The notes under the pieces: generated by a model
The model's database searches: none
What the model saw: the letters and a program-made list of their open reading frames with translations, nothing else
Told to the model about the DNA's origin: nothing
From: Sutcliffiella horikoshii
GTDB taxonomy: Bacteria > Bacillota > Bacilli > Bacillales > Bacillaceae_I
NCBI RefSeq assembly: GCF_019931755.1
Contig: NZ_CP082921.1
Location: 103,861-167,860 of the forward strand
DNA length: 64,000 nucleotides
Direction of reading: 5' to 3'
Part shown: in pieces, positions 1 through 64,000 of the stretch
Layout: each line of letters begins with the position of its first letter
Position numbering within the stretch: the first letter of the stretch is position 1
Program-made: the position numbers and the translations under genes

Positions 1-270
1 GATTACGAGATAACAGAAGTGATACTGAGCAAAAGTGGAAGGAGCGGCTATTTCTATCGAAAGGATACAACAACCAAAGGAGACGATGCATACTACATCA
101 TATCTATTATTCATGAAGAAGGTGCTTGGAAATTTGATGATGAAAAACCATCCGTTCCCTATGAAAAAATAGATGACAATATTAGAGAAGAAGATGAAAA
201 TTCAACAGATACAAGTGAAACATCCACAGAAACGGAGGAAGAGGTAAACAATGATAACTCAGAAGAGTAA
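1..270 (+). CDS. C-terminal part of an unknown protein
   Basis: The reading frame is open to the left window edge, so only the C-terminal 89 residues are present and the start lies outside. A GTG at 19 could be called as a start but has no ribosome binding site. The visible part is a short beta-rich segment (VILSKSGRSGYFYRK, then YYIISIIHEEGAWKF) followed by an acidic Ser/Thr/Glu-rich tail of about 35 residues. The stop overlaps the start of the next gene by 20 bases, which implies one operon. I do not recognise a family and infer no function. Confidence 0.6.
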   Translation, partial: DYEITEVILSKSGRSGYFYRKDTTTKGDDAYYIISIIHEEGAWKFDDEKPSVPYEKIDDNIREEDENSTDTSETSTETEEEVNNDNSEE

Positions 271-1117
271 AAACATCACCACAATCGCATCAGAAATTTT
301 ACAATCGCATTTTGAAACAAGCCAAGAGTTTAGAAATGAGTTTTCGGGTTATATTCACTTTTATGCGCAAAAGTTCACTCATCTATTATCAGAAGAACAG
401 TATGAAGAATTTGAAAGAATATTTGAAGAGGTCTGTAAAAGTCAATATTTTCAAGGTTATTACTTAATGCTTGAAATCCTTAAAGATGAGGATACACACC
501 TTACTAATGAATTTATTGAGCAGCCAATCGGTTTCTTGACAGATGAAGTTCCTAATATGCTGAGAAAGGCGTATCAAGAGACAATAAAAGAGATTATTAG
601 AACCGCTCCTACTCAAAAGTTCGTGATGTGGATGATCACTAACTTTGAAGATATATTTGACTTAGTGAACCAAGTTATTCTTGATATTACTTGTCTGGGA
701 TCGCGAAAAGCCTTACTAGATGAAAGGAACAGCAGAGGAGTAAAAGAAATAGAAGAAAACAAATCACTTCTTGGAAATGGATATGATTACAATTTTATTT
801 CTCCGCAAGCATATATAAAAATACAGACGGTAACAAGCAAGGTGGAAACATGGGATATACATTGGTGGTCAACAATAAAAGATGGCCAGGAGAGAATAGG
901 GGATATTACAGTCATAGTCATTGAGACCCCTAATGAAGAAGTGAATGGTTTCATTCTTAATATCCAAATTTTAAATGTCATGGCTGAACACGAAATAACT
1001 GCTTTTTCTCAAAAAATTGCCACACGTTTTTCAAATAGAAACAGTATTGAGTTATCAAACATTCTAGTGAATGTAGCAGTAGTAGAGGAATTTTATCAAT
1101 TAGTTCCTCAAACATAA
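251..1117 (+). CDS. Unknown 288-residue cytoplasmic protein
   Basis: ATG at 251 is preceded by a good GGAGGAAGAGG ribosome binding site and overlaps the end of the upstream reading frame, so the two are probably cotranscribed. The protein has no signal peptide or membrane segment. The N-terminal half is helical and rich in acidic and aromatic residues (LSEEQYEEFERIFEEV); the C-terminal half is beta-rich (WDIHWWSTIKDG, ITVIVIETPNEEVNGF). No catalytic motif is evident and the family is not recognised. A terminator hairpin shared with the convergent ThiF gene follows directly. Confidence 0.7.
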   Translation: MITQKSKNITTIASEILQSHFETSQEFRNEFSGYIHFYAQKFTHLLSEEQYEEFERIFEEVCKSQYFQGYYLMLEILKDEDTHLTNEFIEQPIGFLTDEVPNMLRKAYQETIKEIIRTAPTQKFVMWMITNFEDIFDLVNQVILDITCLGSRKALLDERNSRGVKEIEENKSLLGNGYDYNFISPQAYIKIQTVTSKVETWDIHWWSTIKDGQERIGDITVIVIETPNEEVNGFILNIQILNVMAEHEITAFSQKIATRFSNRNSIELSNILVNVAVVEEFYQLVPQT

Positions 1118-1119
1118 GA

Positions 1120-1156
1120 AAAATACCCCTTCTAAACTATAGAGGGGGTATTTTCG
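1120..1156. terminator. Bidirectional terminator between convergent genes
   Basis: AAAATACCCC and GGGGGTATTTT arms (14 bp with one mismatch) around a 7-nt loop lie between the stop at 1117 and the ThiF gene stop at 1132. The T-run on one side and the A-run on the other let it work in both directions. Confidence 0.8.
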
Positions 1157-2019
1157 TTAATAGGTTCACTTTTCATATATCCCTTTTGAGCATGAAATAC
1201 TGTTAAACTTTTTGATATTGTCCCACATTCAAATAGTTCAGAAAGATAGGAACATAATGCTAATGCGGCCATTTTATTAGTTTGTAATCTCTGAGGATCT
1301 GACGCACTTAATTCTTCACAACTTAGCTGGGAAGGTTTAATTTCATCATCATCCAACATGATTTCAGGGAATCTTGAAGCAACAGGTTCTAAGATGGTTT
1401 TCCCATTCCATTTCAAACCTGCACACACTTGACCGGTCCAACCACTGAAATTATAATCTTTTAGTTCATCAGCAGTCCATTGATGTTTAGGTCTGTTTGG
1501 GTAGTCACTAGGTACTGTGGTACTCTCATTTCCAGAGTCTAAATACAAAAGATTTGGCACGGTTTCAAACAGTTCATGAAAAACCCTTCGAGTATAGTTA
1601 TTATCTACACATCCTATAAGGATAGGGAGCACAACATCAACACTACCAGAATAAGTATCATAATCAATACTAAAAAGCTTCCTCAGTGTATTCACATCTT
1701 CAACATAGCTCTCTGTAAAGGAATGAACAGGTATTCCATATGCTTGACTGTATCTACCAGCTAATATTTCTGCTTTCTTTTTTCCGATATTACTTTCTAC
1801 AAATAGTTGGTTATTAATATTCTTTTTCTCTATGGTATCAAAATCTGCTAAACAAAAATAACTCTTTTTGCCAAACATCATTAGCATTTGAGCTAGCTGT
1901 TGAGCAACATTTGAGCCTGTACCTCCCACTCCCACCAAGCATATTACAGGGTATAATCTTTTTGTCTGAGGCGGGTAATAGTTATAGTCTGGGCTTAACA
2001 AATTTAGTACCTTAGACAT
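1132..2019 (-). CDS. ThiF/E1-like adenylating enzyme, PRTRC type
   Basis: E1/ThiF-fold protein expected to adenylate the C-terminus of a ubiquitin-like protein. The nucleotide-binding glycine motif GVGGTGSN is at residues 30-37, followed by helix VAQQLAQML and acidic strand FCLADFDTIEKKN. The NRQ arginine usual in ThiF/UBA proteins reads NNQ. Cysteines in CGQ-type context (GQVCAGLKWNG) are candidates for the active site. I chose ATG 2019 because GAGGTGTG lies 7 bases upstream; a TTG 15 bases earlier overlaps that site. The start overlaps the stop of the JAB gene by 8 bases (translational coupling). Gene order and sequence match the PRTRC ThiF family (TIGR03736) by recall; PRTRC systems are mostly known from proteobacterial plasmids. 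Confidence 0.85.
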   Translation of the reverse strand: MSKVLNLLSPDYNYYPPQTKRLYPVICLVGVGGTGSNVAQQLAQMLMMFGKKSYFCLADFDTIEKKNINNQLFVESNIGKKKAEILAGRYSQAYGIPVHSFTESYVEDVNTLRKLFSIDYDTYSGSVDVVLPILIGCVDNNYTRRVFHELFETVPNLLYLDSGNESTTVPSDYPNRPKHQWTADELKDYNFSGWTGQVCAGLKWNGKTILEPVASRFPEIMLDDDEIKPSQLSCEELSASDPQRLQTNKMAALALCSYLSELFECGTISKSLTVFHAQKGYMKSEPINENTPSIV

Positions 2020-2965
2020 GGGAACACACCTCAACCATATCTGTGTTAATACTTACGGACTCATTAAACGGATTTTCAAAGACTACATTAGGGTGAATCT
2101 TCCTATGCTGGTCTGCAATTGGGTCAAAAACGCGTAATGTCAACTCCGGAAAAAACTGGTCTACTCGCCCTACAATAGCATACAAAATCCCTGGGCACCT
2201 CTCACTTTCATTATCTATAGAAGAAGGTATCGCAGCCATAGTATGGTGTGAATGGATCTCCATTACCTTTTTAAAAGGAATATCCATTAGCCTTTCTGCA
2301 ATAGAATATGCCTCTTCAACAGGCTGAACTAAATATCTGCTTACTAATTGCGACGGAATGTCCATGAAGAATTCTCTCGTTTTAACATTTATATAAATAT
2401 CAGCATGCAATTCCACCCCGTAACGTTCTGAGTACTCTTTAGCTAATGATATAAAATCACTAAGTATAGAGAATGGAATCTTCAAGCTAGAAAAAGAACT
2501 CTCTGAATCAGAGAGCCCTTTCTTCTTTGCCTTTGGAACAGCAATAATCATATTCTTCTTTTTTAGATATACCATTTCAGTATAAGCTGCTACTAAATCT
2601 GGATAATCTTTTTCTAATCTCTTTCTTACATCATCTCCTGTAATTTTTTCATATTTGATCTCTTCTTTAGATTTTGTAGGGATACCGTTCTCTAGTTCTT
2701 CTGTAGTGAAGTACTCAGTGATAGGTAATTGCTCTCCCAAATGATAAATATTAGTGTCAAAATTAACATCGAATGTGTCATTCTCTTTCTTTGCAGCTGG
2801 TTCATTACCTTTAGAAACTGTTGCTGCTTTCTTTCTTGCTTCCTCTAAGAGGTTGCGTGATTCCTCTTGCTGCTTCTTTCTCACTTCTTCCTCTTGCTGT
2901 TTTTTTACAGCTACCTCATCAGTAATATTAAACATAGAAAAAATGTCTGTTTGTTCAATTGTCAT
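2012..2965 (-). CDS. Ubiquitin-like domain fused to JAB/JAMM peptidase (PRTRC A-like)
   Basis: Metal-dependent JAB/MPN isopeptidase of 317 residues. The JAMM signature is complete: H238-S-H240, then S248-x-x-D251. The N-terminus (about 20-62) is a charged coiled coil. Residues about 65-150 resemble the beta-grasp PRTRC protein C: strand around GEQLPI, helix DDVRKRLEKDYPDLVAA, strands MVYLKKKNMIIAVPKA and a KKKG ending at 150. In classical PRTRC sets the ubiquitin-like protein (C) and the JAB protein (A) are separate genes, so this looks like a natural fusion in which the JAB domain might release its own ubiquitin-like partner. ATG 2965 has a GAGGAG site. JAB call is firm; the ubiquitin-like call rests on pattern similarity. 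Confidence 0.8.
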   Translation of the reverse strand: MTIEQTDIFSMFNITDEVAVKKQQEEEVRKKQQEESRNLLEEARKKAATVSKGNEPAAKKENDTFDVNFDTNIYHLGEQLPITEYFTTEELENGIPTKSKEEIKYEKITGDDVRKRLEKDYPDLVAAYTEMVYLKKKNMIIAVPKAKKKGLSDSESSFSSLKIPFSILSDFISLAKEYSERYGVELHADIYINVKTREFFMDIPSQLVSRYLVQPVEEAYSIAERLMDIPFKKVMEIHSHHTMAAIPSSIDNESERCPGILYAIVGRVDQFFPELTLRVFDPIADQHRKIHPNVVFENPFNESVSINTDMVEVCSHV

Positions 2966-2988
2966 TGTAATTCTCCTCTCAAAATTTT

Positions 2989-3675
2989 TTATTTATCATT
3001 TTTACCAAGACTAAAAAATGAATAAAAGGTATCATCTAGTGGTAACAGTATGTCTTCGTTAAACTCTTTGTTATTAAAATCTTCCATCAACAACTTCCAT
3101 AGTGGTTCTTTCGTTGTCGTCTTAGATCCATAGTCACTAGAGAAAGGGGAGTTGAAAAATAATGAGTGCATACTTTCCAACTCGCTTATACAACCTATAT
3201 CAGGAAGTGTTGTGCCTCCCATACAAACTCGTCCACTATCATCAACATGAGAGTAGGGGAAGTTAAAGATAGGTGTAGTAGGGGTTAGTTTTCTCTTGCC
3301 CTTCACTGCTACGATTCTATCTAAACTAACACTATAGGTACAATTTTCTTTTAATTTTTCCTCCTGTAAACAATACCTAAAGATAAGTCTTGGAAAGCCT
3401 ACATTAATTTTGTTATTAGAATATTCAATAGTCCATATTTGCTTTGGCACCTCTATATACACATTTATTCCAGAAGTTGTCACTGTGTGTTTTATACAGT
3501 TTCTAGGAAGCATAGGACTCTCCGACATATTTTCACTAGCATATGAAAAAACACTTAACAAATCGTCTAATGCCATTTGAAAATTAGTAACACGACCATT
3601 TTCTACTTGCCTAACCTCAACATAATCATTTAAATTACGCAACTTCTTCGAGTCTATCGTTATTTCGATTTTCAC
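2989..3675 (-). CDS. E2-like protein B (PRTRC B / Prok-E2 family)
   Basis: 228-residue protein with the hallmark block of the prokaryotic E2 B family: FNFPYSHV, then DSGRVCMGG with Cys151 as the likely thioester cysteine. It would accept a ubiquitin-like protein from the downstream ThiF enzyme. The start is GTG 3675, nine bases after GGAGG, inside the last codons of the preceding gene (41-base overlap in another frame). The tandem E2, JAB and ThiF genes are the conserved core of PRTRC-type modules. The biological substrate of PRTRC systems is unknown. Confidence 0.75.
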   Translation of the reverse strand: MKIEITIDSKKLRNLNDYVEVRQVENGRVTNFQMALDDLLSVFSYASENMSESPMLPRNCIKHTVTTSGINVYIEVPKQIWTIEYSNNKINVGFPRLIFRYCLQEEKLKENCTYSVSLDRIVAVKGKRKLTPTTPIFNFPYSHVDDSGRVCMGGTTLPDIGCISELESMHSLFFNSPFSSDYGSKTTTKEPLWKLLMEDFNNKEFNEDILLPLDDTFYSFFSLGKNDK

Positions 3676-4186
3676 TCATTTCTACCTCCAATTTCTCGTT
3701 AAGCAGTAGAGATTCTTTATGAAGCTCTAACATAACCTCTGTTAGTTCGTGGAAGTTACCAACAAACTCTACTGAAATAGAAATACCTTTATTACTTGGG
3801 AGAAGGTTTATGCTTGCAACTTCTTCATAAAATTCTCCTGTGCTTTTATCAATCATTTCTGAAATAAGAGTTTTGTTCATTTTTATTGCTCTCTCTAAGT
3901 TAAGATCAGTAATGATAATTACTAATTCACAAGCGCTAACATCATACATTTCTCTAAATTCCTCAGAGTTATTTTGGTAATAATCATATGTCTCAATTTG
4001 TTGAAATACACCTTTAATGCCTTCAACAAAAATTTCTAAACTATGCCCTTCATCATATCTATTGATATGTACCATAGGACTAGCAAAATTACTCACGTTT
4101 ACACCATAGTCATGAAAAAGTTTTAAAGTGTAAAGGTTGCTACAAGACATAATGTAGCTATCTAGGTCATAAACATCCATTTGCAT
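3635..4186 (-). CDS. Unknown 183-residue protein in the PRTRC-like operon
   Basis: Soluble alpha/beta protein without recognisable motif. It starts at ATG 4186 after a GAGGAG site and its end overlaps the E2-like gene by 41 bases, so the two are translationally linked. The C-terminal 45 residues are strongly helical and acidic (MLELHKESLLLNEKLEVEM). Its position suggests it occupies the place of one of the poorly characterised PRTRC accessory proteins (E or F), but I see no sequence match to prove that. Confidence 0.7.
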   Translation of the reverse strand: MQMDVYDLDSYIMSCSNLYTLKLFHDYGVNVSNFASPMVHINRYDEGHSLEIFVEGIKGVFQQIETYDYYQNNSEEFREMYDVSACELVIIITDLNLERAIKMNKTLISEMIDKSTGEFYEEVASINLLPSNKGISISVEFVGNFHELTEVMLELHKESLLLNEKLEVEMSENRNNDRLEEVA

Positions 4187-4203
4187 AGATAAACTAGCTC
4201 CTC

Positions 4204-4554
4204 TCAGATGAAAATATCCTCTTCATCTTTTTTGTATTTTTTCTTATGAGACTCTGTCATTGCGTAGAAAACTTTTAAAATGTTGTCATATCTTACTAAC
4301 AAATTTTCAGGATCAGCAATGAAACATTCTCCACCTTCATCCCAGTGTAGTGGCAGCATGTTAATGACATCTATAGCATCACGAACATCCTTGACAGAGA
4401 AGGAATCGAAGTCAATCTCTTTTGTAGGTGTATGAGTCCATATATAATGAATTGCTTTAGCTGTGCCAGAACAATCCTCCACTTCTGCTATCTCTTCATT
4501 TTTTACTTCAAAGGGCTTTAGTCCATCTTGAAGTTTTTCAAAGTTTATTCTCAT
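4204..4554 (-). CDS. Unknown small acidic protein in the PRTRC-like operon
   Basis: 116 residues, rich in Asp/Glu, with a conserved-looking segment LPLHWDEGGECFIADPENLL. ATG 4554 is preceded by GGAGG; an ATG 12 bases upstream overlaps that site and is not preferred. A 12-bp terminator hairpin separates it from dnaN only 13 bases before the ribosome binding site, so its expression depends on read-through or an internal promoter. No family recognised. Confidence 0.7.
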   Translation of the reverse strand: MRINFEKLQDGLKPFEVKNEEIAEVEDCSGTAKAIHYIWTHTPTKEIDFDSFSVKDVRDAIDVINMLPLHWDEGGECFIADPENLLVRYDNILKVFYAMTESHKKKYKKDEEDIFI

Positions 4555-4566
4555 AGAATCCTCCAT

Positions 4567-4595
4567 ATAAAAAAGAAGGGGAGTACCCTTCTTTT
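4567..4595 (-). terminator. Terminator hairpin between dnaN and downstream gene
   Basis: Perfect 12-bp stem (AAAAAAGAAGGG / CCCTTCTTTTTT) with a 5-base loop. It sits directly after the dnaN stop and directly before the ribosome binding site of the next gene in the same direction, so it acts as terminator or attenuator. Confidence 0.85.
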
Positions 4596-4600
4596 TTGTT

Positions 4601-5713
4601 TTATGCAGTACGAACAGGAAGAATTAGTTGTAATTCTTCTTCATCTGGTACTACTACAAACGGTCTCATTTGTCCGTTAAAGCATAATTCCACCTGTTCT
4701 TTATCAATGCTTTTAAGTGCGTCTTGAAGGTATTTTACATTGAAAGAAATGGTGAAATCCTCTTCTCCTTCGTAAGCATCGTATGGTATCTCTATTTTTC
4801 CTTTCCCTTTTTGCGATTGATTGGTGGATAGATGTGCCGCTCCATTTATATGAAGCTTAACAATCCCACCTTTATTATCGTCGGCAGATAGGGAAAGTCC
4901 TTTTAGTATATCTAATCCATCGTATAGCTCTGATCGCTTTATTGTTAGTTTGCTTTTATGCTCTGTTGGGATTAATCGAGAAGTATCTGGATAATTCCCT
5001 TCAAGTAATCTTGAGAGGTAAAGAGTATTACCGTTTCTAAAAAGTACTTGTTGCCCGTTGTGGTATAGGTCTACTTCTTCATCTGAGAACACCTTACTAG
5101 CGTTATCTAGGCTTTTAGCGGGTATTACCAGCTTAAGCTCTTTGTCTGATTTGGTAGGCTTTGAAACTCGGCTAAGTCGGTGTGAATCTGTACATACCAA
5201 CCTACAATACCCATTGACAATTTCTAAGCATATTCCTGTCAAAAGTGGTCTTACCTCGCTAGTAGATGCAGAAAATGCTGTCTTCCTAATCAAATCCCTA
5301 AATTCATTTCCACTATAAGTAACCGTAGGGCTGCTATTTAGGTGAAAATCGTTAAATTTAGGGTATTCATCTGCGTCCAAAGTGATAATATTGAAGTCAC
5401 TTTTCCCACTGACGATTTGACAATTAGGTCCTACTGAAGAAACCTGTATTTCCTTCTTAAGTTTCTTTGAAATTTCCACTACATTCTTTGGTAATACCGC
5501 TTTTCCTTCAGACAATATAGTCAAATTTTTATCATCTGCAGGTATTGAGTAGCGAATTGTTTCTGTAGCATCTGATCCGGTTAAGACAAGTTTGTCCATT
5601 GTTACCTCAAACAGAATACCTTGAAGAATAAGGATGCTATGTTTGGGTGACACCACTTTCATTACTTTGTTTAAACCTTCTAGTAATACTTCTTTGTTAA
5701 TAGTAAATTGCAT
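4601..5713 (-). CDS. dnaN: DNA polymerase III beta sliding clamp, element-encoded
   Basis: 370 residues, the normal clamp length, with family landmarks across all three domains: LNKVMKVVSPKHSILILQGI near the start, SASTSEVRPLLTGICLE, VCTDSHRLSR, SRLLEGNYPDTSRLIP, and the C-terminal FVVVPDEEELQLILPVRTA. The clamp encircles DNA and gives processivity to replicative polymerases. A second clamp on a mobile element is uncommon; it may reprogram host polymerase or serve the element's own replication and repair. ATG 5713 has AGGAGGAG upstream, and a terminator-like hairpin precedes that site. It lies between the Rad52-like gene and the ubiquitin-like module, all on the minus strand. Confidence 0.95.
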   Translation of the reverse strand: MQFTINKEVLLEGLNKVMKVVSPKHSILILQGILFEVTMDKLVLTGSDATETIRYSIPADDKNLTILSEGKAVLPKNVVEISKKLKKEIQVSSVGPNCQIVSGKSDFNIITLDADEYPKFNDFHLNSSPTVTYSGNEFRDLIRKTAFSASTSEVRPLLTGICLEIVNGYCRLVCTDSHRLSRVSKPTKSDKELKLVIPAKSLDNASKVFSDEEVDLYHNGQQVLFRNGNTLYLSRLLEGNYPDTSRLIPTEHKSKLTIKRSELYDGLDILKGLSLSADDNKGGIVKLHINGAAHLSTNQSQKGKGKIEIPYDAYEGEEDFTISFNVKYLQDALKSIDKEQVELCFNGQMRPFVVVPDEEELQLILPVRTA

Positions 5714-5742
5714 AATTTCTCCTCCTAATTTTTAATATAAAA

Positions 5743-5776
5743 AAGCATGAAGTAGCTTTTTAGCTAGTTCATGCTT
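5743..5776 (-). terminator. Terminator/attenuator before dnaN
   Basis: 15-bp stem with one mismatch (AAGCATGAA / TTCATGCTT outer part) followed on the minus strand by TTTTTTATA. It starts 8 bases after the rad52-like stop and ends about 20 bases before the dnaN ribosome binding site. Confidence 0.8.
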
Positions 5777-5783
5777 CGACTCT

Positions 5784-6803
5784 TTAAGCAGTTCGCACTT
5801 GAGCTTCTTGGCGAATCATACTAATAATTTGTTCAACATCCTCTTTTTTGACTTTAAAGAATAAGTCTGGAATGCCTTGAAGAGGTACTTTAAGGACAAT
5901 CTGACAATAATTCAATAGCTGGTCTGCAGTAAGTTTGTTTTGTTTTGCGCATGCAATCAAAGCTGCTACAGGTTTGAGTACCCAGTAATAACTTTGTAAC
6001 TCGTTTTCTGATGCGCTGTTTAAATCTCTGGATTTAGTTCCCGGATTAGCCTTTAAGAAAAGAGGGAATTTTGCTTCGAGCGGCATATCAATAATTCTTT
6101 CTTGATCTGCAATAGCTCGAAGTGCATCTTTCTTGTTAAATGGTTTTACATTTGAATTCCCGACACTAGATGTCTGTTGATTTGTGTCTCTCTGGTTTGA
6201 TACATTGCCTTGTATAGGGCCGTTTCCACCTTGAACAGGAGCTTTTTGTTTAGGGGCAGTTGTTTTAGCACCTACTGGCAATGCCCAATTAGGTAGTTCT
6301 GGGTTTATCCAGTATCCAGTAATATTTTGCTTCTTATCATTGAGATAATTTTCACCTTTTTGGTTAGTTCGATTTTGATGAACATCCACCCAAACTTCAG
6401 TAAGATCATACAAATAACGACCAATACCAAATTGAACAGCTGCACGTTTCATCGAACTACTAATTGCACCCTTAGTAGGTTCAATGTTTGTAAGATCAGC
6501 ACCGTCCCATTTTGTAGTTTTATTACCGTTAATATTAACAGTAATCCCACATAGAACACCGCCATGAATCTCTTTGAAATTATTTTCCCAACCAAACGGA
6601 CCAAAGATTGCATCTAAACGCTCCATAATAGCTCTGTTTTGAACATAAGGAACAACAATAGCTTTAGGGCCATTGTTAGTATTAAAGCACCTTTGAACTC
6701 TCCATTCGATGTCCTTCTCAGGAAACGGATCTTTCAACTTATCTTGCAATTCATAGATTGAAAGAAGCGGCCCCTCCGTACAATTTATTCCGTTTTTTGT
6801 CAT
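5784..6803 (-). CDS. Rad52/Rad22-family single-strand annealing protein
   Basis: Single-strand annealing recombinase of the kind found in phages and plasmids. The N-terminal Rad52 core is clear: WRVQRCF near residue 30, YVQNRAIMERLDAIFGPFGWEN, then the signature KGAISSSMKRAAVQFGIGRYLYDL. A Gln/Asn/Pro-rich linker follows and a C-terminal helical domain of about 110 residues. ATG 6803 is chosen because AGAAGGAGTG lies 8 bases upstream; a GTG three codons earlier sits inside that site. It is the first gene of the minus-strand backbone operon, with a long structured leader. Confidence 0.88.
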   Translation of the reverse strand: MTKNGINCTEGPLLSIYELQDKLKDPFPEKDIEWRVQRCFNTNNGPKAIVVPYVQNRAIMERLDAIFGPFGWENNFKEIHGGVLCGITVNINGNKTTKWDGADLTNIEPTKGAISSSMKRAAVQFGIGRYLYDLTEVWVDVHQNRTNQKGENYLNDKKQNITGYWINPELPNWALPVGAKTTAPKQKAPVQGGNGPIQGNVSNQRDTNQQTSSVGNSNVKPFNKKDALRAIADQERIIDMPLEAKFPLFLKANPGTKSRDLNSASENELQSYYWVLKPVAALIACAKQNKLTADQLLNYCQIVLKVPLQGIPDLFFKVKKEDVEQIISMIRQEAQVRTA

Positions 6804-6855
6804 GCTAAACACTCCTTCTAAAGGTTTTATTCAATTACATTTTTTTTGCGTCAAC

Positions 6856-6919
6856 AAAAAAAGCCCTTGGGTTGTTTAGTATTCATACATAGCGTATGAC
6901 CAAACAGCCCAAAGGCTTT
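6856..6919 (-). promoter_or_regulatory. Leader hairpin before the Rad52-like gene
   Basis: On the minus strand AAAGCCTTTGGGCTGTTTGG and CTAAACAACCCAAGGGCTTT form a long hairpin followed by a run of seven T. Flanking TGACG/CGTCA segments could form an outer stem. It lies about 50 bases before the start codon, within the transcript, so it looks like an attenuator. Confidence 0.7.
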
Positions 6920-6990
6920 ATATATAGTGAGAGAATACCCGCTGACGTAAACCGTCGCAAAAAATATAGAAAATAATTGAATATAAGGTT

Positions 6991-6996
6991 ATTATA
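6991..6996 (-). promoter_or_regulatory. Putative -10 element for the minus-strand operon
   Basis: Perfect TATAAT on the minus strand, with no convincing -35. It would give a leader of about 180 bases that includes the hairpin at 6856-6919. Confidence 0.4.
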
Positions 6997-7037
6997 ACGA
7001 AAGGTACAAAAAAATAAAATACATATTACCTAGAATG

Positions 7038-7066
7038 TTCAAGAAATTGAAAAAATGTGGTATTAT
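7038..7066 (+). promoter_or_regulatory. Extended -10 promoter for the HTH/ATPase operon
   Basis: TTCAAG, 17-base spacer, TATTAT with an upstream TGG giving an extended -10. It is divergent from the minus-strand -10 only about 40 bases away. Confidence 0.5.
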
Positions 7067-7096
7067 GAAGAAAATATTATACTTAAGCAATTACTG

Positions 7097-7132
7097 CTCA
7101 TATTTCTCGTTGGGAGAAGTGTGAGTTTTTTT
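7097..7132 (+). promoter_or_regulatory. Leader terminator before the HTH gene
   Basis: CTCATATTTCTC pairs with GAGAAGTGTGAG (two G-U pairs) and is followed by TTTTTTTG. It ends only a few bases before the AAGGAGG site of the HTH gene, typical of an attenuator. Confidence 0.7.
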
Positions 7133-7154
7133 GTTTTTAAGGAGGTTATTTTTC

Positions 7155-7406
7155 ATGAATCCTATGAAATTAGAACAAATAACTATCGAAACTGATGTAG
7201 AACGATTAATACTATTAAGAAAAAAACTTGAGAAAAAACAATATGAGTTTGCCAGAGAGCTTGGGATCAGCACGAATTACCTGGTAGCAGTAGAAAACTA
7301 CCGGTTACCATTTTCAAACAAGCTTAAGAGGAAAGTAGATCGTTATCTAAATAACTTAGAAATGGAGAAAGTTATGCATGACTCAAGTGCTTGTTTATTT
7401 AAATAA
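7155..7406 (+). CDS. Small HTH (Xre-like) DNA-binding protein
   Basis: 83 residues from ATG 7155, which follows a perfect AAGGAGG at 8-base spacing. Residues about 20-60 (LILLRKKLEKKQYEFARELGISTNYLVAVE) fit the lambda-repressor/Xre helix-turn-helix. It overlaps the ATPase gene by 29 bases, so the pair is cotranslated. Likely roles are autoregulation of the operon or a partner of the ParA-like ATPase in segregation; the sequence does not decide between them. Confidence 0.7.
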   Translation: MNPMKLEQITIETDVERLILLRKKLEKKQYEFARELGISTNYLVAVENYRLPFSNKLKRKVDRYLNNLEMEKVMHDSSACLFK

Positions 7407-8835
7407 TCAAATAGAATTGCAGAAAGTTCTAGATTCTTTCAAAGCAGCACAAGTGAATGATGGAGATATTGACATTGTCGTAGCAAACTCAAAAGAAGAA
7501 TTCCTTACTTTTTGCCAAAAGGATCCGTACCATTATTATGTTATTGATAATGAGGAATATTTACCTTTGCTTAGTGAGAAAGATGGGGTAGCTTTACTTT
7601 GTTTCGGGAGCGGTAAGCAGTTCAATAGAGAAGAGAGAAAAATCAGGTTTGCTAATGTGTATGAATTAACAAAGTGGTTAATGAACTTACGAAGCTTATC
7701 CGTTAAAAGTCCAGTCCAACGTAAGAAAAAGGCAACCAAAAAAAACACTAAAAATACAAAGGATTTATTCAATGATTCTAAGGTCGATAATGATTCTGTA
7801 GAAAGCTCAAAACTTAAAGAAAAAGAGACTGTAACAGAGGTATCAAAAGGGGAAGAACCTGAACCTATACTACCAGATCATAGCTATAATAATGACTACC
7901 TAGATGAAAATGATATGGAAGTTTCGACTATTGCTGAACAAATAGATATAGAGGACCAAAAGGAAAGAATAGCCTTTAGAGCAAAAGAGATTAGAAAGAA
8001 GATATTCCACGGTGTAAGCTGGGATGATAATAAAACAATTGGGGTGTGGTCTCCACTACATAGAGTGGGTGTAACGACATTTCTAATAAATTACGCAATT
8101 TTTTTAGGCTCACAAAAGATACAATGTGCAGTAATTGAAGCATTGAATGAAAATCACCTCTTAAAAACAGTGCTAAAAAGATACAATGAACCTCCTGAAT
8201 TGTGGACTTCATATGCAACAGCACTACACAATCCTGATGAAGATATGGATAAAGTTACTTGGACTTATAAAAATGTATTTTGGCTACCATTAGATTCAAA
8301 GGATATACATTATAATTGGGATGAAGACAATTTGTATCACTACTACAACAATGCTAATTACTTCGATACTCTCCTTGTAGATTTACCTACAGGAAAGATG
8401 GCGGAATTTACACTCCAAACCCTAAACCATCTAAAGGAATTATGGGTGATTGTCGATGATTCATACCATCAATTAGAAGCCTGGAAAAATTATATTCATA
8501 ATCTTGCCGAAACACACAACATTAAAGTGTATCTTATTTTTAATAAAGAATTTGAATTTAGCCAAGCGAACAGACTCGCTGAGGAATTAGAACTTCCTTT
8601 GCTCGCTGCACTTCCTCCGCTACAGGAAGAAATTATGAGGAACGCCTATGAAAACAAACCTATTATCGAACAAAAATATGTATTGGAGCAACTGATTAAT
8701 CCATTTACGGAAATAACCAAACATCTAATAGGTAGTGAGTTTCTATATATAAAAGCTAATGAATCCTTCCTTAGTAGGAGTCTGACAAGATTTCAGAAAG
8801 CGTTGCAGACCAAAAAGAAGCATGGTATTATTTGA
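7378..8835 (+). CDS. SIMIBI (MinD/ParA/CpaE-like) ATPase with degenerate P-loop
   Basis: 485 residues. The N-terminal ~100 residues resemble a receiver-like alpha/beta domain (VLVYLNNQIELQKVLDSF), followed by a Lys-rich and acidic linker, then a MinD/ParA-type domain from about 220: GVWSPLHRVGVTTFLINYAIFLG is the P-loop region, AVIEALNE and DTLLVDLPTG follow in the positions of switch I and Walker B. The usual GGVGKT lysine is Val in RVGVTT, while the final Thr pair is kept. This architecture is like CpaE/TadZ proteins that position secretion or partition complexes. ATG 7378 has GGAG upstream. Probable plasmid segregation or conjugation-machine positioning factor. Confidence 0.65.
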   Translation: MTQVLVYLNNQIELQKVLDSFKAAQVNDGDIDIVVANSKEEFLTFCQKDPYHYYVIDNEEYLPLLSEKDGVALLCFGSGKQFNREERKIRFANVYELTKWLMNLRSLSVKSPVQRKKKATKKNTKNTKDLFNDSKVDNDSVESSKLKEKETVTEVSKGEEPEPILPDHSYNNDYLDENDMEVSTIAEQIDIEDQKERIAFRAKEIRKKIFHGVSWDDNKTIGVWSPLHRVGVTTFLINYAIFLGSQKIQCAVIEALNENHLLKTVLKRYNEPPELWTSYATALHNPDEDMDKVTWTYKNVFWLPLDSKDIHYNWDEDNLYHYYNNANYFDTLLVDLPTGKMAEFTLQTLNHLKELWVIVDDSYHQLEAWKNYIHNLAETHNIKVYLIFNKEFEFSQANRLAEELELPLLAALPPLQEEIMRNAYENKPIIEQKYVLEQLINPFTEITKHLIGSEFLYIKANESFLSRSLTRFQKALQTKKKHGII

Positions 8836-8901
8836 TTAATCAGTTATTTATTGCTTTTTTATGCGACACTTTTAGTCAGCGGAAACCAATATAAAAATAC
8901 G

Positions 8902-8970
8902 AGCGGTCTTTGGATCATAGTTTAAGTGACTTATAGTTACTAATAAACTATCTTCCATTGACCGCTTTTT
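8902..8970 (+). promoter_or_regulatory. Long leader hairpin before the DUF4258-like gene
   Basis: AGCGGTC...ATAGTTTA pairs with TAAACTAT...GACCGCT around an inner hairpin loop, followed by TTTTT and then the GAGAGAGGTG site of the next gene. It can terminate transcription leaving the ATPase gene or attenuate the gene behind it. Confidence 0.7.
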
Positions 8971-8994
8971 ATTTGAGAGAGAGGTGAATTGGAG

Positions 8995-9327
8995 ATGAAT
9001 TTAGAAGGTAAATTACGCGAAATTAAGAAAGTGCTCATGAGTGGTAATACAATTAGAATCGGTCCCCATACAAAGGATCAACTTATGAAACGAGGTTATA
9101 CAAGAAGAGACATTTTATGGTGTATTTTCAATGGAAGAATTACAGAGGTCCAAAAAGGCATGAATTATCATGTAGAAAGAATTTGTCCCACTTATGTTAT
9201 TGCTGGTAGAGACTATTTTGAAAATCCTATTGCAGTCGTTATTTCTGATGAAGGCAATAATACGTTTTCATTAGTTACTACAATGCCACCAACTGACAAA
9301 AGACGTTTTAAAGAGACAATTTCTTAA
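8995..9327 (+). CDS. DUF4258-like small protein
   Basis: 110 residues with the DUF4258 pattern: HTKDQLMKRGYTRRDILWCIFNGRITE, then a strand-rich half with YVIAGRDYFENPIAVVIS. DUF4258 proteins often resemble toxin-like RelE/BECR-fold or DNA-associated small proteins, but the molecular function is unknown. ATG 8995 is preferred to a TTG two codons upstream because of AGAGAGGTG spacing. No antitoxin-like partner is adjacent. Confidence 0.65.
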   Translation: MNLEGKLREIKKVLMSGNTIRIGPHTKDQLMKRGYTRRDILWCIFNGRITEVQKGMNYHVERICPTYVIAGRDYFENPIAVVISDEGNNTFSLVTTMPPTDKRRFKETIS

Positions 9328-9361
9328 TTAAAAAAACCTTTAGAAAGTGTGTGTGAAAAGT

Positions 9362-10645
9362 ATGGCGGTAAATTATAAGTCTTACACATTAAGAAAGACA
9401 AGAGTCCCTGGGTGGTTTGAGTTTTATAGAGAACCTTGTCCAATTTGTGGTCACAGCGGAGGATGTATGATTAACAAAGAAGGAGAAGCAGTAGCATGTA
9501 TTAGAAAAGAAAGTAAAACAGCTTTTTCTAAAAATAGTGCTTGCCCTTCATGGCTACATTTCCTTAAAGGGAATAAAAGAAAACTTGATGTAGCTGCAAC
9601 TACTGAAGTAGAACAAAACGAAAAGCTAAACAGTTCTAGCTTAAATAAGGTTTATCGTGCACTTCTAGATTCCACAAGCTTAGAAGATAACCACTATGAA
9701 CATCTCACTTCATCTAAACGAGGGCTATCGGATCAGCAAGTTAGAAATCGTGAATATCGTTCCTTTCCTTCAAAGCCTTGGGAGGTTGTAAAACTTATAG
9801 AAGAAGCAACAGGAATAAGTGATTTTACAGGGGTCCCAGGCTTTTATAAAGCAAAAGGTAGATATGGAGAATATTGGACAATCAATGGAAATGACGGAAT
9901 TCTAATCCCTTTTAGAAATATTAATAATGAAATTGAAGGGTTTCAGATTAGAGTAGACAACCCTCCCAACGATGTAGAAATAAAGCGTGCCAAAGAAGGT
10001 TTACATGCTAGGGTAATTAAGCAACCTAATCTAGTGCAGGTTATTTTTGATGGGGAGATCATTCAAGAGGTAGAAATGGAACTAAAGCAAGAGAATACAA
10101 TCACTTACAATGAAAAGGTGATTGGGTGGGTGAAATTAACAAAAGGAAAACGGTATTTTTGGTTTAGTAGCGCGAACAAGGATTGTGGTACAGGTCCTGG
10201 TAATCCCGCTCCTGTTCATGTATCGGTTCCAAGTGACTTATTAAAAAAATGGGAAGTAGGATCTCCATTAAAAGTCAATACTGTTTGGCTTGGTGAAGGT
10301 CCATTAAAAGGTGATATTGCAGTTGACCTAATTGTAGACCTGTATGATGAACTGGAGTTACAAGATATTGGTACTACCATCCTTTCTCTACCGGGTGTTG
10401 GCTCATGGAGACTAGCAATTCCGCTTCTGGAAAAAATGGGGGTAGAACAGGTCAATATTTGCTTTGATATGGATGCTATTTCTAACCCATATGTAAAGAA
10501 GCATCTAATGGAAGCTGCTAAGGAGCTTAAAGCTAAGGGATTCCATGGCAACCTAGTCCTCTGGTCAGAGAAAGAAAACGCTAGTGGAATTGATGATCTA
10601 TTATTAAAAAGAACCATTGTTCCTCAGATAAAAAGGATTTTCTAA
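9362..10645 (+). CDS. Zinc-finger/Toprim primase-like protein (DUF3854 type)
   Basis: About 427 residues. An N-terminal CHC-type zinc module (PCPICGHSGGCMIN...VACIRK) is typical of DnaG/plasmid primases. The C-terminal third has Toprim motifs: the acidic VWLGEGPLKGDIA and the D-x-D in NICFDMDAIS. Together they suggest a primase or primase-like protein acting on the element's DNA in replication or transfer. ATG 9362 is favoured; a GTG five codons upstream is possible and the ribosome binding site is weak for both. A 12-bp terminator follows. DUF3854 assignment is from memory of the family layout. Confidence 0.7.
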   Translation: MAVNYKSYTLRKTRVPGWFEFYREPCPICGHSGGCMINKEGEAVACIRKESKTAFSKNSACPSWLHFLKGNKRKLDVAATTEVEQNEKLNSSSLNKVYRALLDSTSLEDNHYEHLTSSKRGLSDQQVRNREYRSFPSKPWEVVKLIEEATGISDFTGVPGFYKAKGRYGEYWTINGNDGILIPFRNINNEIEGFQIRVDNPPNDVEIKRAKEGLHARVIKQPNLVQVIFDGEIIQEVEMELKQENTITYNEKVIGWVKLTKGKRYFWFSSANKDCGTGPGNPAPVHVSVPSDLLKKWEVGSPLKVNTVWLGEGPLKGDIAVDLIVDLYDELELQDIGTTILSLPGVGSWRLAIPLLEKMGVEQVNICFDMDAISNPYVKKHLMEAAKELKAKGFHGNLVLWSEKENASGIDDLLLKRTIVPQIKRIF

Positions 10646-10673
10646 AAAAACTGAAAAAATAAGGGTATTCAAG

Positions 10674-10706
10674 GAAGCAATTCAATACTGTTGAATTGCT
10701 TCTTTA
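10674..10706 (+). terminator. Terminator after the primase-like gene
   Basis: Perfect 12-bp stem GAAGCAATTCAA / TTGAATTGCTTC with a 5-base loop and trailing TTTAT. It also lies in the leader of the next gene. Confidence 0.85.
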
Positions 10707-10749
10707 TATTTTTAAGAGTAAAGACGATAACATTATAGGGGTGTTTAAC

Positions 10750-11673
10750 ATGTTTGAAGTTATTAAGGTGTTTTTTACAGAGTCTGATCAAAATGTATTA
10801 TTAGCTGCTCTTTTATTTTCTCTTGGATACTTATTAATTTTTATAATAAATGGATTGCGTATGAAGAAAAATAACAAAAGAGAAAGAGAAGGTGAATTTT
10901 ATCTGTTTTCTAATGGAAAAATAAATGCTTATAATACCGTAATACTTTCCCTTAAGAAGGCGTTGTCTAATCCTTTATGTAACGATAGAAGAAATGACGT
11001 AAAAGGGAAATACGAGTTATATGGTTATGAGTTACCAATTGAAGTCTCCACTGATGTAGAAAATTTTATAACAAATGATGTAGATAATCCTTTTGCTGAA
11101 AAAAAACGAGAGAAGTTATTAAAAAAGGCGTTACTACAGCTAGAAAAAGAAAAACGAACTCTTCAGCTAATTAATCATAAATTTGTTGAAAAAGAAAAAC
11201 GTTCCCACACTTGGTCAAGAAAATTCGTAACAGCTACTTCTTGGTTTGTGTTTTACTATCTTTTAATATTTATAATTTTCTTAGCGGGAATAACTTATCT
11301 AAATGAAAAGGAAATTATTGAAATTGAAGTTACTAATGATGGAAGCTTCCAGAATCCATTTTTTAATTTTTTTGCTGTTTCAAGCATTACTTTGGCTTTG
11401 TTATCAATTGTTATTGTGGTTAGTTTCTCTTTATTTAAAGTAGATAGGATGTTAAAGGGACTTACGAATGTATTAAAAAACAAACCTAACAGTAAGGAAG
11501 AATACGTGTTAGAGGGGCAAAATGGTTACTATATTTGTTCAATATGTAAAAAAAGACAATATTTAGAGGAATATGATAAATTTCCAGGCTGCAAATGGGA
11601 TATTAAACATTCATTCGGAACACTTTTTAAAGATACAACATACGCTTGGAAACAAGAAAAGAAGAAAGGCTAA
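10750..11673 (+). CDS. Unknown membrane protein with C-terminal Cys pair
   Basis: 307 residues from ATG 10750, preceded by AGGGGTG; an upstream start at 10696 would lie in the terminator hairpin. Three hydrophobic helices: residues about 13-35 (LLAALLFSLGYLLIFII), then a pair at about 160-180 and 208-230. The C-terminal cytoplasmic segment contains YYICSICKKRQYLEEYDKF, a possible half zinc site. Highly charged central part. No family recognised; could be associated with the nearby transfer apparatus. Confidence 0.65.
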   Translation: MFEVIKVFFTESDQNVLLAALLFSLGYLLIFIINGLRMKKNNKREREGEFYLFSNGKINAYNTVILSLKKALSNPLCNDRRNDVKGKYELYGYELPIEVSTDVENFITNDVDNPFAEKKREKLLKKALLQLEKEKRTLQLINHKFVEKEKRSHTWSRKFVTATSWFVFYYLLIFIIFLAGITYLNEKEIIEIEVTNDGSFQNPFFNFFAVSSITLALLSIVIVVSFSLFKVDRMLKGLTNVLKNKPNSKEEYVLEGQNGYYICSICKKRQYLEEYDKFPGCKWDIKHSFGTLFKDTTYAWKQEKKKG

Positions 11674-11702
11674 TGGACGCATATCCATTAGCCTTTCTTT
11701 TT
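11665..11702 (+). terminator. Intrinsic terminator
   Basis: Perfect 13-bp stem AAAGGCTAATGGA / TCCATTAGCCTTT with a 6-base loop then CTTTTT. It includes the stop codon of the membrane protein gene. Confidence 0.9.
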
Positions 11703-11949
11703 ACTCGGCAGTCCATATTTATTACTGTTATCTAAACACTTTTTCGCTAAATCATTTTGCGCACTTTTCTTCGAATTGGTTGCCACTATAATCAACTCCT
11801 GAAACAATATATTTACCTATTAATCTCTCCATTAATTATTGGTTTTATACATTGTAATAACTCCCCCATCCCTCTCATATAGATATGAATAAGTCTAGGA
11901 CACTTGGACACTGTTCTAAAGTTATTAAACGATAAAAGGGGAGAGTTTT

Positions 11950-12591
11950 GTGAGGGAAGAGGTATTAAGAAAGCTACCAAGAAAAGATAAGAAAAGAGAC
12001 GTTCGACCAACAATTTCAACCAAGCTATATATAACTATAGACAGAATTTCCTATATTACTAGAATGCCAATTAAAGATGTAGCGGAAGAATTGTGTGAAA
12101 GAGGACTTGATAAGGCAAACGTTATAGATCACCTGGCAAGCTACTTTCAAAGAGCATACTGGCATAAAACTACTTTCTATAATGAGAACCTAAACAATAC
12201 AAAGTTTTTAGGAGCCAAAGCTATTAAGGGAGAAAAGAAACGCATTAGTGTACGATTTTCTCAAACGTTCCATGAAAGGATATACCACTTAGCTTATGCT
12301 CTTGATACTAGTGTATCCAGTGCTACTGGTTTTTTATTATTAGCAGCATGTAAGGATGCCGACATTGTAAATGAAATTGTAGAAAGAAGGATGGAAGACC
12401 ATCTGGATGAGGTAAGGGTTAAGGAGCTAAAAGAAGTAGTAAAATATATTAATAAAAACAATCCATATTCAGAGGAAGTTTCATTTATGCACCTTATTTC
12501 ATATTTAATGGACGAATTAATGAAGAGTACAGAAGATACATTTAAAAGAGCAGTTGATAAATGGTTAGAGGGAAGAAAGAAACATCAGTAA
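11950..12591 (+). CDS. Probable ribbon-helix-helix DNA-binding protein
   Basis: 213 residues with two segments fitting a strand-helix-helix pattern: RPTISTKLYITIDRISYIT...VAEELCERGL (about 20-55) and RISVRFSQTFHERIYHLAYAL...SATGFLLLAA (about 96-135), the latter like RHH repressors and relaxosome accessory proteins. It starts at GTG 11950 after AAAGGGGAG. It stands alone ahead of the transfer operon, a usual place for a TraM/MobC-type accessory protein or transfer regulator. The assignment is inference from pattern; no exact family is recognised. Confidence 0.55.
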   Translation: MREEVLRKLPRKDKKRDVRPTISTKLYITIDRISYITRMPIKDVAEELCERGLDKANVIDHLASYFQRAYWHKTTFYNENLNNTKFLGAKAIKGEKKRISVRFSQTFHERIYHLAYALDTSVSSATGFLLLAACKDADIVNEIVERRMEDHLDEVRVKELKEVVKYINKNNPYSEEVSFMHLISYLMDELMKSTEDTFKRAVDKWLEGRKKHQ

Positions 12592-12619
12592 TACTTCATG
12601 GAAAATTTACAAATATTTG

Positions 12620-12648
12620 TTGATTTTCCCATTATATTTCGCTATATT
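12620..12648 (+). promoter_or_regulatory. Promoter of the type IV secretion operon
   Basis: TTGATT, 17-base spacer, TATATT. It lies 150 bases before the first transfer gene with the long leader hairpin in between. Confidence 0.6.
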
Positions 12649-12681
12649 AATAATGTGTTATATAAACAATTGAATATTTAT

Positions 12682-12762
12682 GGGAACGCCCCACTTAGCA
12701 TATGAAGGAATGCCATTCTTGCATTCTATTTTCGTATGATAAGTGGGGCTTTTTGTGTTCCC
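12682..12762 (+). promoter_or_regulatory. Leader hairpin/terminator of the transfer operon
   Basis: GCCCCACTTAGCATATGAA pairs with TTCGTATGATAAGTGGGGC (two mismatches) around a small inner hairpin, followed by TTTTTG. An outer GGGAAC/GTTCCC pair encloses it. Full-length transcription of the transfer operon from 12620 must pass this structure. Confidence 0.75.
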
Positions 12763-12797
12763 GTAGGTAAAAAAAGTAAAGGTGGAGGTGTACCGAT

Positions 12798-13184
12798 TTG
12801 AAATTAGGTACCATTATCAAGTTGGCAGGGATGTCAATAACAAGCTTTTTAACATTTCTTGTAGTTTCTCCTTACTATGCATCAGCAAGTGTAAATGATG
12901 CGTTGACAAGGGTAGGGATCAACCCTAATGGAGACTTCAATGACTCCGGGGTGTATGACGATTTAACAAGCATGGTTTACTTCGTTATGGCTCTAGGGGC
13001 TTTCTGGATTGTTTTCTGTCTTATCTGGGGTGGTATGACCTTAGCTGGTAGCGGTGGAAACCCTCAAAAAAGAACGGAAGGTTTTATTAAACTGGCATTA
13101 GTAGCAGTTGGTGGATGGGTAATTTTAAAAAGTTATGATATTGCCGGCTGGATTGCGGGTCTAGGAACAGCATTCATTATGTAA
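12798..13184 (+). CDS. VirB2/TrbC-like small membrane protein of T4SS
   Basis: 128 residues with an N-terminal hydrophobic signal segment ending ASA, then two hydrophobic helices (YFVMALGAFWIVFCLIWGGMTLAG and FIKLALVAVGGWVILKSY) joined by a short GSGGNPQKRTEG loop. This two-helix layout with a Gly/basic loop is that of VirB2/TrbC pilins and Gram-positive equivalents. The start is TTG 12798 after GGTGGAGGTG. It is the first gene of the T4SS operon. Confidence 0.75.
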   Translation: MKLGTIIKLAGMSITSFLTFLVVSPYYASASVNDALTRVGINPNGDFNDSGVYDDLTSMVYFVMALGAFWIVFCLIWGGMTLAGSGGNPQKRTEGFIKLALVAVGGWVILKSYDIAGWIAGLGTAFIM

Positions 13185-13211
13185 CTTATTATTTTGTAAT
13201 CTATAAGCGAA

Positions 13212-13238
13212 CCCCTCTAATTTAGAGGGGATTTGTTT
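13212..13238 (+). promoter_or_regulatory. Intercistronic hairpin before the PrgI gene
   Basis: CCCCTCTAA / TTAGAGGGG followed by ATTTGTTTTAA and then the GGAAGGTG site of the PrgI-like gene. It may partially terminate and so set a high ratio of pilin-like protein to the rest. Confidence 0.6.
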
Positions 13239-13255
13239 TAACGGAAGGTGAAAAA

Positions 13256-13570
13256 ATGAGAAAAGTAACTGTACCAGTGGATATGGCATCTGAACAAAAA
13301 TCCATACTAGGTATTATTTCCAAAAGACAATTAATCTATTTCATAATTGGTGGATCCATCATCTATTCTTATACTCCTACGGTTTTTAACTTTGTTCCCA
13401 ATATCTTAATTTCGGTGATTATTTGTTTGATGGCAGCAACTCCAACAGCTGCAGTAGTATTTTTCTTGGCATTTTATAAAGTTGAAAAATACCAATTAAG
13501 TTTAGATAAATACTTTTTAATTAAGGCTCAGTATCGAACTCAGCTCGGATGCTGGAGAAAAGGAAGGTAA
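13256..13570 (+). CDS. prgI: PrgI/VirB3-like conjugation membrane protein
   Basis: 104 residues with the PrgI-family opening (KVTVPVDMASEQKSILGIISKRQLIYFIIGG), two adjacent membrane helices and a short basic cytoplasmic tail. PrgI-family proteins are the Gram-positive VirB3 counterparts and work with the VirB4 ATPase. ATG 13256 follows CGGAAGGTG. The next gene starts immediately after, with an alternative in-frame ATG inside this gene. Confidence 0.85.
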   Translation: MRKVTVPVDMASEQKSILGIISKRQLIYFIIGGSIIYSYTPTVFNFVPNILISVIICLMAATPTAAVVFFLAFYKVEKYQLSLDKYFLIKAQYRTQLGCWRKGR

Positions 13571-13575
13571 GTAAA

Positions 13576-14466
13576 ATGAGAGATATTTTAATAATGGCAG
13601 TGATAGGAATGGCTATATACGTTTTTGCAAGGGTGATGCTTAAGGAACCAATTCTACCCTGGGGCAAGAAGAAAAATGTCTCTAATACAGCTAGAAAGGT
13701 TTCACAGAAAAAGAGTGTTCAAGCGGATATGGATAAGTCCATTCCTTTTGAAGAGTTATTTTCTGACCTATTAGAAATTAAAGACCATATGTTTAGAAAA
13801 ACCAATAACCAATTTGTATTAGTAGCCAAGGTGGAACCGGTGAATTACTTCTTATTAAGCAATGACGAACAAGAGGCTATAGATATTGCATTTGAAACAT
13901 GGTTGGCCCAAATAAATTATCCAGTTCAATGGTATTTACAGAACCGTTACATTGACCTAAGTGAACCAATTGAAGAAATGCGAAAGAGTATGAGAACTGA
14001 AGATGACCTAGATGTTAATGCTGCCGAATATGGGCAAGCGATGATTGATGATCTCATGAAGTGGCAATCCATATCTCCTCGATATGAAACTAAAAGATTT
14101 GCAGTGTTCCAGCATCGAATCGAAGTAAACGATTTAAAAGCAGACAGTGATGAAGAGTTAGAAACAAAAGTTTTAGAAAAAGCATTCGCTGAATTGTATC
14201 GACGATTTAATACTGCTAAAGGTGCATTAAGAAAAGCAGGAGTTGAATTAGAACTACTTACCAATGAAGACTTAGGAGAACTCCTATATTACGCATTTAA
14301 CCGTAGAAAAGCCTTTAAAAACAAATATAAAGACGTTGCCCTTCAAGAGCAACTTTCATTGTATGTAACAGCTGATCAAGATGATAGTCGCATAGAAGCG
14401 GTGAAGGAGATGATAGAAAATGGCACTACTGAAAAAGAAGAGTCAAGAGAAAAAGAAGCAAGCTGA
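13576..14466 (+). CDS. TraC-like conjugal transfer protein
   Basis: 296 residues from ATG 13576 (AGGAAGG upstream; a 13549 ATG overlaps prgI). One N-terminal membrane helix, a basic linker and an alpha/beta domain (SIPFEELFSDLLEIKDHMFRK, QFVLVAKVEPVNYFLLSNDEQEAID) that resembles the N-terminal domain preceding VirB4 ATPases in Gram-positive transfer systems. It overlaps the VirB4 gene by 47 bases, so the two products are probably made in equal amounts and may form one functional unit. Confidence 0.7.
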   Translation: MRDILIMAVIGMAIYVFARVMLKEPILPWGKKKNVSNTARKVSQKKSVQADMDKSIPFEELFSDLLEIKDHMFRKTNNQFVLVAKVEPVNYFLLSNDEQEAIDIAFETWLAQINYPVQWYLQNRYIDLSEPIEEMRKSMRTEDDLDVNAAEYGQAMIDDLMKWQSISPRYETKRFAVFQHRIEVNDLKADSDEELETKVLEKAFAELYRRFNTAKGALRKAGVELELLTNEDLGELLYYAFNRRKAFKNKYKDVALQEQLSLYVTADQDDSRIEAVKEMIENGTTEKEESREKEAS

Positions 14467-16474
14467 GGAACCTAATCTACAGGATCAAATAGATATGAAG
14501 CCTTCATTTTGGGATGTAATTGCACCAGAAGGTATGAGCATTAGGCAGGAAGACTACGATTTTGGTGTTATCAAACAGTCTCTAGGTTCAAAAACTTACT
14601 TCCGTCCGTTTTATATACCAAAAGACGGTTATCCAAGAAAGCTTCAAACAAATTGGTTGTATTCTTTAACTTCAAGTGGAGAATGTGACGTACTTATTGA
14701 TGTACATAAGATTCCTAAGTCAGACTCCATCAAAATGCTCCAGAATCAGATAACAATGTTAAAATCCAACCTTAATTTCCAAACTAAAAGAGGCAACATC
14801 GACCAGGTTAATGATCTTCAAACTAAAATCTTTGATACAGAACAACTAATGGCCGAAACGCAGTTTTCTGAGAATGACTCTTATCATGTTGCTGTAATGG
14901 GGATGCTTTATGCTCAAAGTGAAAAAGAGCTTAATAATTATAGCGAATATGTTGAGGATGAACTCAGCAGTATGTTCTTTAAAGTGACTTCAGCTTGGAG
15001 TCGGGTCAAAAAGGGATTCCGGTCGGTATTACCACTTGGTAATAATGAATTAAAGGATGCTCTAAGAAATATTGACCGTAGAGCTCTTAGCACATTCTCC
15101 CCATTTATTAGCGGAAGCGGCCGCTTCAACGGAGGAGTTCCTTTAGGTATAAACAAGATCACCGGACAAAAAGAATTTTACAACGCATTTGGTACAAAAG
15201 AGATTAGACCGGATAACTATAACATGTTTGTTAGTGGTACTTCAGGAAGCGGTAAATCACTCGCAATTAAGCTTCTTCTGGCTAGAGAGACTACTGGCAT
15301 GGGAGTTTACACCCGCCTTATTGATGTAGAGGGGGAATTTGTAAAAATTGTTAAACGCTTAGGCGGTATGAACTTAAATATCTCAGAAGAATCCAATATT
15401 AGAATTAATCCATTAGCATTGAATGTAACAAATATTCCTCTAGAGGAAGACGATGAAGAGTTAGAAATGCTCGAAGATGGAGATGAAAAAGAGGTATTTG
15501 AAAAAGATGGGAAAAAATACATTTCTTTTGTCCCTCTGAGAGAGAAATTAAACGAAGCTTTGGACTTCTTTGACATAGTGTGTCGAGGTAAGAATGGAGA
15601 AGAAGGTGGTCTAAATGTTTTCGAAAGAAACTATTTAGAAGCAGCCATCTATCACATTTTTGATGAGTTTGAATTTACAACACACCCATCCTCTTTATAT
15701 GAAAACTCTGTCCAAGAAATAGACGGTCAAATAATTCAGTCAAGAGCAAGAAAACCAGAACCTACAATAACGGACATTTATAAATATTTACTGAATGTCT
15801 ATGGAGAAGAGCCAAAGGCAGAAAGGTTAATTGCGGCGATACGCCCATTCTTGCGTGATGGATCTAAACCAATCTTTGATGGACAAACATACCTAGGTAA
15901 GAATATGACGCAGGCATTACACAATGCTAGATTAGTAAACTTTAATATTAGTGGAATGGAAGAAGGATTCCTTCGCCCTATCGCCTATCACGTCATTCTC
16001 AATTATGTTTGGGAGTATTTTGTTAAGAACGTTGATAACGCCTCAAAGAAGAAAATCGTACTTGCAGACGAAGCTTGGACTCTGGTCGATTCAGAACAAA
16101 CGGTAGACTTTTTAGAAAAAGTCGCTCGTCGTGCTCGTAAGAGAAACTGTGGCTTAAGGTTAGCATCTCAGGATTTTGTTCGATTCATTGAAAGTAAAAA
16201 AGCGAGAGGTATTCTCCAGAACACATACGCTTTTTTCTTTCTTAAGCAAAATAAAATTGATTTGAAAAGCATTGAAGAAAACTTTGACTTATCCGCTGGA
16301 GAGCGAGGTATTCTTTTTGGAAATCCCGATAAGGGTGAAGGAATTATTCGATATGGTAAATCCTCCACTTGGTTGAGAACAGATCCTAGTGAAGAAGAGC
16401 TTGCTTTTGTAGAGTCCAACCAAGCTGTACTTGATGAATTACTAGAACGAAAGCGGAGACAACGTGACTTTTAG
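14420..16474 (+). CDS. VirB4-family conjugation ATPase
   Basis: 684-residue hexameric ATPase that energises T4SS assembly and substrate transfer. Walker A GTSGSGKS is at about 273-280, Walker B KIVLADEAW at about 545-552, followed by the family motif RRARKRNCGLRLASQD. An acidic insertion (EEDDEELEMLEDGDEKE) sits around 335-355. ATG 14420 has GGAG upstream and lies within the preceding gene. It is the most confidently assigned transfer gene and shows that the element codes for conjugation. Confidence 0.95.
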   Translation: MALLKKKSQEKKKQAEEPNLQDQIDMKPSFWDVIAPEGMSIRQEDYDFGVIKQSLGSKTYFRPFYIPKDGYPRKLQTNWLYSLTSSGECDVLIDVHKIPKSDSIKMLQNQITMLKSNLNFQTKRGNIDQVNDLQTKIFDTEQLMAETQFSENDSYHVAVMGMLYAQSEKELNNYSEYVEDELSSMFFKVTSAWSRVKKGFRSVLPLGNNELKDALRNIDRRALSTFSPFISGSGRFNGGVPLGINKITGQKEFYNAFGTKEIRPDNYNMFVSGTSGSGKSLAIKLLLARETTGMGVYTRLIDVEGEFVKIVKRLGGMNLNISEESNIRINPLALNVTNIPLEEDDEELEMLEDGDEKEVFEKDGKKYISFVPLREKLNEALDFFDIVCRGKNGEEGGLNVFERNYLEAAIYHIFDEFEFTTHPSSLYENSVQEIDGQIIQSRARKPEPTITDIYKYLLNVYGEEPKAERLIAAIRPFLRDGSKPIFDGQTYLGKNMTQALHNARLVNFNISGMEEGFLRPIAYHVILNYVWEYFVKNVDNASKKKIVLADEAWTLVDSEQTVDFLEKVARRARKRNCGLRLASQDFVRFIESKKARGILQNTYAFFFLKQNKIDLKSIEENFDLSAGERGILFGNPDKGEGIIRYGKSSTWLRTDPSEEELAFVESNQAVLDELLERKRRQRDF

Positions 16475-16485
16475 GAGCTGAATAA

Positions 16486-19400
16486 ATGAATAAAATTTTT
16501 GACGTCGTTGAAAGTCTTTTCGAATTTTTATGGGAACTTCTAATAGAACCGTTTCTTGGTTTGAAAAAGTTAGACGACTTGATATTCGGAAAAGACACTC
16601 TTTGGGGAGAAGAGTTAATATGGAGAACATTTGTAGAATCTGAATTACAATATGCGTATTTCCCTGGCTCTTTTGTTATGACAATAATAGCAGGGTTCCT
16701 CATATTAATTGCTGTTATCATTGCCGGAATTCGGATTTCGGGGGCTACGATAAATCCTGCCAGCAGGACAGCTTTAATAGAATTTCTTAAAGATGCGCTA
16801 ATTGTAGGAATTCTTCTTTCACAACTAGGAACAGTTTACACTTTGATATTTCAATTCAATAGTACAATCGTAGGCATTTTTGAAGGACCTGTCCAAGAAA
16901 TGCAAACTAATTTTGATTTAGTAAGTGACGGAGTTGGTGCCGCTGGTTCTATTCTTGGCTGGATTGTAATTCAATTAGCGTTGTTAGGGTTGCTGATATG
17001 GGCGAACTTTTACTATATGATGCGTAAATTAACCCTTTTAATTTTAATGATACTAGGTCCTGTAATGGTTGCTCTATACCTTTTTCCAAAAACTAAGGCC
17101 ATTACTGCAGGTTGGTTTAAAGAGCTTGTTGGTAGTGTGCTAGTTCAAAGCATTCATGCTTCAACCATTTGGATAATAGCTGTTATCGCTTCTACACAAA
17201 ATAGCTATAGTGTAGCTACAGGAGGATTTTCTGTAGCAGCAGTAATCTTATACATTATCTTCATCCCTATTTCAGAGAGTATTCGTAATCTATTTGGCTT
17301 AGGAGGAGGTATGCAAGGAGGATTAGCTAAAGCAGGAGCAATGTTTGGAATGGCTGGACTTGCAGGTATGTATGGTTCAGTGAAAGGGGCCTTAGATGGA
17401 AAAAGTGTTGGTTCCGCCTTGCAAGGAATGTATAAGGGTGCAAAAGATAGAGTTAAAGGCGAAGGTAGTACTGATAAGGATGTAAAAAGTACCATCGGAG
17501 CCAACACTGGTACTGACACTGGAACAACTGCAAAAGCCGATAAAATGTTAAAGGCAGGACAAATACTCGGGAAAACAGGAAAAATGACAGCTGGTATGGC
17601 TGGTTCCATTGCAGGTTCAGTTATGGGACCGATGGGAGCTATAGCCATGGGAACCATAGGTGGAGAGTTGGGTGAAAAAGCTGGTGGTCTAGCAGGTCGG
17701 ATGGGAGCCGCAGGTGCTCAAGGAATTGCGAGCAGGTTAGGTAAAGGGAAGGAAGGGGCGTTAAAAAGCCTGGATAAACAGAAAGAAAAAGACAAAGACA
17801 AAGCCATGATTGATTCCCTAACTGAAGATGAATCCACTAAATGGGCCAACGATAATAAAGAAGATTTTATGAAGGATCTGAAGGAGAAGTTTCCCGATGC
17901 AACACAAGCCGATTTAGATAAAAGGTGGAATGATGAATTACAACAACGAAGAGGTGGTTTCAGAGAAAAGGCAGAACAAAAGTGGAACAAAGCAAAAGAA
18001 TCTAACGGGAAATATGCTGATGCCAACAATCTTAAGGAATCACTTAGTAAGGATATGACTAGCGCTTGGGCAGAGCAAAATCAAGATCAGTTCATGGAAG
18101 ATTTTACAAATAATAACCCTCCCGAAAAACCTTTTGACCAAATGAACGAAGCGGAAAAGGTAGATTATGAAAATAAGAAAATTGATGCTTGGAATAACAG
18201 AGTAGGGCAGAAAAAAGCTCAGTTCCAAAAAGCAGGAGAAGATACTGCAAACGCTATGGTAAAAAACCAGGATCATAACCTAGTGAACAAGCAAGACTTC
18301 GCCTCCTCTATGGTGGATAAAGCGCTTGGTTTAGAAAAAGAAGATTTAAAGCAATCTATGAATTTAAATAATGATGAAGCCGCTAAAGAGTTTGATTTAA
18401 CCAAAGATGCCCGTCAGAAAGCATTAGTAAAAATATCTCAAAAATCCTTAAACAGTGTGCCTACAGTGAAAAACACTGAAAACGGCAGCGCTGGGGAACT
18501 TGGTAGTGCAATTGCAACAGAGATGACTAATGATTGGGCTGGTAAAAATAAAGATGCATTCCTGAACCAATACGAGAGCAATAATCCTCCAAAAGAAAAT
18601 ATGACACAAGAAGAAAGGGAAGCTTACAACAATAACCGAGAACAGGCTTGGTCAAAGAGAGTAGCTGGCAAAAAAGCGACCTTTGAAAAAGCTGCAACAC
18701 AAACTATCGCAGAATTTGGCGGGAATTCAGGTTCTGTAGTAAGCAAGGCTGACTTTTCTTCTAAAATGGTGGATAACGCAATGGCACAAGAAAAAGCAGC
18801 TTATATTTCTGATAATGCTGACAAACTTGGTGGGGTAGATAAAGCAAAAGCCGCTTTTGAAGCTACTAAGGGAGAAAGACAGCAAGCCTTAATAAAGTCC
18901 GCTACCAACTCAGTTGGAAGCGTCAAATCTATATCTTTAGGTAATGTTACTGAGGGGGCAACAGGTAAAGTTATAGCAAATCAATTGTCTCAAGATATGA
19001 CGAATTCCTGGTCTAGTCAAAATAAAGACCAGTTCATGCAGAATTACGAGTCTGCTAACCCTCCAAATCCTAATATGTCTCCTTCAGAAGCAAAAATTTA
19101 TGAGGCTGACAAACAAAATTCTTGGAAACAAGTAGTTCAAAGAAAGAAACAACAGTTTTCTCAAGCTGCTAACGAAGTGGTAGCTCAAATGACAAACGGA
19201 AATCCTAGTGCAGTAGTAGATAAAAATCAATTTGCTGATGCAATGGTGGATAAAGCCATGAATATTGAAAAAGCAGGCGTAAGCGATATTAGTACAGGTT
19301 CAATAGGGTTTGAAATAGATTACGGAAAACAAGCCAGTGAACGAAAAAAAGTTTATGCTAACGCAGCTCAAAGTTCAATAAACGGAGTAGAAAGCGTTCA

Positions 19401-20745
19401 GATCTTTAATAAGTCTGGGGCAGTAAATTCTAATTTTCTTGCGAGTCAATTAGCAAGTGCCGAAGTAGCAACAGAAAAACAAAGTTTTGTAAATGACGCT
19501 CAAAGTAAAGGATTATCAAAGAATGAAGCTATTGTTCAATGGGATAATCAGAACCCTGGCGCATTTGAACAAAAGTATCAAAGGATTAAGCAGAATATAC
19601 CAAATAAAATTTCTTCTACCGATATCCCACTTATGTCAGAAGGAAAGACAGTGGCTAGATTTGTAGGAGAAGCGTCCGGTATGAACACTGTTCTTCGTAC
19701 AATGCGTGGAATTGGTCAAGGAGCTGTTAGTGGGTACACTATCGCAGCAGAAACAGGCGAAAATAGAATAGTTCAAGCTGTTAAAGGTTCTTTCTCAGGT
19801 GCTGCATCAGGATTTATAAGAGGTGAAAATGCGGTAGAGAAACAACAAAATTGGAAAGATGGAATCTCCTATGCTTCAAGTGTTTTGGGTGGTGTTTCTG
19901 GATATCAAGTAGGGGCAAAGATTGCAAACAAGGTTCGCCCTTTTAACAATCAAGTTAAACAAGCCATCTATGAACCATCAGAAGTTATGCAAATGGCGCA
20001 GACTACTATAGACGATTTTGGTAATGAAAAAGTAGCTAGCGGGGCTGTAAGAATGGTCACAACAAATAATAGTTCGCATTTAGAAGTAAGGACTAAAACA
20101 GGAGAATCAAGAATTGTTTCCCATTACGGTTCTGGTCATAGCGGATTGAAAAAAGGGGAGGTAGTATATCAAGATTTAGATGTACAAAATGACTCTTTCG
20201 TTCCAACAAAAGTTAATGGCCAATCCTCTGTCTATAGAGTTGATAGTGGTGGAGGAAAAATCCCTTTAAATGTGGATTTAAACGTTGACCCTAATAGACT
20301 ATTAGCCAATCGGTTAAATCAAAAATCAGTATCCACTAAGCAAGCACCAATGTATAGTCAACAAGTTGATATGGGCAATTTTCACTTGGATGATGCCATG
20401 GAAAAAGGATTCAAGAATGTACATGTAGTTGTAGAAAGAGGAAAAAGTTATATTGCTGGTAAACAAGGGGATCAAACTTATCGAATATCACCTATTTACT
20501 CTGGTGATACCAGAATTCCGGATGGGAAAACCTACAATGTGAATTGTGATGTAGTGAATAACAAGTTGGTAAAAGGCACGACTGTACTTGAAAATTCTTC
20601 AAGCCTAGGTCAACAACAAACAGTCGAGGTTGATTATACATCTTCTCTGGACCCTAATATGATGTTACCCATCAAGCCAAACAAACGTTTAGAAAATAGA
20701 AGGAATAATGAACAGTTCAGAAGAAAGCAAGGATTGTTGGGGTGA
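16486..20745 (+). CDS. Giant VirB6-like channel protein with repeated C-terminal domain
   Basis: 1419 residues. The first ~270 contain about six membrane helices in the VirB6/TrbL arrangement, ending in a Gly-rich region. The soluble remainder has three repeats of about 157 residues starting near 523, 680 and 838, with a partial one near 448. Each repeat has a W-[AS]-x-x-N-x-D-x-F core, a NNPP motif, an Asp/Trp-rich helix and a MVDKA-type helix. After about 1050 comes another Gly/Ala-rich segment and a beta-rich C-terminus. VirB6 homologues form the inner-membrane channel; long extensions in Gram-positive relatives may reach the wall or contact the hydrolase encoded next. ATG 16486 has AGGAGCTG upstream. 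Confidence 0.8.
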   Translation: MNKIFDVVESLFEFLWELLIEPFLGLKKLDDLIFGKDTLWGEELIWRTFVESELQYAYFPGSFVMTIIAGFLILIAVIIAGIRISGATINPASRTALIEFLKDALIVGILLSQLGTVYTLIFQFNSTIVGIFEGPVQEMQTNFDLVSDGVGAAGSILGWIVIQLALLGLLIWANFYYMMRKLTLLILMILGPVMVALYLFPKTKAITAGWFKELVGSVLVQSIHASTIWIIAVIASTQNSYSVATGGFSVAAVILYIIFIPISESIRNLFGLGGGMQGGLAKAGAMFGMAGLAGMYGSVKGALDGKSVGSALQGMYKGAKDRVKGEGSTDKDVKSTIGANTGTDTGTTAKADKMLKAGQILGKTGKMTAGMAGSIAGSVMGPMGAIAMGTIGGELGEKAGGLAGRMGAAGAQGIASRLGKGKEGALKSLDKQKEKDKDKAMIDSLTEDESTKWANDNKEDFMKDLKEKFPDATQADLDKRWNDELQQRRGGFREKAEQKWNKAKESNGKYADANNLKESLSKDMTSAWAEQNQDQFMEDFTNNNPPEKPFDQMNEAEKVDYENKKIDAWNNRVGQKKAQFQKAGEDTANAMVKNQDHNLVNKQDFASSMVDKALGLEKEDLKQSMNLNNDEAAKEFDLTKDARQKALVKISQKSLNSVPTVKNTENGSAGELGSAIATEMTNDWAGKNKDAFLNQYESNNPPKENMTQEEREAYNNNREQAWSKRVAGKKATFEKAATQTIAEFGGNSGSVVSKADFSSKMVDNAMAQEKAAYISDNADKLGGVDKAKAAFEATKGERQQALIKSATNSVGSVKSISLGNVTEGATGKVIANQLSQDMTNSWSSQNKDQFMQNYESANPPNPNMSPSEAKIYEADKQNSWKQVVQRKKQQFSQAANEVVAQMTNGNPSAVVDKNQFADAMVDKAMNIEKAGVSDISTGSIGFEIDYGKQASERKKVYANAAQSSINGVESVQIFNKSGAVNSNFLASQLASAEVATEKQSFVNDAQSKGLSKNEAIVQWDNQNPGAFEQKYQRIKQNIPNKISSTDIPLMSEGKTVARFVGEASGMNTVLRTMRGIGQGAVSGYTIAAETGENRIVQAVKGSFSGAASGFIRGENAVEKQQNWKDGISYASSVLGGVSGYQVGAKIANKVRPFNNQVKQAIYEPSEVMQMAQTTIDDFGNEKVASGAVRMVTTNNSSHLEVRTKTGESRIVSHYGSGHSGLKKGEVVYQDLDVQNDSFVPTKVNGQSSVYRVDSGGGKIPLNVDLNVDPNRLLANRLNQKSVSTKQAPMYSQQVDMGNFHLDDAMEKGFKNVHVVVERGKSYIAGKQGDQTYRISPIYSGDTRIPDGKTYNVNCDVVNNKLVKGTTVLENSSSLGQQQTVEVDYTSSLDPNMMLPIKPNKRLENRRNNEQFRRKQGLLG

Positions 20746-20749
20746 TTGA

Positions 20750-22885
20750 ATGGAACAAAGAGAGTTGGAAGAACAACATCAATCTAATCCTGTAAAAGAG
20801 GCAGCCGCTAACCAAATAAAGAAAAAAGGTCGCAAGCTTGCAGCTAAAGCACTTAAAAAAGGTGCGAAACTTGCGGCCAAAGCTGCTGCTAAAGGTATTG
20901 CGGCTCTAGTTAAAGTACTATTGTCTTTAGCAGCAATAATTGGAATACCACTTCTTATTAAAATCACTATTATCATTTCATTAATATTAATTGTTATGTT
21001 AGTTAGCGTGTTTCTACTAGGTGGCTTAGGTTCGGATTCAGAACTAGATGGTGATTATAGAATTCTGAATGAGTATATTATCGAACAAGCAAACAACACG
21101 GTCGATATGTCTAAACCCGAACAGGCACGTTACAAGGTTCCAGAAGGCTTAGTAGCAGCTGTAATACAAATTGACGGGTTATCCGAAGAAAGTAATATAA
21201 ACAATTACAAAGACCTTATTAAGAGAATGACTACATCTTTAAAGCCGGAGTTCACCTACGAAAGTTTCAATGAATATGAAGAGATTGAAACAACTGTTTG
21301 TGAGGATGGGGTTTGTGGTTCACCTTCTCTAGAGAAGATAGACCATTGGGTAAGCAAACTAACTTTTGCTGATTATTGGAATGGCTTTACATCAATACAA
21401 CATGATCCTTACTTAACTAACTGGACAACAAGAGAAGAAATTAGTTATAGAACAGAAACACATACAGAAATGCAAGAAGTGACAAGAACTATAACCAAAA
21501 CAAAAACTGAATATAGACTAGAATTAGTTAAGAAAACTCGACAAGAAGCCTATGAAGAATGGGAATCCTCTCCCTATATAGATGATTACGGAAATCTGGC
21601 TTGTTGTATTTACAAAAAAGTAACAAAATATAAAACAGTAGAATATTACGAGGAAGAGCTAGTTCCTTATGAAGTTGAATACGAAGAAGAAATAACTGTT
21701 GAAGAAGAAGTAGAGGTTGAGGTGATAATAGAAATAAAGACTATTATTCGTACCAGAAGACAGTTATTCAACTCCACAGAAAATGAAACAGAAGACTATA
21801 CCACCTTTGATAATATATTAAATAGTTATAACATGGGGGAAAAAGACAAGCAGTTAATAGACGGGTTATATGAACTTGTAGGTGGATTAAGTAATTATAC
21901 ACAATGGCTAGAAGGATATAGTGGTGGCTCATGGGGCGGAGGTTTCAATGGGAATATAATTCCTGGCGATAATGTCCCTCCTCAGTACATGCCAATATAT
22001 TTATCTGCAGAAGCGGCTTTTGGAGTAGATTGGTATGTCATAGCAGCTTTACACTATGTAGAAACAGGTTATTCTACCCACCCAACTATGATTAGTAACA
22101 TGGGGGCTGTTGGACATTTTCAGTTCTTAAAAAGAACGTGGGTTGGTTGGAGCTTTAGTGGGAATATAACAGACACCATCCTAGTTAGTTTAGATCATAT
22201 TACTCGACACAGGGGATTTGGAACTGATGCAAATGATGATAAGAAAGCAGATCCTTGGGATTTAGAAGATGCTGCGTTTTCTGCAGCAAGATACCTTGCG
22301 CACTCTGGATACAAAACTGACCCACGCAAATCAATTTTTGAGTATAACCGAGCTGATTGGTATGTCGATAAGGTCTTAACTAAGGCAGAAGAAATAAGAG
22401 TACAAGCAACTTACGAGCCAGATTCAGGGATGCCTCCTATTACGCCTGGTCATTATATGGCTCCTACTACAGGTCCGATAACTTCTGGCTATGGCGAAAG
22501 ATGGGGGACAAACCATAATGGGATAGATATTGGTAGAAAAATAAATGGGAAAGATAGAAGTAATGTGCCTGTAGTATCAATTGGAGATGGGACAGTAATA
22601 AGCTCTTACTATTCCAATTCTTATGGAAACTGTATAATAGTTAGACATAATTTTGATGGAGTACAATATGAATCGCTATATGCCCATCTAGAAAATAGAG
22701 CTGTAACTCAGGGACAGACAGTTAAGAAAGGGGCATTCCTCGGATATATGGGAAATACAGGGTTTTCTACGGGCCCGCATCTACATTTTGAACTTCACCA
22801 ACCCGCTTGGAATGGAAATAAGACAGGGGCATTTAATCCTTTATCAAATAATAAAGGGATAATCATTAGTATCCCTGGGTCGTAG
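20750..22885 (+). CDS. Membrane-anchored lytic transglycosylase / M23 peptidase (VirB1-like)
   Basis: 711 residues. An Ala/Lys-rich basic N-terminus precedes one membrane helix (about 60-95). A charged Glu/Thr/Tyr-rich region follows at about 225-350. The SLT-like domain (about 405-545) has HYVETGYSTHP with the catalytic Glu, then GAVGHFQFLKRTW. The C-terminal M23 domain has HNGIDIG and GPHLHFELH zinc motifs. Together they cut glycan and peptide bonds to make room for the T4SS channel. It begins five bases after the VirB6-like stop, with GGGGTGAT as binding site. TrsG/TcpG-type enzymes of Gram-positive plasmids have the same layout. Confidence 0.9.
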   Translation: MEQRELEEQHQSNPVKEAAANQIKKKGRKLAAKALKKGAKLAAKAAAKGIAALVKVLLSLAAIIGIPLLIKITIIISLILIVMLVSVFLLGGLGSDSELDGDYRILNEYIIEQANNTVDMSKPEQARYKVPEGLVAAVIQIDGLSEESNINNYKDLIKRMTTSLKPEFTYESFNEYEEIETTVCEDGVCGSPSLEKIDHWVSKLTFADYWNGFTSIQHDPYLTNWTTREEISYRTETHTEMQEVTRTITKTKTEYRLELVKKTRQEAYEEWESSPYIDDYGNLACCIYKKVTKYKTVEYYEEELVPYEVEYEEEITVEEEVEVEVIIEIKTIIRTRRQLFNSTENETEDYTTFDNILNSYNMGEKDKQLIDGLYELVGGLSNYTQWLEGYSGGSWGGGFNGNIIPGDNVPPQYMPIYLSAEAAFGVDWYVIAALHYVETGYSTHPTMISNMGAVGHFQFLKRTWVGWSFSGNITDTILVSLDHITRHRGFGTDANDDKKADPWDLEDAAFSAARYLAHSGYKTDPRKSIFEYNRADWYVDKVLTKAEEIRVQATYEPDSGMPPITPGHYMAPTTGPITSGYGERWGTNHNGIDIGRKINGKDRSNVPVVSIGDGTVISSYYSNSYGNCIIVRHNFDGVQYESLYAHLENRAVTQGQTVKKGAFLGYMGNTGFSTGPHLHFELHQPAWNGNKTGAFNPLSNNKGIIISIPGS

Positions 22886-22899
22886 AAGGGAGTGTGTAT

Positions 22900-23556
22900 A
22901 TGAATCTAAAACAACTTTTTCTAATATGTTTTTTATGTATAGTTTTCCTAGCTGTTGTAGGGGGATATACTTATAAATATTTTAATCCAGAAGAAGTAAA
23001 ATATAAAGAAATTAGTAGTGACGAAGCAGTCGATACTATTAACAATCTACGTAATCAAATAGAAAAGGTAGAGGTAGCTTCAATGTCCTGGATAAGTGGT
23101 GTCGACGATAATTCCGACATAGGATACTTAACAGAAGTAGATGAAGAAATTTTAGCTGCTAATGCCAATCCAGAAGAAGCAATTAAATATTTATTGGGCA
23201 GTCTTCAAATGGAAGATCCGGATGCATTTTCTCAAGCGTTTGAACCATCTATTTTTTCTAATGCAATATTTGAACACCCAAACGATGATAAGTACGAAGC
23301 TTTGCTGGAAATTATGAATGATTTATCTAGGGGCAATACTCTTGTATCTGGTGAGATACTTACAAAGGACTACTCTTTTAGTGTAAAGAACTTTGATAAT
23401 ACGACAGTAATATTAGAATATAAAGATGGAAATAAAGTAAACATAGAAATCTCTTTAGCATTTCAAACGTATAATCATGGTCAGAATGCAAAGGGAATTG
23501 TCTTTATTTCAACATCTCCAAACGAAATTATAAGACAGATAAAAGATCAAGTATAA
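22900..23556 (+). CDS. Single-pass membrane protein, possibly VirB8-like
   Basis: 218 residues from ATG 22900 after AGAAGGGAG (a GTG two codons upstream is less likely). One N-terminal helix (LFLICFLCIVFLAVVGGYTY) anchors an outside domain of ~190 residues whose helix-rich start and beta-rich end (YSFSVKNFDNTTVILEYKDG, VNIEISLAFQTYNH) fit an NTF2-like fold as in VirB8/TcpC. Last gene of the transfer operon. Function inferred from position and topology only. Confidence 0.6.
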   Translation: MNLKQLFLICFLCIVFLAVVGGYTYKYFNPEEVKYKEISSDEAVDTINNLRNQIEKVEVASMSWISGVDDNSDIGYLTEVDEEILAANANPEEAIKYLLGSLQMEDPDAFSQAFEPSIFSNAIFEHPNDDKYEALLEIMNDLSRGNTLVSGEILTKDYSFSVKNFDNTTVILEYKDGNKVNIEISLAFQTYNHGQNAKGIVFISTSPNEIIRQIKDQV

Positions 23557-23562
23557 AGAAAA

Positions 23563-23593
23563 GAAAGAGCCATACATTAATTATGGCTCTTTC
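23563..23593. terminator. Bidirectional terminator of the transfer operon
   Basis: Perfect 12-bp stem GAAAGAGCCATA / TATGGCTCTTTC with a 7-base loop. It overlaps the end of the convergent repeat-protein gene. Confidence 0.85.
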
Positions 23594-24119
23594 CTGTTAA
23601 GTTTATAAACTCATCAAACGTAAGGTGTTTTCTTATAGTTTTGTATGAGGGCAGCGAATTCTTCTTAGCATATTCATTCCAATTAAGTTGGTTTAGATAA
23701 CTATTAGGGTGCTCTTTTAATAGACTTATTATTTCATCTTTCTGATATGACTTAGGCGCAGGTCTAGGAGTAGTTTTAACCCCAATTGTTTCTTGCGCTA
23801 GTTTCCAACTACTAAAATGATTAATAATTGTCCTACTAGAAGGCAAATCTTCTTTCAAAGCATATTCATCCCACTCTAGAGCAGTTGTTAGATAATTGCT
23901 ATGCTCGTGCAGTAGCCTTTTCATTTCGTCTTCATTTAGAGTTACTCTTCTTCTAGTACTTACCCCCAGTAGTTCTTTTACTTTACGCCAGCTCCCTACA
24001 CTTTTTATTAAATAGTAAGAGGATGGCAGGCCATGTATTTTTGCATACTGATCCCATTCACTTCTACTGGTTAGCTTATCTTGATGTTGTTTTAATTTAT
24101 GAAGGTAGTTTAAGTCCAA
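23577..24119 (-). CDS. Protein of three homing-endonuclease-associated repeats
   Basis: 180 residues made almost entirely of three ~55-residue repeats. Each has an EWDxYA motif, LPSxxTI and a following Trp/Phe-rich helix (SEWDQYAKIHGLPSS, LEWDEYALKEDLPSS, LNWNEYAKKNSLPSY). This is the pattern of the homing endonuclease associated repeat (Pfam HNH_repeat), normally a DNA-binding adjunct to HNH nucleases. No nuclease motif is present here. It overlaps the upstream membrane protein gene by 23 bases. Probable DNA-binding protein of unknown target. Confidence 0.65.
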   Translation of the reverse strand: MDLNYLHKLKQHQDKLTSRSEWDQYAKIHGLPSSYYLIKSVGSWRKVKELLGVSTRRRVTLNEDEMKRLLHEHSNYLTTALEWDEYALKEDLPSSRTIINHFSSWKLAQETIGVKTTPRPAPKSYQKDEIISLLKEHPNSYLNQLNWNEYAKKNSLPSYKTIRKHLTFDEFINLTGKSHN

Positions 24120-25233
24120 TGCTTTTTAACTCCTTATTCAAATCATTATAGATTAAGCTCGCCATTTCATGATTATGAGCTCTATATAGCCTAATTACTT
24201 CTAAGGGTTCTTTCTCAAAAATCGCCATTTCTTTCTTACCAGATATATGATCAATTAAATCATTATATTCTTTTAAATAGACTAAAGAGTGGTGTACTAA
24301 ATGATGTTTTAAATGTATATTGTTAGAAATCCCGCTAAAAAACTTTTCAAGTTCAGGTTCTTTACTTAAGTCCTTTTCCACAATTAGGGTTAATTTATTG
24401 CTATATATCGTATCGGGATATTCTTTCAGGATTAATAAACTGTCTTCTCCTGGAGATTGAAAAACTACTTCATATCCAGTAAAACCATATACATCTTTAT
24501 AACCTTCTGCACTCCATTCTGGCTTGTAATAAGTTTGCTCACTAGTGGCGTTAGTTTGCCAACCGTATAGCTTACAGCAGGAGGATTCTTTAAAATAAAG
24601 AGGTGAAGGTAATAATATATACATTTTATTTTCTTCTGCTGAATGCCCCATGAGAAACGATTTATCACCGACAATAAACAGTCTGTTTAAGTAATCTTTC
24701 GCTTCTTCAACAGATAAAATACGTTGGATGTTTTTTTGAAGGTACGCTCTTTTTTGGTCACTGCTGTATAAATTTTTTTCTTTAGCTGCTCTGCGTTCAG
24801 TTGCTCTTTCTCTTATGAACTTTCTGGGTGACTTTATAAATAAGAATAAGACTATCAGTATATAAAGAGGCAACCCTAGAACAGTTAAAACAATTTTTTT
24901 AATCAAATTATCATCATTTTCACCTGTAATATAATTGCTAATTAAGATCAAACCTAGCAAGATTACCATACCTACGACAAAGATTATGAATAGACAAACG
25001 ACTAAATAGAAAAAACCTGCTAAAATCAGTAGAGGAGTTAATTCAGCATTAACTAATCCTAAGCTATCTAAAAATTTAACTATACCCAACATATCAAGTA
25101 CAGCATATATTTTATCCCAAAACATTACTGATAATATTACTGCTACAACACCCATAAGACCCGCTAAGCCTGCAGCTCTTCCGCGGTCATAGTTAAGCTT
25201 TGCATCCCAGAACCATAATAAATCTCTTAACAT
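24097..25233 (-). CDS. Unknown multi-spanning membrane protein
   Basis: 378 residues from ATG 25233 after GAGGTG; an ATG 30 bases upstream lacks a good site. Four hydrophobic helices in the first ~145 residues (GLAGLMGVVAVILSVMFW, then LLILAGFFYLVVCLFIIFVV and VGMVILLGLILISNYI, then VLTVLGLPLYILIVLFLFI), then a basic segment KSPRKFIRERATERRAAKEK and a cytoplasmic domain of ~220 residues without recognised motif. It is opposite to the transfer operon and shares an mRNA with the repeat protein. Confidence 0.65.
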   Translation of the reverse strand: MLRDLLWFWDAKLNYDRGRAAGLAGLMGVVAVILSVMFWDKIYAVLDMLGIVKFLDSLGLVNAELTPLLILAGFFYLVVCLFIIFVVGMVILLGLILISNYITGENDDNLIKKIVLTVLGLPLYILIVLFLFIKSPRKFIRERATERRAAKEKNLYSSDQKRAYLQKNIQRILSVEEAKDYLNRLFIVGDKSFLMGHSAEENKMYILLPSPLYFKESSCCKLYGWQTNATSEQTYYKPEWSAEGYKDVYGFTGYEVVFQSPGEDSLLILKEYPDTIYSNKLTLIVEKDLSKEPELEKFFSGISNNIHLKHHLVHHSLVYLKEYNDLIDHISGKKEMAIFEKEPLEVIRLYRAHNHEMASLIYNDLNKELKSIGLKLPS

Positions 25234-25310
25234 GCAATTCACCTCGACTTTTAAATAATTCATAATGTATTACTTTTCTCCATTATATTCTAATATTTTC
25301 TAACGGTCAA

Positions 25311-25339
25311 TTGTTTTTAAGGGAATGTTTCATTATAAT
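25311..25339 (+). promoter_or_regulatory. Promoter of the GGDEF/EAL gene
   Basis: TTGTTT, 17-base spacer, TATAAT. It gives a leader of about 100 bases containing the hairpin at 25379. Confidence 0.6.
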
Positions 25340-25378
25340 AATAGGGAACTATCAATCTAAAAATATACTAGTTATGGG

Positions 25379-25434
25379 AGTCCCCCAGAATTTATTAAAG
25401 TCGCTATGGCTTTGATTTTTCTGAGGGACTTTTT
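25379..25434 (+). promoter_or_regulatory. Leader terminator before the GGDEF/EAL gene
   Basis: AGTCCCCCAGAA pairs with TTCTGAGGGACT (one mismatch) around an inner AAAG/CTTT stem, followed by TTTTTG. It ends immediately before the AGGAGG of the gene. Confidence 0.75.
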
Positions 25435-25452
25435 GTGTTAGGAGGAATTTTT

Positions 25453-27093
25453 CTGGAGAAGCTACACATCAAATTTTCTATGTTACTTTCTTTTTCTATA
25501 ATTGTGACTGCCTCTATTGGACTTGTATTTCAAAATTTAATCCTAGTTAATGTAGGTTATGATAAGGGAACTCTAACTCTCATAATAGGCATTAGTATTT
25601 TAAGTGTAAGTTCCATTATATTAATCAATAATTTTATTATAAAGGGAATATCATGGCGGATTGCGGAATTGGTCAACCATATTAATAATATTAAGAAAGG
25701 AGATTTCGGGACAACAACTCCCATTAAACAAAATGATGAAATAGGAGACCTGCATAAGAGTATCAATGAGTTGTCTATATCGTTATTAGAATTAAAGGAA
25801 AAGGAAAAGGAATTAAACTTTCACCGTTCTTATGACCCCGTTACAGGAATGCCAAATAGGTCGCACCTTTATGAAAAGTTAATGCATTTAAAAGCAGAAA
25901 ATAAGGCAAATTTTATTATCATGTTAGATATACATGGCTTTAAAATTCTAAACGATATATACGGAGAGAAGGCAGGGGACGAAATACTAACTATAGTTGG
26001 TAGAAAAATAGAGAAGATCTCTGCTCCTCATTTTGTAGCTAGGGTAAGTAGTGATGAATTTTCTGTTGTAACTAAAAACATAAAGAAAGAACAGGAAATA
26101 CACACACTTGTCCGTAAGATAAAGGATTCACTTGCCAAACCTATCTATGTAAAAGGAGAAGAAATGAGAATAGATATGGCTGTAGGTGTTAGTAAATGCT
26201 TGGAAGAAGATTTTGAAGGGAGTCTTACTCAGGCTACTCTTGCTATGATTGAAGCTAAAAAGAAGGGGAGAGGGCAAGTGGAGTTTTATCGCCATTCCAT
26301 GACAGAAGCACAATCCGAACAAATGAAAGTAGAAAAACGGCTTTTCCATGCAGTTAATAACCAAGAGATTTACCTTGAGTATCAACCTAAAGTGTCATTA
26401 ATTAGCGGACAGGTAATAGGAGTGGAAGCATTAGCAAGATGGAATGATCCATTCCTCGGAAAAGTCCCACCCAACCGGTTTATTCCTATTGCTGAGGAGA
26501 CTGGTATGATTACTGCCCTCTCTAAACATTTGCTGTTAGAAGCATGTTTTCAAGCAAAGTCTTGGAATGAAAAAGGTAAATTCATTCCGATTTCTGTTAA
26601 CTTATCTCCTGTCCTCTTTAACTTGTATCCGAGAATGGATATGTTCATCGAAGAGGTGTTAACGGAAACGCAATTGAACCCTGGGTTATTAGAAATTGAG
26701 ATTACGGAAGGGGTATTATTAACAAGGAACAGCGTGGATATCCTGCAAAAGATATGTAATTTAGGAGTGACAATATCTGTGGACGATTTCGGGACCGGGT
26801 ACTCATCGCTAGGTTACTTAAAAGATTTCCCTATCCATACTTTAAAGATAGATAAATCTTTTGTTCAAATGATAAAGGAGGACCGGTCAGACCGAGAATT
26901 AGCAGAGTCCATATTATTCCTTGGCAAAAGCTTAGGGCTCCAGGTGGTAGCAGAGGGGGTAGAAACTAAGGAACAGCTCCAATTTCTTATAGATAGTGGT
27001 TGCGATGCTGTCCAAGGTTATTATGTAAGTAGACCATTAGTTATTGGAGATTTCCTGAAATTTCTTGAAGCGGATTATAGAGTATCTGTATAA
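25453..27093 (+). CDS. c-di-GMP phosphodiesterase: HAMP, degenerate GGDEF, EAL
   Basis: Two membrane helices, a HAMP linker (about 55-110), a GGDEF domain (about 128-290) whose signature reads SSDEF, and an EAL domain (about 300-540). The EAL catalytic set is intact: EALARW, IEITEGVLL, DDFGTGYSSL, LKIDKSFV, VVAEGVET. It should therefore break down cyclic di-GMP and not make it. The start is unusual: AGGAGG is followed after 7 bases by CTG (25453); the GTG at 25435 lies upstream of the binding site and the next ATG at 25480 would cut into the first helix. A c-di-GMP enzyme beside conjugation genes may link motility or biofilm state to transfer. Confidence 0.85.
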   Translation: MEKLHIKFSMLLSFSIIVTASIGLVFQNLILVNVGYDKGTLTLIIGISILSVSSIILINNFIIKGISWRIAELVNHINNIKKGDFGTTTPIKQNDEIGDLHKSINELSISLLELKEKEKELNFHRSYDPVTGMPNRSHLYEKLMHLKAENKANFIIMLDIHGFKILNDIYGEKAGDEILTIVGRKIEKISAPHFVARVSSDEFSVVTKNIKKEQEIHTLVRKIKDSLAKPIYVKGEEMRIDMAVGVSKCLEEDFEGSLTQATLAMIEAKKKGRGQVEFYRHSMTEAQSEQMKVEKRLFHAVNNQEIYLEYQPKVSLISGQVIGVEALARWNDPFLGKVPPNRFIPIAEETGMITALSKHLLLEACFQAKSWNEKGKFIPISVNLSPVLFNLYPRMDMFIEEVLTETQLNPGLLEIEITEGVLLTRNSVDILQKICNLGVTISVDDFGTGYSSLGYLKDFPIHTLKIDKSFVQMIKEDRSDRELAESILFLGKSLGLQVVAEGVETKEQLQFLIDSGCDAVQGYYVSRPLVIGDFLKFLEADYRVSV

Positions 27094-27118
27094 GATGTAC
27101 GGAAAATTATTCTTTGCT

Positions 27119-27166
27119 AAAACGACTCAACAGGGGTCAAAACTTGACCCCTGTTGAGTCGTTTTT
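27119..27166. terminator. Bidirectional terminator
   Basis: A 22-bp perfect or near-perfect stem (AACGACTCAACAGGGGTCAA arm) with a minimal loop, A-run before and T-run after. It serves both the EAL gene and the convergent ligase gene. Confidence 0.92.
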
Positions 27167-27971
27167 AGTTCCAAGAATGAAAGGAAGGAATCCTTAACAT
27201 ATTATTTTTTGTGAGGTTTCTATATTTAACTCTACATGGTACCGGTTCTATATAAATATATTTATGATCTTCGTTTCTAACCCTTTTGACAGAGTGCAGC
27301 ACTTGTTTCTCTTTAGGAGGAACAAACTCCATAATGCCTGCAGGTCGTCCATCTTTAAATGCTAGTAACCAGCCAAATTTATCTTTCCTCAAACCAACGA
27401 TATCAACAAGATCATACTGATAATTAATTACCTTAATCCAGTGCTTTGACCTTTTATGCTCGTAAGGAGAGTTTTTATCTTTAAGCACAATCCCTTCTAA
27501 GCCTTGTTCTTGTGTGAGCTTGAAATACTCTATTCCGTGGCCATACAGCCACTTACTTACTACAATATACTCGTGCTCAATAGCAAGTAAATTTAATAGC
27601 TCCTTACGCTCCCACAATGGCTTCTGAGCAACCTTTTCATAATTTAGGTAGATTATATCGAAAATGCAAAACTGATAAAAATGAGTGCTTTTTGAAGACC
27701 TGAAAACCTCCATAGTTGCTTCAAAGTCTGGTGCTCCATTTTTTCCTGGTACAATAAATTCTCCATCAAGAATAGTACCATCTGGAATATCTATATTTGT
27801 TAGGTTCTTGAATAAAGAAGTAACCTCGTTGCCGTGCCTAGTATATAACTTAACTTTATGTTCAAACTTGGATAATAATAGCCTAAATCCATCTAGCTTT
27901 AGCTCGGTGATGAAATTAGCGTCGGTGAATGGTTCATTGCTCTTATCGAGTAGCATAGGCTGAATAAACAT
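27165..27971 (-). CDS. ATP-dependent DNA ligase (minimal, phage/plasmid type)
   Basis: 268 residues, the size of minimal ligases such as those of SP-beta-like phages. Motif I is ELKLDGFR with Lys25 as adenylation site; GTILDGEFIV, YQFCIFDIIYL, GLEGIVLKDKNSPY and HWIKVINYQYDLVDIVG supply the later motifs. It has an OB-like C-terminus but no other domain. It would seal nicks during replication, repair or after transfer. ATG 27971 follows AGGAGTG. Divergent from the SOS-boxed gene at 28108, so it may share DNA-damage control. Confidence 0.9.
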   Translation of the reverse strand: MFIQPMLLDKSNEPFTDANFITELKLDGFRLLLSKFEHKVKLYTRHGNEVTSLFKNLTNIDIPDGTILDGEFIVPGKNGAPDFEATMEVFRSSKSTHFYQFCIFDIIYLNYEKVAQKPLWERKELLNLLAIEHEYIVVSKWLYGHGIEYFKLTQEQGLEGIVLKDKNSPYEHKRSKHWIKVINYQYDLVDIVGLRKDKFGWLLAFKDGRPAGIMEFVPPKEKQVLHSVKRVRNEDHKYIYIEPVPCRVKYRNLTKNNMLRIPSFHSWN

Positions 27972-28046
27972 TATTTCTCACACTCCTAGTGATAATTGTA
28001 TCAATAATTACCTTGTATTTAATTAGGAGGTCGTTTCCAACTGCTA

Positions 28047-28075
28047 TTTACAAACAAGAACACTTGTTCTATTAT
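28047..28075 (+). promoter_or_regulatory. Promoter overlapped by a LexA/DinR SOS box
   Basis: TTTACA, 17-base spacer, TATTAT. The spacer contains GAACACTTGTTC (28058-28069), a perfect GAAC-N4-GTTC palindrome as bound by Bacillus LexA. Binding there would block RNA polymerase. Confidence 0.8.
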
Positions 28076-28107
28076 AAAGGGTATAAATTGAAGTTGAGAG
28101 GGATATT

Positions 28108-28476
28108 ATGAGTAATATTCTACCTAGTGAAGACATTAATATAGCGGATCAGTACATTATTTTAAATCTTCTTATTGATACGTTAGAGAGAGAATTAAAG
28201 TCAATTGAGGCTTCTACTATCCGATTACAAAAACCTTATCTAGAGTTAACTGAGAACATCTTAAGTCAGGGGAGAAAGGAACTGATTGCAACTAAGCAGC
28301 TTATGCGGAAAAAAGGAATAAGAGTATTTGATAAGACTATACGAAATGAAGATTTTTGGGATTATAAATATTTGATTCGAGGATATGAAGGGAATTTTAA
28401 TTATTTGAAATATGCTCTTAAAATGAAGATGGAAAAAAGGCTATTGGAGTACTTTTATCCGGCTATGAGTAAATAG
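28108..28476 (+). CDS. Unknown SOS-regulated small protein
   Basis: 122 residues, helical, no membrane segment, starting at ATG 28108 after GAGAGGGAT. It contains RGYEGNFNYLKYALKMKMEKRLLEYFYP near the C-terminus, split by charged residues. Direct control by the LexA box between its -35 and -10 is the only functional clue. The family is not recognised with certainty; a role in the damage response is inferred. Confidence 0.65.
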   Translation: MSNILPSEDINIADQYIILNLLIDTLERELKSIEASTIRLQKPYLELTENILSQGRKELIATKQLMRKKGIRVFDKTIRNEDFWDYKYLIRGYEGNFNYLKYALKMKMEKRLLEYFYPAMSK

Positions 28477-28515
28477 TTTCTATTTTACAAACAAGCGTTC
28501 TTTTAAGGGCAAAAG

Positions 28516-28524
28516 TGGTATAAT
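28516..28524 (+). promoter_or_regulatory. Extended -10 promoter of the holin-like toxin
   Basis: TGGTATAAT matches the extended -10 consensus; the -35 is weak. The predicted RNA starts near 28531. Confidence 0.55.
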
Positions 28525-28585
28525 AAAGTAGACAGTTTAATACGGGTGGAGCGGCTAAATCCCTGTGGAGAACGGGGGTGAAGCC

Positions 28586-28681
28586 ATGAGCGAACTACAA
28601 ATCTTTCTAATGTCTGGAGTATTCCTTCTAGCTTTTTTAAACTTTGTGGTCGTACTAATAAAAATGAACCAAAAAAAATAA
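28586..28681 (+). CDS. Holin-like type I toxin peptide (31 residues)
   Basis: A 31-codon gene with ATG 28586 preceded by GGGGGTGA. The peptide has one membrane helix (FLMSGVFLLAFLNFVVVLI) between a short SELQ head and a KMNQKK basic tail, the layout of the putative holin-like toxins related to TxpA/BsrG. The leader can form CCC/GGG pairing that hides the ribosome binding site, as in type I toxins. An inverted repeat sits at its stop codon. Such toxins kill plasmid-free cells when their antisense RNA decays. The antitoxin RNA is expected on the minus strand over the 3' end, but I found no clear promoter for it. Confidence 0.65.
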   Translation: MSELQIFLMSGVFLLAFLNFVVVLIKMNQKK

Positions 28682-28721
28682 TCCACCCGTCAAACGCTGG
28701 CAAGTGAAGGCCGGGTGGATT
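28680..28721 (+). terminator. Inverted repeat at the end of the toxin gene
   Basis: AATCCACCCG / CGGGTGGATT, 10 bp with a 22-base loop, starting within the toxin stop codon. The T-run is interrupted (CGTTTCGTT). It is the region where toxin mRNA and an antisense RNA would overlap. Confidence 0.6.
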
Positions 28722-28770
28722 CGTTTCGTTCGCCCACAGTAGCTGAGCCACTGCAGAATTATTCTGTCAC

Positions 28771-28807
28771 GAGTCAAAGTGTTGGTAGCACTTTGGCTCC
28801 TTTTTTA
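28771..28807 (+). terminator. Intrinsic terminator downstream of the toxin
   Basis: GAGTCAAAGTG / CACTTTGGCTC with a 7-base loop followed by CTTTTTT. Confidence 0.75.
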
Positions 28808-28910
28808 TTATATGCTTCTAATGTAAATTATATCACAATCCATATAACTGTAAACTTATTTCATAAGGTAACATAGTAGAAGTCTAATTTCTTTTTAAAA
28901 ACATAGTAAG

Positions 28911-28944
28911 AAAAGGAGTGTTTCTCAAGAGAAACACTCCTTTT
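28911..28944. terminator. Terminator of radC
   Basis: Perfect 16-bp stem AAAAGGAGTGTTTCTC / GAGAAACACTCCTTTT with a 2-base gap. Located 30 bases after the radC stop; symmetrical, so usable on both strands. Confidence 0.85.
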
Positions 28945-28973
28945 TAGATAATTTTTTAATCAGTCTCTAATCT

Positions 28974-29618
28974 TTAGATATAACCTTTTTCTTTAAGGCT
29001 TACAAATCTACCGGACCCACCAATAACCAGGTGATCTAAGATTTCTATACCAACTAACTTCCCCGCTTCAACAAGCCTCTTTGTTACGTCAACGTCTTCT
29101 CTTGAAGGGCTAGGGTCGTTGCTAGGATGGTTATGAGCCGCGATAAAACTAGCTGCATTAACTCTTACTCCTTCACGTAGGACATCCCTTGGGTGGACTA
29201 TACTGGCGTTTAATGTACCCTTAAAGATATTCTTTCTAGAAATAACTTGATTCTTTGAATTTAGATAGATAATATCAAAAAATTCTTGATTACGATACTC
29301 CATATCTGAAAAATATTGTGCTGCATCTTCTGGAGAACGAACTGTGAATCGTTCTTCTTTTTGGTATTTTCTAATATAGTTAGCAAGGCCAAATGCTGCT
29401 AAAATTCTACTAGCTCCTATTTCTCCAATAGATTGATACTCCAGTAAATCGGCTTTTGATAATAAACCCAATCCGTTAACTCCTAAGCTTGCTAATTGTC
29501 CTGTTACAGAAGGATCAGCCTTTGGTCCAATTAGTATAGCTAACATATTCTGCAAACTTGTACAATCTTCTCCGTAAAAGGCCATTTCTTCTTTTGCTAC
29601 AGTAAAATGATTTTTCAT
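28974..29618 (-). CDS. radC: RadC-family JAB domain protein
   Basis: 214 residues, with an N-terminal helix-hairpin-helix-like half (SIGEIGASRILAAFGLA) and a C-terminal RadC/MPN domain with a complete metal motif: H162-N-H164-PSNDPSP-S172-R-E-D175. RadC-like genes are frequent on plasmids and phages; the enzymatic activity is not established. ATG 29618 follows TAGGAGAG; an earlier ATG three codons upstream overlaps that site. A long hairpin occupies the leader. Confidence 0.88.
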   Translation of the reverse strand: MKNHFTVAKEEMAFYGEDCTSLQNMLAILIGPKADPSVTGQLASLGVNGLGLLSKADLLEYQSIGEIGASRILAAFGLANYIRKYQKEERFTVRSPEDAAQYFSDMEYRNQEFFDIIYLNSKNQVISRKNIFKGTLNASIVHPRDVLREGVRVNAASFIAAHNHPSNDPSPSREDVDVTKRLVEAGKLVGIEILDHLVIGGSGRFVSLKEKGYI

Positions 29619-29655
29619 AATACACACTCTCCTAAAGGTTTTTTGTTTTTGAACA

Positions 29656-29731
29656 CAAAAAAGCGCTCTTTAGAGACGATTCTTAGACAAAGAGAAAACT
29701 CTTTGATTAGAGATCGTTCCAAAGAACGCTT
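29656..29731 (-). promoter_or_regulatory. Leader hairpin/terminator before radC
   Basis: On the minus strand AAGCGTTCTTTGGAACGAT pairs with ATCGTCTCTAAAGAGCGCTT around an inner CAAAGAG/CTCTTTG stem and ends in TTTTTTG. GAACC and GTGTTC segments outside could form an enclosing stem. It lies about 35 bases before radC. Confidence 0.7.
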
Positions 29732-29864
29732 ATGGTTTAGGGTTCAGCTGCTAATCATAAATGATTGCAAAAATAAAGAAAAAGGAAAACCGCTATGACT
29801 CAATTATAATATATTTTCATTAGTAACGACCACTTTATTTTTAGAATATTTCTTTTTTATCAGA

Positions 29865-30197
29865 TTAAGCTTCATTGAGGATCTGTTTTATTTTTAGAGA
29901 TATATTATTGGCCAGCTCTTTATTCCAATTTTTCTGATCATTTTTAGCATGATGAAGATGTTCTTCTATACTCACCGTGCTAAATGTAACAGGGAGGAAG
30001 AAGCAAGTATTATACATTGGGATGCTTATAAGCCATTTATATCCTTGTTGTGGTGATATTTCAGTAAGATTAATGAAGACTGATACAAGTGAAGACCCCT
30101 GGTTTGTTTCTAACTTGTATTCTATAGAGAAAACATTGTTGTTCTTTAAATTGTGTAATGTAGCATCTCTTACGTAATCTACTGGTAAATTACTCAT
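29865..30197 (-). CDS. Unknown 110-residue protein
   Basis: Starts at ATG 30197 after AAGGTGG. A beta-rich middle (VFSIEYKLETNQGSSLVSVFINLTEI, YKWLISIPMYNTCFFLPVTF) and a helical C-terminus. No membrane segment or known motif. It follows the small membrane protein gene by 24 bases in the same direction, so they are probably one unit. Confidence 0.55.
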   Translation of the reverse strand: MSNLPVDYVRDATLHNLKNNNVFSIEYKLETNQGSSLVSVFINLTEISPQQGYKWLISIPMYNTCFFLPVTFSTVSIEEHLHHAKNDQKNWNKELANNISLKIKQILNEA

Positions 30198-30221
30198 TTC
30201 CCATACCACCTTTATTGTATT

Positions 30222-30515
30222 TTATATGCGTTTTCCACTAGACTTAAAGCTAAGAAGGTTCACCGTGAGAACTGAAATTAAGACGAAGACGTAAAAATAT
30301 AATAGGTCAAAATTAGGTAGAGTAACATGTTTCTCAATCCATGCAGCTGTTTTCTCCGCGTTAAATGAAATATAAGTCACTGATACTAAGAAGACTGTAT
30401 TAAATAAGAATCTTCCAGGACTTAGTTTTGGGATAATCATGTAAAACAATCCATTTAGGGTTAATGAAATACCTCCAACGATTAGCACAAGAATTTTTAG
30501 CGTTTCAATTGTCAA
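30222..30515 (-). CDS. Small membrane protein, three helices
   Basis: 97 residues from TTG 30515 after AGGAGG. Three hydrophobic segments: LKILVLIVGGISLTLNGLFYMII, FLFNTVFLVSVTYISF and LLYFYVFVLISVLTVNLL. No family recognised. It lies downstream of the recombinase gene and upstream of the 110-residue protein gene. Confidence 0.6.
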   Translation of the reverse strand: MTIETLKILVLIVGGISLTLNGLFYMIIPKLSPGRFLFNTVFLVSVTYISFNAEKTAAWIEKHVTLPNFDLLYFYVFVLISVLTVNLLSFKSSGKRI

Positions 30516-30598
30516 AATTTTAATCCTCCTAGATATTTTTTTCCATCTTCCAAAACTTCAGCGATGTTTTTAATTTTGAAACTAGAAATTAGCACTCT

Positions 30599-31717
30599 CT
30601 AATACTTAAGCCTTTTTCGTCTTCTATCCATAGCTTCAGATGCGAGTTCTGCCTTTTCTTGACTAGAATGAACGTAAAGAAGGGCGGTGCTTTCTGAAGT
30701 ATGTCCGAGCTGTTCCATTACATAGGATATATCCTTAGTTTCATCCATTAACTTTGTTGCATATGTGTGCCGGAGCTTATGAGGAGACATCCGTTTACTT
30801 CCCTTATTAAAGGCTTTGGTGTATTTTGTTACAAGGTCTTGTATAGCCCTAACAGAGAGAGGGGAAGGCTCCCTATTATACCGAGAGAGAAAAAGATATT
30901 CATGATCTGCAGCACTTCCTCCGTATCTTTCATTTCTAACTGATAAGTAACTAACTATGTCTTCCATAACAGAAAGGGAGGCCTTAACAATATCTTTTTT
31001 ATTGCCTTTCCTTAAAACTGAGATAGTACTTTTCTCAAAATTCAAGTCGCGTATTCTTATCTCTGCTAGTTCATTTACTCTAATTCCAGTTCCTAAAAAA
31101 ATTGAAAGGATTGCAAAGTCTCTCTCTATATCGCGCATAAAGTAGCTAAGTTGACGAGAAGAGAGAGTATATTGATATTCTTTTTTTATAAAATACAAGA
31201 AATCAATATCGGTATCCTCATGAAAAATTACATCTGCAAGCTTTGTACTTCTAGCGCTTAAAGACTCTTTTGGCTTTATTACAGGTACTTTCTGCATAAC
31301 ATTTCGGTAAAATAACGGTTCACCTTTTTCATTTTCATATTCTATCGTTAGGTACTTGAACAGCGATCTTAAGGCCGATTTTTTTCGGTTGATACTTGTT
31401 TTTTCACGTTTCTTTTTTTCATCTTTAGCAATCTCTAAATTTTCATTAGAAAGTTCTCTGAAATACCTATTAACAGCTTCAACAGGGAGGCTTTCCAGTA
31501 CTGATTCAGGAAACTGACTAACTGGAGCGGTGGTAAACCCATTATCAACTAACCATTCTAGAAAATGCTTATAATCATTTAGGTAGACGAGAAGGGTGGA
31601 AGGAGAACGCTCATAATTCTCCATATGATAAACGTAATCAACGATATAATTCGGCAACTCTTTTAATAAAAGGTTGTATTTTTTCTCATGAGATAAATGT
31701 TGTCTTGAAGAAGCCAA
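30599..31717 (-). CDS. xerS: XerS-like tyrosine recombinase
   Basis: 372 residues, the length of XerS. The catalytic set is complete: R213 (GTGIRVNEL), K237, H313-K-L-R316, H339 and nucleophile Y348 (ALLYVHSS). The N-terminal SAM-like domain includes SPSTLLVYLNDYKHFLEWL. XerS-type enzymes act alone at a single dif-like site, so on this element it could resolve multimers or integrate/excise DNA. The start is TTG 31717 after AAGGAGTGAT. No accompanying excisionase is seen and I could not identify a core site with confidence. Confidence 0.88.
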   Translation of the reverse strand: MASSRQHLSHEKKYNLLLKELPNYIVDYVYHMENYERSPSTLLVYLNDYKHFLEWLVDNGFTTAPVSQFPESVLESLPVEAVNRYFRELSNENLEIAKDEKKKREKTSINRKKSALRSLFKYLTIEYENEKGEPLFYRNVMQKVPVIKPKESLSARSTKLADVIFHEDTDIDFLYFIKKEYQYTLSSRQLSYFMRDIERDFAILSIFLGTGIRVNELAEIRIRDLNFEKSTISVLRKGNKKDIVKASLSVMEDIVSYLSVRNERYGGSAADHEYLFLSRYNREPSPLSVRAIQDLVTKYTKAFNKGSKRMSPHKLRHTYATKLMDETKDISYVMEQLGHTSESTALLYVHSSQEKAELASEAMDRRRKRLKY

Positions 31718-31805
31718 ATTATCACTCCTTTGTAGATTTTTGTCGAATTTCGTGTATAATTCAATTTTTACGTAGAATTGTAGATTTGTAGTTTCAGAAA
31801 CTAGC

Positions 31806-32702
31806 TTAAGCTGTACTCATACAACATGATTTATACTTTTTTCCTGAACCACAAGGACATTTGTCGTTTCTTTTTATGTTTTTTTCTATAATAAAGTCAT
31901 CTTTGTTCAAATTGATATTGCTAAAAGGCAAGTATTTTGCAAAATACTCTGAAGGTTTTCCGAATAAGAACTCTTTTACGTTTTTTATGAATAGAGATTT
32001 AGGTGAGTATTCCTCTAGTGAAGAAACATATACATTTTGTTTACCTTCCTCAAATTCTTTGGTTTGAAGCCAAGTCATTGCAATTATGCTCCTTATATTC
32101 GGAGGGAAATCACTCCAGTGAGTATCCATCTTCACTTTCATAATGTCACTTACAAATTTATCACCTAATTCGCCTTGAGGTATTGAAAAGTTACCACTTT
32201 CAATAAGCTTTTTAAGGTGATCCCTAGCCTCTTTCCATTCTGAGTTATTAAAGAGAACCATATTAATCTCGGGAATAGTTTCATTGACTATTTGAATTCC
32301 TTCTCTCATATTAATATTTTCAGAAGGGGACTTTTCAAATTCCATAGACAATATTAATAAATAAATAATAACTTCAATAGGTATTGATTTTCCTATTATT
32401 AAATCATTAATCTCTAATATAGTGATTAAGCCTTTCTTATCTATATTTATTATTACAGCGTACAATTCTCTAGGTTTTTTATCTTCATGTTTATCTGCAT
32501 CTCCTGACAAACCTGAGTAATTTCCTGGCTTTCCTTTACCAAGATCTAATCCGGCATGCATAGCGTTTGTAAGAGCTTTTACTAAAGGGTGTGGTTGGTA
32601 TGAAGAATTCCTTTTAATTTTCCTAAGTGAATAATTAAGATAGGCTTGTAAACTATATTTAAACTCTGTCCAGGCTAAGACTTTTTTGTTATTTTCGTTC
32701 AA
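31806..32702 (-). CDS. SEC-C motif protein, partner of the membrane protein
   Basis: 298 residues starting at TTG 32702 after AGGAGTGAGG, just after the stop of the preceding gene (coupled). The last 20 residues form a canonical SEC-C zinc motif (KCPCGSGKKYKSCC). The rest is helical and lacks known motifs; the segment HPLVKALTNAMHAGLDLGKG is the most conserved-looking part. SEC-C tails occur in SecA and in many uncharacterised proteins, including ones from defence islands. With the upstream membrane protein it forms a two-gene cassette of unknown role. Confidence 0.7.
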   Translation of the reverse strand: MNENNKKVLAWTEFKYSLQAYLNYSLRKIKRNSSYQPHPLVKALTNAMHAGLDLGKGKPGNYSGLSGDADKHEDKKPRELYAVIINIDKKGLITILEINDLIIGKSIPIEVIIYLLILSMEFEKSPSENINMREGIQIVNETIPEINMVLFNNSEWKEARDHLKKLIESGNFSIPQGELGDKFVSDIMKVKMDTHWSDFPPNIRSIIAMTWLQTKEFEEGKQNVYVSSLEEYSPKSLFIKNVKEFLFGKPSEYFAKYLPFSNINLNKDDFIIEKNIKRNDKCPCGSGKKYKSCCMSTA

Positions 32703-32703
32703 A

Positions 32704-34062
32704 TTACCTCACTCCTTTAGCATTAATTAAAAGACCCATAATACTTACCTTTTCATTCACAATCTCTTTTTTCATATTTCTAGTGGTTTTAAAGTAATCA
32801 ACAGCCCCAAATACTGAACTAGTTAGTCCAATTATACCCGCAGGATTTACCCCAAATGTTACTAAACTAACACCAAGGCCACCCAAAACAAAAGATGTAT
32901 CAATTGCATATTTTTTCTTTAAAGCTGATTCCAAGCCACTAATTCTATTTTCATGTTCTCTTACTGCTGTCTCAATATTTTTTATAACCTGACTAGAAGT
33001 TTCTACTGAATCAGTACCAGAAACGGTTTCATAAATGGAAGATCTTAATATACTTCTGATTTGATTTATTTGTGTTTCATTTCTTGCAGCTTTCAATAAA
33101 TTCAAATCAATTTCACCAATCCATTTTAACTCTTCAAAATGCAGTGTATTGATTATAGTGCCATCTATTTTAGGGCGGTGGGTCCAGTTGTATAAATCCC
33201 ATAGTTCTTGCTTATCAAAAACTAATTGCGAATCATAGAATCCGGCTTGGGCTAATTCTTTAGCTATGAGTGAGAACTGACCTAATGTATTAAAGAAGAA
33301 AGCATTTCCTATAGACACATCGCCTAATTTTGAATTTGTTAGAGAACTATGAACATCAGTAAAGTATTTTTTGGGATCTCTAAGAAAGAGGAGGTTCATT
33401 CTATCAACCTTACTTAATAGATCGTCTACGGTGGTGATCTTTCTAAGATAAAATAATGCTTCCTCAGTATCTCGGTGGTTCGTTGCAAACAATTCATTTA
33501 TATAGTTAAGGCCTTCGGTATCTATATGGTGTTGAACTTTAAGATTGACATCTTCACTCAATAGAGGAGGTATAACTATCAACATCGGAATGTTTCCATC
33601 TCCAAAAAAAAGGGCCTTCATATCGTACATGTTAAATATATGTTTTATTGTATTATGTAAAAACTGTTCTTCTTTTTGTATATCCTTAGTTTTTATTAAG
33701 AAATATAAGGGGTCTTCAATTAGTATAGAATCAGTGTACAATGCATTCCTTTTAATAAAATTTGTACCTTCTAGAGGGCTTAGATTACCACAAAAATTGG
33801 CACTGAAGCTATTAAGATTTCTTATGGCATTGTTTAAATCTGCTCCATTTTTATTCCAAAATTCCTCAATATCTGTTGTCAAATCAGAAAGTGAAACATA
33901 AATTAATTTCGAAGCCCTTGTTAAGGTTAATATCAATTCTGTATGTGAATATTTATCAATGCCGGTTTTGTAAATTCCAGAAAAATATCCATCAAGTAAA
34001 TCAAAATAACTACGATTAATCCGTTCTACAACCTTTATACTGAAATGTCTAATCTTAAACAC
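32704..34062 (-). CDS. Unknown protein with C-terminal membrane hairpin
   Basis: 452 residues. Long soluble part, a helical coiled-coil segment near 375-395 (IKNIETAVREHENRISGLESAL), then two hydrophobic helices (DTSFVLGGLGVSLVTFGVNPAGIIGLTSSVFG) and a basic tail. The GTG at 34062 is the likely start, but its binding site (AGGCG) is poor. The C-terminal membrane hairpin after a sensor-like body is reminiscent of membrane-acting effectors, though this is only an analogy. Stand-alone two-gene unit with the SEC-C gene. Confidence 0.65.
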   Translation of the reverse strand: MFKIRHFSIKVVERINRSYFDLLDGYFSGIYKTGIDKYSHTELILTLTRASKLIYVSLSDLTTDIEEFWNKNGADLNNAIRNLNSFSANFCGNLSPLEGTNFIKRNALYTDSILIEDPLYFLIKTKDIQKEEQFLHNTIKHIFNMYDMKALFFGDGNIPMLIVIPPLLSEDVNLKVQHHIDTEGLNYINELFATNHRDTEEALFYLRKITTVDDLLSKVDRMNLLFLRDPKKYFTDVHSSLTNSKLGDVSIGNAFFFNTLGQFSLIAKELAQAGFYDSQLVFDKQELWDLYNWTHRPKIDGTIINTLHFEELKWIGEIDLNLLKAARNETQINQIRSILRSSIYETVSGTDSVETSSQVIKNIETAVREHENRISGLESALKKKYAIDTSFVLGGLGVSLVTFGVNPAGIIGLTSSVFGAVDYFKTTRNMKKEIVNEKVSIMGLLINAKGVR

Positions 34063-35059
34063 CGCCTATAAGAAAATAAGAGTATATTTAGAAAATATTG
34101 TAATAACCACAATTATAGCAGACCATTAACCTTATAGTCTATTACTATTCGTAAAATTTATATTATACACGAAGTTTAACGAAGAATAGATACAACCCTC
34201 TCACTTTGACGAGTGTATGACTGACGAGCGACACAAAAGTCCTTATTATTTAGGAGTTTTGTGTCACTAGTTTATTCAATTAAAGCGCCCGTTTCTTGAA
34301 TAAACAATAACTTATATTAGCCGTATAATGGATAGTCGAAAGGAGTGCCTAATGGTTATGGGAATTAATTGGACAATTGTTTTTCCATTATAGAAGCTTT
34401 TGGTGCTGCTTCAACAGCACCAGCAATATCGAACTTATTAACGAAGAAAAAAGCCTTGAACGACTGTCTTTACTAATTATATTCCCCGTTAATATTTAGT
34501 GTCATTTAGCATTTACTTTCAGAAGGTTATGACAGTAATAAAAGAGGATTTAACTATAATCTGGATTATAGAGATACTAATAAAATGTTCAAAAAGATAA
34601 CTGAAAATATTGAGGAAAACTAATGTATTGCAATCTCTGATGTAATCTTAAAAATCAACAGTTCACCTTAAATTACACACTTTCTAAATACTTTAGATAG
34701 CTATAAAAATCTTAACGATAAGGCTTCGCAACAATGGATTTTCTAAAGTTGCGCTTGCTAGGAAATTAAAGAGTTCAAGAAATAGAGTTATAGAGTATGG
34801 GAGAATTACACCAGAATGAATTTCACCTACTTGCACTCTCTTTACGAAACCAAAGTAAAAAGCTCGGTAGCTTTCATGGGCAGATTCATAATGTTCAAAA
34901 TTACATACAGCTCCTAAAACATTACGAGGATCAATAGCTAAATATGCCACCGTACTTAATAGTTATGCTTATTTCGGCTATCTTGTGTTGATACTACCCC
35001 TACTGTAATTTACGTATTATTATTCTGTGTAATATAGATAATACCACTTATTTAAATAC
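34063..35059. other. Non-coding stretch with gene remnants
   Basis: No convincing intact gene. It contains the hairpin repeat at 34230, a second inverted repeat GTTTATTCAA/TTGAATAAAC (34270-34305), a fragment readable as EAFGAASTAPAISNLLTKKK (about 34390-34450) without proper start, and a C-terminal fragment DYRDTNKMFKKITENIEEN ending at 34623. An 85-codon frame at 34693-34950 (minus) lacks a binding site and similarity. It looks like a junction with decayed DNA between the backbone and the AT-rich island. Confidence 0.5.
34230..34267. repeat. Hairpin repeat GACACAAAAGTCCT, left copy
   Basis: GACACAAAAGTCCT and AGGAGTTTTGTGTC form an imperfect inverted repeat. The left arm is shared with the perfect repeat at 53076-53149 at the other side of the RiPP/ileS island. 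Confidence 0.65.
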
Positions 35060-35890
35060 TTAATTTGTTAACCTAAAAGTTCCGATACTTCCCGCTATAT
35101 AATTTTTAAATTCATTTTTATAATATAAATCTAATGCTTTAGTATTCTTTTCATAAACATACAATTCTAGTGTTTTGTATCTATTTTCATGTAAAGAATT
35201 AGAACTGTGTTCTAGTACTTTTCTCCCTAACCCTATCCTTTGATATTCTGGATGTACCATTAAGTGTAATAAAAACGGCCTACCATCTCTTAATGTTATT
35301 ATTGAAGCTGCAATAATTTTATCTTTTTTTTGATCAAGTATAACAAATGATGAATCTTGTAATAAGTGACCTTGCTTATTAGAAAAAATACTGTCAATTT
35401 GCTTTGTTACTTTTTTCATATCAAAGCTTTTATTTTTTTCTAGGTCATAGGAATCTTTCATCAGGATTGACAGCTTTTCCTTTAAAGAATTATTTAGTTT
35501 TAAAAACTCTTCGCTTTTTCTTATCTTTTTACAATTTAACGCTTTACATAAATAAAAACTATTATAAAAATACTTTACTTTTTTGTATTTTTTTAACAAC
35601 TCCACATTCTCTACGCTCAATAAGTATATTGCCGAAAAATCCGTACTATTATTTACTGCATATTTGTAGATGCTATCTATTGCTAGTTCATTGTGTTCAC
35701 GTGAAATTATATTTATATCTTCAATCCATAGTTCCGTTCTATCTCTAACTACAGTGGAAAAAAAGCCTATTAATTTGTTATCTAATAATTGTATATAGAA
35801 TTTTTTATTTCCAGTATAGTGCTTTAAGTATTCCTGACCTAAAAAGCATGATAATGTCGATGTATCTTTTAAATGGTTTATCGTTATCAT
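35060..35890 (-). CDS. GNAT N-acetyltransferase of the RiPP cluster
   Basis: 276 residues with a C-terminal GNAT domain. The acetyl-CoA loop is MVHPEYQRIGLGRKVLEH, followed by LELYVYEKNTKALDLYYKNEF. The N-terminal half is a degenerate GNAT-like half. ATG 35890 has GGGTGAT at 7 bases; an ATG 15 bases upstream is possible. It is last in the minus-strand RiPP operon, one base after the exporter gene. It may acetylate the mature peptide's N-terminus, as GodH does in goadsporin synthesis, or inactivate it inside the producer. Confidence 0.78.
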   Translation of the reverse strand: MITINHLKDTSTLSCFLGQEYLKHYTGNKKFYIQLLDNKLIGFFSTVVRDRTELWIEDINIISREHNELAIDSIYKYAVNNSTDFSAIYLLSVENVELLKKYKKVKYFYNSFYLCKALNCKKIRKSEEFLKLNNSLKEKLSILMKDSYDLEKNKSFDMKKVTKQIDSIFSNKQGHLLQDSSFVILDQKKDKIIAASIITLRDGRPFLLHLMVHPEYQRIGLGRKVLEHSSNSLHENRYKTLELYVYEKNTKALDLYYKNEFKNYIAGSIGTFRLTN

Positions 35891-35906
35891 TACTGTATCA
35901 CCCATT

Positions 35907-37124
35907 TTAAAAATTTGAATTTATAACTTTTTTGTTTGTTATTTCTAAACTTGAAAAAGGTTTATGTAATAAAACAACAATTGTTGAAATCGTTCCTAAT
36001 ATTGAAAATAATATTAGGGTATTCTGGATCCCTATATAGGTTGTTATTATTCCACCTAAAACAAAACTAATTAAAGAAATAACTGAAGTAATGGCCATGG
36101 TTACAGATCTGATTCTACCCATATTATTAATTTCAACATTACGCTGAATTAAGGTTGTAAAAGGTATATTAAAAACTGTTACTGCTATACCTATGAATAA
36201 TAAGCAAATTAATGAGACGACTAGACCACTACTTAATCCAAAGACAAGCATTACAATTCCTTGAAAAAGACATGATAGTATATAAATAAGGCTTAATCGA
36301 TTAATATTAAATTTTGCTAAAAATAAACTTGATAGTAGTCCTCCAATTAGCAGGGCATTTTCTAACATTGTAAATGTTAATGAATCACCATTAAGTATAT
36401 TAATAGCATAAGGAGCTAATATAAATGTTATAGGTGCAATAGAAATATTAGCTGATATTGCCATTGCAATTAGACCCAAAAGCCATTTATTTTCTTTTAT
36501 ATATACTAAACCCTCTTTCCATTCTACAATATATTTTTTAACCACCCTGTTTTCGGTCTGTTGATTTCCCTTTAACTTAACGGCCTTAAATAACAACACT
36601 CCAATTAAATAACAAATCGCTTGCAGAAAGAATAAACCTTTTAAACTTATAAAACTAATTAGAAATCCCCCTATAACCATACCCAAAAACATACTAAAGT
36701 TATTCATAAAGTTTAATAACGAATTCGCTTGAGTTAGGTTTTTATCCTCTACAATTTGAGGGATAATTTTTGTTGAAGATACATTAGATAAACTTTCGGG
36801 TAGAATTTGTAGTACTATTACTAAAAAAACAAATATGGTAGGTAATTCAAAAAAGCTAAATAGCAACCCTACAAAAAGTAATAAAATGAACCTGAATACC
36901 ATTGTATTAATAATTATTTTATCTGAACGATACCTATCAGCAAACGGACCTAAAAAAGTAAAACTAATAAATCTGGTTAAAAAAAATGTGAAAGTTAAGA
37001 GAGAAACAACAAACTCTGAATATGACAAAGATATCACCCAATAAATTCCTATATATGAAATCGAAGAACCTATTATTGATATAAATCGAGTTATTGCAAA
37101 CATAAAAAAGTTTAAGTTGTACAA
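35907..37124 (-). CDS. MFS exporter of the RiPP cluster
   Basis: About 405 residues with twelve predicted membrane helices of the major facilitator type. FADRYRSDK in the loop after the second helix is the MFS motif A, and a long basic central loop (KAVKLKGNQQTENRVVKKYIVEW) divides the halves. Probably exports the modified peptide and gives immunity. TTG 37124 after GGAGGGAG fits best; a GTG at 37142 is possible and would overlap the LanKC-like gene by 14 bases. No ABC transporter or protease is in the cluster. Confidence 0.8.
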   Translation of the reverse strand: MYNLNFFMFAITRFISIIGSSISYIGIYWVISLSYSEFVVSLLTFTFFLTRFISFTFLGPFADRYRSDKIIINTMVFRFILLLFVGLLFSFFELPTIFVFLVIVLQILPESLSNVSSTKIIPQIVEDKNLTQANSLLNFMNNFSMFLGMVIGGFLISFISLKGLFFLQAICYLIGVLLFKAVKLKGNQQTENRVVKKYIVEWKEGLVYIKENKWLLGLIAMAISANISIAPITFILAPYAINILNGDSLTFTMLENALLIGGLLSSLFLAKFNINRLSLIYILSCLFQGIVMLVFGLSSGLVVSLICLLFIGIAVTVFNIPFTTLIQRNVEINNMGRIRSVTMAITSVISLISFVLGGIITTYIGIQNTLILFSILGTISTIVVLLHKPFSSLEITNKKVINSNF

Positions 37125-37128
37125 ATCT

Positions 37129-39510
37129 TCAACTCCCTCCACTCCTGGAAAGTAAATATGCTACCAAAGCAGTATAGACCCCAACCTCCCCCGTTGAATA
37201 GCTAAGGATAGATTCATTAGCCTCATTAAAAAATGAAAAATATCCATTTGGGTTTTTGGTTTTCCTAAGAAGTATATTTTGTAATAAAAGTTGCTTTTCT
37301 TTTGTTAAATTTTTTTCAAGAATCTCTTCAATTTTTAATATCACTTCTAATGCAGAACTAACACCATGACAGTGTATTAAAGGCGAGTTTATTTCTTGTG
37401 ACAATGTATATGAAATTTTCAATAAAATATTTTTCAGCTCTTGAGAAGGACATATTTTATAAAAGTTAATTAAAAATAAAGAGATACCACATGTACCATG
37501 ACACCAATAATAAACCTTCTCCTTACCATCAATAGTCTTTGGCCAATATATGTGAGTATCATTTTCAATTCTCGTATTCATTAGAGTCATATAGATTATT
37601 TCAATAGTCTCTATTATAGATTTATCTTTCGATATTAAATAAATATCTATTAAAAAACTTCCTATTCCTGCTATTCCATGAGCAAAACCTAAATATTGAT
37701 TTTTATCAATACATTCCCACGATATACTTTGGTCACTTAGATTAGCTTTTTCTATTATTAAATGTGCAATGTAGATACTTTTCTCCATATAAATAATTTC
37801 ACCCGTCTTGCGATATAGAGAATTATTAACACTCCCAATTCCCGCCAAGCCGTCTGTATAATCACAATTGTAAATTCCCTCTAAGTTAATACTATTCATT
37901 ATTTCTTTTGCATTCTCAATATAGGTCGGATTTTCCTCAATTTCAGATACTTTTAAGAATACCGATGCTATACCACTGGTACCATAGTATAAGCCTGGTT
38001 GAAAAAGATCTCCCCAATGGCTATATTCTTGATATAACCAAGTACATACTTTTAATATATTCTCCTTATGTATATCATTTTTTTTATATTTATAAGCATC
38101 TATCAATAAATATATTACTCCCGCTACGCCTTCAGCAAAAGTTAGTTGTGGAATTTCAACATTAGCCAATTCAGGCCAACACCATAAGCTTCTATTAACA
38201 TCCAACTTCTCGTGTAGTTTTAAGACATATCCATCTATCAATTCATCTATTTCGTAAAACAATTCACTATTATTTAAACCACCTATAAGCTGTAAATGTT
38301 TATCATTATTAAAATTTAACCCATTAGATTCAAGTAAAACATTTAATTTCTGAAGTTCGATATTGTTTTTTAAGTAAGAACTAATAATTTTATCGACATT
38401 TTCTCTAATAATTAAGTCAAGATCTATCGAAGTGATCAATTTAAATGCAAAACTTTTTACAGCTTTATTTTGCAATAAAAATGCCTTATGAGCATCATAT
38501 TTCAAATCGTAAAATGAAATATCAAAATAAGTAATTTGATAATGTTTATTTATCCAAATGCTATTGTCTTTTAATTTTTCAATATAAAACCCATTTTCAT
38601 TAATTACTTTTAATATACCAATAAATTGTTGTATTAAAGAGATTACTTCAATACTTGAAAAGTTCTTTCCATTTTTTTTTCTTACTCTTTCTAAATTAAC
38701 TAATGGAAATTCATCTCCTCCACTTCGAATGGTATAAAAAGCTAGATTGGTACATTTTCTATCTACCGAAGGAAACAATTCACTTTCTATTAATTTATAT
38801 TTTTCCAATAAATGTTTTGTTAAATGTAGTTTTTTATAAAGTATTTGCTCATGTATAAAACTCCTTTCACCATTTGGGTGCTTGTTAATAAACACTTTTT
38901 TATCTGGTTGCTGGTATACAATCGTTGCACCAGTTAATAATAAATCTGTTTTTTTGTAGGTTCCTTCATATGGACTAGGAATCCAATCGGGAATAATACC
39001 ATTAATATTATAGTCATCTAATATCAAATTATTATTTGAATTTACTATTGCCGGTTGGGGTGATCCTAACAATCCTTGAATATAGATATTATTAATAGAA
39101 CCATATCGAAAATATATACTAGAGCTTTCCTTAAATGAATATGCATTTCTTATTAAGACACCACTAAGATCTTTAGTTTTTTCTTTGAGTAATTCACAAG
39201 ATTCCATAAAATTATCAACTCTATTAATTTTAAGTGTGATAATTACTCCAAAGTTTTTATTGGTTATAGATTCACTGTATATTTTTTCTGGATTAGTATT
39301 TACTAAAAAATCATTACCCAGATCAATTAAATCATTCCACACCTCTTTAATTAATTCCTCAGCAGCCTCTCTCTTACTAGTTAAGTATATTTTCCAACCT
39401 TCATTGTTTTTCAAACTAGTTTTATTATTCTCAATTAGTAAGTAATCAGCAGTTGAGACTAATTTTAATTGTTTAATATTTTTTGAAAGGCTAAAAATTA
39501 ATTGTTTCAT
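37129..39510 (-). CDS. LanKC-like protein: lyase-like, pseudokinase and LanC cyclase domains
   Basis: 793 residues. The N-terminal ~200 match the class III lanthionine synthetase start (NEGWKIYLTSKREAAEEL, later SSSIYFRYG). The middle corresponds to the kinase: VFINKHPNGER retains the lysine region, but the catalytic HRDxSPNN loop is replaced by IEKLKDNS and the metal motif by YFDIS. The C-terminal LanC cyclase is intact: FAHGIAGIG near 611, zinc ligands in YYWCHG (about 671) and IHCHG (about 712), and YTDGLAGIG. It probably closes thioether rings on dehydrated residues made by the separate LanB-type pair and no longer phosphorylates. ATG 39510 follows AAGGAG. Confidence 0.8.
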   Translation of the reverse strand: MKQLIFSLSKNIKQLKLVSTADYLLIENNKTSLKNNEGWKIYLTSKREAAEELIKEVWNDLIDLGNDFLVNTNPEKIYSESITNKNFGVIITLKINRVDNFMESCELLKEKTKDLSGVLIRNAYSFKESSSIYFRYGSINNIYIQGLLGSPQPAIVNSNNNLILDDYNINGIIPDWIPSPYEGTYKKTDLLLTGATIVYQQPDKKVFINKHPNGERSFIHEQILYKKLHLTKHLLEKYKLIESELFPSVDRKCTNLAFYTIRSGGDEFPLVNLERVRKKNGKNFSSIEVISLIQQFIGILKVINENGFYIEKLKDNSIWINKHYQITYFDISFYDLKYDAHKAFLLQNKAVKSFAFKLITSIDLDLIIRENVDKIISSYLKNNIELQKLNVLLESNGLNFNNDKHLQLIGGLNNSELFYEIDELIDGYVLKLHEKLDVNRSLWCWPELANVEIPQLTFAEGVAGVIYLLIDAYKYKKNDIHKENILKVCTWLYQEYSHWGDLFQPGLYYGTSGIASVFLKVSEIEENPTYIENAKEIMNSINLEGIYNCDYTDGLAGIGSVNNSLYRKTGEIIYMEKSIYIAHLIIEKANLSDQSISWECIDKNQYLGFAHGIAGIGSFLIDIYLISKDKSIIETIEIIYMTLMNTRIENDTHIYWPKTIDGKEKVYYWCHGTCGISLFLINFYKICPSQELKNILLKISYTLSQEINSPLIHCHGVSSALEVILKIEEILEKNLTKEKQLLLQNILLRKTKNPNGYFSFFNEANESILSYSTGEVGVYTALVAYLLSRSGGS

Positions 39511-39536
39511 CAATATCTCCTTAAAGAAAGGTTTTA

Positions 39537-42161
39537 TTATTGACTGAAGGTAATATCATGCTCTATTAAAATTTCCGATACGTAACTATTTTCATTACCA
39601 TCAAATATAATTAAATCATCTTCAGACGGTAGCATTTCTGTAATCTCTAACCCTAACTCACAATTTTCTAATATTTTTGAAAAAAGTTTAATTGAAATAG
39701 AATTAGTAATATCAACATATTGCGGTTTCTTTAAATCTTTTCTTTTCAAGTAATCATCCACATCTTTGTATTCACAGATAATTCTAATAAAAAAGGTTTG
39801 AGGTAAATTATTTACTTCAAAAAAATCCATTAATTCCATTTGATATTCAAAGAATGAGAGCCCATTTCTTTTACGGGGAATATAATTCTTATTAATTTTC
39901 CAAGTTCGTCTTTTTAATATTAATTCGCCTAATTTCACTCGTGGGTAATACTTTAAATCTTTTATCTTATTAAAATCTTCGCTCTCTGAAAAAATAGGAA
40001 GACCTAATGGCGAGGATTGATTGAACGTAAGTAAAAAATTATAAAATAGCGGTTTTAGATTATCTACTAAAAAACCAAAATTTAATAATTTCACCTCGAC
40101 ATTTTTAACATTATCAAATAAAACCAATCGTTTCTGAATACTGTCATATTTTATAAACAAATCTTTAATCTTTAACTTATTAGTATCTTCTTTTCTACCT
40201 TTTACATTTCCATATTCTATTTCATATTTGCACAAATCTGGGTGTAGATTGGCATTAAATCCAAATACAGATACTAGTTCGGTATAATTATCCTTTTTTA
40301 AATCATTTTTAACTTTTTGGTATAACATTTCAATCGAGGATTCTTCTAGGTTTAAAAATCTTGAATAATAGTGCCCACATCCATCAACAATACCATTAAG
40401 TACCCCCATTAATTGTTGTTCAGGCTTCTTAGACTTGAAAATTTGCAAGAAAAATCCTCTAGAATCTTTTTCTACGTTTAACAATTTCTCAGATTCTAAT
40501 GATAAATTAAACATTTTTTCAAAATCTAATTCAACTTCTGTTGCAGAATCATCATATATACTATTAATATAATTATCAAAATAGTTTCTTATCTCTTCTG
40601 CTTTTTTGATTTCTGGTAAGTTAAACGGATTATTACTTAAATTTTCCAAATATGAAGCATTAACCTTTAAGGCATTAAACTTCGTCATATCGTTCAAATA
40701 CATTTGAAAGAAATCTAATACATTAATTTCAGTATTTTTTCCTAGTTTAGATATATAAAATTCCCTCATAGAAAATCTGGTTAGTAACCTTTGATCAAAT
40801 GCCCATGATATTTTATGTATAATATTTAGAGATTCCTGTAAAGATTTAATTTCTCCATTATTAATGTTAAGATTCGAACCATCAGTAATTAATGCAGCGT
40901 CTTCATATAAAATATTCTTATAATCAAAATTTATTTCATATTGTAAGAATAACTTTTTCAAGCTGTTTTTAACGCAATTATGAATTTCTGATTTTTTAGT
41001 AAAACTTTCTATTTCCAAATTATTCAAAAGGGATATTTTGTTTTTAATACTTCTAAATGTATTAACTATATTTACAACCTCTGATTCGCTAAACTTACTA
41101 AAGTAAGCTATTAACTTTCCTAAAATATCTGTTTCTTGTTCTGCTATTGGTAAATAAATGTTAATAATATTTTGCTTATACAATTTAATTATAAATTCAT
41201 TGGCGATTTCTGGTGGATAACCATTACTAGTAAGAAAATCACTTAAATCATTTACTGTTATTTGTTTTTCTCTTATAAACTTAACTATAGTATCCAATGT
41301 ATTGTTGTTTTTAATTGTTATTATTGAATCCCTATATTGTAATATTACACCCTCTATTAATTTCTCTAGAGTGTTTTTTATATATATTGCTTTTTGTCCA
41401 TTGCTGATAAATGAAGGATTGACTTCTAATAAAAAATACCTATTCAACTTAGTTGACTTTAACTTTTCAATAAAAAATAATATTACAGAGTAGTTAATAT
41501 TCATGTTATTTACAGCTTTAGGTTTATTTATTATTAGTGAGGTTTTTTTATTATTAATCTCTAAAAGTGTAACTAATGTTAATGTAGAAAATGGGCTTGT
41601 TTTTGTAATAGCTCTTGATATAAATTTATAAAATGAAATTTCGGATTTTCTAAGTTTTTTATTATCGTGAGGGTTAGGATGTAGTATATATTTTCTAAGG
41701 TTTTCTGTTAAATTTGTAGAAGATGATACCATTCCATTTACTATTAATGGATTTGTTAATATTTCTTTAATATTATTATACGTCTTATTTTTTTCATCAA
41801 AGTATCTCTCCATATCTTTTAGAAGAATGTGTTTTTTATTTATGTACTCTAAATATTTTTGAATTTTATTTTTCAGTTCTACTTCTAGTACATCTAATTC
41901 ATATTTATCTAGATTTTTTTCATTGAAGATATCTCTTTTTAAAGAAAGTAATACTGCACTATTGTTTTGGACTTCGCTAATTAAAGCGTACAAATCATCA
42001 CAAATTACACTCTTTATCCTCTCTATATTTTCATTTAACTCAAAATACAACTCTAAGGTTCTTCTATGTTGAATGTCCATGACACTCTTTAGACTATTAA
42101 AAGAGACTGGAGCTAACCTGAGCATTGCGTAGTCCTTTAATTTACTTTTCATTTTAGACAT
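39537..42161 (-). CDS. LanB-type dehydratase, glutamylation domain (Lant_dehydr_N / TclK-like)
   Basis: 874 residues. It opens like the family (DYAMLRLAPVSFNSLKSV) and contains SFYKFISRAITKTSPFSTLT (about 185-205), the conserved block of Lant_dehydr_N proteins, and SPLGLPIFSESEDF, PRVKLGELILKRRTWKI towards the end. These enzymes use glutamyl-tRNA to activate Ser/Thr of the precursor. As in thiopeptide and goadsporin clusters the elimination domain is encoded separately (46363-45482). ATG 42161 has GGGGAGTG. Very AT-rich. Confidence 0.87.
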   Translation of the reverse strand: MSKMKSKLKDYAMLRLAPVSFNSLKSVMDIQHRRTLELYFELNENIERIKSVICDDLYALISEVQNNSAVLLSLKRDIFNEKNLDKYELDVLEVELKNKIQKYLEYINKKHILLKDMERYFDEKNKTYNNIKEILTNPLIVNGMVSSSTNLTENLRKYILHPNPHDNKKLRKSEISFYKFISRAITKTSPFSTLTLVTLLEINNKKTSLIINKPKAVNNMNINYSVILFFIEKLKSTKLNRYFLLEVNPSFISNGQKAIYIKNTLEKLIEGVILQYRDSIITIKNNNTLDTIVKFIREKQITVNDLSDFLTSNGYPPEIANEFIIKLYKQNIINIYLPIAEQETDILGKLIAYFSKFSESEVVNIVNTFRSIKNKISLLNNLEIESFTKKSEIHNCVKNSLKKLFLQYEINFDYKNILYEDAALITDGSNLNINNGEIKSLQESLNIIHKISWAFDQRLLTRFSMREFYISKLGKNTEINVLDFFQMYLNDMTKFNALKVNASYLENLSNNPFNLPEIKKAEEIRNYFDNYINSIYDDSATEVELDFEKMFNLSLESEKLLNVEKDSRGFFLQIFKSKKPEQQLMGVLNGIVDGCGHYYSRFLNLEESSIEMLYQKVKNDLKKDNYTELVSVFGFNANLHPDLCKYEIEYGNVKGRKEDTNKLKIKDLFIKYDSIQKRLVLFDNVKNVEVKLLNFGFLVDNLKPLFYNFLLTFNQSSPLGLPIFSESEDFNKIKDLKYYPRVKLGELILKRRTWKINKNYIPRKRNGLSFFEYQMELMDFFEVNNLPQTFFIRIICEYKDVDDYLKRKDLKKPQYVDITNSISIKLFSKILENCELGLEITEMLPSEDDLIIFDGNENSYVSEILIEHDITFSQ

Positions 42162-42182
42162 TTAAAATTCACTCCCCATTTA

Positions 42183-43583
42183 TCAAAATCTTGTAATAAA
42201 CATTGGTTGTTCCTTGGAGCTTTTACCAATCTTATAATTAACAATAATATTATCCTTCTTCGTCTTTATCACTCTTTGAATTTCATCTGGGTTGTAATTT
42301 AAAAATGCACAACCTATTAGATTGTGTTTTAACACCAGCCTATATAAAATTTGAATTAGTACTCCTGAAAAATAATGCACTTGTCTATAAGCAATGGATC
42401 CATGTCGAATAATTAACTCTTCTAAATCACAAATAATAAATAAATCTATAAATGAATTATTCAACTTAATATTTTGTTGATATTGTTTCAAAAAATTATT
42501 TTTATCACATTTTAAAACATCTATAAATTCAAATAAATTGCTATTAATATGTGGCATATCTTCAATTTGAAATGGTACAATTTTTAGTTTAAGATTTATA
42601 ATACTATTTATTACTGTTATAAATTTTAGTAATTCCTGGAAAAACCCCTTTAACTGGTCATATGTAGGATTAGTATTGAACTCAGTAATTTCAGAAGACC
42701 TCCTAATATTCACATGATTTATTTCTGGTAAGTAAACAGAAATATTTCTTTGTAAATCGGTGGAAGTAAAAGAAGAATTGTGTATTTTATTTATAAAATC
42801 ACTTACTTTTCTTTCAAATAAACCATCATAATTTGAAAAAATATTCTCAACATCTTTTCCTGAGAAGTAATCCTGAATTCCTATTCTATTATTTCTATTA
42901 TCTGTATCTTTAGAAATTGGATGTAAACCTATTAGTATATTTCCAATCTCACAAAAACTATTTATTCCAAACAATTCTGTTGTTTTTTCTGTATTAAACA
43001 AAGGGAATAATTCCATCTTTAAATTGTTTAAGGATGATTCTAATGCTAATTGCCCTATTAGAGCACCGGTATCAAGTAATTGTAGTTTATAGCTTAAATA
43101 CTTGTATTTATTCCAGTTCTTTATATAGTTTGTGGTGATGAAAATAAATGACTCATTTGTGTTTCTTCCATCCGACTTTATACATTCCAATAGTTGGGAG
43201 AATAACCTCCCCTTTTTAACTAATACGTACTTATCAGTAATTGGATTATAGTGTAAAATAAAGTCATTATCTTCCTTTTTTAAGAATATATATATTTCAT
43301 TAGGATATATTCCCCCTCCCGAAGGAACAGCTCTAAATAATTTGTTATAAGAGTCTTCTGAATAATTAACACTCCCTAAGATACCGTAACTATTTTTAAT
43401 AACCGTATCTATTCCTGGAAAATCACCTTCAATATTTTCACTACTTATAATGTATTCAGGATTATATTTTTTGTTTTTTGGAGGGTTATTAACTGTGATT
43501 GAACTATCAAATCTTTTATTAACATCATTAACTAAATCTGCATATGTAAGTATGCACTCTACTTGTCTGTCAGTTTTAGACAC
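42183..43583 (-). CDS. SagB/McbC-type azoline dehydrogenase
   Basis: 466-residue flavin-dependent nitroreductase-fold enzyme that oxidises thiazolines/oxazolines to thiazoles/oxazoles. Family features include RAVPSGGGIYPNEIYIFL (about 85-105) and LLDTGALIGQLALESSLNNLKM (about 165-190). A second, weaker nitroreductase-like half follows and ends QVHYFSGVLIQILYRLVLKHNLIGCAFL. The start is GTG 43583 after AAGGTGAT. It lies between the YcaO and LanB genes in one operon, so at least some rings of the product are aromatic azoles. Confidence 0.87.
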   Translation of the reverse strand: MSKTDRQVECILTYADLVNDVNKRFDSSITVNNPPKNKKYNPEYIISSENIEGDFPGIDTVIKNSYGILGSVNYSEDSYNKLFRAVPSGGGIYPNEIYIFLKKEDNDFILHYNPITDKYVLVKKGRLFSQLLECIKSDGRNTNESFIFITTNYIKNWNKYKYLSYKLQLLDTGALIGQLALESSLNNLKMELFPLFNTEKTTELFGINSFCEIGNILIGLHPISKDTDNRNNRIGIQDYFSGKDVENIFSNYDGLFERKVSDFINKIHNSSFTSTDLQRNISVYLPEINHVNIRRSSEITEFNTNPTYDQLKGFFQELLKFITVINSIINLKLKIVPFQIEDMPHINSNLFEFIDVLKCDKNNFLKQYQQNIKLNNSFIDLFIICDLEELIIRHGSIAYRQVHYFSGVLIQILYRLVLKHNLIGCAFLNYNPDEIQRVIKTKKDNIIVNYKIGKSSKEQPMFITRF

Positions 43584-43608
43584 TCTATCACCTTTTTATA
43601 ATATTCTT

Positions 43609-45477
43609 TTATGAGAATGGGTGTACATTATTATAGAAAACAAAATTATTAAGATGTGTTCTTTTGTTAAATTTTTCAGGTATTCTGAAATTTTTCGAGC
43701 CAAATGTCATTGGTAAGAGTTCCGGTATCAATGTTTTTACACAAAATAAGTTTGCTAGTTCCAGCTCTTTACAAGTAATATCAATAAAGTACACATTAAG
43801 TTTAAAATGCTCAAATAGATTAAGAATCGATTCAAGGGCTTCATTAATTGAAGTATAATTTTTAGATGGCACATTTCTTATATCATACACTGGGAGGTTA
43901 TTCTCGAAAATAAAATTAAAAGAAGAAAACATTTCAATGTTAGTATACAGAAGTGCATGATCTTTAATATCACTTACTTTTTCAGGATTTTCATATAACT
44001 CTTTTGCTCTTTTTCTATCAACATCCCAATTATTCACCCCATGATGTACGAATCCGGCCAATTCTTTTAATGCACTATTTAGAGCTTTTATTGGGTCAAA
44101 ATGTGCTGCAGCAGCTGAAAACGATTTAGGTAAGGATTTATTACTTTTACTATCAGCTAATACCCAAATTGCAGTTATGCCAAATTCTGATGTAATATCT
44201 AACACATTTATATTATATCCGTAAGAAGCAATATCATTTATTCTGTTCCTTGCTTCTAAATCTCTAATAGATTTAATGTCAATTATTCCTTTTACTTTTT
44301 TTGTATACCAAGCTAACAAAAACGCATCTCTTTCAATTAACTCAAAAATAGCATAAGTAATGGCTTCTTCAAGACTACCTCCTACTGCACAACCATTTGA
44401 TGAGTTGTATATAAATTTTTCTTCATTAATACTCGAATAATAAGCAAACTGCTCAGGAATATACACCTCTTTTTGTAAAGTCAAATCCATACCCTTAATC
44501 CACCTTATTGTTAATTCGTTACTAAATTTCACATAAGAAGATTCTATTACTTGATTGTCATTAAATAGAACGAACTCAGAGGGATCAATCGACTCACCAT
44601 TTAAATCATTTCTATTTGATACCACTACTTCTTTTCCTCTATTTTTTCTTCCTGCAAATCTCTCTATACCTTCAAGTATTGAAACTAATCTACTTAACTT
44701 AAAAGCCGATTCTCTTCCACAGCCTATATCTTGCTCATTTGAAAATTCTAAAGGCAACCTGGCTATAGTCGCAGCGCTACCTTCACAATAATAGTCATTA
44801 ACGTCATCAATTATTCCGTAATTGTCATCAACGAATAATTCCTCAAGATCCTGTTGTTTAGGACTAATATTATATGTCCTTAATAAAGAATTAGTATTAA
44901 GTGAGTAGTTTATTTTCGGAAGGTTTAAGAAACACATTTTACAGATTGAACAATATTCATTTATAATAAATTTATGTCTGGTGAGTTTTGAAGTGTTACT
45001 ATATAAATGATAAATTTCAAGGTCATTTTCTAAAGCTTCTCCACTTTTATATTGAATAATTTTCTTAGAAATTATGCCACATACATAGTCAATATTAATA
45101 AAATCTGTTCTATGTGAATTCAGGACAGTTTGTTTTGTTGGTATAACTTCTTTAACATGTGAATTATTATACCTTCTATAATCGGCACACTTTACACATC
45201 CTTTATTAAAACCATTAAAATATGGTCCAATTAAGATTTCTTGAAGTTCGAATCTTATTCTGTAATAGCTTTTCATTCTATTAATGCAATAATTTGTAAT
45301 ATCGTATTCAGTATCAATTTTAGATTCATCTAATAAACTAATTATTAGTCCTATGTTACTAGATTCAATTTTTTTTGATGACCAACATTCCTGATGAAAT
45401 AGTGTGAATTGTCCTTCTAACATCTTATTAATTTTTACAAAAAATTTTCTCGGACCTACTAATAAGATATTTTCCAT
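43609..45477 (-). CDS. YcaO azoline synthetase fused to a precursor-docking domain
   Basis: 622 residues. The N-terminal ~210 form the TOMM leader-docking/E1-like domain with Cys pairs GCVKCADYRR and YCSICKMC as a zinc site. The YcaO domain begins near 235 with GCGRESAFKLSRLVSILEGIERF, followed by NSSNGCAVGGSLEEAITYAIFELIERDAFLLAW, which carry the ATP-binding glutamates. It converts Cys (or Ser/Thr) of the precursor to azolines with ATP. The C-terminus is HPFS instead of the proline-rich PxPxP ending of many azoline-forming YcaOs. ATG 45477 follows AAGGTGG. It needs the ocin-ThiF F protein encoded at the head of the operon. Confidence 0.9.
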   Translation of the reverse strand: MENILLVGPRKFFVKINKMLEGQFTLFHQECWSSKKIESSNIGLIISLLDESKIDTEYDITNYCINRMKSYYRIRFELQEILIGPYFNGFNKGCVKCADYRRYNNSHVKEVIPTKQTVLNSHRTDFINIDYVCGIISKKIIQYKSGEALENDLEIYHLYSNTSKLTRHKFIINEYCSICKMCFLNLPKINYSLNTNSLLRTYNISPKQQDLEELFVDDNYGIIDDVNDYYCEGSAATIARLPLEFSNEQDIGCGRESAFKLSRLVSILEGIERFAGRKNRGKEVVVSNRNDLNGESIDPSEFVLFNDNQVIESSYVKFSNELTIRWIKGMDLTLQKEVYIPEQFAYYSSINEEKFIYNSSNGCAVGGSLEEAITYAIFELIERDAFLLAWYTKKVKGIIDIKSIRDLEARNRINDIASYGYNINVLDITSEFGITAIWVLADSKSNKSLPKSFSAAAAHFDPIKALNSALKELAGFVHHGVNNWDVDRKRAKELYENPEKVSDIKDHALLYTNIEMFSSFNFIFENNLPVYDIRNVPSKNYTSINEALESILNLFEHFKLNVYFIDITCKELELANLFCVKTLIPELLPMTFGSKNFRIPEKFNKRTHLNNFVFYNNVHPFS

Positions 45478-45481
45478 TTTA

Positions 45482-46363
45482 TTACCACCTTGTATTTAAG
45501 TTCCTATATAATATTAAACTAACAAGAACTTCATCCTTTGGCTTTATTCCAATTCGATTATTGTTCATATGTATATAACTACTACTCATCTCTGCCGCTT
45601 TTTCCTTTGTAATATATTTCTTGTTAACAAGAGTTGTTAAACTTTCAAGATGTTCACAAACTAATTCTTCCCATATTTTTGTATAACCATTGGCAGCTTC
45701 AAATCTAAACTTCTGATGTGTTTCTTTTGAAGTTGAGAGGATTTTGCTCTTAAATTTCCCATCATTGAAAAATTCCAACCAACTATTTGCATAAGAATAA
45801 GCATATTTGGCAGGATCAATTTTGTAGTACTCGCAAAACTTAGTAATATATAAATTCATAAAATTATATGCTATTATTAACTTTTCATAATATGAAAGTG
45901 ATCTTATAGATAATATTTTCATAATTAGCAAACTTGACTTATAAAAAAACTCCTCAGAAATCCTAATTCCTTGAGAACCTCCATACCTTTCAATTTCTGG
46001 GTTGTATTGTTCCCAGATTGCCCTATTATTCAATTGAATCTTTTTAGAACCTACGTTTTCCTTATTGACCCAGTAATTATAATCTTTATCATCGATTAAT
46101 CTTTTGCTTGATGGATTTTTGTTTAAAAAATCCCCAACCACACTAGTAATATATTGAAGTTCATTTGAATTAGAATTCTTTTTATTAAAGCTAAATCTAA
46201 CCCTTAAGTGATTACCTTTCTCCCAATATCGAATAAAAAAAAACTTACACAATTTATCGGTATCTAATAAGTTTGAAATTATTGGATTTAGTAAATTCTT
46301 AATTAAGTAATCATGTTTTTCGAATTCCTGGTAATAAATATGTAAACTTTTCCATTCTACCAT
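45482..46363 (-). CDS. Thiopeptide-type SpaB C-terminal-domain protein (LanB eliminase or cyclase)
   Basis: About 293 residues of the Lant_dehydr_C / thiopeptide-type biosynthesis family: WKSLHIYYQEFEKHDYLIKNLLNPII at the start, FFIRYWEKGNHLRVRF, and YGGSQGIRISEEFFYKSS. Members either eliminate glutamate to give dehydroalanine/dehydrobutyrine (TclL) or form the pyridine macrocycle (TclM). Only one member is present, so elimination is the more likely role. ATG 46363 has GGAG at 6 bases; an ATG at 46375 is possible. First enzyme gene after the precursors, separated by a hairpin. Confidence 0.82.
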   Translation of the reverse strand: MVEWKSLHIYYQEFEKHDYLIKNLLNPIISNLLDTDKLCKFFFIRYWEKGNHLRVRFSFNKKNSNSNELQYITSVVGDFLNKNPSSKRLIDDKDYNYWVNKENVGSKKIQLNNRAIWEQYNPEIERYGGSQGIRISEEFFYKSSLLIMKILSIRSLSYYEKLIIAYNFMNLYITKFCEYYKIDPAKYAYSYANSWLEFFNDGKFKSKILSTSKETHQKFRFEAANGYTKIWEELVCEHLESLTTLVNKKYITKEKAAEMSSSYIHMNNNRIGIKPKDEVLVSLILYRNLNTRW

Positions 46364-46384
46364 TTCATTCTCCATTTCTTAAAA

Positions 46385-46415
46385 AGGGATACAATTAAAA
46401 AATAATTGTATCCCT
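46385..46415 (-). terminator. Hairpin between precursor genes and enzyme genes
   Basis: Perfect 13-bp stem AGGGATACAATTA / TAATTGTATCCCT with a 5-base loop and TTTT on the minus strand. It probably ends most precursor transcripts and lets a fraction read into the enzyme genes. Confidence 0.8.
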
Positions 46416-46443
46416 AATTTATTAATTTATATAATATTTCTCA

Positions 46444-46596
46444 TTATGCACTCTTTTCTAAAGGACCCATATCAGGGGAACATGATGTACCGTTACATGC
46501 ACTACAGAACCCTACTTCTGGCAAATCGCCATCTAGTAAATCAATATCTTCAATCTCTGGTAGTTCTAAATTTTCTAATTTCATTTTCAAGTTCAT
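46444..46596 (-). CDS. RiPP precursor peptide 1
   Basis: 50 codons from ATG 46596 with a near-perfect AAAGGAGGTGAT binding site. An acidic leader (LENLELPEIEDIDLLDGDLP) resembles thiopeptide/TOMM leaders. The putative core after EVG contains CSACNGTSC followed by SPDMGPLEKSA: three Cys, four Ser and one Thr available for azoles, dehydro residues and thioether rings. It is too short for standard gene calls and overlaps longer spurious frames on the other strand. It lies inside the biosynthetic operon next to its paralogue. Confidence 0.85.
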   Translation of the reverse strand: MNLKMKLENLELPEIEDIDLLDGDLPEVGFCSACNGTSCSPDMGPLEKSA

Positions 46597-46705
46597 CTTA
46601 TATCACCTCCTTTCATTTTTTAGGAACTTATAATATTCCAACAAAACAATACCAATATCACAAACGCTTGGTATAATGCTAAATATATTTTTCACTGTCA
46701 ATTTT

Positions 46706-46858
46706 CTATAAGCTTTTTTCTAAAGGGCCCATATCAGGGGAGCATGATGTACCGTTACATGCACTACAGAACCCTACTTCTGGTAAATCGCCATCTAATA
46801 AATCAACATCCTCAATCTCAGGTAATTCTAAGCTCTCTAATTTCATTTTCAAGTTCAT
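46706..46858 (-). CDS. RiPP precursor peptide 2
   Basis: 50 codons from ATG 46858 with AAAGGAGGTGAA. The leader differs from precursor 1 by a few conservative changes (Asn9 to Ser, Ile18 to Val) and the core is identical except for the last residue (Leu instead of Ala). It is directly downstream of the ocin-ThiF gene (4 bases after its stop). The duplication raises precursor dosage for one product rather than giving two different peptides, unless the final residue survives. Confidence 0.85.
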   Translation of the reverse strand: MNLKMKLESLELPEIEDVDLLDGDLPEVGFCSACNGTSCSPDMGPLEKSL

Positions 46859-46862
46859 TGAA

Positions 46863-48449
46863 TTATTCACCTCCTTTCAAATTTATGGAAACTAAATTAA
46901 TTCCTAAACAATGCCCTATACAGCAATGCTCAGGTTTAATGATTGCTGTTATTCCTTTTTCTCTTAAACTACTCTTCAAAATTTTGTAAGCTTCTTTATA
47001 CTTATTTTCGATATTGAAAAGATTAGACTTCGCTTTTTCAGATTCTAATGTCTTAATTATAGCTTTAACACTAGAATCATTTAGATCCACTCCAACAGAA
47101 CTAATTTTGGTCCCATTATAAAGATATATACTAGTTTCATATAAGGCATTTTCAACCAATTCAAAATGTATTATTTTTGTATTTTTGTGTTTTTCTTGAA
47201 GGCTTAGGTATAAAAAAGAAGCTTCCTGAGAGTAGTTTTGACATTCAACTTCAACTTTCTCATATAAACCTTCTAATAATTGAGAATTTAATAATGCTTT
47301 ATATGCAGCCTCTTCATAAGTAATACCTGTTCCATAAACATTACCTCCTTCTTTGTCCTCAATTCTCTCGCATAAGGCAGAATATAGAGCATCTAAATAC
47401 TTTACACCATATCCCTCATACCTATTTCCAGTTGCCCTATCACTTATTAAACTTCTTTTTAGAGGCATTTGTACTATTTCTAAATATTCTTCATCTAGTA
47501 AGTTATTTAATTTTAAAAAATCTTTTACGTTCTTTACCCATTCCGAAGAATTAGAATTGGTAGAGGAATTCGACTTCCTACGCTTTATATAATTTCCTGA
47601 TGGTAAGTTAATCTTTCGATATGTTAAATCACTTAAATTTAATTTATAAAAAGGATATTCATCATCACCGCTAGGGGATACCACAGATAAGAACGCTTTA
47701 AATGCAATAATACTAGAAATCATTTTCTCCTCAATTTTTCCTAGTTTAACTTCATTAACATACTTATTAATACAATTTAAACAAGGTAGCTGATCAACTT
47801 TTAAGCCAGAAGTGAAAATGTTGTTTATATTTAATATTACTTTTATATTTTTATTTTTAATCATATGTATATATTTCAAAATATTCTGTACACTTCCATT
47901 AATATTTAAATAGATTATTGTTTGGAAATTGTTAAGTATCTCCAAATCAATCCCTGTTATAAATTTCATTTTAGTAAAATTATATAACGGTGAGTTTTGG
48001 TAAATGGTCACTGAGTTTGCCCCATTTTCTAATAAAAAATCTCCAACGTAAATTGGCATAATACCCTCACCGATTATAAGAAAGTTATGATTTCTAAAGT
48101 TATTAAATACTTTAATTGGGTTAGTTTGTAACTCTTCTACAAATGAAATTTGTGATTTGAATCTAGTATAAATATCATTATCAATTGTTTCATCAGTCGA
48201 AATATCTCTTATTAAATCAATATCATAAAGTTTTTGAATTATATTTTTTACAATTTCTTTATGCTTCTGATTTTCTACGTTGCGAATAATTTCTTCAATG
48301 GTAAACTCTCCATTTAGAATTGGTTTTAATAATTCTAACCAAGCTCTAATTCCCTTACCTTTTATCTTATAGTTTTTCTCCCTTGTTGAAATTAATAATC
48401 CATCCTCAACTTCAATATAATTGAAATTATCTCTAATTTTAGGTTTCAT
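46863..48449 (-). CDS. Ocin-ThiF-like F protein of the azole synthetase
   Basis: 528 residues of the thiazole-containing bacteriocin maturation family. It binds the leader and presents the precursor to the YcaO enzyme. The N-terminal part (MKPKIRDNFNYIEVEDGLLIST, KGKGIRAWLELLKPILNGEFTIEEI) is the usual opening with the leader-binding RRE-like region, followed by a ThiF-like Rossmann part (FLIIGEGIMPIYVGDFLLENGANSVTIY). CLNC and CCIGHC are possible metal sites. ATG 48449 matches the family start; the binding site GAGGGG is close. It heads the operon, divergent from ileS. Confidence 0.85.
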   Translation of the reverse strand: MKPKIRDNFNYIEVEDGLLISTREKNYKIKGKGIRAWLELLKPILNGEFTIEEIIRNVENQKHKEIVKNIIQKLYDIDLIRDISTDETIDNDIYTRFKSQISFVEELQTNPIKVFNNFRNHNFLIIGEGIMPIYVGDFLLENGANSVTIYQNSPLYNFTKMKFITGIDLEILNNFQTIIYLNINGSVQNILKYIHMIKNKNIKVILNINNIFTSGLKVDQLPCLNCINKYVNEVKLGKIEEKMISSIIAFKAFLSVVSPSGDDEYPFYKLNLSDLTYRKINLPSGNYIKRRKSNSSTNSNSSEWVKNVKDFLKLNNLLDEEYLEIVQMPLKRSLISDRATGNRYEGYGVKYLDALYSALCERIEDKEGGNVYGTGITYEEAAYKALLNSQLLEGLYEKVEVECQNYSQEASFLYLSLQEKHKNTKIIHFELVENALYETSIYLYNGTKISSVGVDLNDSSVKAIIKTLESEKAKSNLFNIENKYKEAYKILKSSLREKGITAIIKPEHCCIGHCLGINLVSINLKGGE

Positions 48450-48542
48450 TTTCCCCTCTTTTTTAACTTTTTTCCCATTATTGCACAAATAAATAGCATT
48501 ATCAACTTTTTGTTATAATTTTCAGAAAATAAATGTTGTACT

Positions 48543-48571
48543 TTGACATTATTTAGGTTTTAATGTATTAT
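48543..48571 (+). promoter_or_regulatory. Promoter of the T-box/ileS transcript
   Basis: TTGACA, 17-base spacer, TATTAT: nearly consensus sigma-A promoter just upstream of the T-box. Confidence 0.8.
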
Positions 48572-48599
48572 TATTATTATTAGGAATTATCAGTTTATT

Positions 48600-48846
48600 T
48601 CATTGACGAGAAAAAGTAGGCCATTATCCCTGTCCCCAGAGAGTCGCTGATTGCTGAAAGGCGACGACAAATTTTGGCTGAAAATCATCTCTGAGAAGTT
48701 CTTCCGAACATAGCTTATAGTAAGAAGAACCGGCATACGGCCGTTATCCGTACTATTAATTAAGAGCCGTGTCTAAATATACACGGAATATGGGTGGTAC
48801 CGCGGATTCACTCCGTCCCTGGTTTTTTTCAGGGACGTTTTTTACA
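48600..48846 (+). promoter_or_regulatory. T-box riboswitch, isoleucine specificity
   Basis: The leader has the T-box sequence GGGTGGTACCGCGG (48792-48805) whose UGGU would pair with an uncharged tRNA acceptor end bearing discriminator A, and a terminator GTCCCTG / CAGGGAC followed by TTTTTT (48815-48843). An ATC codon in the GAAAATCATC segment near 48692 is a plausible specifier for tRNA-Ile. Uncharged tRNA-Ile should switch on the downstream synthetase, so inhibition of the host enzyme would induce it. Confidence 0.9.
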
Positions 48847-48903
48847 TTTTCAGGGCTATATAAAAAAAGTTTGTTTAAATAATATGGTTATGAGGTGGAT
48901 AAA

Positions 48904-51900
48904 ATGCTTAATGTAAATACGAAAGAATTAGCTTTAGATCGTGAGAAACGGATTAAAAATTACTGGAATGCAGAAAATGTATTTTTCCGTTCAATTGAAA
49001 ATAGAAACGGTGAAAAATCTTTTGTATTCTATGAAGGTCCTCCAACAGCCAATGGGCTACCGCACGCTGGTCATGTCCTAGGACGTGTAATTAAGGATTT
49101 CGTTGCACGATATAAAACCATGCAGGGCTATCAGGTATTTCGCAAGGGCGGCTGGGACACACATGGTTTACCAGTTGAACTTGAAGTGGAGAAGCAACTA
49201 GGAATCTCAGGAAAGCAACAAATTGAAAAGTACGGTGTTGAGAAGTTCATTGAAGAATGTAAGAAGAGTGTTTTTAACTATGAAAAACAGTGGCGTGAAT
49301 TTACAGAGTCTATTGGTTACTGGCTCGATATGGATAATCCCTATGTTACGCTTGAAAACAAATACATTGAAAGTGTTTGGTATATCCTAAGTAATCTTCA
49401 TAATCGTGGACTTTTGTACAAGGGTCACCGAGTGACGCCATATTGTCCTAGTTGTCAGACTACATTAAGCTCTCATGAAGTAGCCCAAGGCTATAAAGAT
49501 GTCAAAGACCTTTCTGCTACAGCAAAATTTAAGGTTTTAGGTAAAGAAAACGAATTCTTCTTAGGTTGGACAACAACTCCCTGGACCTTGCCGGCAAATG
49601 TAGCGCTAGCTGTAAACACTGAGCTAATATACATAAAAGCTAAGAAGGATGATGAGATATACATTGTTTCAGAAGCTTTAGCAGAGAAAAACCTTGGTAA
49701 AGACTTTGAAGTAATATCTAAACATAAAGGAAGCGAATTGATAAATATCAGATATACAGCACCATTTCCATTTATGAAACCTGAGCGTGGTCACTTTATT
49801 GTCGAGGCAGATTTTGTTAACAATAAAAGTGGTACTGGTATTGTCCACATCGCACCCGCCTATGGTGAAGATGATTATAATTTAGTTAAAAAAAATAATC
49901 TCTCTTTTTTCAATATTGTTGATGATCAAGGGAAATATTTAAAGGATATCCCTATTTTTGCTGGTCGTTTTGTGAAAGACTGTGACGTTGATATCGTAAA
50001 ATACTTAGCAAATTCAGGACTTCTTTTCCATAAAGAAAAATATAATCATAGTTATCCACATTGTTGGCGGTGTGACTCTCCATTACTTTATTATGCTATT
50101 GAAAGTTGGTTCATTAAAACTACAGAGTTAAAAGATAAATTCTTAGAAAACAACCAGGAAGTTGACTGGTATCCAAAACACATAAAAGATGGACGTTTTG
50201 GAAACTTTCTAGAAAACATGGTTGACTGGAATATAGGTAGAAATCGTTACTGGGGGACTCCACTTCCTGTATGGATTTGTGATGATTGTGATCACCAATA
50301 TGCCCCAGATAGTATGGAAAATCTTCAAGAAAATGCTATAGGTGAAATTAGGGACTTGGATTTACATAAGCCTTATGTAGATCGAGTTCAACTAAAATGT
50401 AAAAAATGTAAAGGTACAATGAATCGTGTTTCAGAAGTGATCGACGTCTGGTTTGACAGTGGTTCTATGCCATTTGCACAGCATCATTATCCGTTTGAAA
50501 ACAAAGAACAATTTGAAAAACAGTTTCCTGCAGATGTAATCTGCGAGGGAATTGATCAAACCCGCGGGTGGTTTTACAGTTTGTTAGCTGTTTCTACGTT
50601 GTTTACGGGTAAACTCCCTTACAAACGAGTTCTTTCAACAGGGCATATTTTGGATGAAGAAGGGCGTAAAATGTCAAAAAGCAAAGGAAATGCACTTAAC
50701 CCAATGGAACTAGTTAATAAGTTTGGTGCGGACGCCTTGCGTTGGGCACTTTTAGCTGATAGTGCACCATGGAATAATAAGAGATTTTCCGAGAGGGTCG
50801 TGATGGAAGCTAAATCGAAATTAATTGATACTCTTGTAAACACTCATGGCTTTTACACGCTTTATGCTAATATCGACGGGTACCATTTCAATGAGAGTGA
50901 AGTTGGTGAGAAGACACTACTTGACCATTGGGTTATATCTCGTTTAAATAGTGTTTCCGCTGTTGTAAATGATGCATTGGATGAATACGACTTTACAAAA
51001 GCCGCGAAAGCACTAGAAAAATACGTAGATGATATAAGTAACTGGTACATTCGTCGTTCCAGAGATCGTTTTTGGAAAGAAGGGTTAACAGAATCCAAAA
51101 AAGCTGCTTATCATACACTTCATCAAGTGCTTGTTCAGACGAGTAAGCTTTTTGCTCCCTTTATACCGTTTCTCGCAGATGACATCCATATAAATTTGAC
51201 TGGCGAAAGTGTGCATCTTGCTAATTATCCAAAAATTGATAATAAAAAAGTAGATATACAATTAGAAAGGGATATGGAAGAAGTATTACAAGTGGTGGAA
51301 TTAGTACGTGGGATTCGAAATACAGAAACTATTAAGACAAAACAACCACTATCTCAACTTACAATAATCCCTTCTAACCCAGATAAAGGAAAAAAAATAA
51401 AAGACTACATTAGTATTATTCAAGATGAGATCAACGTAAAAGAAGTTGTAGTTAAGGAATCTTCTGATCATCTTTTAAGGTATGATATAAAGCTGAACTA
51501 CCGATTAGCAGGACCTGTACTCGGAAATAAAATAAGTGTTGTAAAAGCTTATTTAGAAACGATGTCTGATGAAGAAGTAGCAAAGGTTGTTAAAGGTGAT
51601 AAGGTAATCATACCCAATGCTGATGGAGAGATTGAGGTATCGCTAGATTTACTAAATATCGAACGTGTAGCTGATTCCGGCCTTTCAATGGAATCTAATC
51701 AAAACTTTCACGTTGTCCTAGATACGACAATCACTGAAGAGCTTCGACTAGAAGGGTTGGCTCGAGAAGTGATTCGAGTTATACAAGATGACCGTAAAAA
51801 ACAAAGTTTACCAATCGATCTTCGTGTTGACATTACCCTTGATGGAGACGAAGATGTAAAGAAAGCAATTCAACAAAATGAGAATGTGATACGTGAAAAC

Positions 51901-51993
51901 GTTCTTGTGAACGACCTTATTTTTGGTAAAACAGATACAATGAAAGAATTTTCAATTGGAAAAAATAAAGTAAGGGTATCAATCCATATATAG
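48904..51993 (+). CDS. ileS: Isoleucyl-tRNA synthetase, type 2 (IleRS2)
   Basis: 1029 residues from ATG 48904 after GAGGTG. Class I motifs: HAGH at 54-57 (canonical, in [13 protein letters not shown]) and KMSKS at about 589-593. [18 protein letters not shown] and the length, with no C-terminal zinc finger, fit the eukaryote-like type 2 enzymes that include mupirocin-resistant MupA and the second synthetase of several Bacillus species. The editing domain keeps [12 protein letters not shown] and the [11 protein letters not shown] block. Placed divergently next to a peptide antibiotic cluster and under T-box control, it is a candidate self-resistance target. Its sequence composition is less AT-rich than the cluster. 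Confidence 0.95.
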
Positions 51994-52199
51994 AACGTAT
52001 TAAACATTTAAGTATGCCCAAAATATCGTCAATATCAAGTAAGTAGTGCCCTAAAATTAACTTTAGTTATTTAACATGTAATATATAATGAAGGTACGAA
52101 AAATATAACATTAATATTAAAGAACAGAAGTCAGGACCCTTAACATGTCTCCATTTTCTACGTTTTGGGAACTATTTCTAAGTTGGAAAATAAATACAT

Positions 52200-52241
52200 A
52201 AAGAGCAATTCCTTTGATTGTACAAAAGGGAGTTGCTCTTT
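52200..52241 (+). terminator. Terminator downstream of ileS
   Basis: AAAGAGCAATTCCTTT pairs with AAAGGGAGTTGCTCTTT around a 9-base loop, followed by a weak T-tract (TTTATCGTT). Confidence 0.7.
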
Positions 52242-52641
52242 ATCGTTAATAATTTTTAGAAAACCTGAACTACGATTCCACACTACGTTAAAGGAGGAAT
52301 TTGATAGAATAATCACTTTCAGAAGGAAATTCATCTAGCCTAAACGGGGAGGATAGTTCTTTTTGTTATCGTTATTTAGTAACAAACCTGTTTCAGATCC
52401 AGATAGAAATAAGAGAAGGTGCTCGTGTTATTTATGTTCCTTTTGCCTGGTTCTATTTTCAATTTACTTTACGAATAAACTGAGGATAGTATCTCCCCTG
52501 CCACTTTTTGATATATTCCTCCTAACAGACATCATTGAACAGGCAAACTCTAATCCACCTAAAGGTATATGAGGCTGCATAACAGTTGTTACTTAGTAAA
52601 TATTGCTAAAATATGTGAATATAGATAAAACTATCAAATTC

Positions 52642-52891
52642 TTATATTTCAATGCGGGAACGCCATGGATTGGTGGGATCTTCAGGAATTCTATAGAAGT
52701 TGAGAACCTTATTGCCGCGTATTTCTTTCATCATTTTCTTCCTGAAGAGGTAATGTAGCAAATCGTAGAACTCCTTCTGCCCATCTGTCTGAAAGCTGAT
52801 GAAGAGGAGGATTTAAACGTGATGACCTTGTCAGGCAATCTGTTTTAATTATGGAAGCAAGTTTAGAAGGCAAGAGTTTTAAATAACTCAA
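52642..52891 (-). pseudogene. Frameshifted gene remnant
   Basis: Two overlapping minus-strand frames look like pieces of one protein: one includes SRLNPPLHQLSDRWAEGVLRF and FATLPLQEE (stop 52709), the next begins MMKEIRGNKVLNFYR and ends PTNPWRSRIEI at 52642. Joining the frames near 52730 would give a continuous protein of ~85 residues. Alternatively the second is a short overlapping gene. The base composition is less AT-rich than the surroundings. Family not recognised. Confidence 0.4.
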
Positions 52892-52893
52892 AC

Positions 52894-52923
52894 AGCCATC
52901 GAATCACCTAAGATTCGATGGCT
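52894..52923. terminator. Inverted repeat, possible terminator
   Basis: Perfect 12-bp AGCCATCGAATC / GATTCGATGGCT with a 6-base loop. No strong T-run on either side, so it may be a remnant. Confidence 0.45.
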
Positions 52924-53058
52924 ATGTTAAATTATGTATGTACTGGCTCCCTGTTCTGCATTAAGTGGCTCTTTCCTTCCGCCTCAATTACTTATTCAAG
53001 ATAATGGCCCTTTAATGGAATATAGAGTATATAACAGCTCTTACAATGTTGTTAGTAG

Positions 53059-53149
53059 TTTTGTGTCAAAAAAAATGACACAAAAGTCCTTAGTGGCTAC
53101 TATAAAACTTAGTAATACCAACTACTTTTGAGTAAGGACTTTTGTGTCA
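53059..53149. repeat. Inverted repeat element TGACACAAAAGTCCTTA
   Basis: Two perfect 17-base arms (53076-53092 and 53133-53149) enclose 40 bases, and a third short inverted copy TTTTGTGTCA lies at 53059-53068. The size and arms resemble a miniature inverted-repeat element or paired ends of a lost insertion sequence. A related hairpin is at 34230. Confidence 0.65.
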
Positions 53150-53197
53150 ATAAATATTAGAAATTTTACTAAGTTTTTAAACAATGCTAATAAATAA

Positions 53198-54163
53198 CTA
53201 TCCTTCTAAACTAAAAATAGCCTTTTCGTTTTGGTAATATGGAATAAATTGTTCAGCTTTTTTCTGAAAGAAAATAGCCTCAAGTTCGTTTAACGCTTTT
53301 CGTGCTTCTGAATCCCCCAATCCTTTTAAGGATTCTATTTCATTCACTCCATCAAGTTTATAGCGATTTTTTTCAACTGAAATATCATACCGATGAACAT
53401 GATCGGAGCCTGCGAGAAGTTTTGCTGTCCCAAGAGATTGTGATGATTGACCGCTCATAAATGCTTCTATAGCTTTAATTCCCCAATAACCTCTTCCCAA
53501 TGCTAATTTTCTGGCACGCTCAATTGAAAATGGTTCAGATAAGCATCCTATACTTAGCACCTGAAATGTTCCTGGTTTCCAATTTAGCACTCCAATTGCC
53601 TCTACAACTGCGATTCCAACAGGGTTATTTGCCCACATTCCCCCATCTACTAGAGGGGTGCCAGACTCGGTACGCTTAGTTGGAAAAAAGGTTGGTGCCG
53701 CAGATGTTGCTAGAGCTGCTTCAACAATAGATCTCTTAAAGTCCCTCTTGAAACGGTCGTGATGTGCGGTTTTATACAAATATACTTCCCCGGTCTCTAA
53801 ATTTAACGATGGAATCATCACCCGGGTTTTACACTCACCTATTTTTTTTGAGCCAAAACAATTTATTAAGGCAGCTTCTAACGGATTTTGACTATATTTT
53901 GCCCATCCAATTTGTCTTAGTGTTTTCAATAATGAATTCCCTTTAAAGATTGATGGGCCTTCACTTTCATAGAAGGTAAGTATTTCCTTTGCACTCATTC
54001 CACATGCTAATCCTAGCGCAATAATACCGCCAGTAGAGGTACCAACAATAAGATCAAAATAATCTCCTATGTTGCCCTCTATTTCATCCTCAATAGAAGC
54101 TAAAAAGGAAGATGGAAAGACTCCCTTTATTCCACCACCATCAATGGTTAACACTTTCTTCAT
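53198..54163 (-). CDS. Patatin-like phospholipase, CBASS effector (CapV-like)
   Basis: 321 residues with all patatin features: oxyanion loop GGGIKG at 9-14, nucleophile Ser43 in GTSTG, and catalytic Asp173 in VDGGMWANNP. In CBASS, cyclic nucleotides made on phage infection activate such enzymes to degrade the inner membrane and kill the infected cell. It overlaps the E2-like gene by 23 bases and starts at ATG 54163 after GAGGGGGA. Third gene of a three-gene operon with the CD-NTase. Confidence 0.92.
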   Translation of the reverse strand: MKKVLTIDGGGIKGVFPSSFLASIEDEIEGNIGDYFDLIVGTSTGGIIALGLACGMSAKEILTFYESEGPSIFKGNSLLKTLRQIGWAKYSQNPLEAALINCFGSKKIGECKTRVMIPSLNLETGEVYLYKTAHHDRFKRDFKRSIVEAALATSAAPTFFPTKRTESGTPLVDGGMWANNPVGIAVVEAIGVLNWKPGTFQVLSIGCLSEPFSIERARKLALGRGYWGIKAIEAFMSGQSSQSLGTAKLLAGSDHVHRYDISVEKNRYKLDGVNEIESLKGLGDSEARKALNELEAIFFQKKAEQFIPYYQNEKAIFSLEG

Positions 54164-54608
54164 TTATTTTCCCCCTCTTTTTAATCGGTTCAAAGTGTTC
54201 ACCGCCTCCTAACCATTCTCCTGTTGCGTGCCACAATTCATAGTAGTATAGCCAAAGGCTTGTCCAGGGGATAATAGTTTCAGCGATATACATATTTTTT
54301 GACCATTCTTTTTTTCTTGGTCGGAACAAACAAAGTTTTAGTCCCGGATATACATGAGGGATATTCTCCTCTCCTCTTTTCGTTAGCTGAGGAGATTGAA
54401 CTTTGACGCATGGTTGCGTCATGGCAAGCGAGTACGAAACTTGAACCGTATAAGTAGCACTAATTTCAGTAGGTGTAAGGTTACCAGTCCATATTGCCGT
54501 ATTCTTCTTCCAACTAACTTCAAATGAAGGGAACAATTTTTCCATCGCAATTACTTGGTTTCCTAAAGCTAGGTAGTCTTTCTTGAAATACTTACTCTTA
54601 TTGGCCAT
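54141..54608 (-). CDS. E2-like protein of a short type II CBASS
   Basis: 155 residues. WTGNLTPTEISATYTVQVSY, then HVYPGLKLCLFRP with candidate catalytic Cys93, and ETIIPWTSLWLYYYELWHATGEWLGGG. This is the stand-alone E2-like protein of minimal type II CBASS operons, which modifies the C-terminus of the CD-NTase to prime it. There is no E1 (full Cap2) or Cap3 peptidase here, the defining trait of the short subtype. Its start overlaps the CD-NTase stop by 11 bases. Confidence 0.85.
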   Translation of the reverse strand: MANKSKYFKKDYLALGNQVIAMEKLFPSFEVSWKKNTAIWTGNLTPTEISATYTVQVSYSLAMTQPCVKVQSPQLTKRGEENIPHVYPGLKLCLFRPRKKEWSKNMYIAETIIPWTSLWLYYYELWHATGEWLGGGEHFEPIKKRGKINEESVNH

Positions 54609-55722
54609 AGAATGTATTCGTCCTTACCTGAACCGTATTTTCTTTAGAAGCTGCTACCAGTACCCCGGAAGATGCGATGAATAGCGTATTGGCTGTTCTA
54701 TTTTTCTCGACCAATTCCGCCTGCTCTTTGAGGCTTTCCTCAATGATGGTCTCTCCAAACATAAGCTTTAGCTCTGTCGCAACATCTTTTATCCCTTCCA
54801 ATTTATTTAATTTATTCCAATGCTGTTTAAAGTCACGAATAAAATCTAAAAATTTTTCATATAAATCAGGCCGACCTTCCCAACGCTCACTTAATTCTTC
54901 CTCTTTGTTGGTTGGATTGAACACCTTCAAACGCCCATCTTGAGGAATATTAAGTATAACTTTTTCCAAGATACCATCAATGGCTTCGTTAACGGAAACC
55001 TCTCCGTTATAATACATCCCGGCAAATGTAGTTAGAACAATGCTTATTGGAGCAAATTCTAAGTCATCTTCGAAATAGATGTCCCTGTAACGTTTAATTA
55101 GCTGGACTGCACGTTTTAACGGGGGCTTACGGTTTAGATCTTCGTCAATAGGTAGTGGCTGAATAGAAGCTGCCTTCTTTTCCATAAGTACATGCCAATA
55201 TTGTTCTAATTGATCATTAAACCACTGGGCATAACCTTTTGGATTGCTATCCTTCCAGTCTTCTGCTTTTCTGTCCGGCACTTTTACATTGGTGTTATTT
55301 CCTTTATCAGTGGGATGAGCAGGCAGAATATCCATATGAAACTCATTTGCGTAATTTAGTCGAATGCAACGATTTTTTCTTTCCACCATTTTCTTGTATG
55401 TTTCGTGTTCTCTGAGGCGTCTTTCAATTGAATCTAGAAGTTTGATGGGGTCTTTTCCTTGCCAGCTTTCATTAATTTCACAAACAAGGTCAAGATCGTA
55501 TTCTTGTTGTTTACGTGGTTTGACAGTGGTGTTAATGCTTAGGGATCCTTGAGGATAAATAAGTACGTCTTTCCCCTTGAAGTATGTTTCATCTTTTGAT
55601 AACCAAGTACCTACTGATAGGTATCTATTTTCTGCTAGTTCTCGCTGCGATTTGCTTATTTGAAGCTTTTGTCCGACACGTTGCAATAAATCGTCTAACT
55701 GATTATTAAAGTTATCAAACAT
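54598..55722 (-). CDS. CD-NTase (cyclic oligonucleotide synthase) of CBASS
   Basis: 374-residue nucleotidyltransferase. Active-site signature G59-S60 (YPQGSLSINTTVKP), D76-x-D78 (EYDLDLV) and third Asp131 (FHMDILPAHP). RAVQLIKRYRDIYF fits the helical lid region. On phage sensing it makes a cyclic di- or trinucleotide that activates the patatin effector. The last residues are TFYGQ; a Gly close to the C-terminus fits conjugation by the E2-like partner, though an ending beyond Gly is worth noting. ATG 55722 follows GAGGGGGA. Confidence 0.9.
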   Translation of the reverse strand: MFDNFNNQLDDLLQRVGQKLQISKSQRELAENRYLSVGTWLSKDETYFKGKDVLIYPQGSLSINTTVKPRKQQEYDLDLVCEINESWQGKDPIKLLDSIERRLREHETYKKMVERKNRCIRLNYANEFHMDILPAHPTDKGNNTNVKVPDRKAEDWKDSNPKGYAQWFNDQLEQYWHVLMEKKAASIQPLPIDEDLNRKPPLKRAVQLIKRYRDIYFEDDLEFAPISIVLTTFAGMYYNGEVSVNEAIDGILEKVILNIPQDGRLKVFNPTNKEEELSERWEGRPDLYEKFLDFIRDFKQHWNKLNKLEGIKDVATELKLMFGETIIEESLKEQAELVEKNRTANTLFIASSGVLVAASKENTVQVRTNTFYGQ

Positions 55723-55810
55723 ATATGTCCCCCTCTAAAACGAATGTTTGTTCTACCTTTAATCATTATATCCTAACCTTTTTTATTCGGTCAACAAAAT
55801 ATCAATATAT

Positions 55811-55875
55811 AGTATGTTTAATAAAAATAAAACACTTTATATAGTGTGTTATTTTTATTGTATATGAAACATACT
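55811..55875. repeat. Long imperfect palindrome upstream of CBASS
   Basis: AGTATGTTT...GAAACATACT outer arms and AATAAAAATAAAACAC / GTGTGTTATTTTTATT inner arms around TTTATATA. It lies 90 bases before the CBASS operon start and could be a terminator for a lost neighbour, or an operator. Confidence 0.5.
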
Positions 55876-56109
55876 ACTGCATCTGAAGCAAGGCGCCTAT
55901 ATTTAACTACGAGTAGAATAAAAGTTAATAGATAGGAAAATTTGTTTTTTATCTAGTTCCCTTCGTCCAAATTCATCATTTTCTCTAAGGGAAATTCAAT
56001 GTTTTAGAGGATTTATAGAAGGGAAATGTTCGATTTGCTTGTTTGTTAAAAGAGAAACACAACTGTATTTTTATCTTTGAACACAAATAAAAAAATGGAG
56101 TGAAGGACA

Positions 56110-56430
56110 GTGGCAAGTAAACTAATGACTTATTATCGAGCAAAGAGAGAACTTGAAAGACTGAACCGGTATATTTCACTGGTCGATGAGTATCCAAGCA
56201 CTACACTGGAACAATGGATTATTAAAGAATATGCAATTACTAATAGTCTGGTAGAAGTAGCAAGAAGAGCTAATGAGAATGGACTTAGAATAAATGGAGA
56301 AATGGAAATAGATCGAGACTATGTGGTGTTTGTTGTAGACTCCAAACCTAAGTCAGATGATGATCTACATAAGCTTTTACGAAGTGCTTATAGAGCTAAA
56401 TCTAGGGCAATAAAAAATAGATACCTTTAA
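56110..56430 (+). CDS. Unknown 106-residue protein
   Basis: GTG 56110 has GGAGTGAAGG upstream. Helical, basic at both ends; residues 30-60 (TTLEQWIIKEYAITNSLVEVARRANENGL) have the spacing of a helix-turn-helix and could bind DNA. The only plus-strand gene in the defence region, lying between the CBASS and restriction operons. I do not recognise a family. Confidence 0.55.
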   Translation: MASKLMTYYRAKRELERLNRYISLVDEYPSTTLEQWIIKEYAITNSLVEVARRANENGLRINGEMEIDRDYVVFVVDSKPKSDDDLHKLLRSAYRAKSRAIKNRYL

Positions 56431-56590
56431 GAGCTAGAAAGGACACGACTAACTCCGTAAGAAAAACTAGTTGAATTGATGTAATAGAAAGATATATATT
56501 CTTAGGAGTAGCAATCCGGCTTATTCTTTTTTGATAAGTAAAGTCCAACTACATACCTTCGCAGTTGGACTTACTAAACACACACTATAT

Positions 56591-59500
56591 TTATCTCAAC
56601 TCATCATCTAAAGGGACAATAATTTCATCTAATGTCTTTCTCCATTGACGCTTCATTTCTGGCCCGTATTTGAACGGCACTGCCTCTGGATGTACGGCTT
56701 TATATTTATTGAAGTCTTTGCTGTCGATGATTCCCCCGATATTCGGTATTGGCTCTGTTCCTATCTGATATTGAACTGCAGAGGCATGCAGCTCTCGCTC
56801 TTCCACAAACCAAGTATTCGCGAAATCCTCAATCCCTTTATTGTAATACTGGGTAAAGTAACGACGTTTAACGACAAAAATATCTTCCTCTCCATCTATT
56901 TCTTTGTCATCAATAGCGTTTAAAATGGATCGGTAGACCTCTTTAACAACTTCTGATTTTTTTAACTTTTGAAGTGCCTTTTCAATCTCAGATCGGATAT
57001 TCTGGTTGTTTGCAGAATACGTACCCAATAACTGGTCAATATAGGTTGAATCAATGTCATAGAGTTTAATCGCATTTTCTCCATAGAATTCAATGCCTGA
57101 GAAATCTGGGCTCGGACCCTCACCTTCTTCTTCATCTATCAACGATCCCTTTACGGTATTGTACACACCGATATATTCCTCTAAAGTCCTCACCTGTTCT
57201 TGAAGGACTTTTGATTTCTCCATGTCATCATTGTATTCATCATACGTAACTAGAGCTTCAAAGGCATTATTTAACTCTTGGAAAGCTTTTACGAACTCGA
57301 TTCGGTCTTCAAGAGAAGAATGTTCGTTAATGTCTGTAGGATTGGGAACTAAAGTATGCAGTGACTTGTGAGCTTTTTTGAAACGTTTTTTTGATTCGTC
57401 ATACGTCGGATAAACAAGTTGGGAATCATCGTTTTCATTGGAGTATAATTTCGTTGCATCCTTTACATTCTGCTCCATCGATGAAGGTTTACGGAATGTT
57501 ACAATCAATCCCTTCGTCTTTCCAGGATACGTTCGATTGGTGCGAGAAAAGGCTTGGATTAAGTTGGCATAACTTAAATTACGGTCCACAAATAACGTTT
57601 GAATAGTTGGTGCATCAAATCCAGTTAGCAAGCGATCTACAACAATGACTATATCAATTTGTTTCCCGAATTCTTTAAATTCTGCTCTTTTACGAGCTAA
57701 ACGGTTGTTAATATCACCGTTGTATCGTTCGATATCTTCGATCGACCAAGCTGTTTGATAATAATGGTTATACTCTTTTATAATTCCCTTCATTTCATCA
57801 TGAAATTGCGTAGAGTTTTCTTCGTTTTCTTGTATCGAATAGGTAATTGCAATTCTTGGGAAATCGGGATCATCTATCGTACGACCTGTCCGAATTGGTT
57901 GACCTGCAAATTCGGTTGTTAACCATTCCGAATTTTTTGTCATTTCCTTAATTGCATGATAGTATCGTTTCGCCATATCAATCGAACTAGTTGTTAAAAT
58001 GGCAGACTTTTGTGGACGGCCATTTTTAAAGTCGAATTTCGTGTAGGTGTTATCTGGTCGAAAAATCTTATGAATAACTTTTTGAATATGTTCATCACTT
58101 TCATATGAAGAGTTCGGAATATATGTTTCCTTCTCTATCCCATCCATCTTATCAATCATTTCGTTCAATTCGTCATCACTACAATCGGCAAATTTTTCAT
58201 TCTGACGCAGTTGATTAAAAATAGAATTATATAATGAAGTGGATTCAATCGTATCTTCGTGTTCTACTTGAAACCCTAAAACTGATCCATCCTCTAACGC
58301 ATTCTTAATGGTATAGGTATGAAGAATTTCCCCATACTGATCACGCGTGGTCCGTGCCAATTGACCTTTCGCTTGTTTTTTATTTTCATTAAAAATTGGC
58401 GTACCTGTAAAACCGAACCATGTAGAGTTTGGAAAGAATCCCTTAATGGCTTCCATTCCTTCTGCACTTAACGCTCGGTGACATTCATCCACGACAAAAA
58501 CAATATGCTGCCCAATCAATTTCTTAAAGCGCTGGGTGCCACTTTTTTCTTCTTGTTTTTGAGCAATTCGCAAAGCAGATTCTAATTTTTGGCGTGTGGT
58601 AATAATGACTGTATTGGAATTGGCATCAGATAACAGAGTCTCACTTAGCTTCTTAGCACTCTTTGTCCCAACTATTAAGCTATTAGACTTAGCTTTGCCC
58701 GAAGAAATACCCGTATTAAACTCTGAAGCAAACTTAGTGAATTCCGTTGTTGTTTGATTGTCTAAGTCTTTTCGGTCAATAATCATAATTGTACGATCAA
58801 CACCGGGTTTACGAGCTAATAGCTTCGTAGAAACAAAACTTGTTAACGTTTTTCCTGAACCGGTCGCATGCCAAACAAATCCAGATTCGCGTTTCATGGC
58901 AGATGTAAACAAAGCCTCAATCGCATGAATTTGATACGGATGTAAAACCATCAAGGCTTTATTGTCCTGATCTTCACTGACGATTGTATAATTAGCAATC
59001 AAACGGTGTGCATCTGGAATGTTAAGAACTTGTTTCACAAATTCATAGAGGTTTTCCACTTTTCGGTTATCGGTGGTCCTCCAGCTAAAGACAAATTTCT
59101 TATGCATGTCTTTTGGCATCGCATTAGCAAAATACCGTGTCGTTTGTTCGTTCGAAATGACAAATAACTGAAGCGTAGAAAAGATATTGTTTCGAAACAT
59201 CCCTTCCTCTGCGTATTTCTTGATTTGATTGTAGGCTTGGAATACTCCGTCTTTGGCGTTTACCTGTTTTAATTCAATTTGAACGATTGGCAGCCCATTG
59301 ATCAAGAGTGTCACGTCAAATCGGCGATCCCGGCCGTCAGCATCTACCTTTTGTTTGGCAATCTGGTGCACCACTTCGTATGTAGAGATTCCACCCCCAA
59401 TATCTTGGTTGGAATACAAAATCAGCGACATTGAGCCTAAAGATACATCATCTCGTTCTATCGTAATCCGAGCAATTCCGTTCTCACCCTTCAGCCACCT

Positions 59501-59749
59501 CGCAGCATCAAAGGGAGTCAGTGTTTTTGAGAGCAATTCTGTCTTAATCGAATCAAACTCTTTATCAGAAATGGGTTGTTCCCCAATTTCTGATAAATTA
59601 TTTTGTGTGATTTTTTGACGCAAGTTCCTCCAAAGATCTTCTTCAGACTTTAAATCCGGACGATAATTCCACTGATTATGCCCTTCCCCCAGCACTTCAA
59701 TCAATCGACGTTCCACTGCAAGTTCATCATTATGTGCAATTTTTGTCAC
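56591..59749 (-). CDS. hsdR: Type I restriction endonuclease, R subunit
   Basis: 1052-residue motor/nuclease subunit. N-terminal PD-(D/E)XK-type nuclease region ends in IVQIELKQVNAKDG. The translocase has Walker A HATGSGKT, DECHRA (DEAH-like box), GFTGTPIF and VDRLLTGFDAP with QAFSRTNRTYPGK. It cleaves unmethylated DNA after translocation. The start is GTG 59749 after AGAGGGAG, 23 bases after hsdS. Full length and no frame disruption, so likely active. Confidence 0.95.
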   Translation of the reverse strand: MTKIAHNDELAVERRLIEVLGEGHNQWNYRPDLKSEEDLWRNLRQKITQNNLSEIGEQPISDKEFDSIKTELLSKTLTPFDAARWLKGENGIARITIERDDVSLGSMSLILYSNQDIGGGISTYEVVHQIAKQKVDADGRDRRFDVTLLINGLPIVQIELKQVNAKDGVFQAYNQIKKYAEEGMFRNNIFSTLQLFVISNEQTTRYFANAMPKDMHKKFVFSWRTTDNRKVENLYEFVKQVLNIPDAHRLIANYTIVSEDQDNKALMVLHPYQIHAIEALFTSAMKRESGFVWHATGSGKTLTSFVSTKLLARKPGVDRTIMIIDRKDLDNQTTTEFTKFASEFNTGISSGKAKSNSLIVGTKSAKKLSETLLSDANSNTVIITTRQKLESALRIAQKQEEKSGTQRFKKLIGQHIVFVVDECHRALSAEGMEAIKGFFPNSTWFGFTGTPIFNENKKQAKGQLARTTRDQYGEILHTYTIKNALEDGSVLGFQVEHEDTIESTSLYNSIFNQLRQNEKFADCSDDELNEMIDKMDGIEKETYIPNSSYESDEHIQKVIHKIFRPDNTYTKFDFKNGRPQKSAILTTSSIDMAKRYYHAIKEMTKNSEWLTTEFAGQPIRTGRTIDDPDFPRIAITYSIQENEENSTQFHDEMKGIIKEYNHYYQTAWSIEDIERYNGDINNRLARKRAEFKEFGKQIDIVIVVDRLLTGFDAPTIQTLFVDRNLSYANLIQAFSRTNRTYPGKTKGLIVTFRKPSSMEQNVKDATKLYSNENDDSQLVYPTYDESKKRFKKAHKSLHTLVPNPTDINEHSSLEDRIEFVKAFQELNNAFEALVTYDEYNDDMEKSKVLQEQVRTLEEYIGVYNTVKGSLIDEEEGEGPSPDFSGIEFYGENAIKLYDIDSTYIDQLLGTYSANNQNIRSEIEKALQKLKKSEVVKEVYRSILNAIDDKEIDGEEDIFVVKRRYFTQYYNKGIEDFANTWFVEERELHASAVQYQIGTEPIPNIGGIIDSKDFNKYKAVHPEAVPFKYGPEMKRQWRKTLDEIIVPLDDELR

Positions 59750-59772
59750 ATTACTCCCTCTTTTCTATCTCT

Positions 59773-60957
59773 TTAAACAAACATCCTTTGCAGAAATGCT
59801 TTTTTCGTTTCTTTTAAGGCATCCAATTCTCGTTGATGAAGACTAATAGTGTTGTCTAGTTGTTTAAAGAAGTTTCCGATTTTAGTTTGTTCTGCTCCTT
59901 CAGGCACGCTGATAATTGCTTCTTTTAAATCAATTGAATTAATTGATTCAAATGTAGACCCTGTACTATATCTCGTCCAAAATCCATTAGATTTCATTTT
60001 AACTAGTGTTTGGAAAATAAATTCATTCCCCTTAATTCCTGCAACTCCCCGTCCCAGGACAACGTCATATTGAGTTTTCCCAACGTCTCCAACTGGAGCA
60101 CGAACACTTAGGATGATATCTCCTTTAATTGCAGTTTTAGTAACTTGAGTAGTCCAAACACGTGGTGTAACCCAACCATTCTTTATATCTGCATTACCCT
60201 GAACTAAAATATGGTCATTGGGATTTACCGTATAATTTTCTCCATTGGGCGATTGTCCCATAGTAATATTTACAATCTCACCCAACTTACACTTTTCCCA
60301 CTTTTCATTAAATCCAGGAAAGCGTACTTCTGGCACGGACTCCCCTTCTTTTGGAAACATTTTTTGTAAGAACCCTTGTTTTGTTTGTTTGAGGGTGGTT
60401 AGTTCTTGCTGATGAAGAGCGATCATCTCGTCTTGTTGTTTAAAAAAGTTACCGATTTTGATTTGTTCGTTATTTGACGGAAAAGAAAACTGCATCTTCT
60501 TAAATTCCCCAGTAGTAATTTGGTTAATAGTAGCTCCCAGATTCTTATTAATTTCAATAGCAAACTGATTTGAATCTAATAATGCATTAGTAAATGAAGG
60601 TATCTTAGATTGAATACCAGTCATAAAAGCACCGATAACTGTATTATCCATTTTTTTCTTAACTGAAGCATGTTTACCGATTAAGTTTCGAGATCCGTTC
60701 CGAACTACAACAATAATATCTCCAATTACAACGTTCCGAGAATTCACAACTTTTGGGTCAACATATACATTATCTGCATCTACTATTTCTCCGTTTTTTA
60801 CATTTGAGGATCTTAATACTAATGTACCTTTTTTGGTAATATTATCTGGAGAATACGTTAAACCGGAATAAAATTCTACATTATCTCCAAACTTACGTTG
60901 TTCCCACTCTCCAGTGAATCCTGAAAATCGAATTTCTGGTTTTAGCTTACTTTTCAC
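59773..60957 (-). CDS. hsdS: Type I restriction specificity subunit, full length
   Basis: 394 residues with two target recognition domains and two conserved coiled-coil segments that are near copies of each other: IGNFFKQQDEMIALHQQELTTLK and IGNFFKQLDNTISLHQRELDALK. Each recognition domain opens with EIRFSGF or EVRFPGF. The two halves read a bipartite target. GTG 60957 follows GAGGTG and overlaps the hsdM stop by 11 bases. Confidence 0.93.
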   Translation of the reverse strand: MKSKLKPEIRFSGFTGEWEQRKFGDNVEFYSGLTYSPDNITKKGTLVLRSSNVKNGEIVDADNVYVDPKVVNSRNVVIGDIIVVVRNGSRNLIGKHASVKKKMDNTVIGAFMTGIQSKIPSFTNALLDSNQFAIEINKNLGATINQITTGEFKKMQFSFPSNNEQIKIGNFFKQQDEMIALHQQELTTLKQTKQGFLQKMFPKEGESVPEVRFPGFNEKWEKCKLGEIVNITMGQSPNGENYTVNPNDHILVQGNADIKNGWVTPRVWTTQVTKTAIKGDIILSVRAPVGDVGKTQYDVVLGRGVAGIKGNEFIFQTLVKMKSNGFWTRYSTGSTFESINSIDLKEAIISVPEGAEQTKIGNFFKQLDNTISLHQRELDALKETKKAFLQRMFV

Positions 60958-62539
60958 GACTAAACACCTCTAATGCACCTTTAATCCATTCTGCGTTTTC
61001 TTCATCAAATTGCAGCGAAGAAATCATACCAAAAAGACTAGACTCTAGTTCTGCTTTTTCTTTACGAATATCTTTAATGGCTGATCCAATTGTAGCCATA
61101 TCCACAGCTATTTCTTCCTCAAATGTGTCTACGTAACGAGGAATATTTAAATTAAAATCATTCTCTTTGATTTCATCAAATGAAGCTACGTGACTATATT
61201 TTTCAACATTTTCTCGTTTTCTATATGTTTCAACAATCTTATCTAGATTTTCTTTGGAAAGTTTGTTTTGATTCTTCCCTTTTATAAAATCTTTACTAGC
61301 ATCTATAAATAGGACATCGCGCGTTTCACGATTCTTCTTCAGGATAATGACTGTAGTGGGGATTGATGTTCCAAAGAATAAATTTCCTGGCACTCCAATA
61401 ACCGCATCAACACTGCCATCTTCCAAAAGTTTCTTTCGAATCACCCCTTCTGCAGCTCCTCGGAACAGAACCCCATGTGGTAAGACGATGGCCATCGTTC
61501 CTGAATCTTTTAAATGATAGAACCCATGTAAAAGGAAGGCAAAGTCTGCTTTTGATTTTGGTGCTAACTTTCCGTAACGATTGAAACGAGAATCATCTAA
61601 AAACGTATCATCTGCAGACCATTTTGCAGAGTAAGGTGGGTTCATAAGAACGGAATCAAAGGTATAGGGCTCATCTGTTGGCCAGTCTTTATTCAGTGTA
61701 TCCCCATTACGTACACGCATATCTTCTTTATCTACACCATGTAGTATCAAGTTCATTTTTGCTAAGTTGTAAGTTGTTGTATTTAGCTCTTGTCCATGAT
61801 ACTTCACGCTATCTGGGTAATTGATATAGTTTCGAATGTTCAACATTAACGAACCCGATCCCATGGTTGGATCATATACGCTAAACAATCTTTTTTCTTC
61901 TTGACCCATCGCGGCAATGCGAGCCATCATGTCAGAAACTTCATGAGGCGTGTAGAATTCTCCAGCTTTTTTCCCAGCTTCTGAGGCAAATTGACCGATC
62001 AAGAATTCATAGGCATCTCCAATGACGTCTCCATCATGTCCCATCAAATCGACATCGTTAAGTTTTTTTAGAACTTCTGTAATGGTAATGTTTCGTTGTT
62101 GATCATCTGAACCGAGTTTTTTTGATTTCAGATCTACGTCATCAAACAACCCATTAAATTGATCATATTTCGTTGCTAAATCTATAAAGGCTTTATTCAA
62201 GTCATTCAACTGAAACGTATTTTGCTTCGCTTGATCAGTTAACACGGTGAATAAGTGTTCTGGAGCAATATCATAGCCTAGTGTATCTACTAAGGTTTCA
62301 ATCAAATCATCCTTGACTTCTTCGTCCGCTAACAAATTTCTGTACAATTGAGTTTGTTTAGTTTGTGTGTTGTATTCTTCTAGTGACTCGTCAGCGATGA
62401 CCACTACTTTTTCTAATAACTTATCAGACAAGTACTTGTAAAAAATCAATCCTAATAAGTAGTTTTTATACTCGGATGCATCCATTTTGCTTCGCAAGTT
62501 GTCTGCGGCACTAAATAATTTTTGGTTTAATCCTGCCAT
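60947..62539 (-). CDS. hsdM: Type I restriction methyltransferase, M subunit
   Basis: 530 residues. N-terminal HsdM domain, then the N6-adenine methylase motifs: DPTMGSGSLMLNI (SAM binding) and LMNPPYS (catalytic NPPY), plus GEFYTPHEVS. It modifies host DNA and forms the core with HsdS. ATG 62539 follows GTGGGG. 30 bases downstream of the half-size specificity gene. Confidence 0.95.
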   Translation of the reverse strand: MAGLNQKLFSAADNLRSKMDASEYKNYLLGLIFYKYLSDKLLEKVVVIADESLEEYNTQTKQTQLYRNLLADEEVKDDLIETLVDTLGYDIAPEHLFTVLTDQAKQNTFQLNDLNKAFIDLATKYDQFNGLFDDVDLKSKKLGSDDQQRNITITEVLKKLNDVDLMGHDGDVIGDAYEFLIGQFASEAGKKAGEFYTPHEVSDMMARIAAMGQEEKRLFSVYDPTMGSGSLMLNIRNYINYPDSVKYHGQELNTTTYNLAKMNLILHGVDKEDMRVRNGDTLNKDWPTDEPYTFDSVLMNPPYSAKWSADDTFLDDSRFNRYGKLAPKSKADFAFLLHGFYHLKDSGTMAIVLPHGVLFRGAAEGVIRKKLLEDGSVDAVIGVPGNLFFGTSIPTTVIILKKNRETRDVLFIDASKDFIKGKNQNKLSKENLDKIVETYRKRENVEKYSHVASFDEIKENDFNLNIPRYVDTFEEEIAVDMATIGSAIKDIRKEKAELESSLFGMISSLQFDEENAEWIKGALEVFSREK

Positions 62540-62568
62540 GTTTCGTTCCCCACTTCTTTTTTGTTTGA

Positions 62569-63132
62569 CTAGTAATCTAGTTTTCTCAAAATCTCTAAAT
62601 ATAGCTGTTCCTCAAGGTCTGCTTGTTTCTTAGCTAGGGCTTGCTGCTTTCTTAAATAAAAGTAAGCTTTTCCAATTGTCCGTTGTTTCTCAAGAGTTGG
62701 TAGCTTGATTTCCAACTCTTTTAGTATGGATGGGGTCAATTTAGGTACAGTACTTCCTTGCATGCTAATAGCCATCTGCTTTTTCATTGAGTGTGACTCG
62801 TTCAACGCATAACATAAATAGCTGCTATCCAACCCATCGTGCTTAATAATGAGTTTCGCGAAGTTTTGGTTGATAATCTTCCCTTGGTTTACGTCACTCA
62901 CTATTCCGGCTTTGGAACTTACAAAACTAAAAACAACATCTCCAGCACGACTTATGTAACCATCATATTGATTTTCATCATTACTAGTACGAGTTTTATT
63001 GTTTAGAAATAATCCTTCTAAATCATGGATTAAATCTTCGTACGAATAAGCCACTAAAGTTAAATCGCCTTTCTCGTTTCCCCTAGATAAGTTTCTACCA
63101 ATTTTAACGGTTACCACATCTTCAAGTTTCAT
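62569..63132 (-). CDS. Half-size specificity-like (HsdS) protein
   Basis: 187 residues from ATG 63132; an upstream ATG at 63183 gives extra residues lacking a binding site. It has one target recognition domain: GRNLSRGNEKGDLTLVAYSY, GDVVFSFVSSKAGIVS, GSTVPKLTPSILKELEIKLP, and one coiled coil (LRKQQALAKKQADLEEQL). As first gene of the hsd operon it may form homodimeric or mixed specificity, or control the methylase. It is not a truncated copy of the adjacent hsdS, since the sequences differ. Confidence 0.75.
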   Translation of the reverse strand: MKLEDVVTVKIGRNLSRGNEKGDLTLVAYSYEDLIHDLEGLFLNNKTRTSNDENQYDGYISRAGDVVFSFVSSKAGIVSDVNQGKIINQNFAKLIIKHDGLDSSYLCYALNESHSMKKQMAISMQGSTVPKLTPSILKELEIKLPTLEKQRTIGKAYFYLRKQQALAKKQADLEEQLYLEILRKLDY

Positions 63133-63183
63133 ATCCCGCCCTCTTTTATGTAATTCTCTGAAATTACAATTAAATCGTATCAC

Positions 63184-63681
63184 TCATAAATTAATTCGTC
63201 AACAATTTAAACGTAATTTCAAAGAATTACATCAAATTTGTTGGGTGTATCATCCTCTTCAACTTTTAAATAAAGCCAATAGGTTGTCCCACTTTTGTCA
63301 TTTTTTAAATCCAGAAGTGGAAAGGAAGGTTGCCGCCCTTGATGTCAGCAGTGGACCAAAAACATGGCAACGAATCTACTAGCTGCATTAAATAGAATTA
63401 AGCTAACAAGGGAAATTACTGAACAAACTTAATTACAAGGTAACACTATTTTCAGATGTGTAGCCCCCACTAAAATAAAAAAATCGATCCTCAGGTCTTT
63501 CTCAGTTAGTTGTACTTTCACAGACATTACAGAACGCTTCTTTTGAAATCCCTATAGATGTTGTAGAGTCTGTAGGTTTGGACTTCTCTTTTTTGTAAAG
63601 GTACTAATATAGGGTTATACTCTAGTATTTTATCTATCGATTCTAAAGTACTTATATATAAGAGTAATATTCTAATCTTTC
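63184..63681. other. Intergenic region, no gene seen
   Basis: About 500 bases between the hsd operon and the AbrB-like gene. Short fragments such as MATNLLAALNRIKLTREITEQ (about 63366-63428, plus) lack start signals and run into stops. No RNA gene or strong terminator found. Confidence 0.5.
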
Positions 63682-63972
63682 CTATACCTTCACGGGATCT
63701 TTTAACATAGCTTGTAGTTCTTTTATAATTTGTCTTGCACTCTCTTCACTTAAGACAATCTTCCCGCCGGCTAATGACAAATTTGTTTTTTCAACTTTTC
63801 CTGACACTAAACATTCATTATATGCTTGGTACTTTTTAAGTATGATTTTATCGTTATCTACAAATATTTCTAATGGATCACCTATTGCAATTTCCTGTAC
63901 CCTCCTAAGTTCCATAGGTATTACAACTCTACCTAAGGCATCTACTTTTCGAGTAATTCCAGTTGACTTCAT
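63682..63972 (-). CDS. AbrB/SpoVT-type transcription regulator
   Basis: 96 residues opening with the AbrB swapped-hairpin DNA-binding fold (GITRKVDALGRVVIPMELRRVQEIAIGDPLEIFVDNDKIILKKY). A short C-terminal helical domain follows. AbrB relatives are transition-state regulators of Bacillus that repress many promoters, often including antibiotic and competence genes. ATG 63972 follows AAGAGGATG. It is a plausible local repressor of the defence or RiPP genes, though nothing here proves that. Confidence 0.85.
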   Translation of the reverse strand: MKSTGITRKVDALGRVVIPMELRRVQEIAIGDPLEIFVDNDKIILKKYQAYNECLVSGKVEKTNLSLAGGKIVLSEESARQIIKELQAMLKDPVKV

Positions 63973-64000
63973 AAGAACTTCATCCTCTTATGTGATATGA

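Follow-up and report, generated by a model that had tools for sequence, protein, structure and literature searches.

The window analysed here, a stretch of 64,000 nt from Sutcliffiella horikoshii (GCF_019931755.1, contig NZ_CP082921.1, positions 103,861-167,860 of the forward strand), contains a 13.4 kb cluster of ten frames, every one open and all on the minus strand, running from 48449 to 35060 (window positions). By Pfam and NCBIfam profiles, the enzymes are an ocin-ThiF-like protein, a YcaO, a SagB-type dehydrogenase, a split LanB, a LanL/LanKC-derived cyclase, an MFS protein and a GNAT acetyltransferase, and from SpaB_C to GNAT the genes are contiguous, with intergenic gaps of -14 to 26 nt. 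These open frames and family matches bear out the first-pass annotation, which had described a single operon with this gene set. Two precursor genes, absent from that annotation, were also found inside the operon. The features are as follows:

46863..48449, minus strand: ocin-ThiF-like F protein (TIGR03693), with ATG at 48449 and GAGGGG just 5' of it
46706..46858, minus strand: precursor peptide A, 50 aa, an ORF with a GGAGG site, reading MNLKMKLESLELPEIEDVDLLDGDLPEVG followed by FCSACNGTSCSPDMGPLEKSL, with the predicted cleavage site between the two
46444..46596, minus strand: precursor peptide B, 50 aa, an ORF with a GGAGG site, predicted core as in A but with A as the last residue
46385..46415, minus strand: 13-bp hairpin, then UUUU, 3' of the precursors (folding energy against shuffles)
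45482..46375, minus strand: SpaB_C, TclL-type, the part of the split LanB for glutamate elimination (PF14028, E 5e-41; TIGR03891)
43609..45477, minus strand: YcaO cyclodehydratase (PF02624; TIGR03604, 259 bits, cut-off 219)
42183..43583, minus strand: SagB-type azoline dehydrogenase (TIGR03605, 86 bits, cut-off 78.4)
39537..42161, minus strand: LanB-N, the N-terminal part of the split LanB, for glutamylation (PF04738, E 5e-22)
37129..39510, minus strand: LanL/LanKC-derived protein with altered RamC_N, degenerate kinase and LanC cyclase (PF25816 and PF05147)
35907..37142, minus strand: MFS exporter (PF07690, E 2e-29), with a 14-base overlap with the cyclase gene
35060..35905, minus strand: GNAT acetyltransferase (PF00583, E 9.5e-12)

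The two precursors are identical at 47 of 50 residues and, within the predicted core (FCSACNGTSCSPDMGPLEKSA/L; 21 residues, three Cys), they differ only at the last one; the leader ends in ...LLDGDLPEVG. Both match NF033400 (thiazolyl_B) weakly, with 20.1 and 16.9 bits under a cut-off of 30 (E 4.6e-4 for precursor B, also below cut-off; precursor A was scored as a 54-aa frame). Precursor A is identical to cluster representative P0097, the sole match in the precursor homologue search. The hairpin has a folding energy of -18.2 kcal/mol (z -3.6), with equally stable structures in 1 of 200 shuffles, and the terminator scan, whose rule requires 5 T, reports it for the plus strand only. It is possible that it acts as a leaky terminator, which would lift the precursor transcript above those of the enzymes.

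The F protein reaches 58 bits against TIGR03693 (E 5e-16), far under the cut-off of 562, and weakly resembles (E 6e-4) the protein in the TclI position on pBac115 from Macrococcoides caseolyticum, which we take to be the micrococcin plasmid; its role would be leader binding and partnership with the YcaO. The YcaO ends in VHPFS (alignment A1, 24 rows), compared with PHPFP in two thiopeptide YcaOs, and this ending might reduce its activity. For the SagB-type dehydrogenase, Pfam gives zero matches. The host genome (99.99% complete) has one YcaO copy and, in a genome-wide search, no TfuA; therefore, azoles are expected and not thioamides, and a thioamide-forming YcaO is made unlikely.

The Glu-tRNA-type LanB of class I lanthipeptides is present as a split pair. 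SpaB_C carries the elimination (TclL) signature, YWxxGxHxRxR and HMNNNR, and matches the proteins at the TclL position in two thiopeptide plasmids (E 5e-28 and 2e-25), leaving the next ones there, at the TclM position, unmatched. LanB-N matches their TclK-position proteins (E 9e-29 and 1e-7); its best PDB match is 6ec7 ('Lantibiotic dehydratase domain protein', presumably TbtB; E 8.5e-13), and that to 9jhq ('Goadsporin biosynthetic protein') is weak (E 0.006). The first-pass annotation had taken a TclM-type pyridine synthase to be absent and had named its discovery elsewhere on the element as a reason to abandon the proposal; in searches of the whole genome, neither a second PF14028 (SpaB_C) protein nor any NF045556 (pyridine synthase) match beyond SpaB_C was found. 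On these grounds, an overlooked pyridine synthase, whether in the cluster or elsewhere in the genome, was rejected, SpaB_C itself being TclL-like.

In the LanC part of the LanL-derived protein (PF05147, 125 bits), the zinc ligands C671, C715 and H716, and also H612, are kept in alignments with relatives and with PDB structures, the latter LanM/LanC-like (numbering from the 794-aa frame that begins at TTG 39513; ATG at 39510). The zinc LanC of class I lanthipeptides is thus found here, inside a larger protein. Its best NCBIfam profile is LanL (class IV), with 165 bits through the cyclase part and a cut-off of 650. Pfam detects no Pkinase domain, which is clear in both relatives scanned (L003 and L005), and, in the alignment with two relatives, the catalytic loop LRDL/HRDL has become IEKL, with the catalytic Asp replaced by Lys, while the DFG-like position retains its Asp (FDISF). 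Judged by sequence, the working Ser/Thr kinase of class III/IV enzymes (LanKC/LanL) is missing. In the lyase region, Lys41 and Arg136 are retained and WKIH has changed to WKIY, the equivalence being by position only; ThurKC requires Lys65 and Arg163 (PMC10604976). Class IV LanL enzymes have RamC_N, the kinase region and the zinc LanC in common with this protein; however, the undetectable kinase, the Tyr in place of the WKIH His and the adjoining LanB set it apart. The zinc site given in the earlier description (LanKC-like with an intact LanC zinc site) is confirmed; the protein does not, however, resemble a functional LanKC and looks like a LanL-type enzyme cut down to its cyclase. Because the kinase is undetectable and the catalytic-loop Asp is lost, the cyclase presumably needs the LanB pair for a dehydrated substrate, dehydration presumably coming from that pair.

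Export or self-protection is the putative role of the MFS protein, and N-terminal acetylation or self-protection that of the GNAT. A type-2 ileS adjoins the cluster, and the genome also encodes a second IleRS of 933 aa. This ileS2 is found at 56-83% identity in 5 others of 16 genus genomes (six copies), and in the 12-20 kb around each copy, among frames of at least 120 aa, ileS2 itself is the only one that matches a window protein at E 1e-5. A self-resistance role of ileS2 for the cluster is conceivable but not supported.

Thiazole and thioether (lanthionine) chemistries are usually the products of separate pathways. Here, the gene set, together with the lack of a pyridine synthase and the intact zinc site, makes azole formation, dehydration and thioether closure the best reading, and a natural hybrid RiPP pathway in which the three act on one core is judged, from sequence, to be probable though well short of certain. 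The product would probably be a small peptide in which thiazoles occur together with a thioether (lanthionine) ring, and the enzyme that closes the latter seems to originate in a different antibiotic family. In the predicted scheme, where the use of one core by all enzymes, the order of steps, the assignment of Cys to azole or thioether, the cleavage site and the acetylation are putative, the F protein would bind the leader, YcaO would convert part of the core Cys to thiazolines and the SagB-type enzyme would oxidise them. The split LanB pair, with Glu-tRNA as glutamyl source, would then convert Ser/Thr to Dha/Dhb, and the LanC domain would form a thioether ring by joining a leftover Cys thiol to Dha/Dhb; N-terminal acetylation by GNAT is probable, and the MFS protein would export the product. 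For cleavage behind EVG, the calculated [M+H]+ of the predicted core without modification is 2104.844 for B and 2146.891 for A; with two azoles and one dehydration it would be 2046.781 and 2088.828, and acetylation would add 42.011. As counterpoints, the F protein and precursors match their own families only below cut-off, the YcaO has its VHPFS ending, and the DFG-like Asp and the lyase Lys41 and Arg136 are retained. Also, a thiopeptide-type YcaO could consume all three core Cys, in which case no thiol would be left for LanC.

That all three Cys could be azoles also suits a goadsporin-like linear peptide, N-acetylated and with azoles and Dha/Dhb, in which the LanL-derived protein would form no thioether, being either vestigial or a scaffold that binds the leader or assists dehydration, somewhat in the manner of CcaM; this alternative is unlikely. 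Goadsporin clusters contain azole enzymes, split LanB and acetyltransferase, and these are also present here, as they are in the spongiicolazolicins, the GNAT likeness being by gene type. However, the goadsporin/spongiicolazolicin core is unlike the one found here, and we know of no LanC protein in those clusters, whereas the present cluster encodes a PF05147 LanC with zinc ligands. CcaM, with a zinc-free cyclase-type domain, does act on azole peptides to give Dha (PMC10676384); however, the LanC here, unlike CcaM, keeps all three zinc ligands and a nearby His, both in this cluster and in its one further occurrence, and its gene starts 26 nt after LanB-N and overlaps the MFS gene.

A thiopeptide without a recognised pyridine synthase, with the pyridine closed by another operon protein, is improbable. 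The Bacillota thiopeptide plasmids, pBac115 and that of Lactobacillus paragasseri JV-V03 (presumably the lactocillin plasmid), share with the cluster the YcaO, the TclL-type split LanB, the dehydrogenase and a short acidic leader, with weak likeness of the F-type protein. The cluster shares five protein types with thiopeptide clusters, among them the YcaO, the ocin-ThiF F protein (here below cut-off) and the TclL-type split LanB; the leader end LPEVG resembles the LPE-type leaders of L129 and L131, and SpaB_C scores 47 bits with the pyridine-synthase profile NF045556. However, this match is limited to the N-terminal part of the profile, which the TclL proteins of both plasmids also match, and SpaB_C has the elimination signature. 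Both plasmids have a TclM-type protein; here the genome-wide search revealed no TclM/TbtD pyridine synthase, the cluster encodes a LanC-bearing protein and the core composition differs, without the Ser-first, Ser/Cys-rich pattern of the L015, L016, L129 and L131 precursors. Moreover, a TbtD-like (pyridine-synthase-like) protein accompanies the split LanB in all six related loci tested.

The changed YcaO C-terminus, the lost kinase, the low GC and the single further occurrence could point to a decaying or silent cluster without a fully modified product, which is improbable as well. None of the ten frames is interrupted and they lie close together, the zinc ligands persist although the kinase is gone, and in the second occurrence, from Sutcliffiella cohnii, the cyclase is 96% identical, with the catalytic (zinc) residues kept. 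Its substitutions do not differ significantly between the LanC part (11 of 354) and the rest (22 of 439; p 0.21). Because one occurrence was seen besides the source, co-conservation is thin. Two separate products from one precursor pool, with azole and lanthionine enzymes acting on different molecules, would suit the two precursor genes but are highly improbable, the cores being equal except for the last residue.

Co-occurrence of YcaO with LanC, a check proposed in the first-pass annotation, was sought with the LanC profile, which found no LanC in the 95 YcaO loci compared (11 in an earlier pass, also none). With the cyclase as query, five other matches were obtained in 397 Bacillales genomes (E 1e-10) and two in 398 Bacillota genomes (E 1e-8), and six of the seven neighbourhoods (10.8-20 kb; G230 being the seventh) had zero YcaO or LanB matches. 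Among plasmids, no accession was common to 19 LanKC-like records and the 60 listed of 117 YcaO-like records.

The pinensin pathway (class I, split LanB), whose LanC is stand-alone, has separate halves and LanC activity as here, but lacks azole genes. Its glutamylation and elimination halves are described as separate chains in the accessible text of PMC7268733. The earlier statement that no described product class has this complement was too strong, as far as the accessible parts of the following sources go. Nocathioamides A-C from Nocardia terpenica are reported to be chimeric lanthipeptides with thiazole/oxazole signals (PMC12299652), classed among the YcaO-TfuA-modified RiPPs (PMC13174530); by these published descriptions they are natural azole-bearing lanthipeptide chimeras, as predicted here from the genes, but from an actinomycete and of the YcaO-TfuA type, whereas the present genome has no TfuA. 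Dehydrazoles (carnazolamide) have in common with the cluster the azoles, Lan-type dehydration and a cyclase-like domain; however, their dehydratase is a DUF4135 (LanM-type) domain in fusion with a cyclase domain that lacks zinc, and the leader is nitrile-hydratase-like (PMC10676384), and none of the eight operon proteins scanned has DUF4135, nor are the 50-aa precursors of the NHLP-leader kind. Thiazoline-lanthipeptide hybrids have been engineered with NisB/C and HcaD/F (PMC10373908), and those of Burkhart et al. 2017 are recounted there as 'new-to-nature', with artificial chimeric leaders. No described natural cluster with split LanB, azole set and LanL-type cyclase was found in the literature covered, which leaves subscription journals mostly outside, and the accessible parts of PMC10352776, PMC9576775 and PMC5100339 hold nothing of this kind.

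Within the azole-lanthionine reading, it is tentatively suggested, as a possibility with less than even weight, that the LanL-derived cyclase substitutes for the pyridine synthase, a lanthionine closing the macrocycle of a thiopeptide-type pathway. The product would be a thioether-closed thiopeptide analogue, for example with a Dha3-Cys10 ring around a Cys5 thiazole, and the lanthionine synthetase would have lost its kinase after moving beside a Glu-tRNA dehydratase. If one short leader serves both enzyme sets, the cluster would be a natural example of how three Cys are shared out among a cyclodehydratase and a LanC. A class IV-type synthetase, pared down to its cyclase, would moreover work alongside a class I-type dehydratase, which would bear on the mixing of lanthipeptide classes and thiopeptides.

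The reverse strand carries, from 48449 down to 35060, ten head-to-tail genes with all frames open, separated from SpaB_C through GNAT by gaps of -14 to 26 nt. Pfam and NCBIfam confirmed most of the gene set named in the first-pass annotation, with matches to SpaB_C, YcaO, a SagB-type dehydrogenase, the LanB N-terminal half (LanB-N), a RamC_N and LanC protein, MFS and GNAT. The F protein matched ocin-ThiF only in part and far under the NCBIfam cut-off. The GC content in 2-kb steps is 24.5-29.0% at 34-48 kb and 31.7-39.5% elsewhere in the window, and this lower value suggests a foreign origin of the operon region. The cluster possibly lies within a mobile/defence island; the contig is at least 167,860 bases long. 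The features around the operon are as follows:

14420-16474 (+): a 684-aa protein that PADLOC matches weakly to mad8 (31.5 bits), adjoining two proteins of 1419 and 711 aa that gave no PADLOC match at E 1e-5
28974-34062 (-): genes for a RadC-like protein, a phage-type integrase (30599-31717), a SEC-C protein and a 452-aa product that matches no Pfam family
48594-51993 (+): T-box leader (Rfam RF00230, 146 bits) and a second isoleucyl-tRNA synthetase of 1032 aa, divergent from the cluster
53198-55722 (-): CBASS-type defence operon encoding a CD-NTase, an E2-like protein and a patatin phospholipase effector
56591-60957 (-): type I restriction genes, with HsdR and HsdS recognised

The other isoleucyl-tRNA synthetase of the genome has 933 aa and is 32% identical to the 1032-aa enzyme, and five more genomes from the genus carry ileS2, in six copies altogether, without the cluster.

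Two 50-codon precursor genes, each preceded by a GGAGG site, lie between the F gene and SpaB_C and differ at three positions. Each product gives a weak, below-cut-off match to the thiazolyl peptide precursor family. The leader is acidic and ends in LPEVG, and the predicted core, FCSACNGTSCSPDMGPLEKSA/L, contains three Cys, four Ser and one Thr. The precursor genes are separated from the enzyme genes by a 13-bp hairpin with four U after it (z -3.6), which the terminator scan flagged on the + strand only. The precursor search returned one cluster, P0097 (3 member sequences, 2 contigs), identical to precursor A.

For azole formation, the single YcaO of the genome conserves the residues that are invariant in a 24-row alignment and ends in VHPFS, where the two thiopeptide YcaOs used for comparison end in PHPFP. 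Outside its own cluster, it shares about 30% identity with its nearest relatives. No TfuA, the thioamidation partner of YcaO, was found in the genome.

For dehydration, the closest PDB match of the LanB N-terminal half is 6ec7 (TbtB), together with a weak match to 9jhq ('Goadsporin biosynthetic protein'). SpaB_C aligns to the elimination protein TclL of pBac115 (E 5e-28) and of an L. paragasseri plasmid (E 2e-25), and matches neither of the TclM proteins (pyridine synthases) of these plasmids. The names TclK, TclL and TclM are assigned here by gene order; the plasmid records label TclL as 'lantibiotic dehydratase C-terminal domain-containing protein' and TclM as 'hypothetical protein'. SpaB_C has the motifs YWxxGxHxRxR and HMNNNR, and the nine other TclL-type rows of the alignment all share YWxxGxHxRxR and H(M/L)xxNR, while HxxNR and RxR are missing from the six TclM/TbtD-type rows, some of which keep WxxGPH. 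Against the pyridine synthase profile NF045556 (cut-off 325), SpaB_C scored 47 bits over positions 1-175. The region matched separates the TclL and TclM types better than the score does, since the two TclL proteins gave 48-49 bits over 1-137 and 1-122, the SpaB_C proteins of L129, L131, L127 and L130 (Bacillales comparison loci) gave 52, 37, 25 and 80 bits over 1-167, 1-154, 1-94 and 1-250, and for two TclM proteins the matched stretch was 135-338 (61 bits) and 165-353 (40 bits). A TclM-like pyridine synthase, one of the findings named beforehand as refuting the proposed pathway, was not encountered: the genome-wide searches with NF045556 and PF14028 returned no match besides the operon SpaB_C.

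The cyclase (37129..39510, -; a 794-residue frame, or 793 aa if started from the ATG at 39510) had been described as LanKC-like with an intact LanC zinc site. The zinc site stands, with C671, C715, H716 and H612 retained; the LanKC-like label fits less well, the best NCBIfam score being that for LanL, of class IV (165 bits, from a match over the cyclase part; cut-off 650), followed by LanKC (128, cut-off 575) and LanM (115, cut-off 304). Because class III cyclases are described as lacking the zinc ligands kept here (PMC10604976), the predicted enzyme is class IV-like. In the relatives L003 and L005, Pfam recognises RamC_N, Pkinase and LanC, but it found no Pkinase in the operon cyclase; in the alignment their catalytic loop LRDLTPNN/HRDLTGTN is replaced by IEKLKDNS, with the Asp at the DFG-like position retained. 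In the lyase region, WKIH/WKLH is changed to WKIY, and Lys41 and Arg136 are retained. Being without a kinase, the cyclase would be expected to rely on the LanB pair to supply Dha/Dhb. Its sole relative at E 1e-5 among 8000 candidates scored is a Sutcliffiella cohnii protein, 96% identical, differing at 22 of the 439 N-terminal residues and at 11 of the 354 that make up the LanC part; this one sequence pair shows no differential constraint between the parts (p 0.21).

Among the Bacillales, TIGR03891 was matched in 27 of 397 genomes. The loci extended comprised nine in which SpaB_C stands alone as a frame of 290-320 aa, all nine also with YcaO and LanB-N matches, and one with a frame of 229 aa. 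In each of the six loci out of these nine covered by the neighbour test (L127, L129-L133), one neighbouring protein of 354-393 aa matched NF045556 in its C-terminal part as well, with scores from 113 down to 26 bits (E 2e-32 to 4e-6), below the cut-off of 325 in every case. Thiopeptide-like precursors occur at L129, L131 and L133-L135, duplicated and ending in SSGSSGDKVYSTCGSSSCCSSCCT (or DNVYST) at L129 and L131 and triplicated at L133-L135; L127 and L129-L136 are thiopeptide-type clusters. At L128 (11577-11873, -), a repetitive Cys-rich peptide (CFSCFSC...), presumably of the heterocycloanthracin type, lies beside YcaO and SagB matches.

The LanC profile was applied to 96 loci, 95 with a YcaO match (80 genome contigs, 2 plasmids, 13 others), and matched none of the 95; the remaining locus, L138, chosen for its LanC-type protein, gave the expected match and has no YcaO match. 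A leave-out control recovered three relatives kept out of the profile (E 1.1e-21 to 4.7e-31), and a fourth relative came back at 5.6e-76; each had first been found via the operon cyclase, so distant class I LanCs could escape the profile. Of the 80 genome contigs, only L060 (Nonomuraea) combines YcaO with SpaB_C and LanB-N matches, and most of the rest are plain azole-type clusters. The combination of azole genes, split LanB and LanC is thus rare in this sample, in which actinomycetes are hardly represented, short of proven uniqueness.

The first-pass annotation knew of no product class with this complement. The azole-lanthipeptide idea itself is not new, because nocathioamides are presented as chimeric lanthipeptides with thiazole/oxazole moieties (PMC12299652), dehydrazoles as combining azoles with a LanM-type dehydratase (PMC10676384), YcaO genes as present in some class I-III lanthipeptide clusters (PMC7268733), and engineered thiazoline-lanthipeptide hybrids as new-to-nature (PMC10373908; PMC11048544). 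However, nocathioamides are also classed as YcaO-TfuA (PMC13174530), whereas this genome lacks TfuA, and the operon has a split LanB instead of the LanM-type dehydratase of dehydrazoles. The literature searched yielded no natural cluster in which azole genes of the thiopeptide type and a split LanB occur together with a LanL-type cyclase that has no kinase.

On sequence grounds, any of the three Cys could end up in an azole or in the thioether. The genes present, together with what has been lost and what retained, favour azole formation, dehydration and thioether closure on one core as the most likely outcome of this pathway in Sutcliffiella horikoshii, with reasonable, though far from full, confidence.
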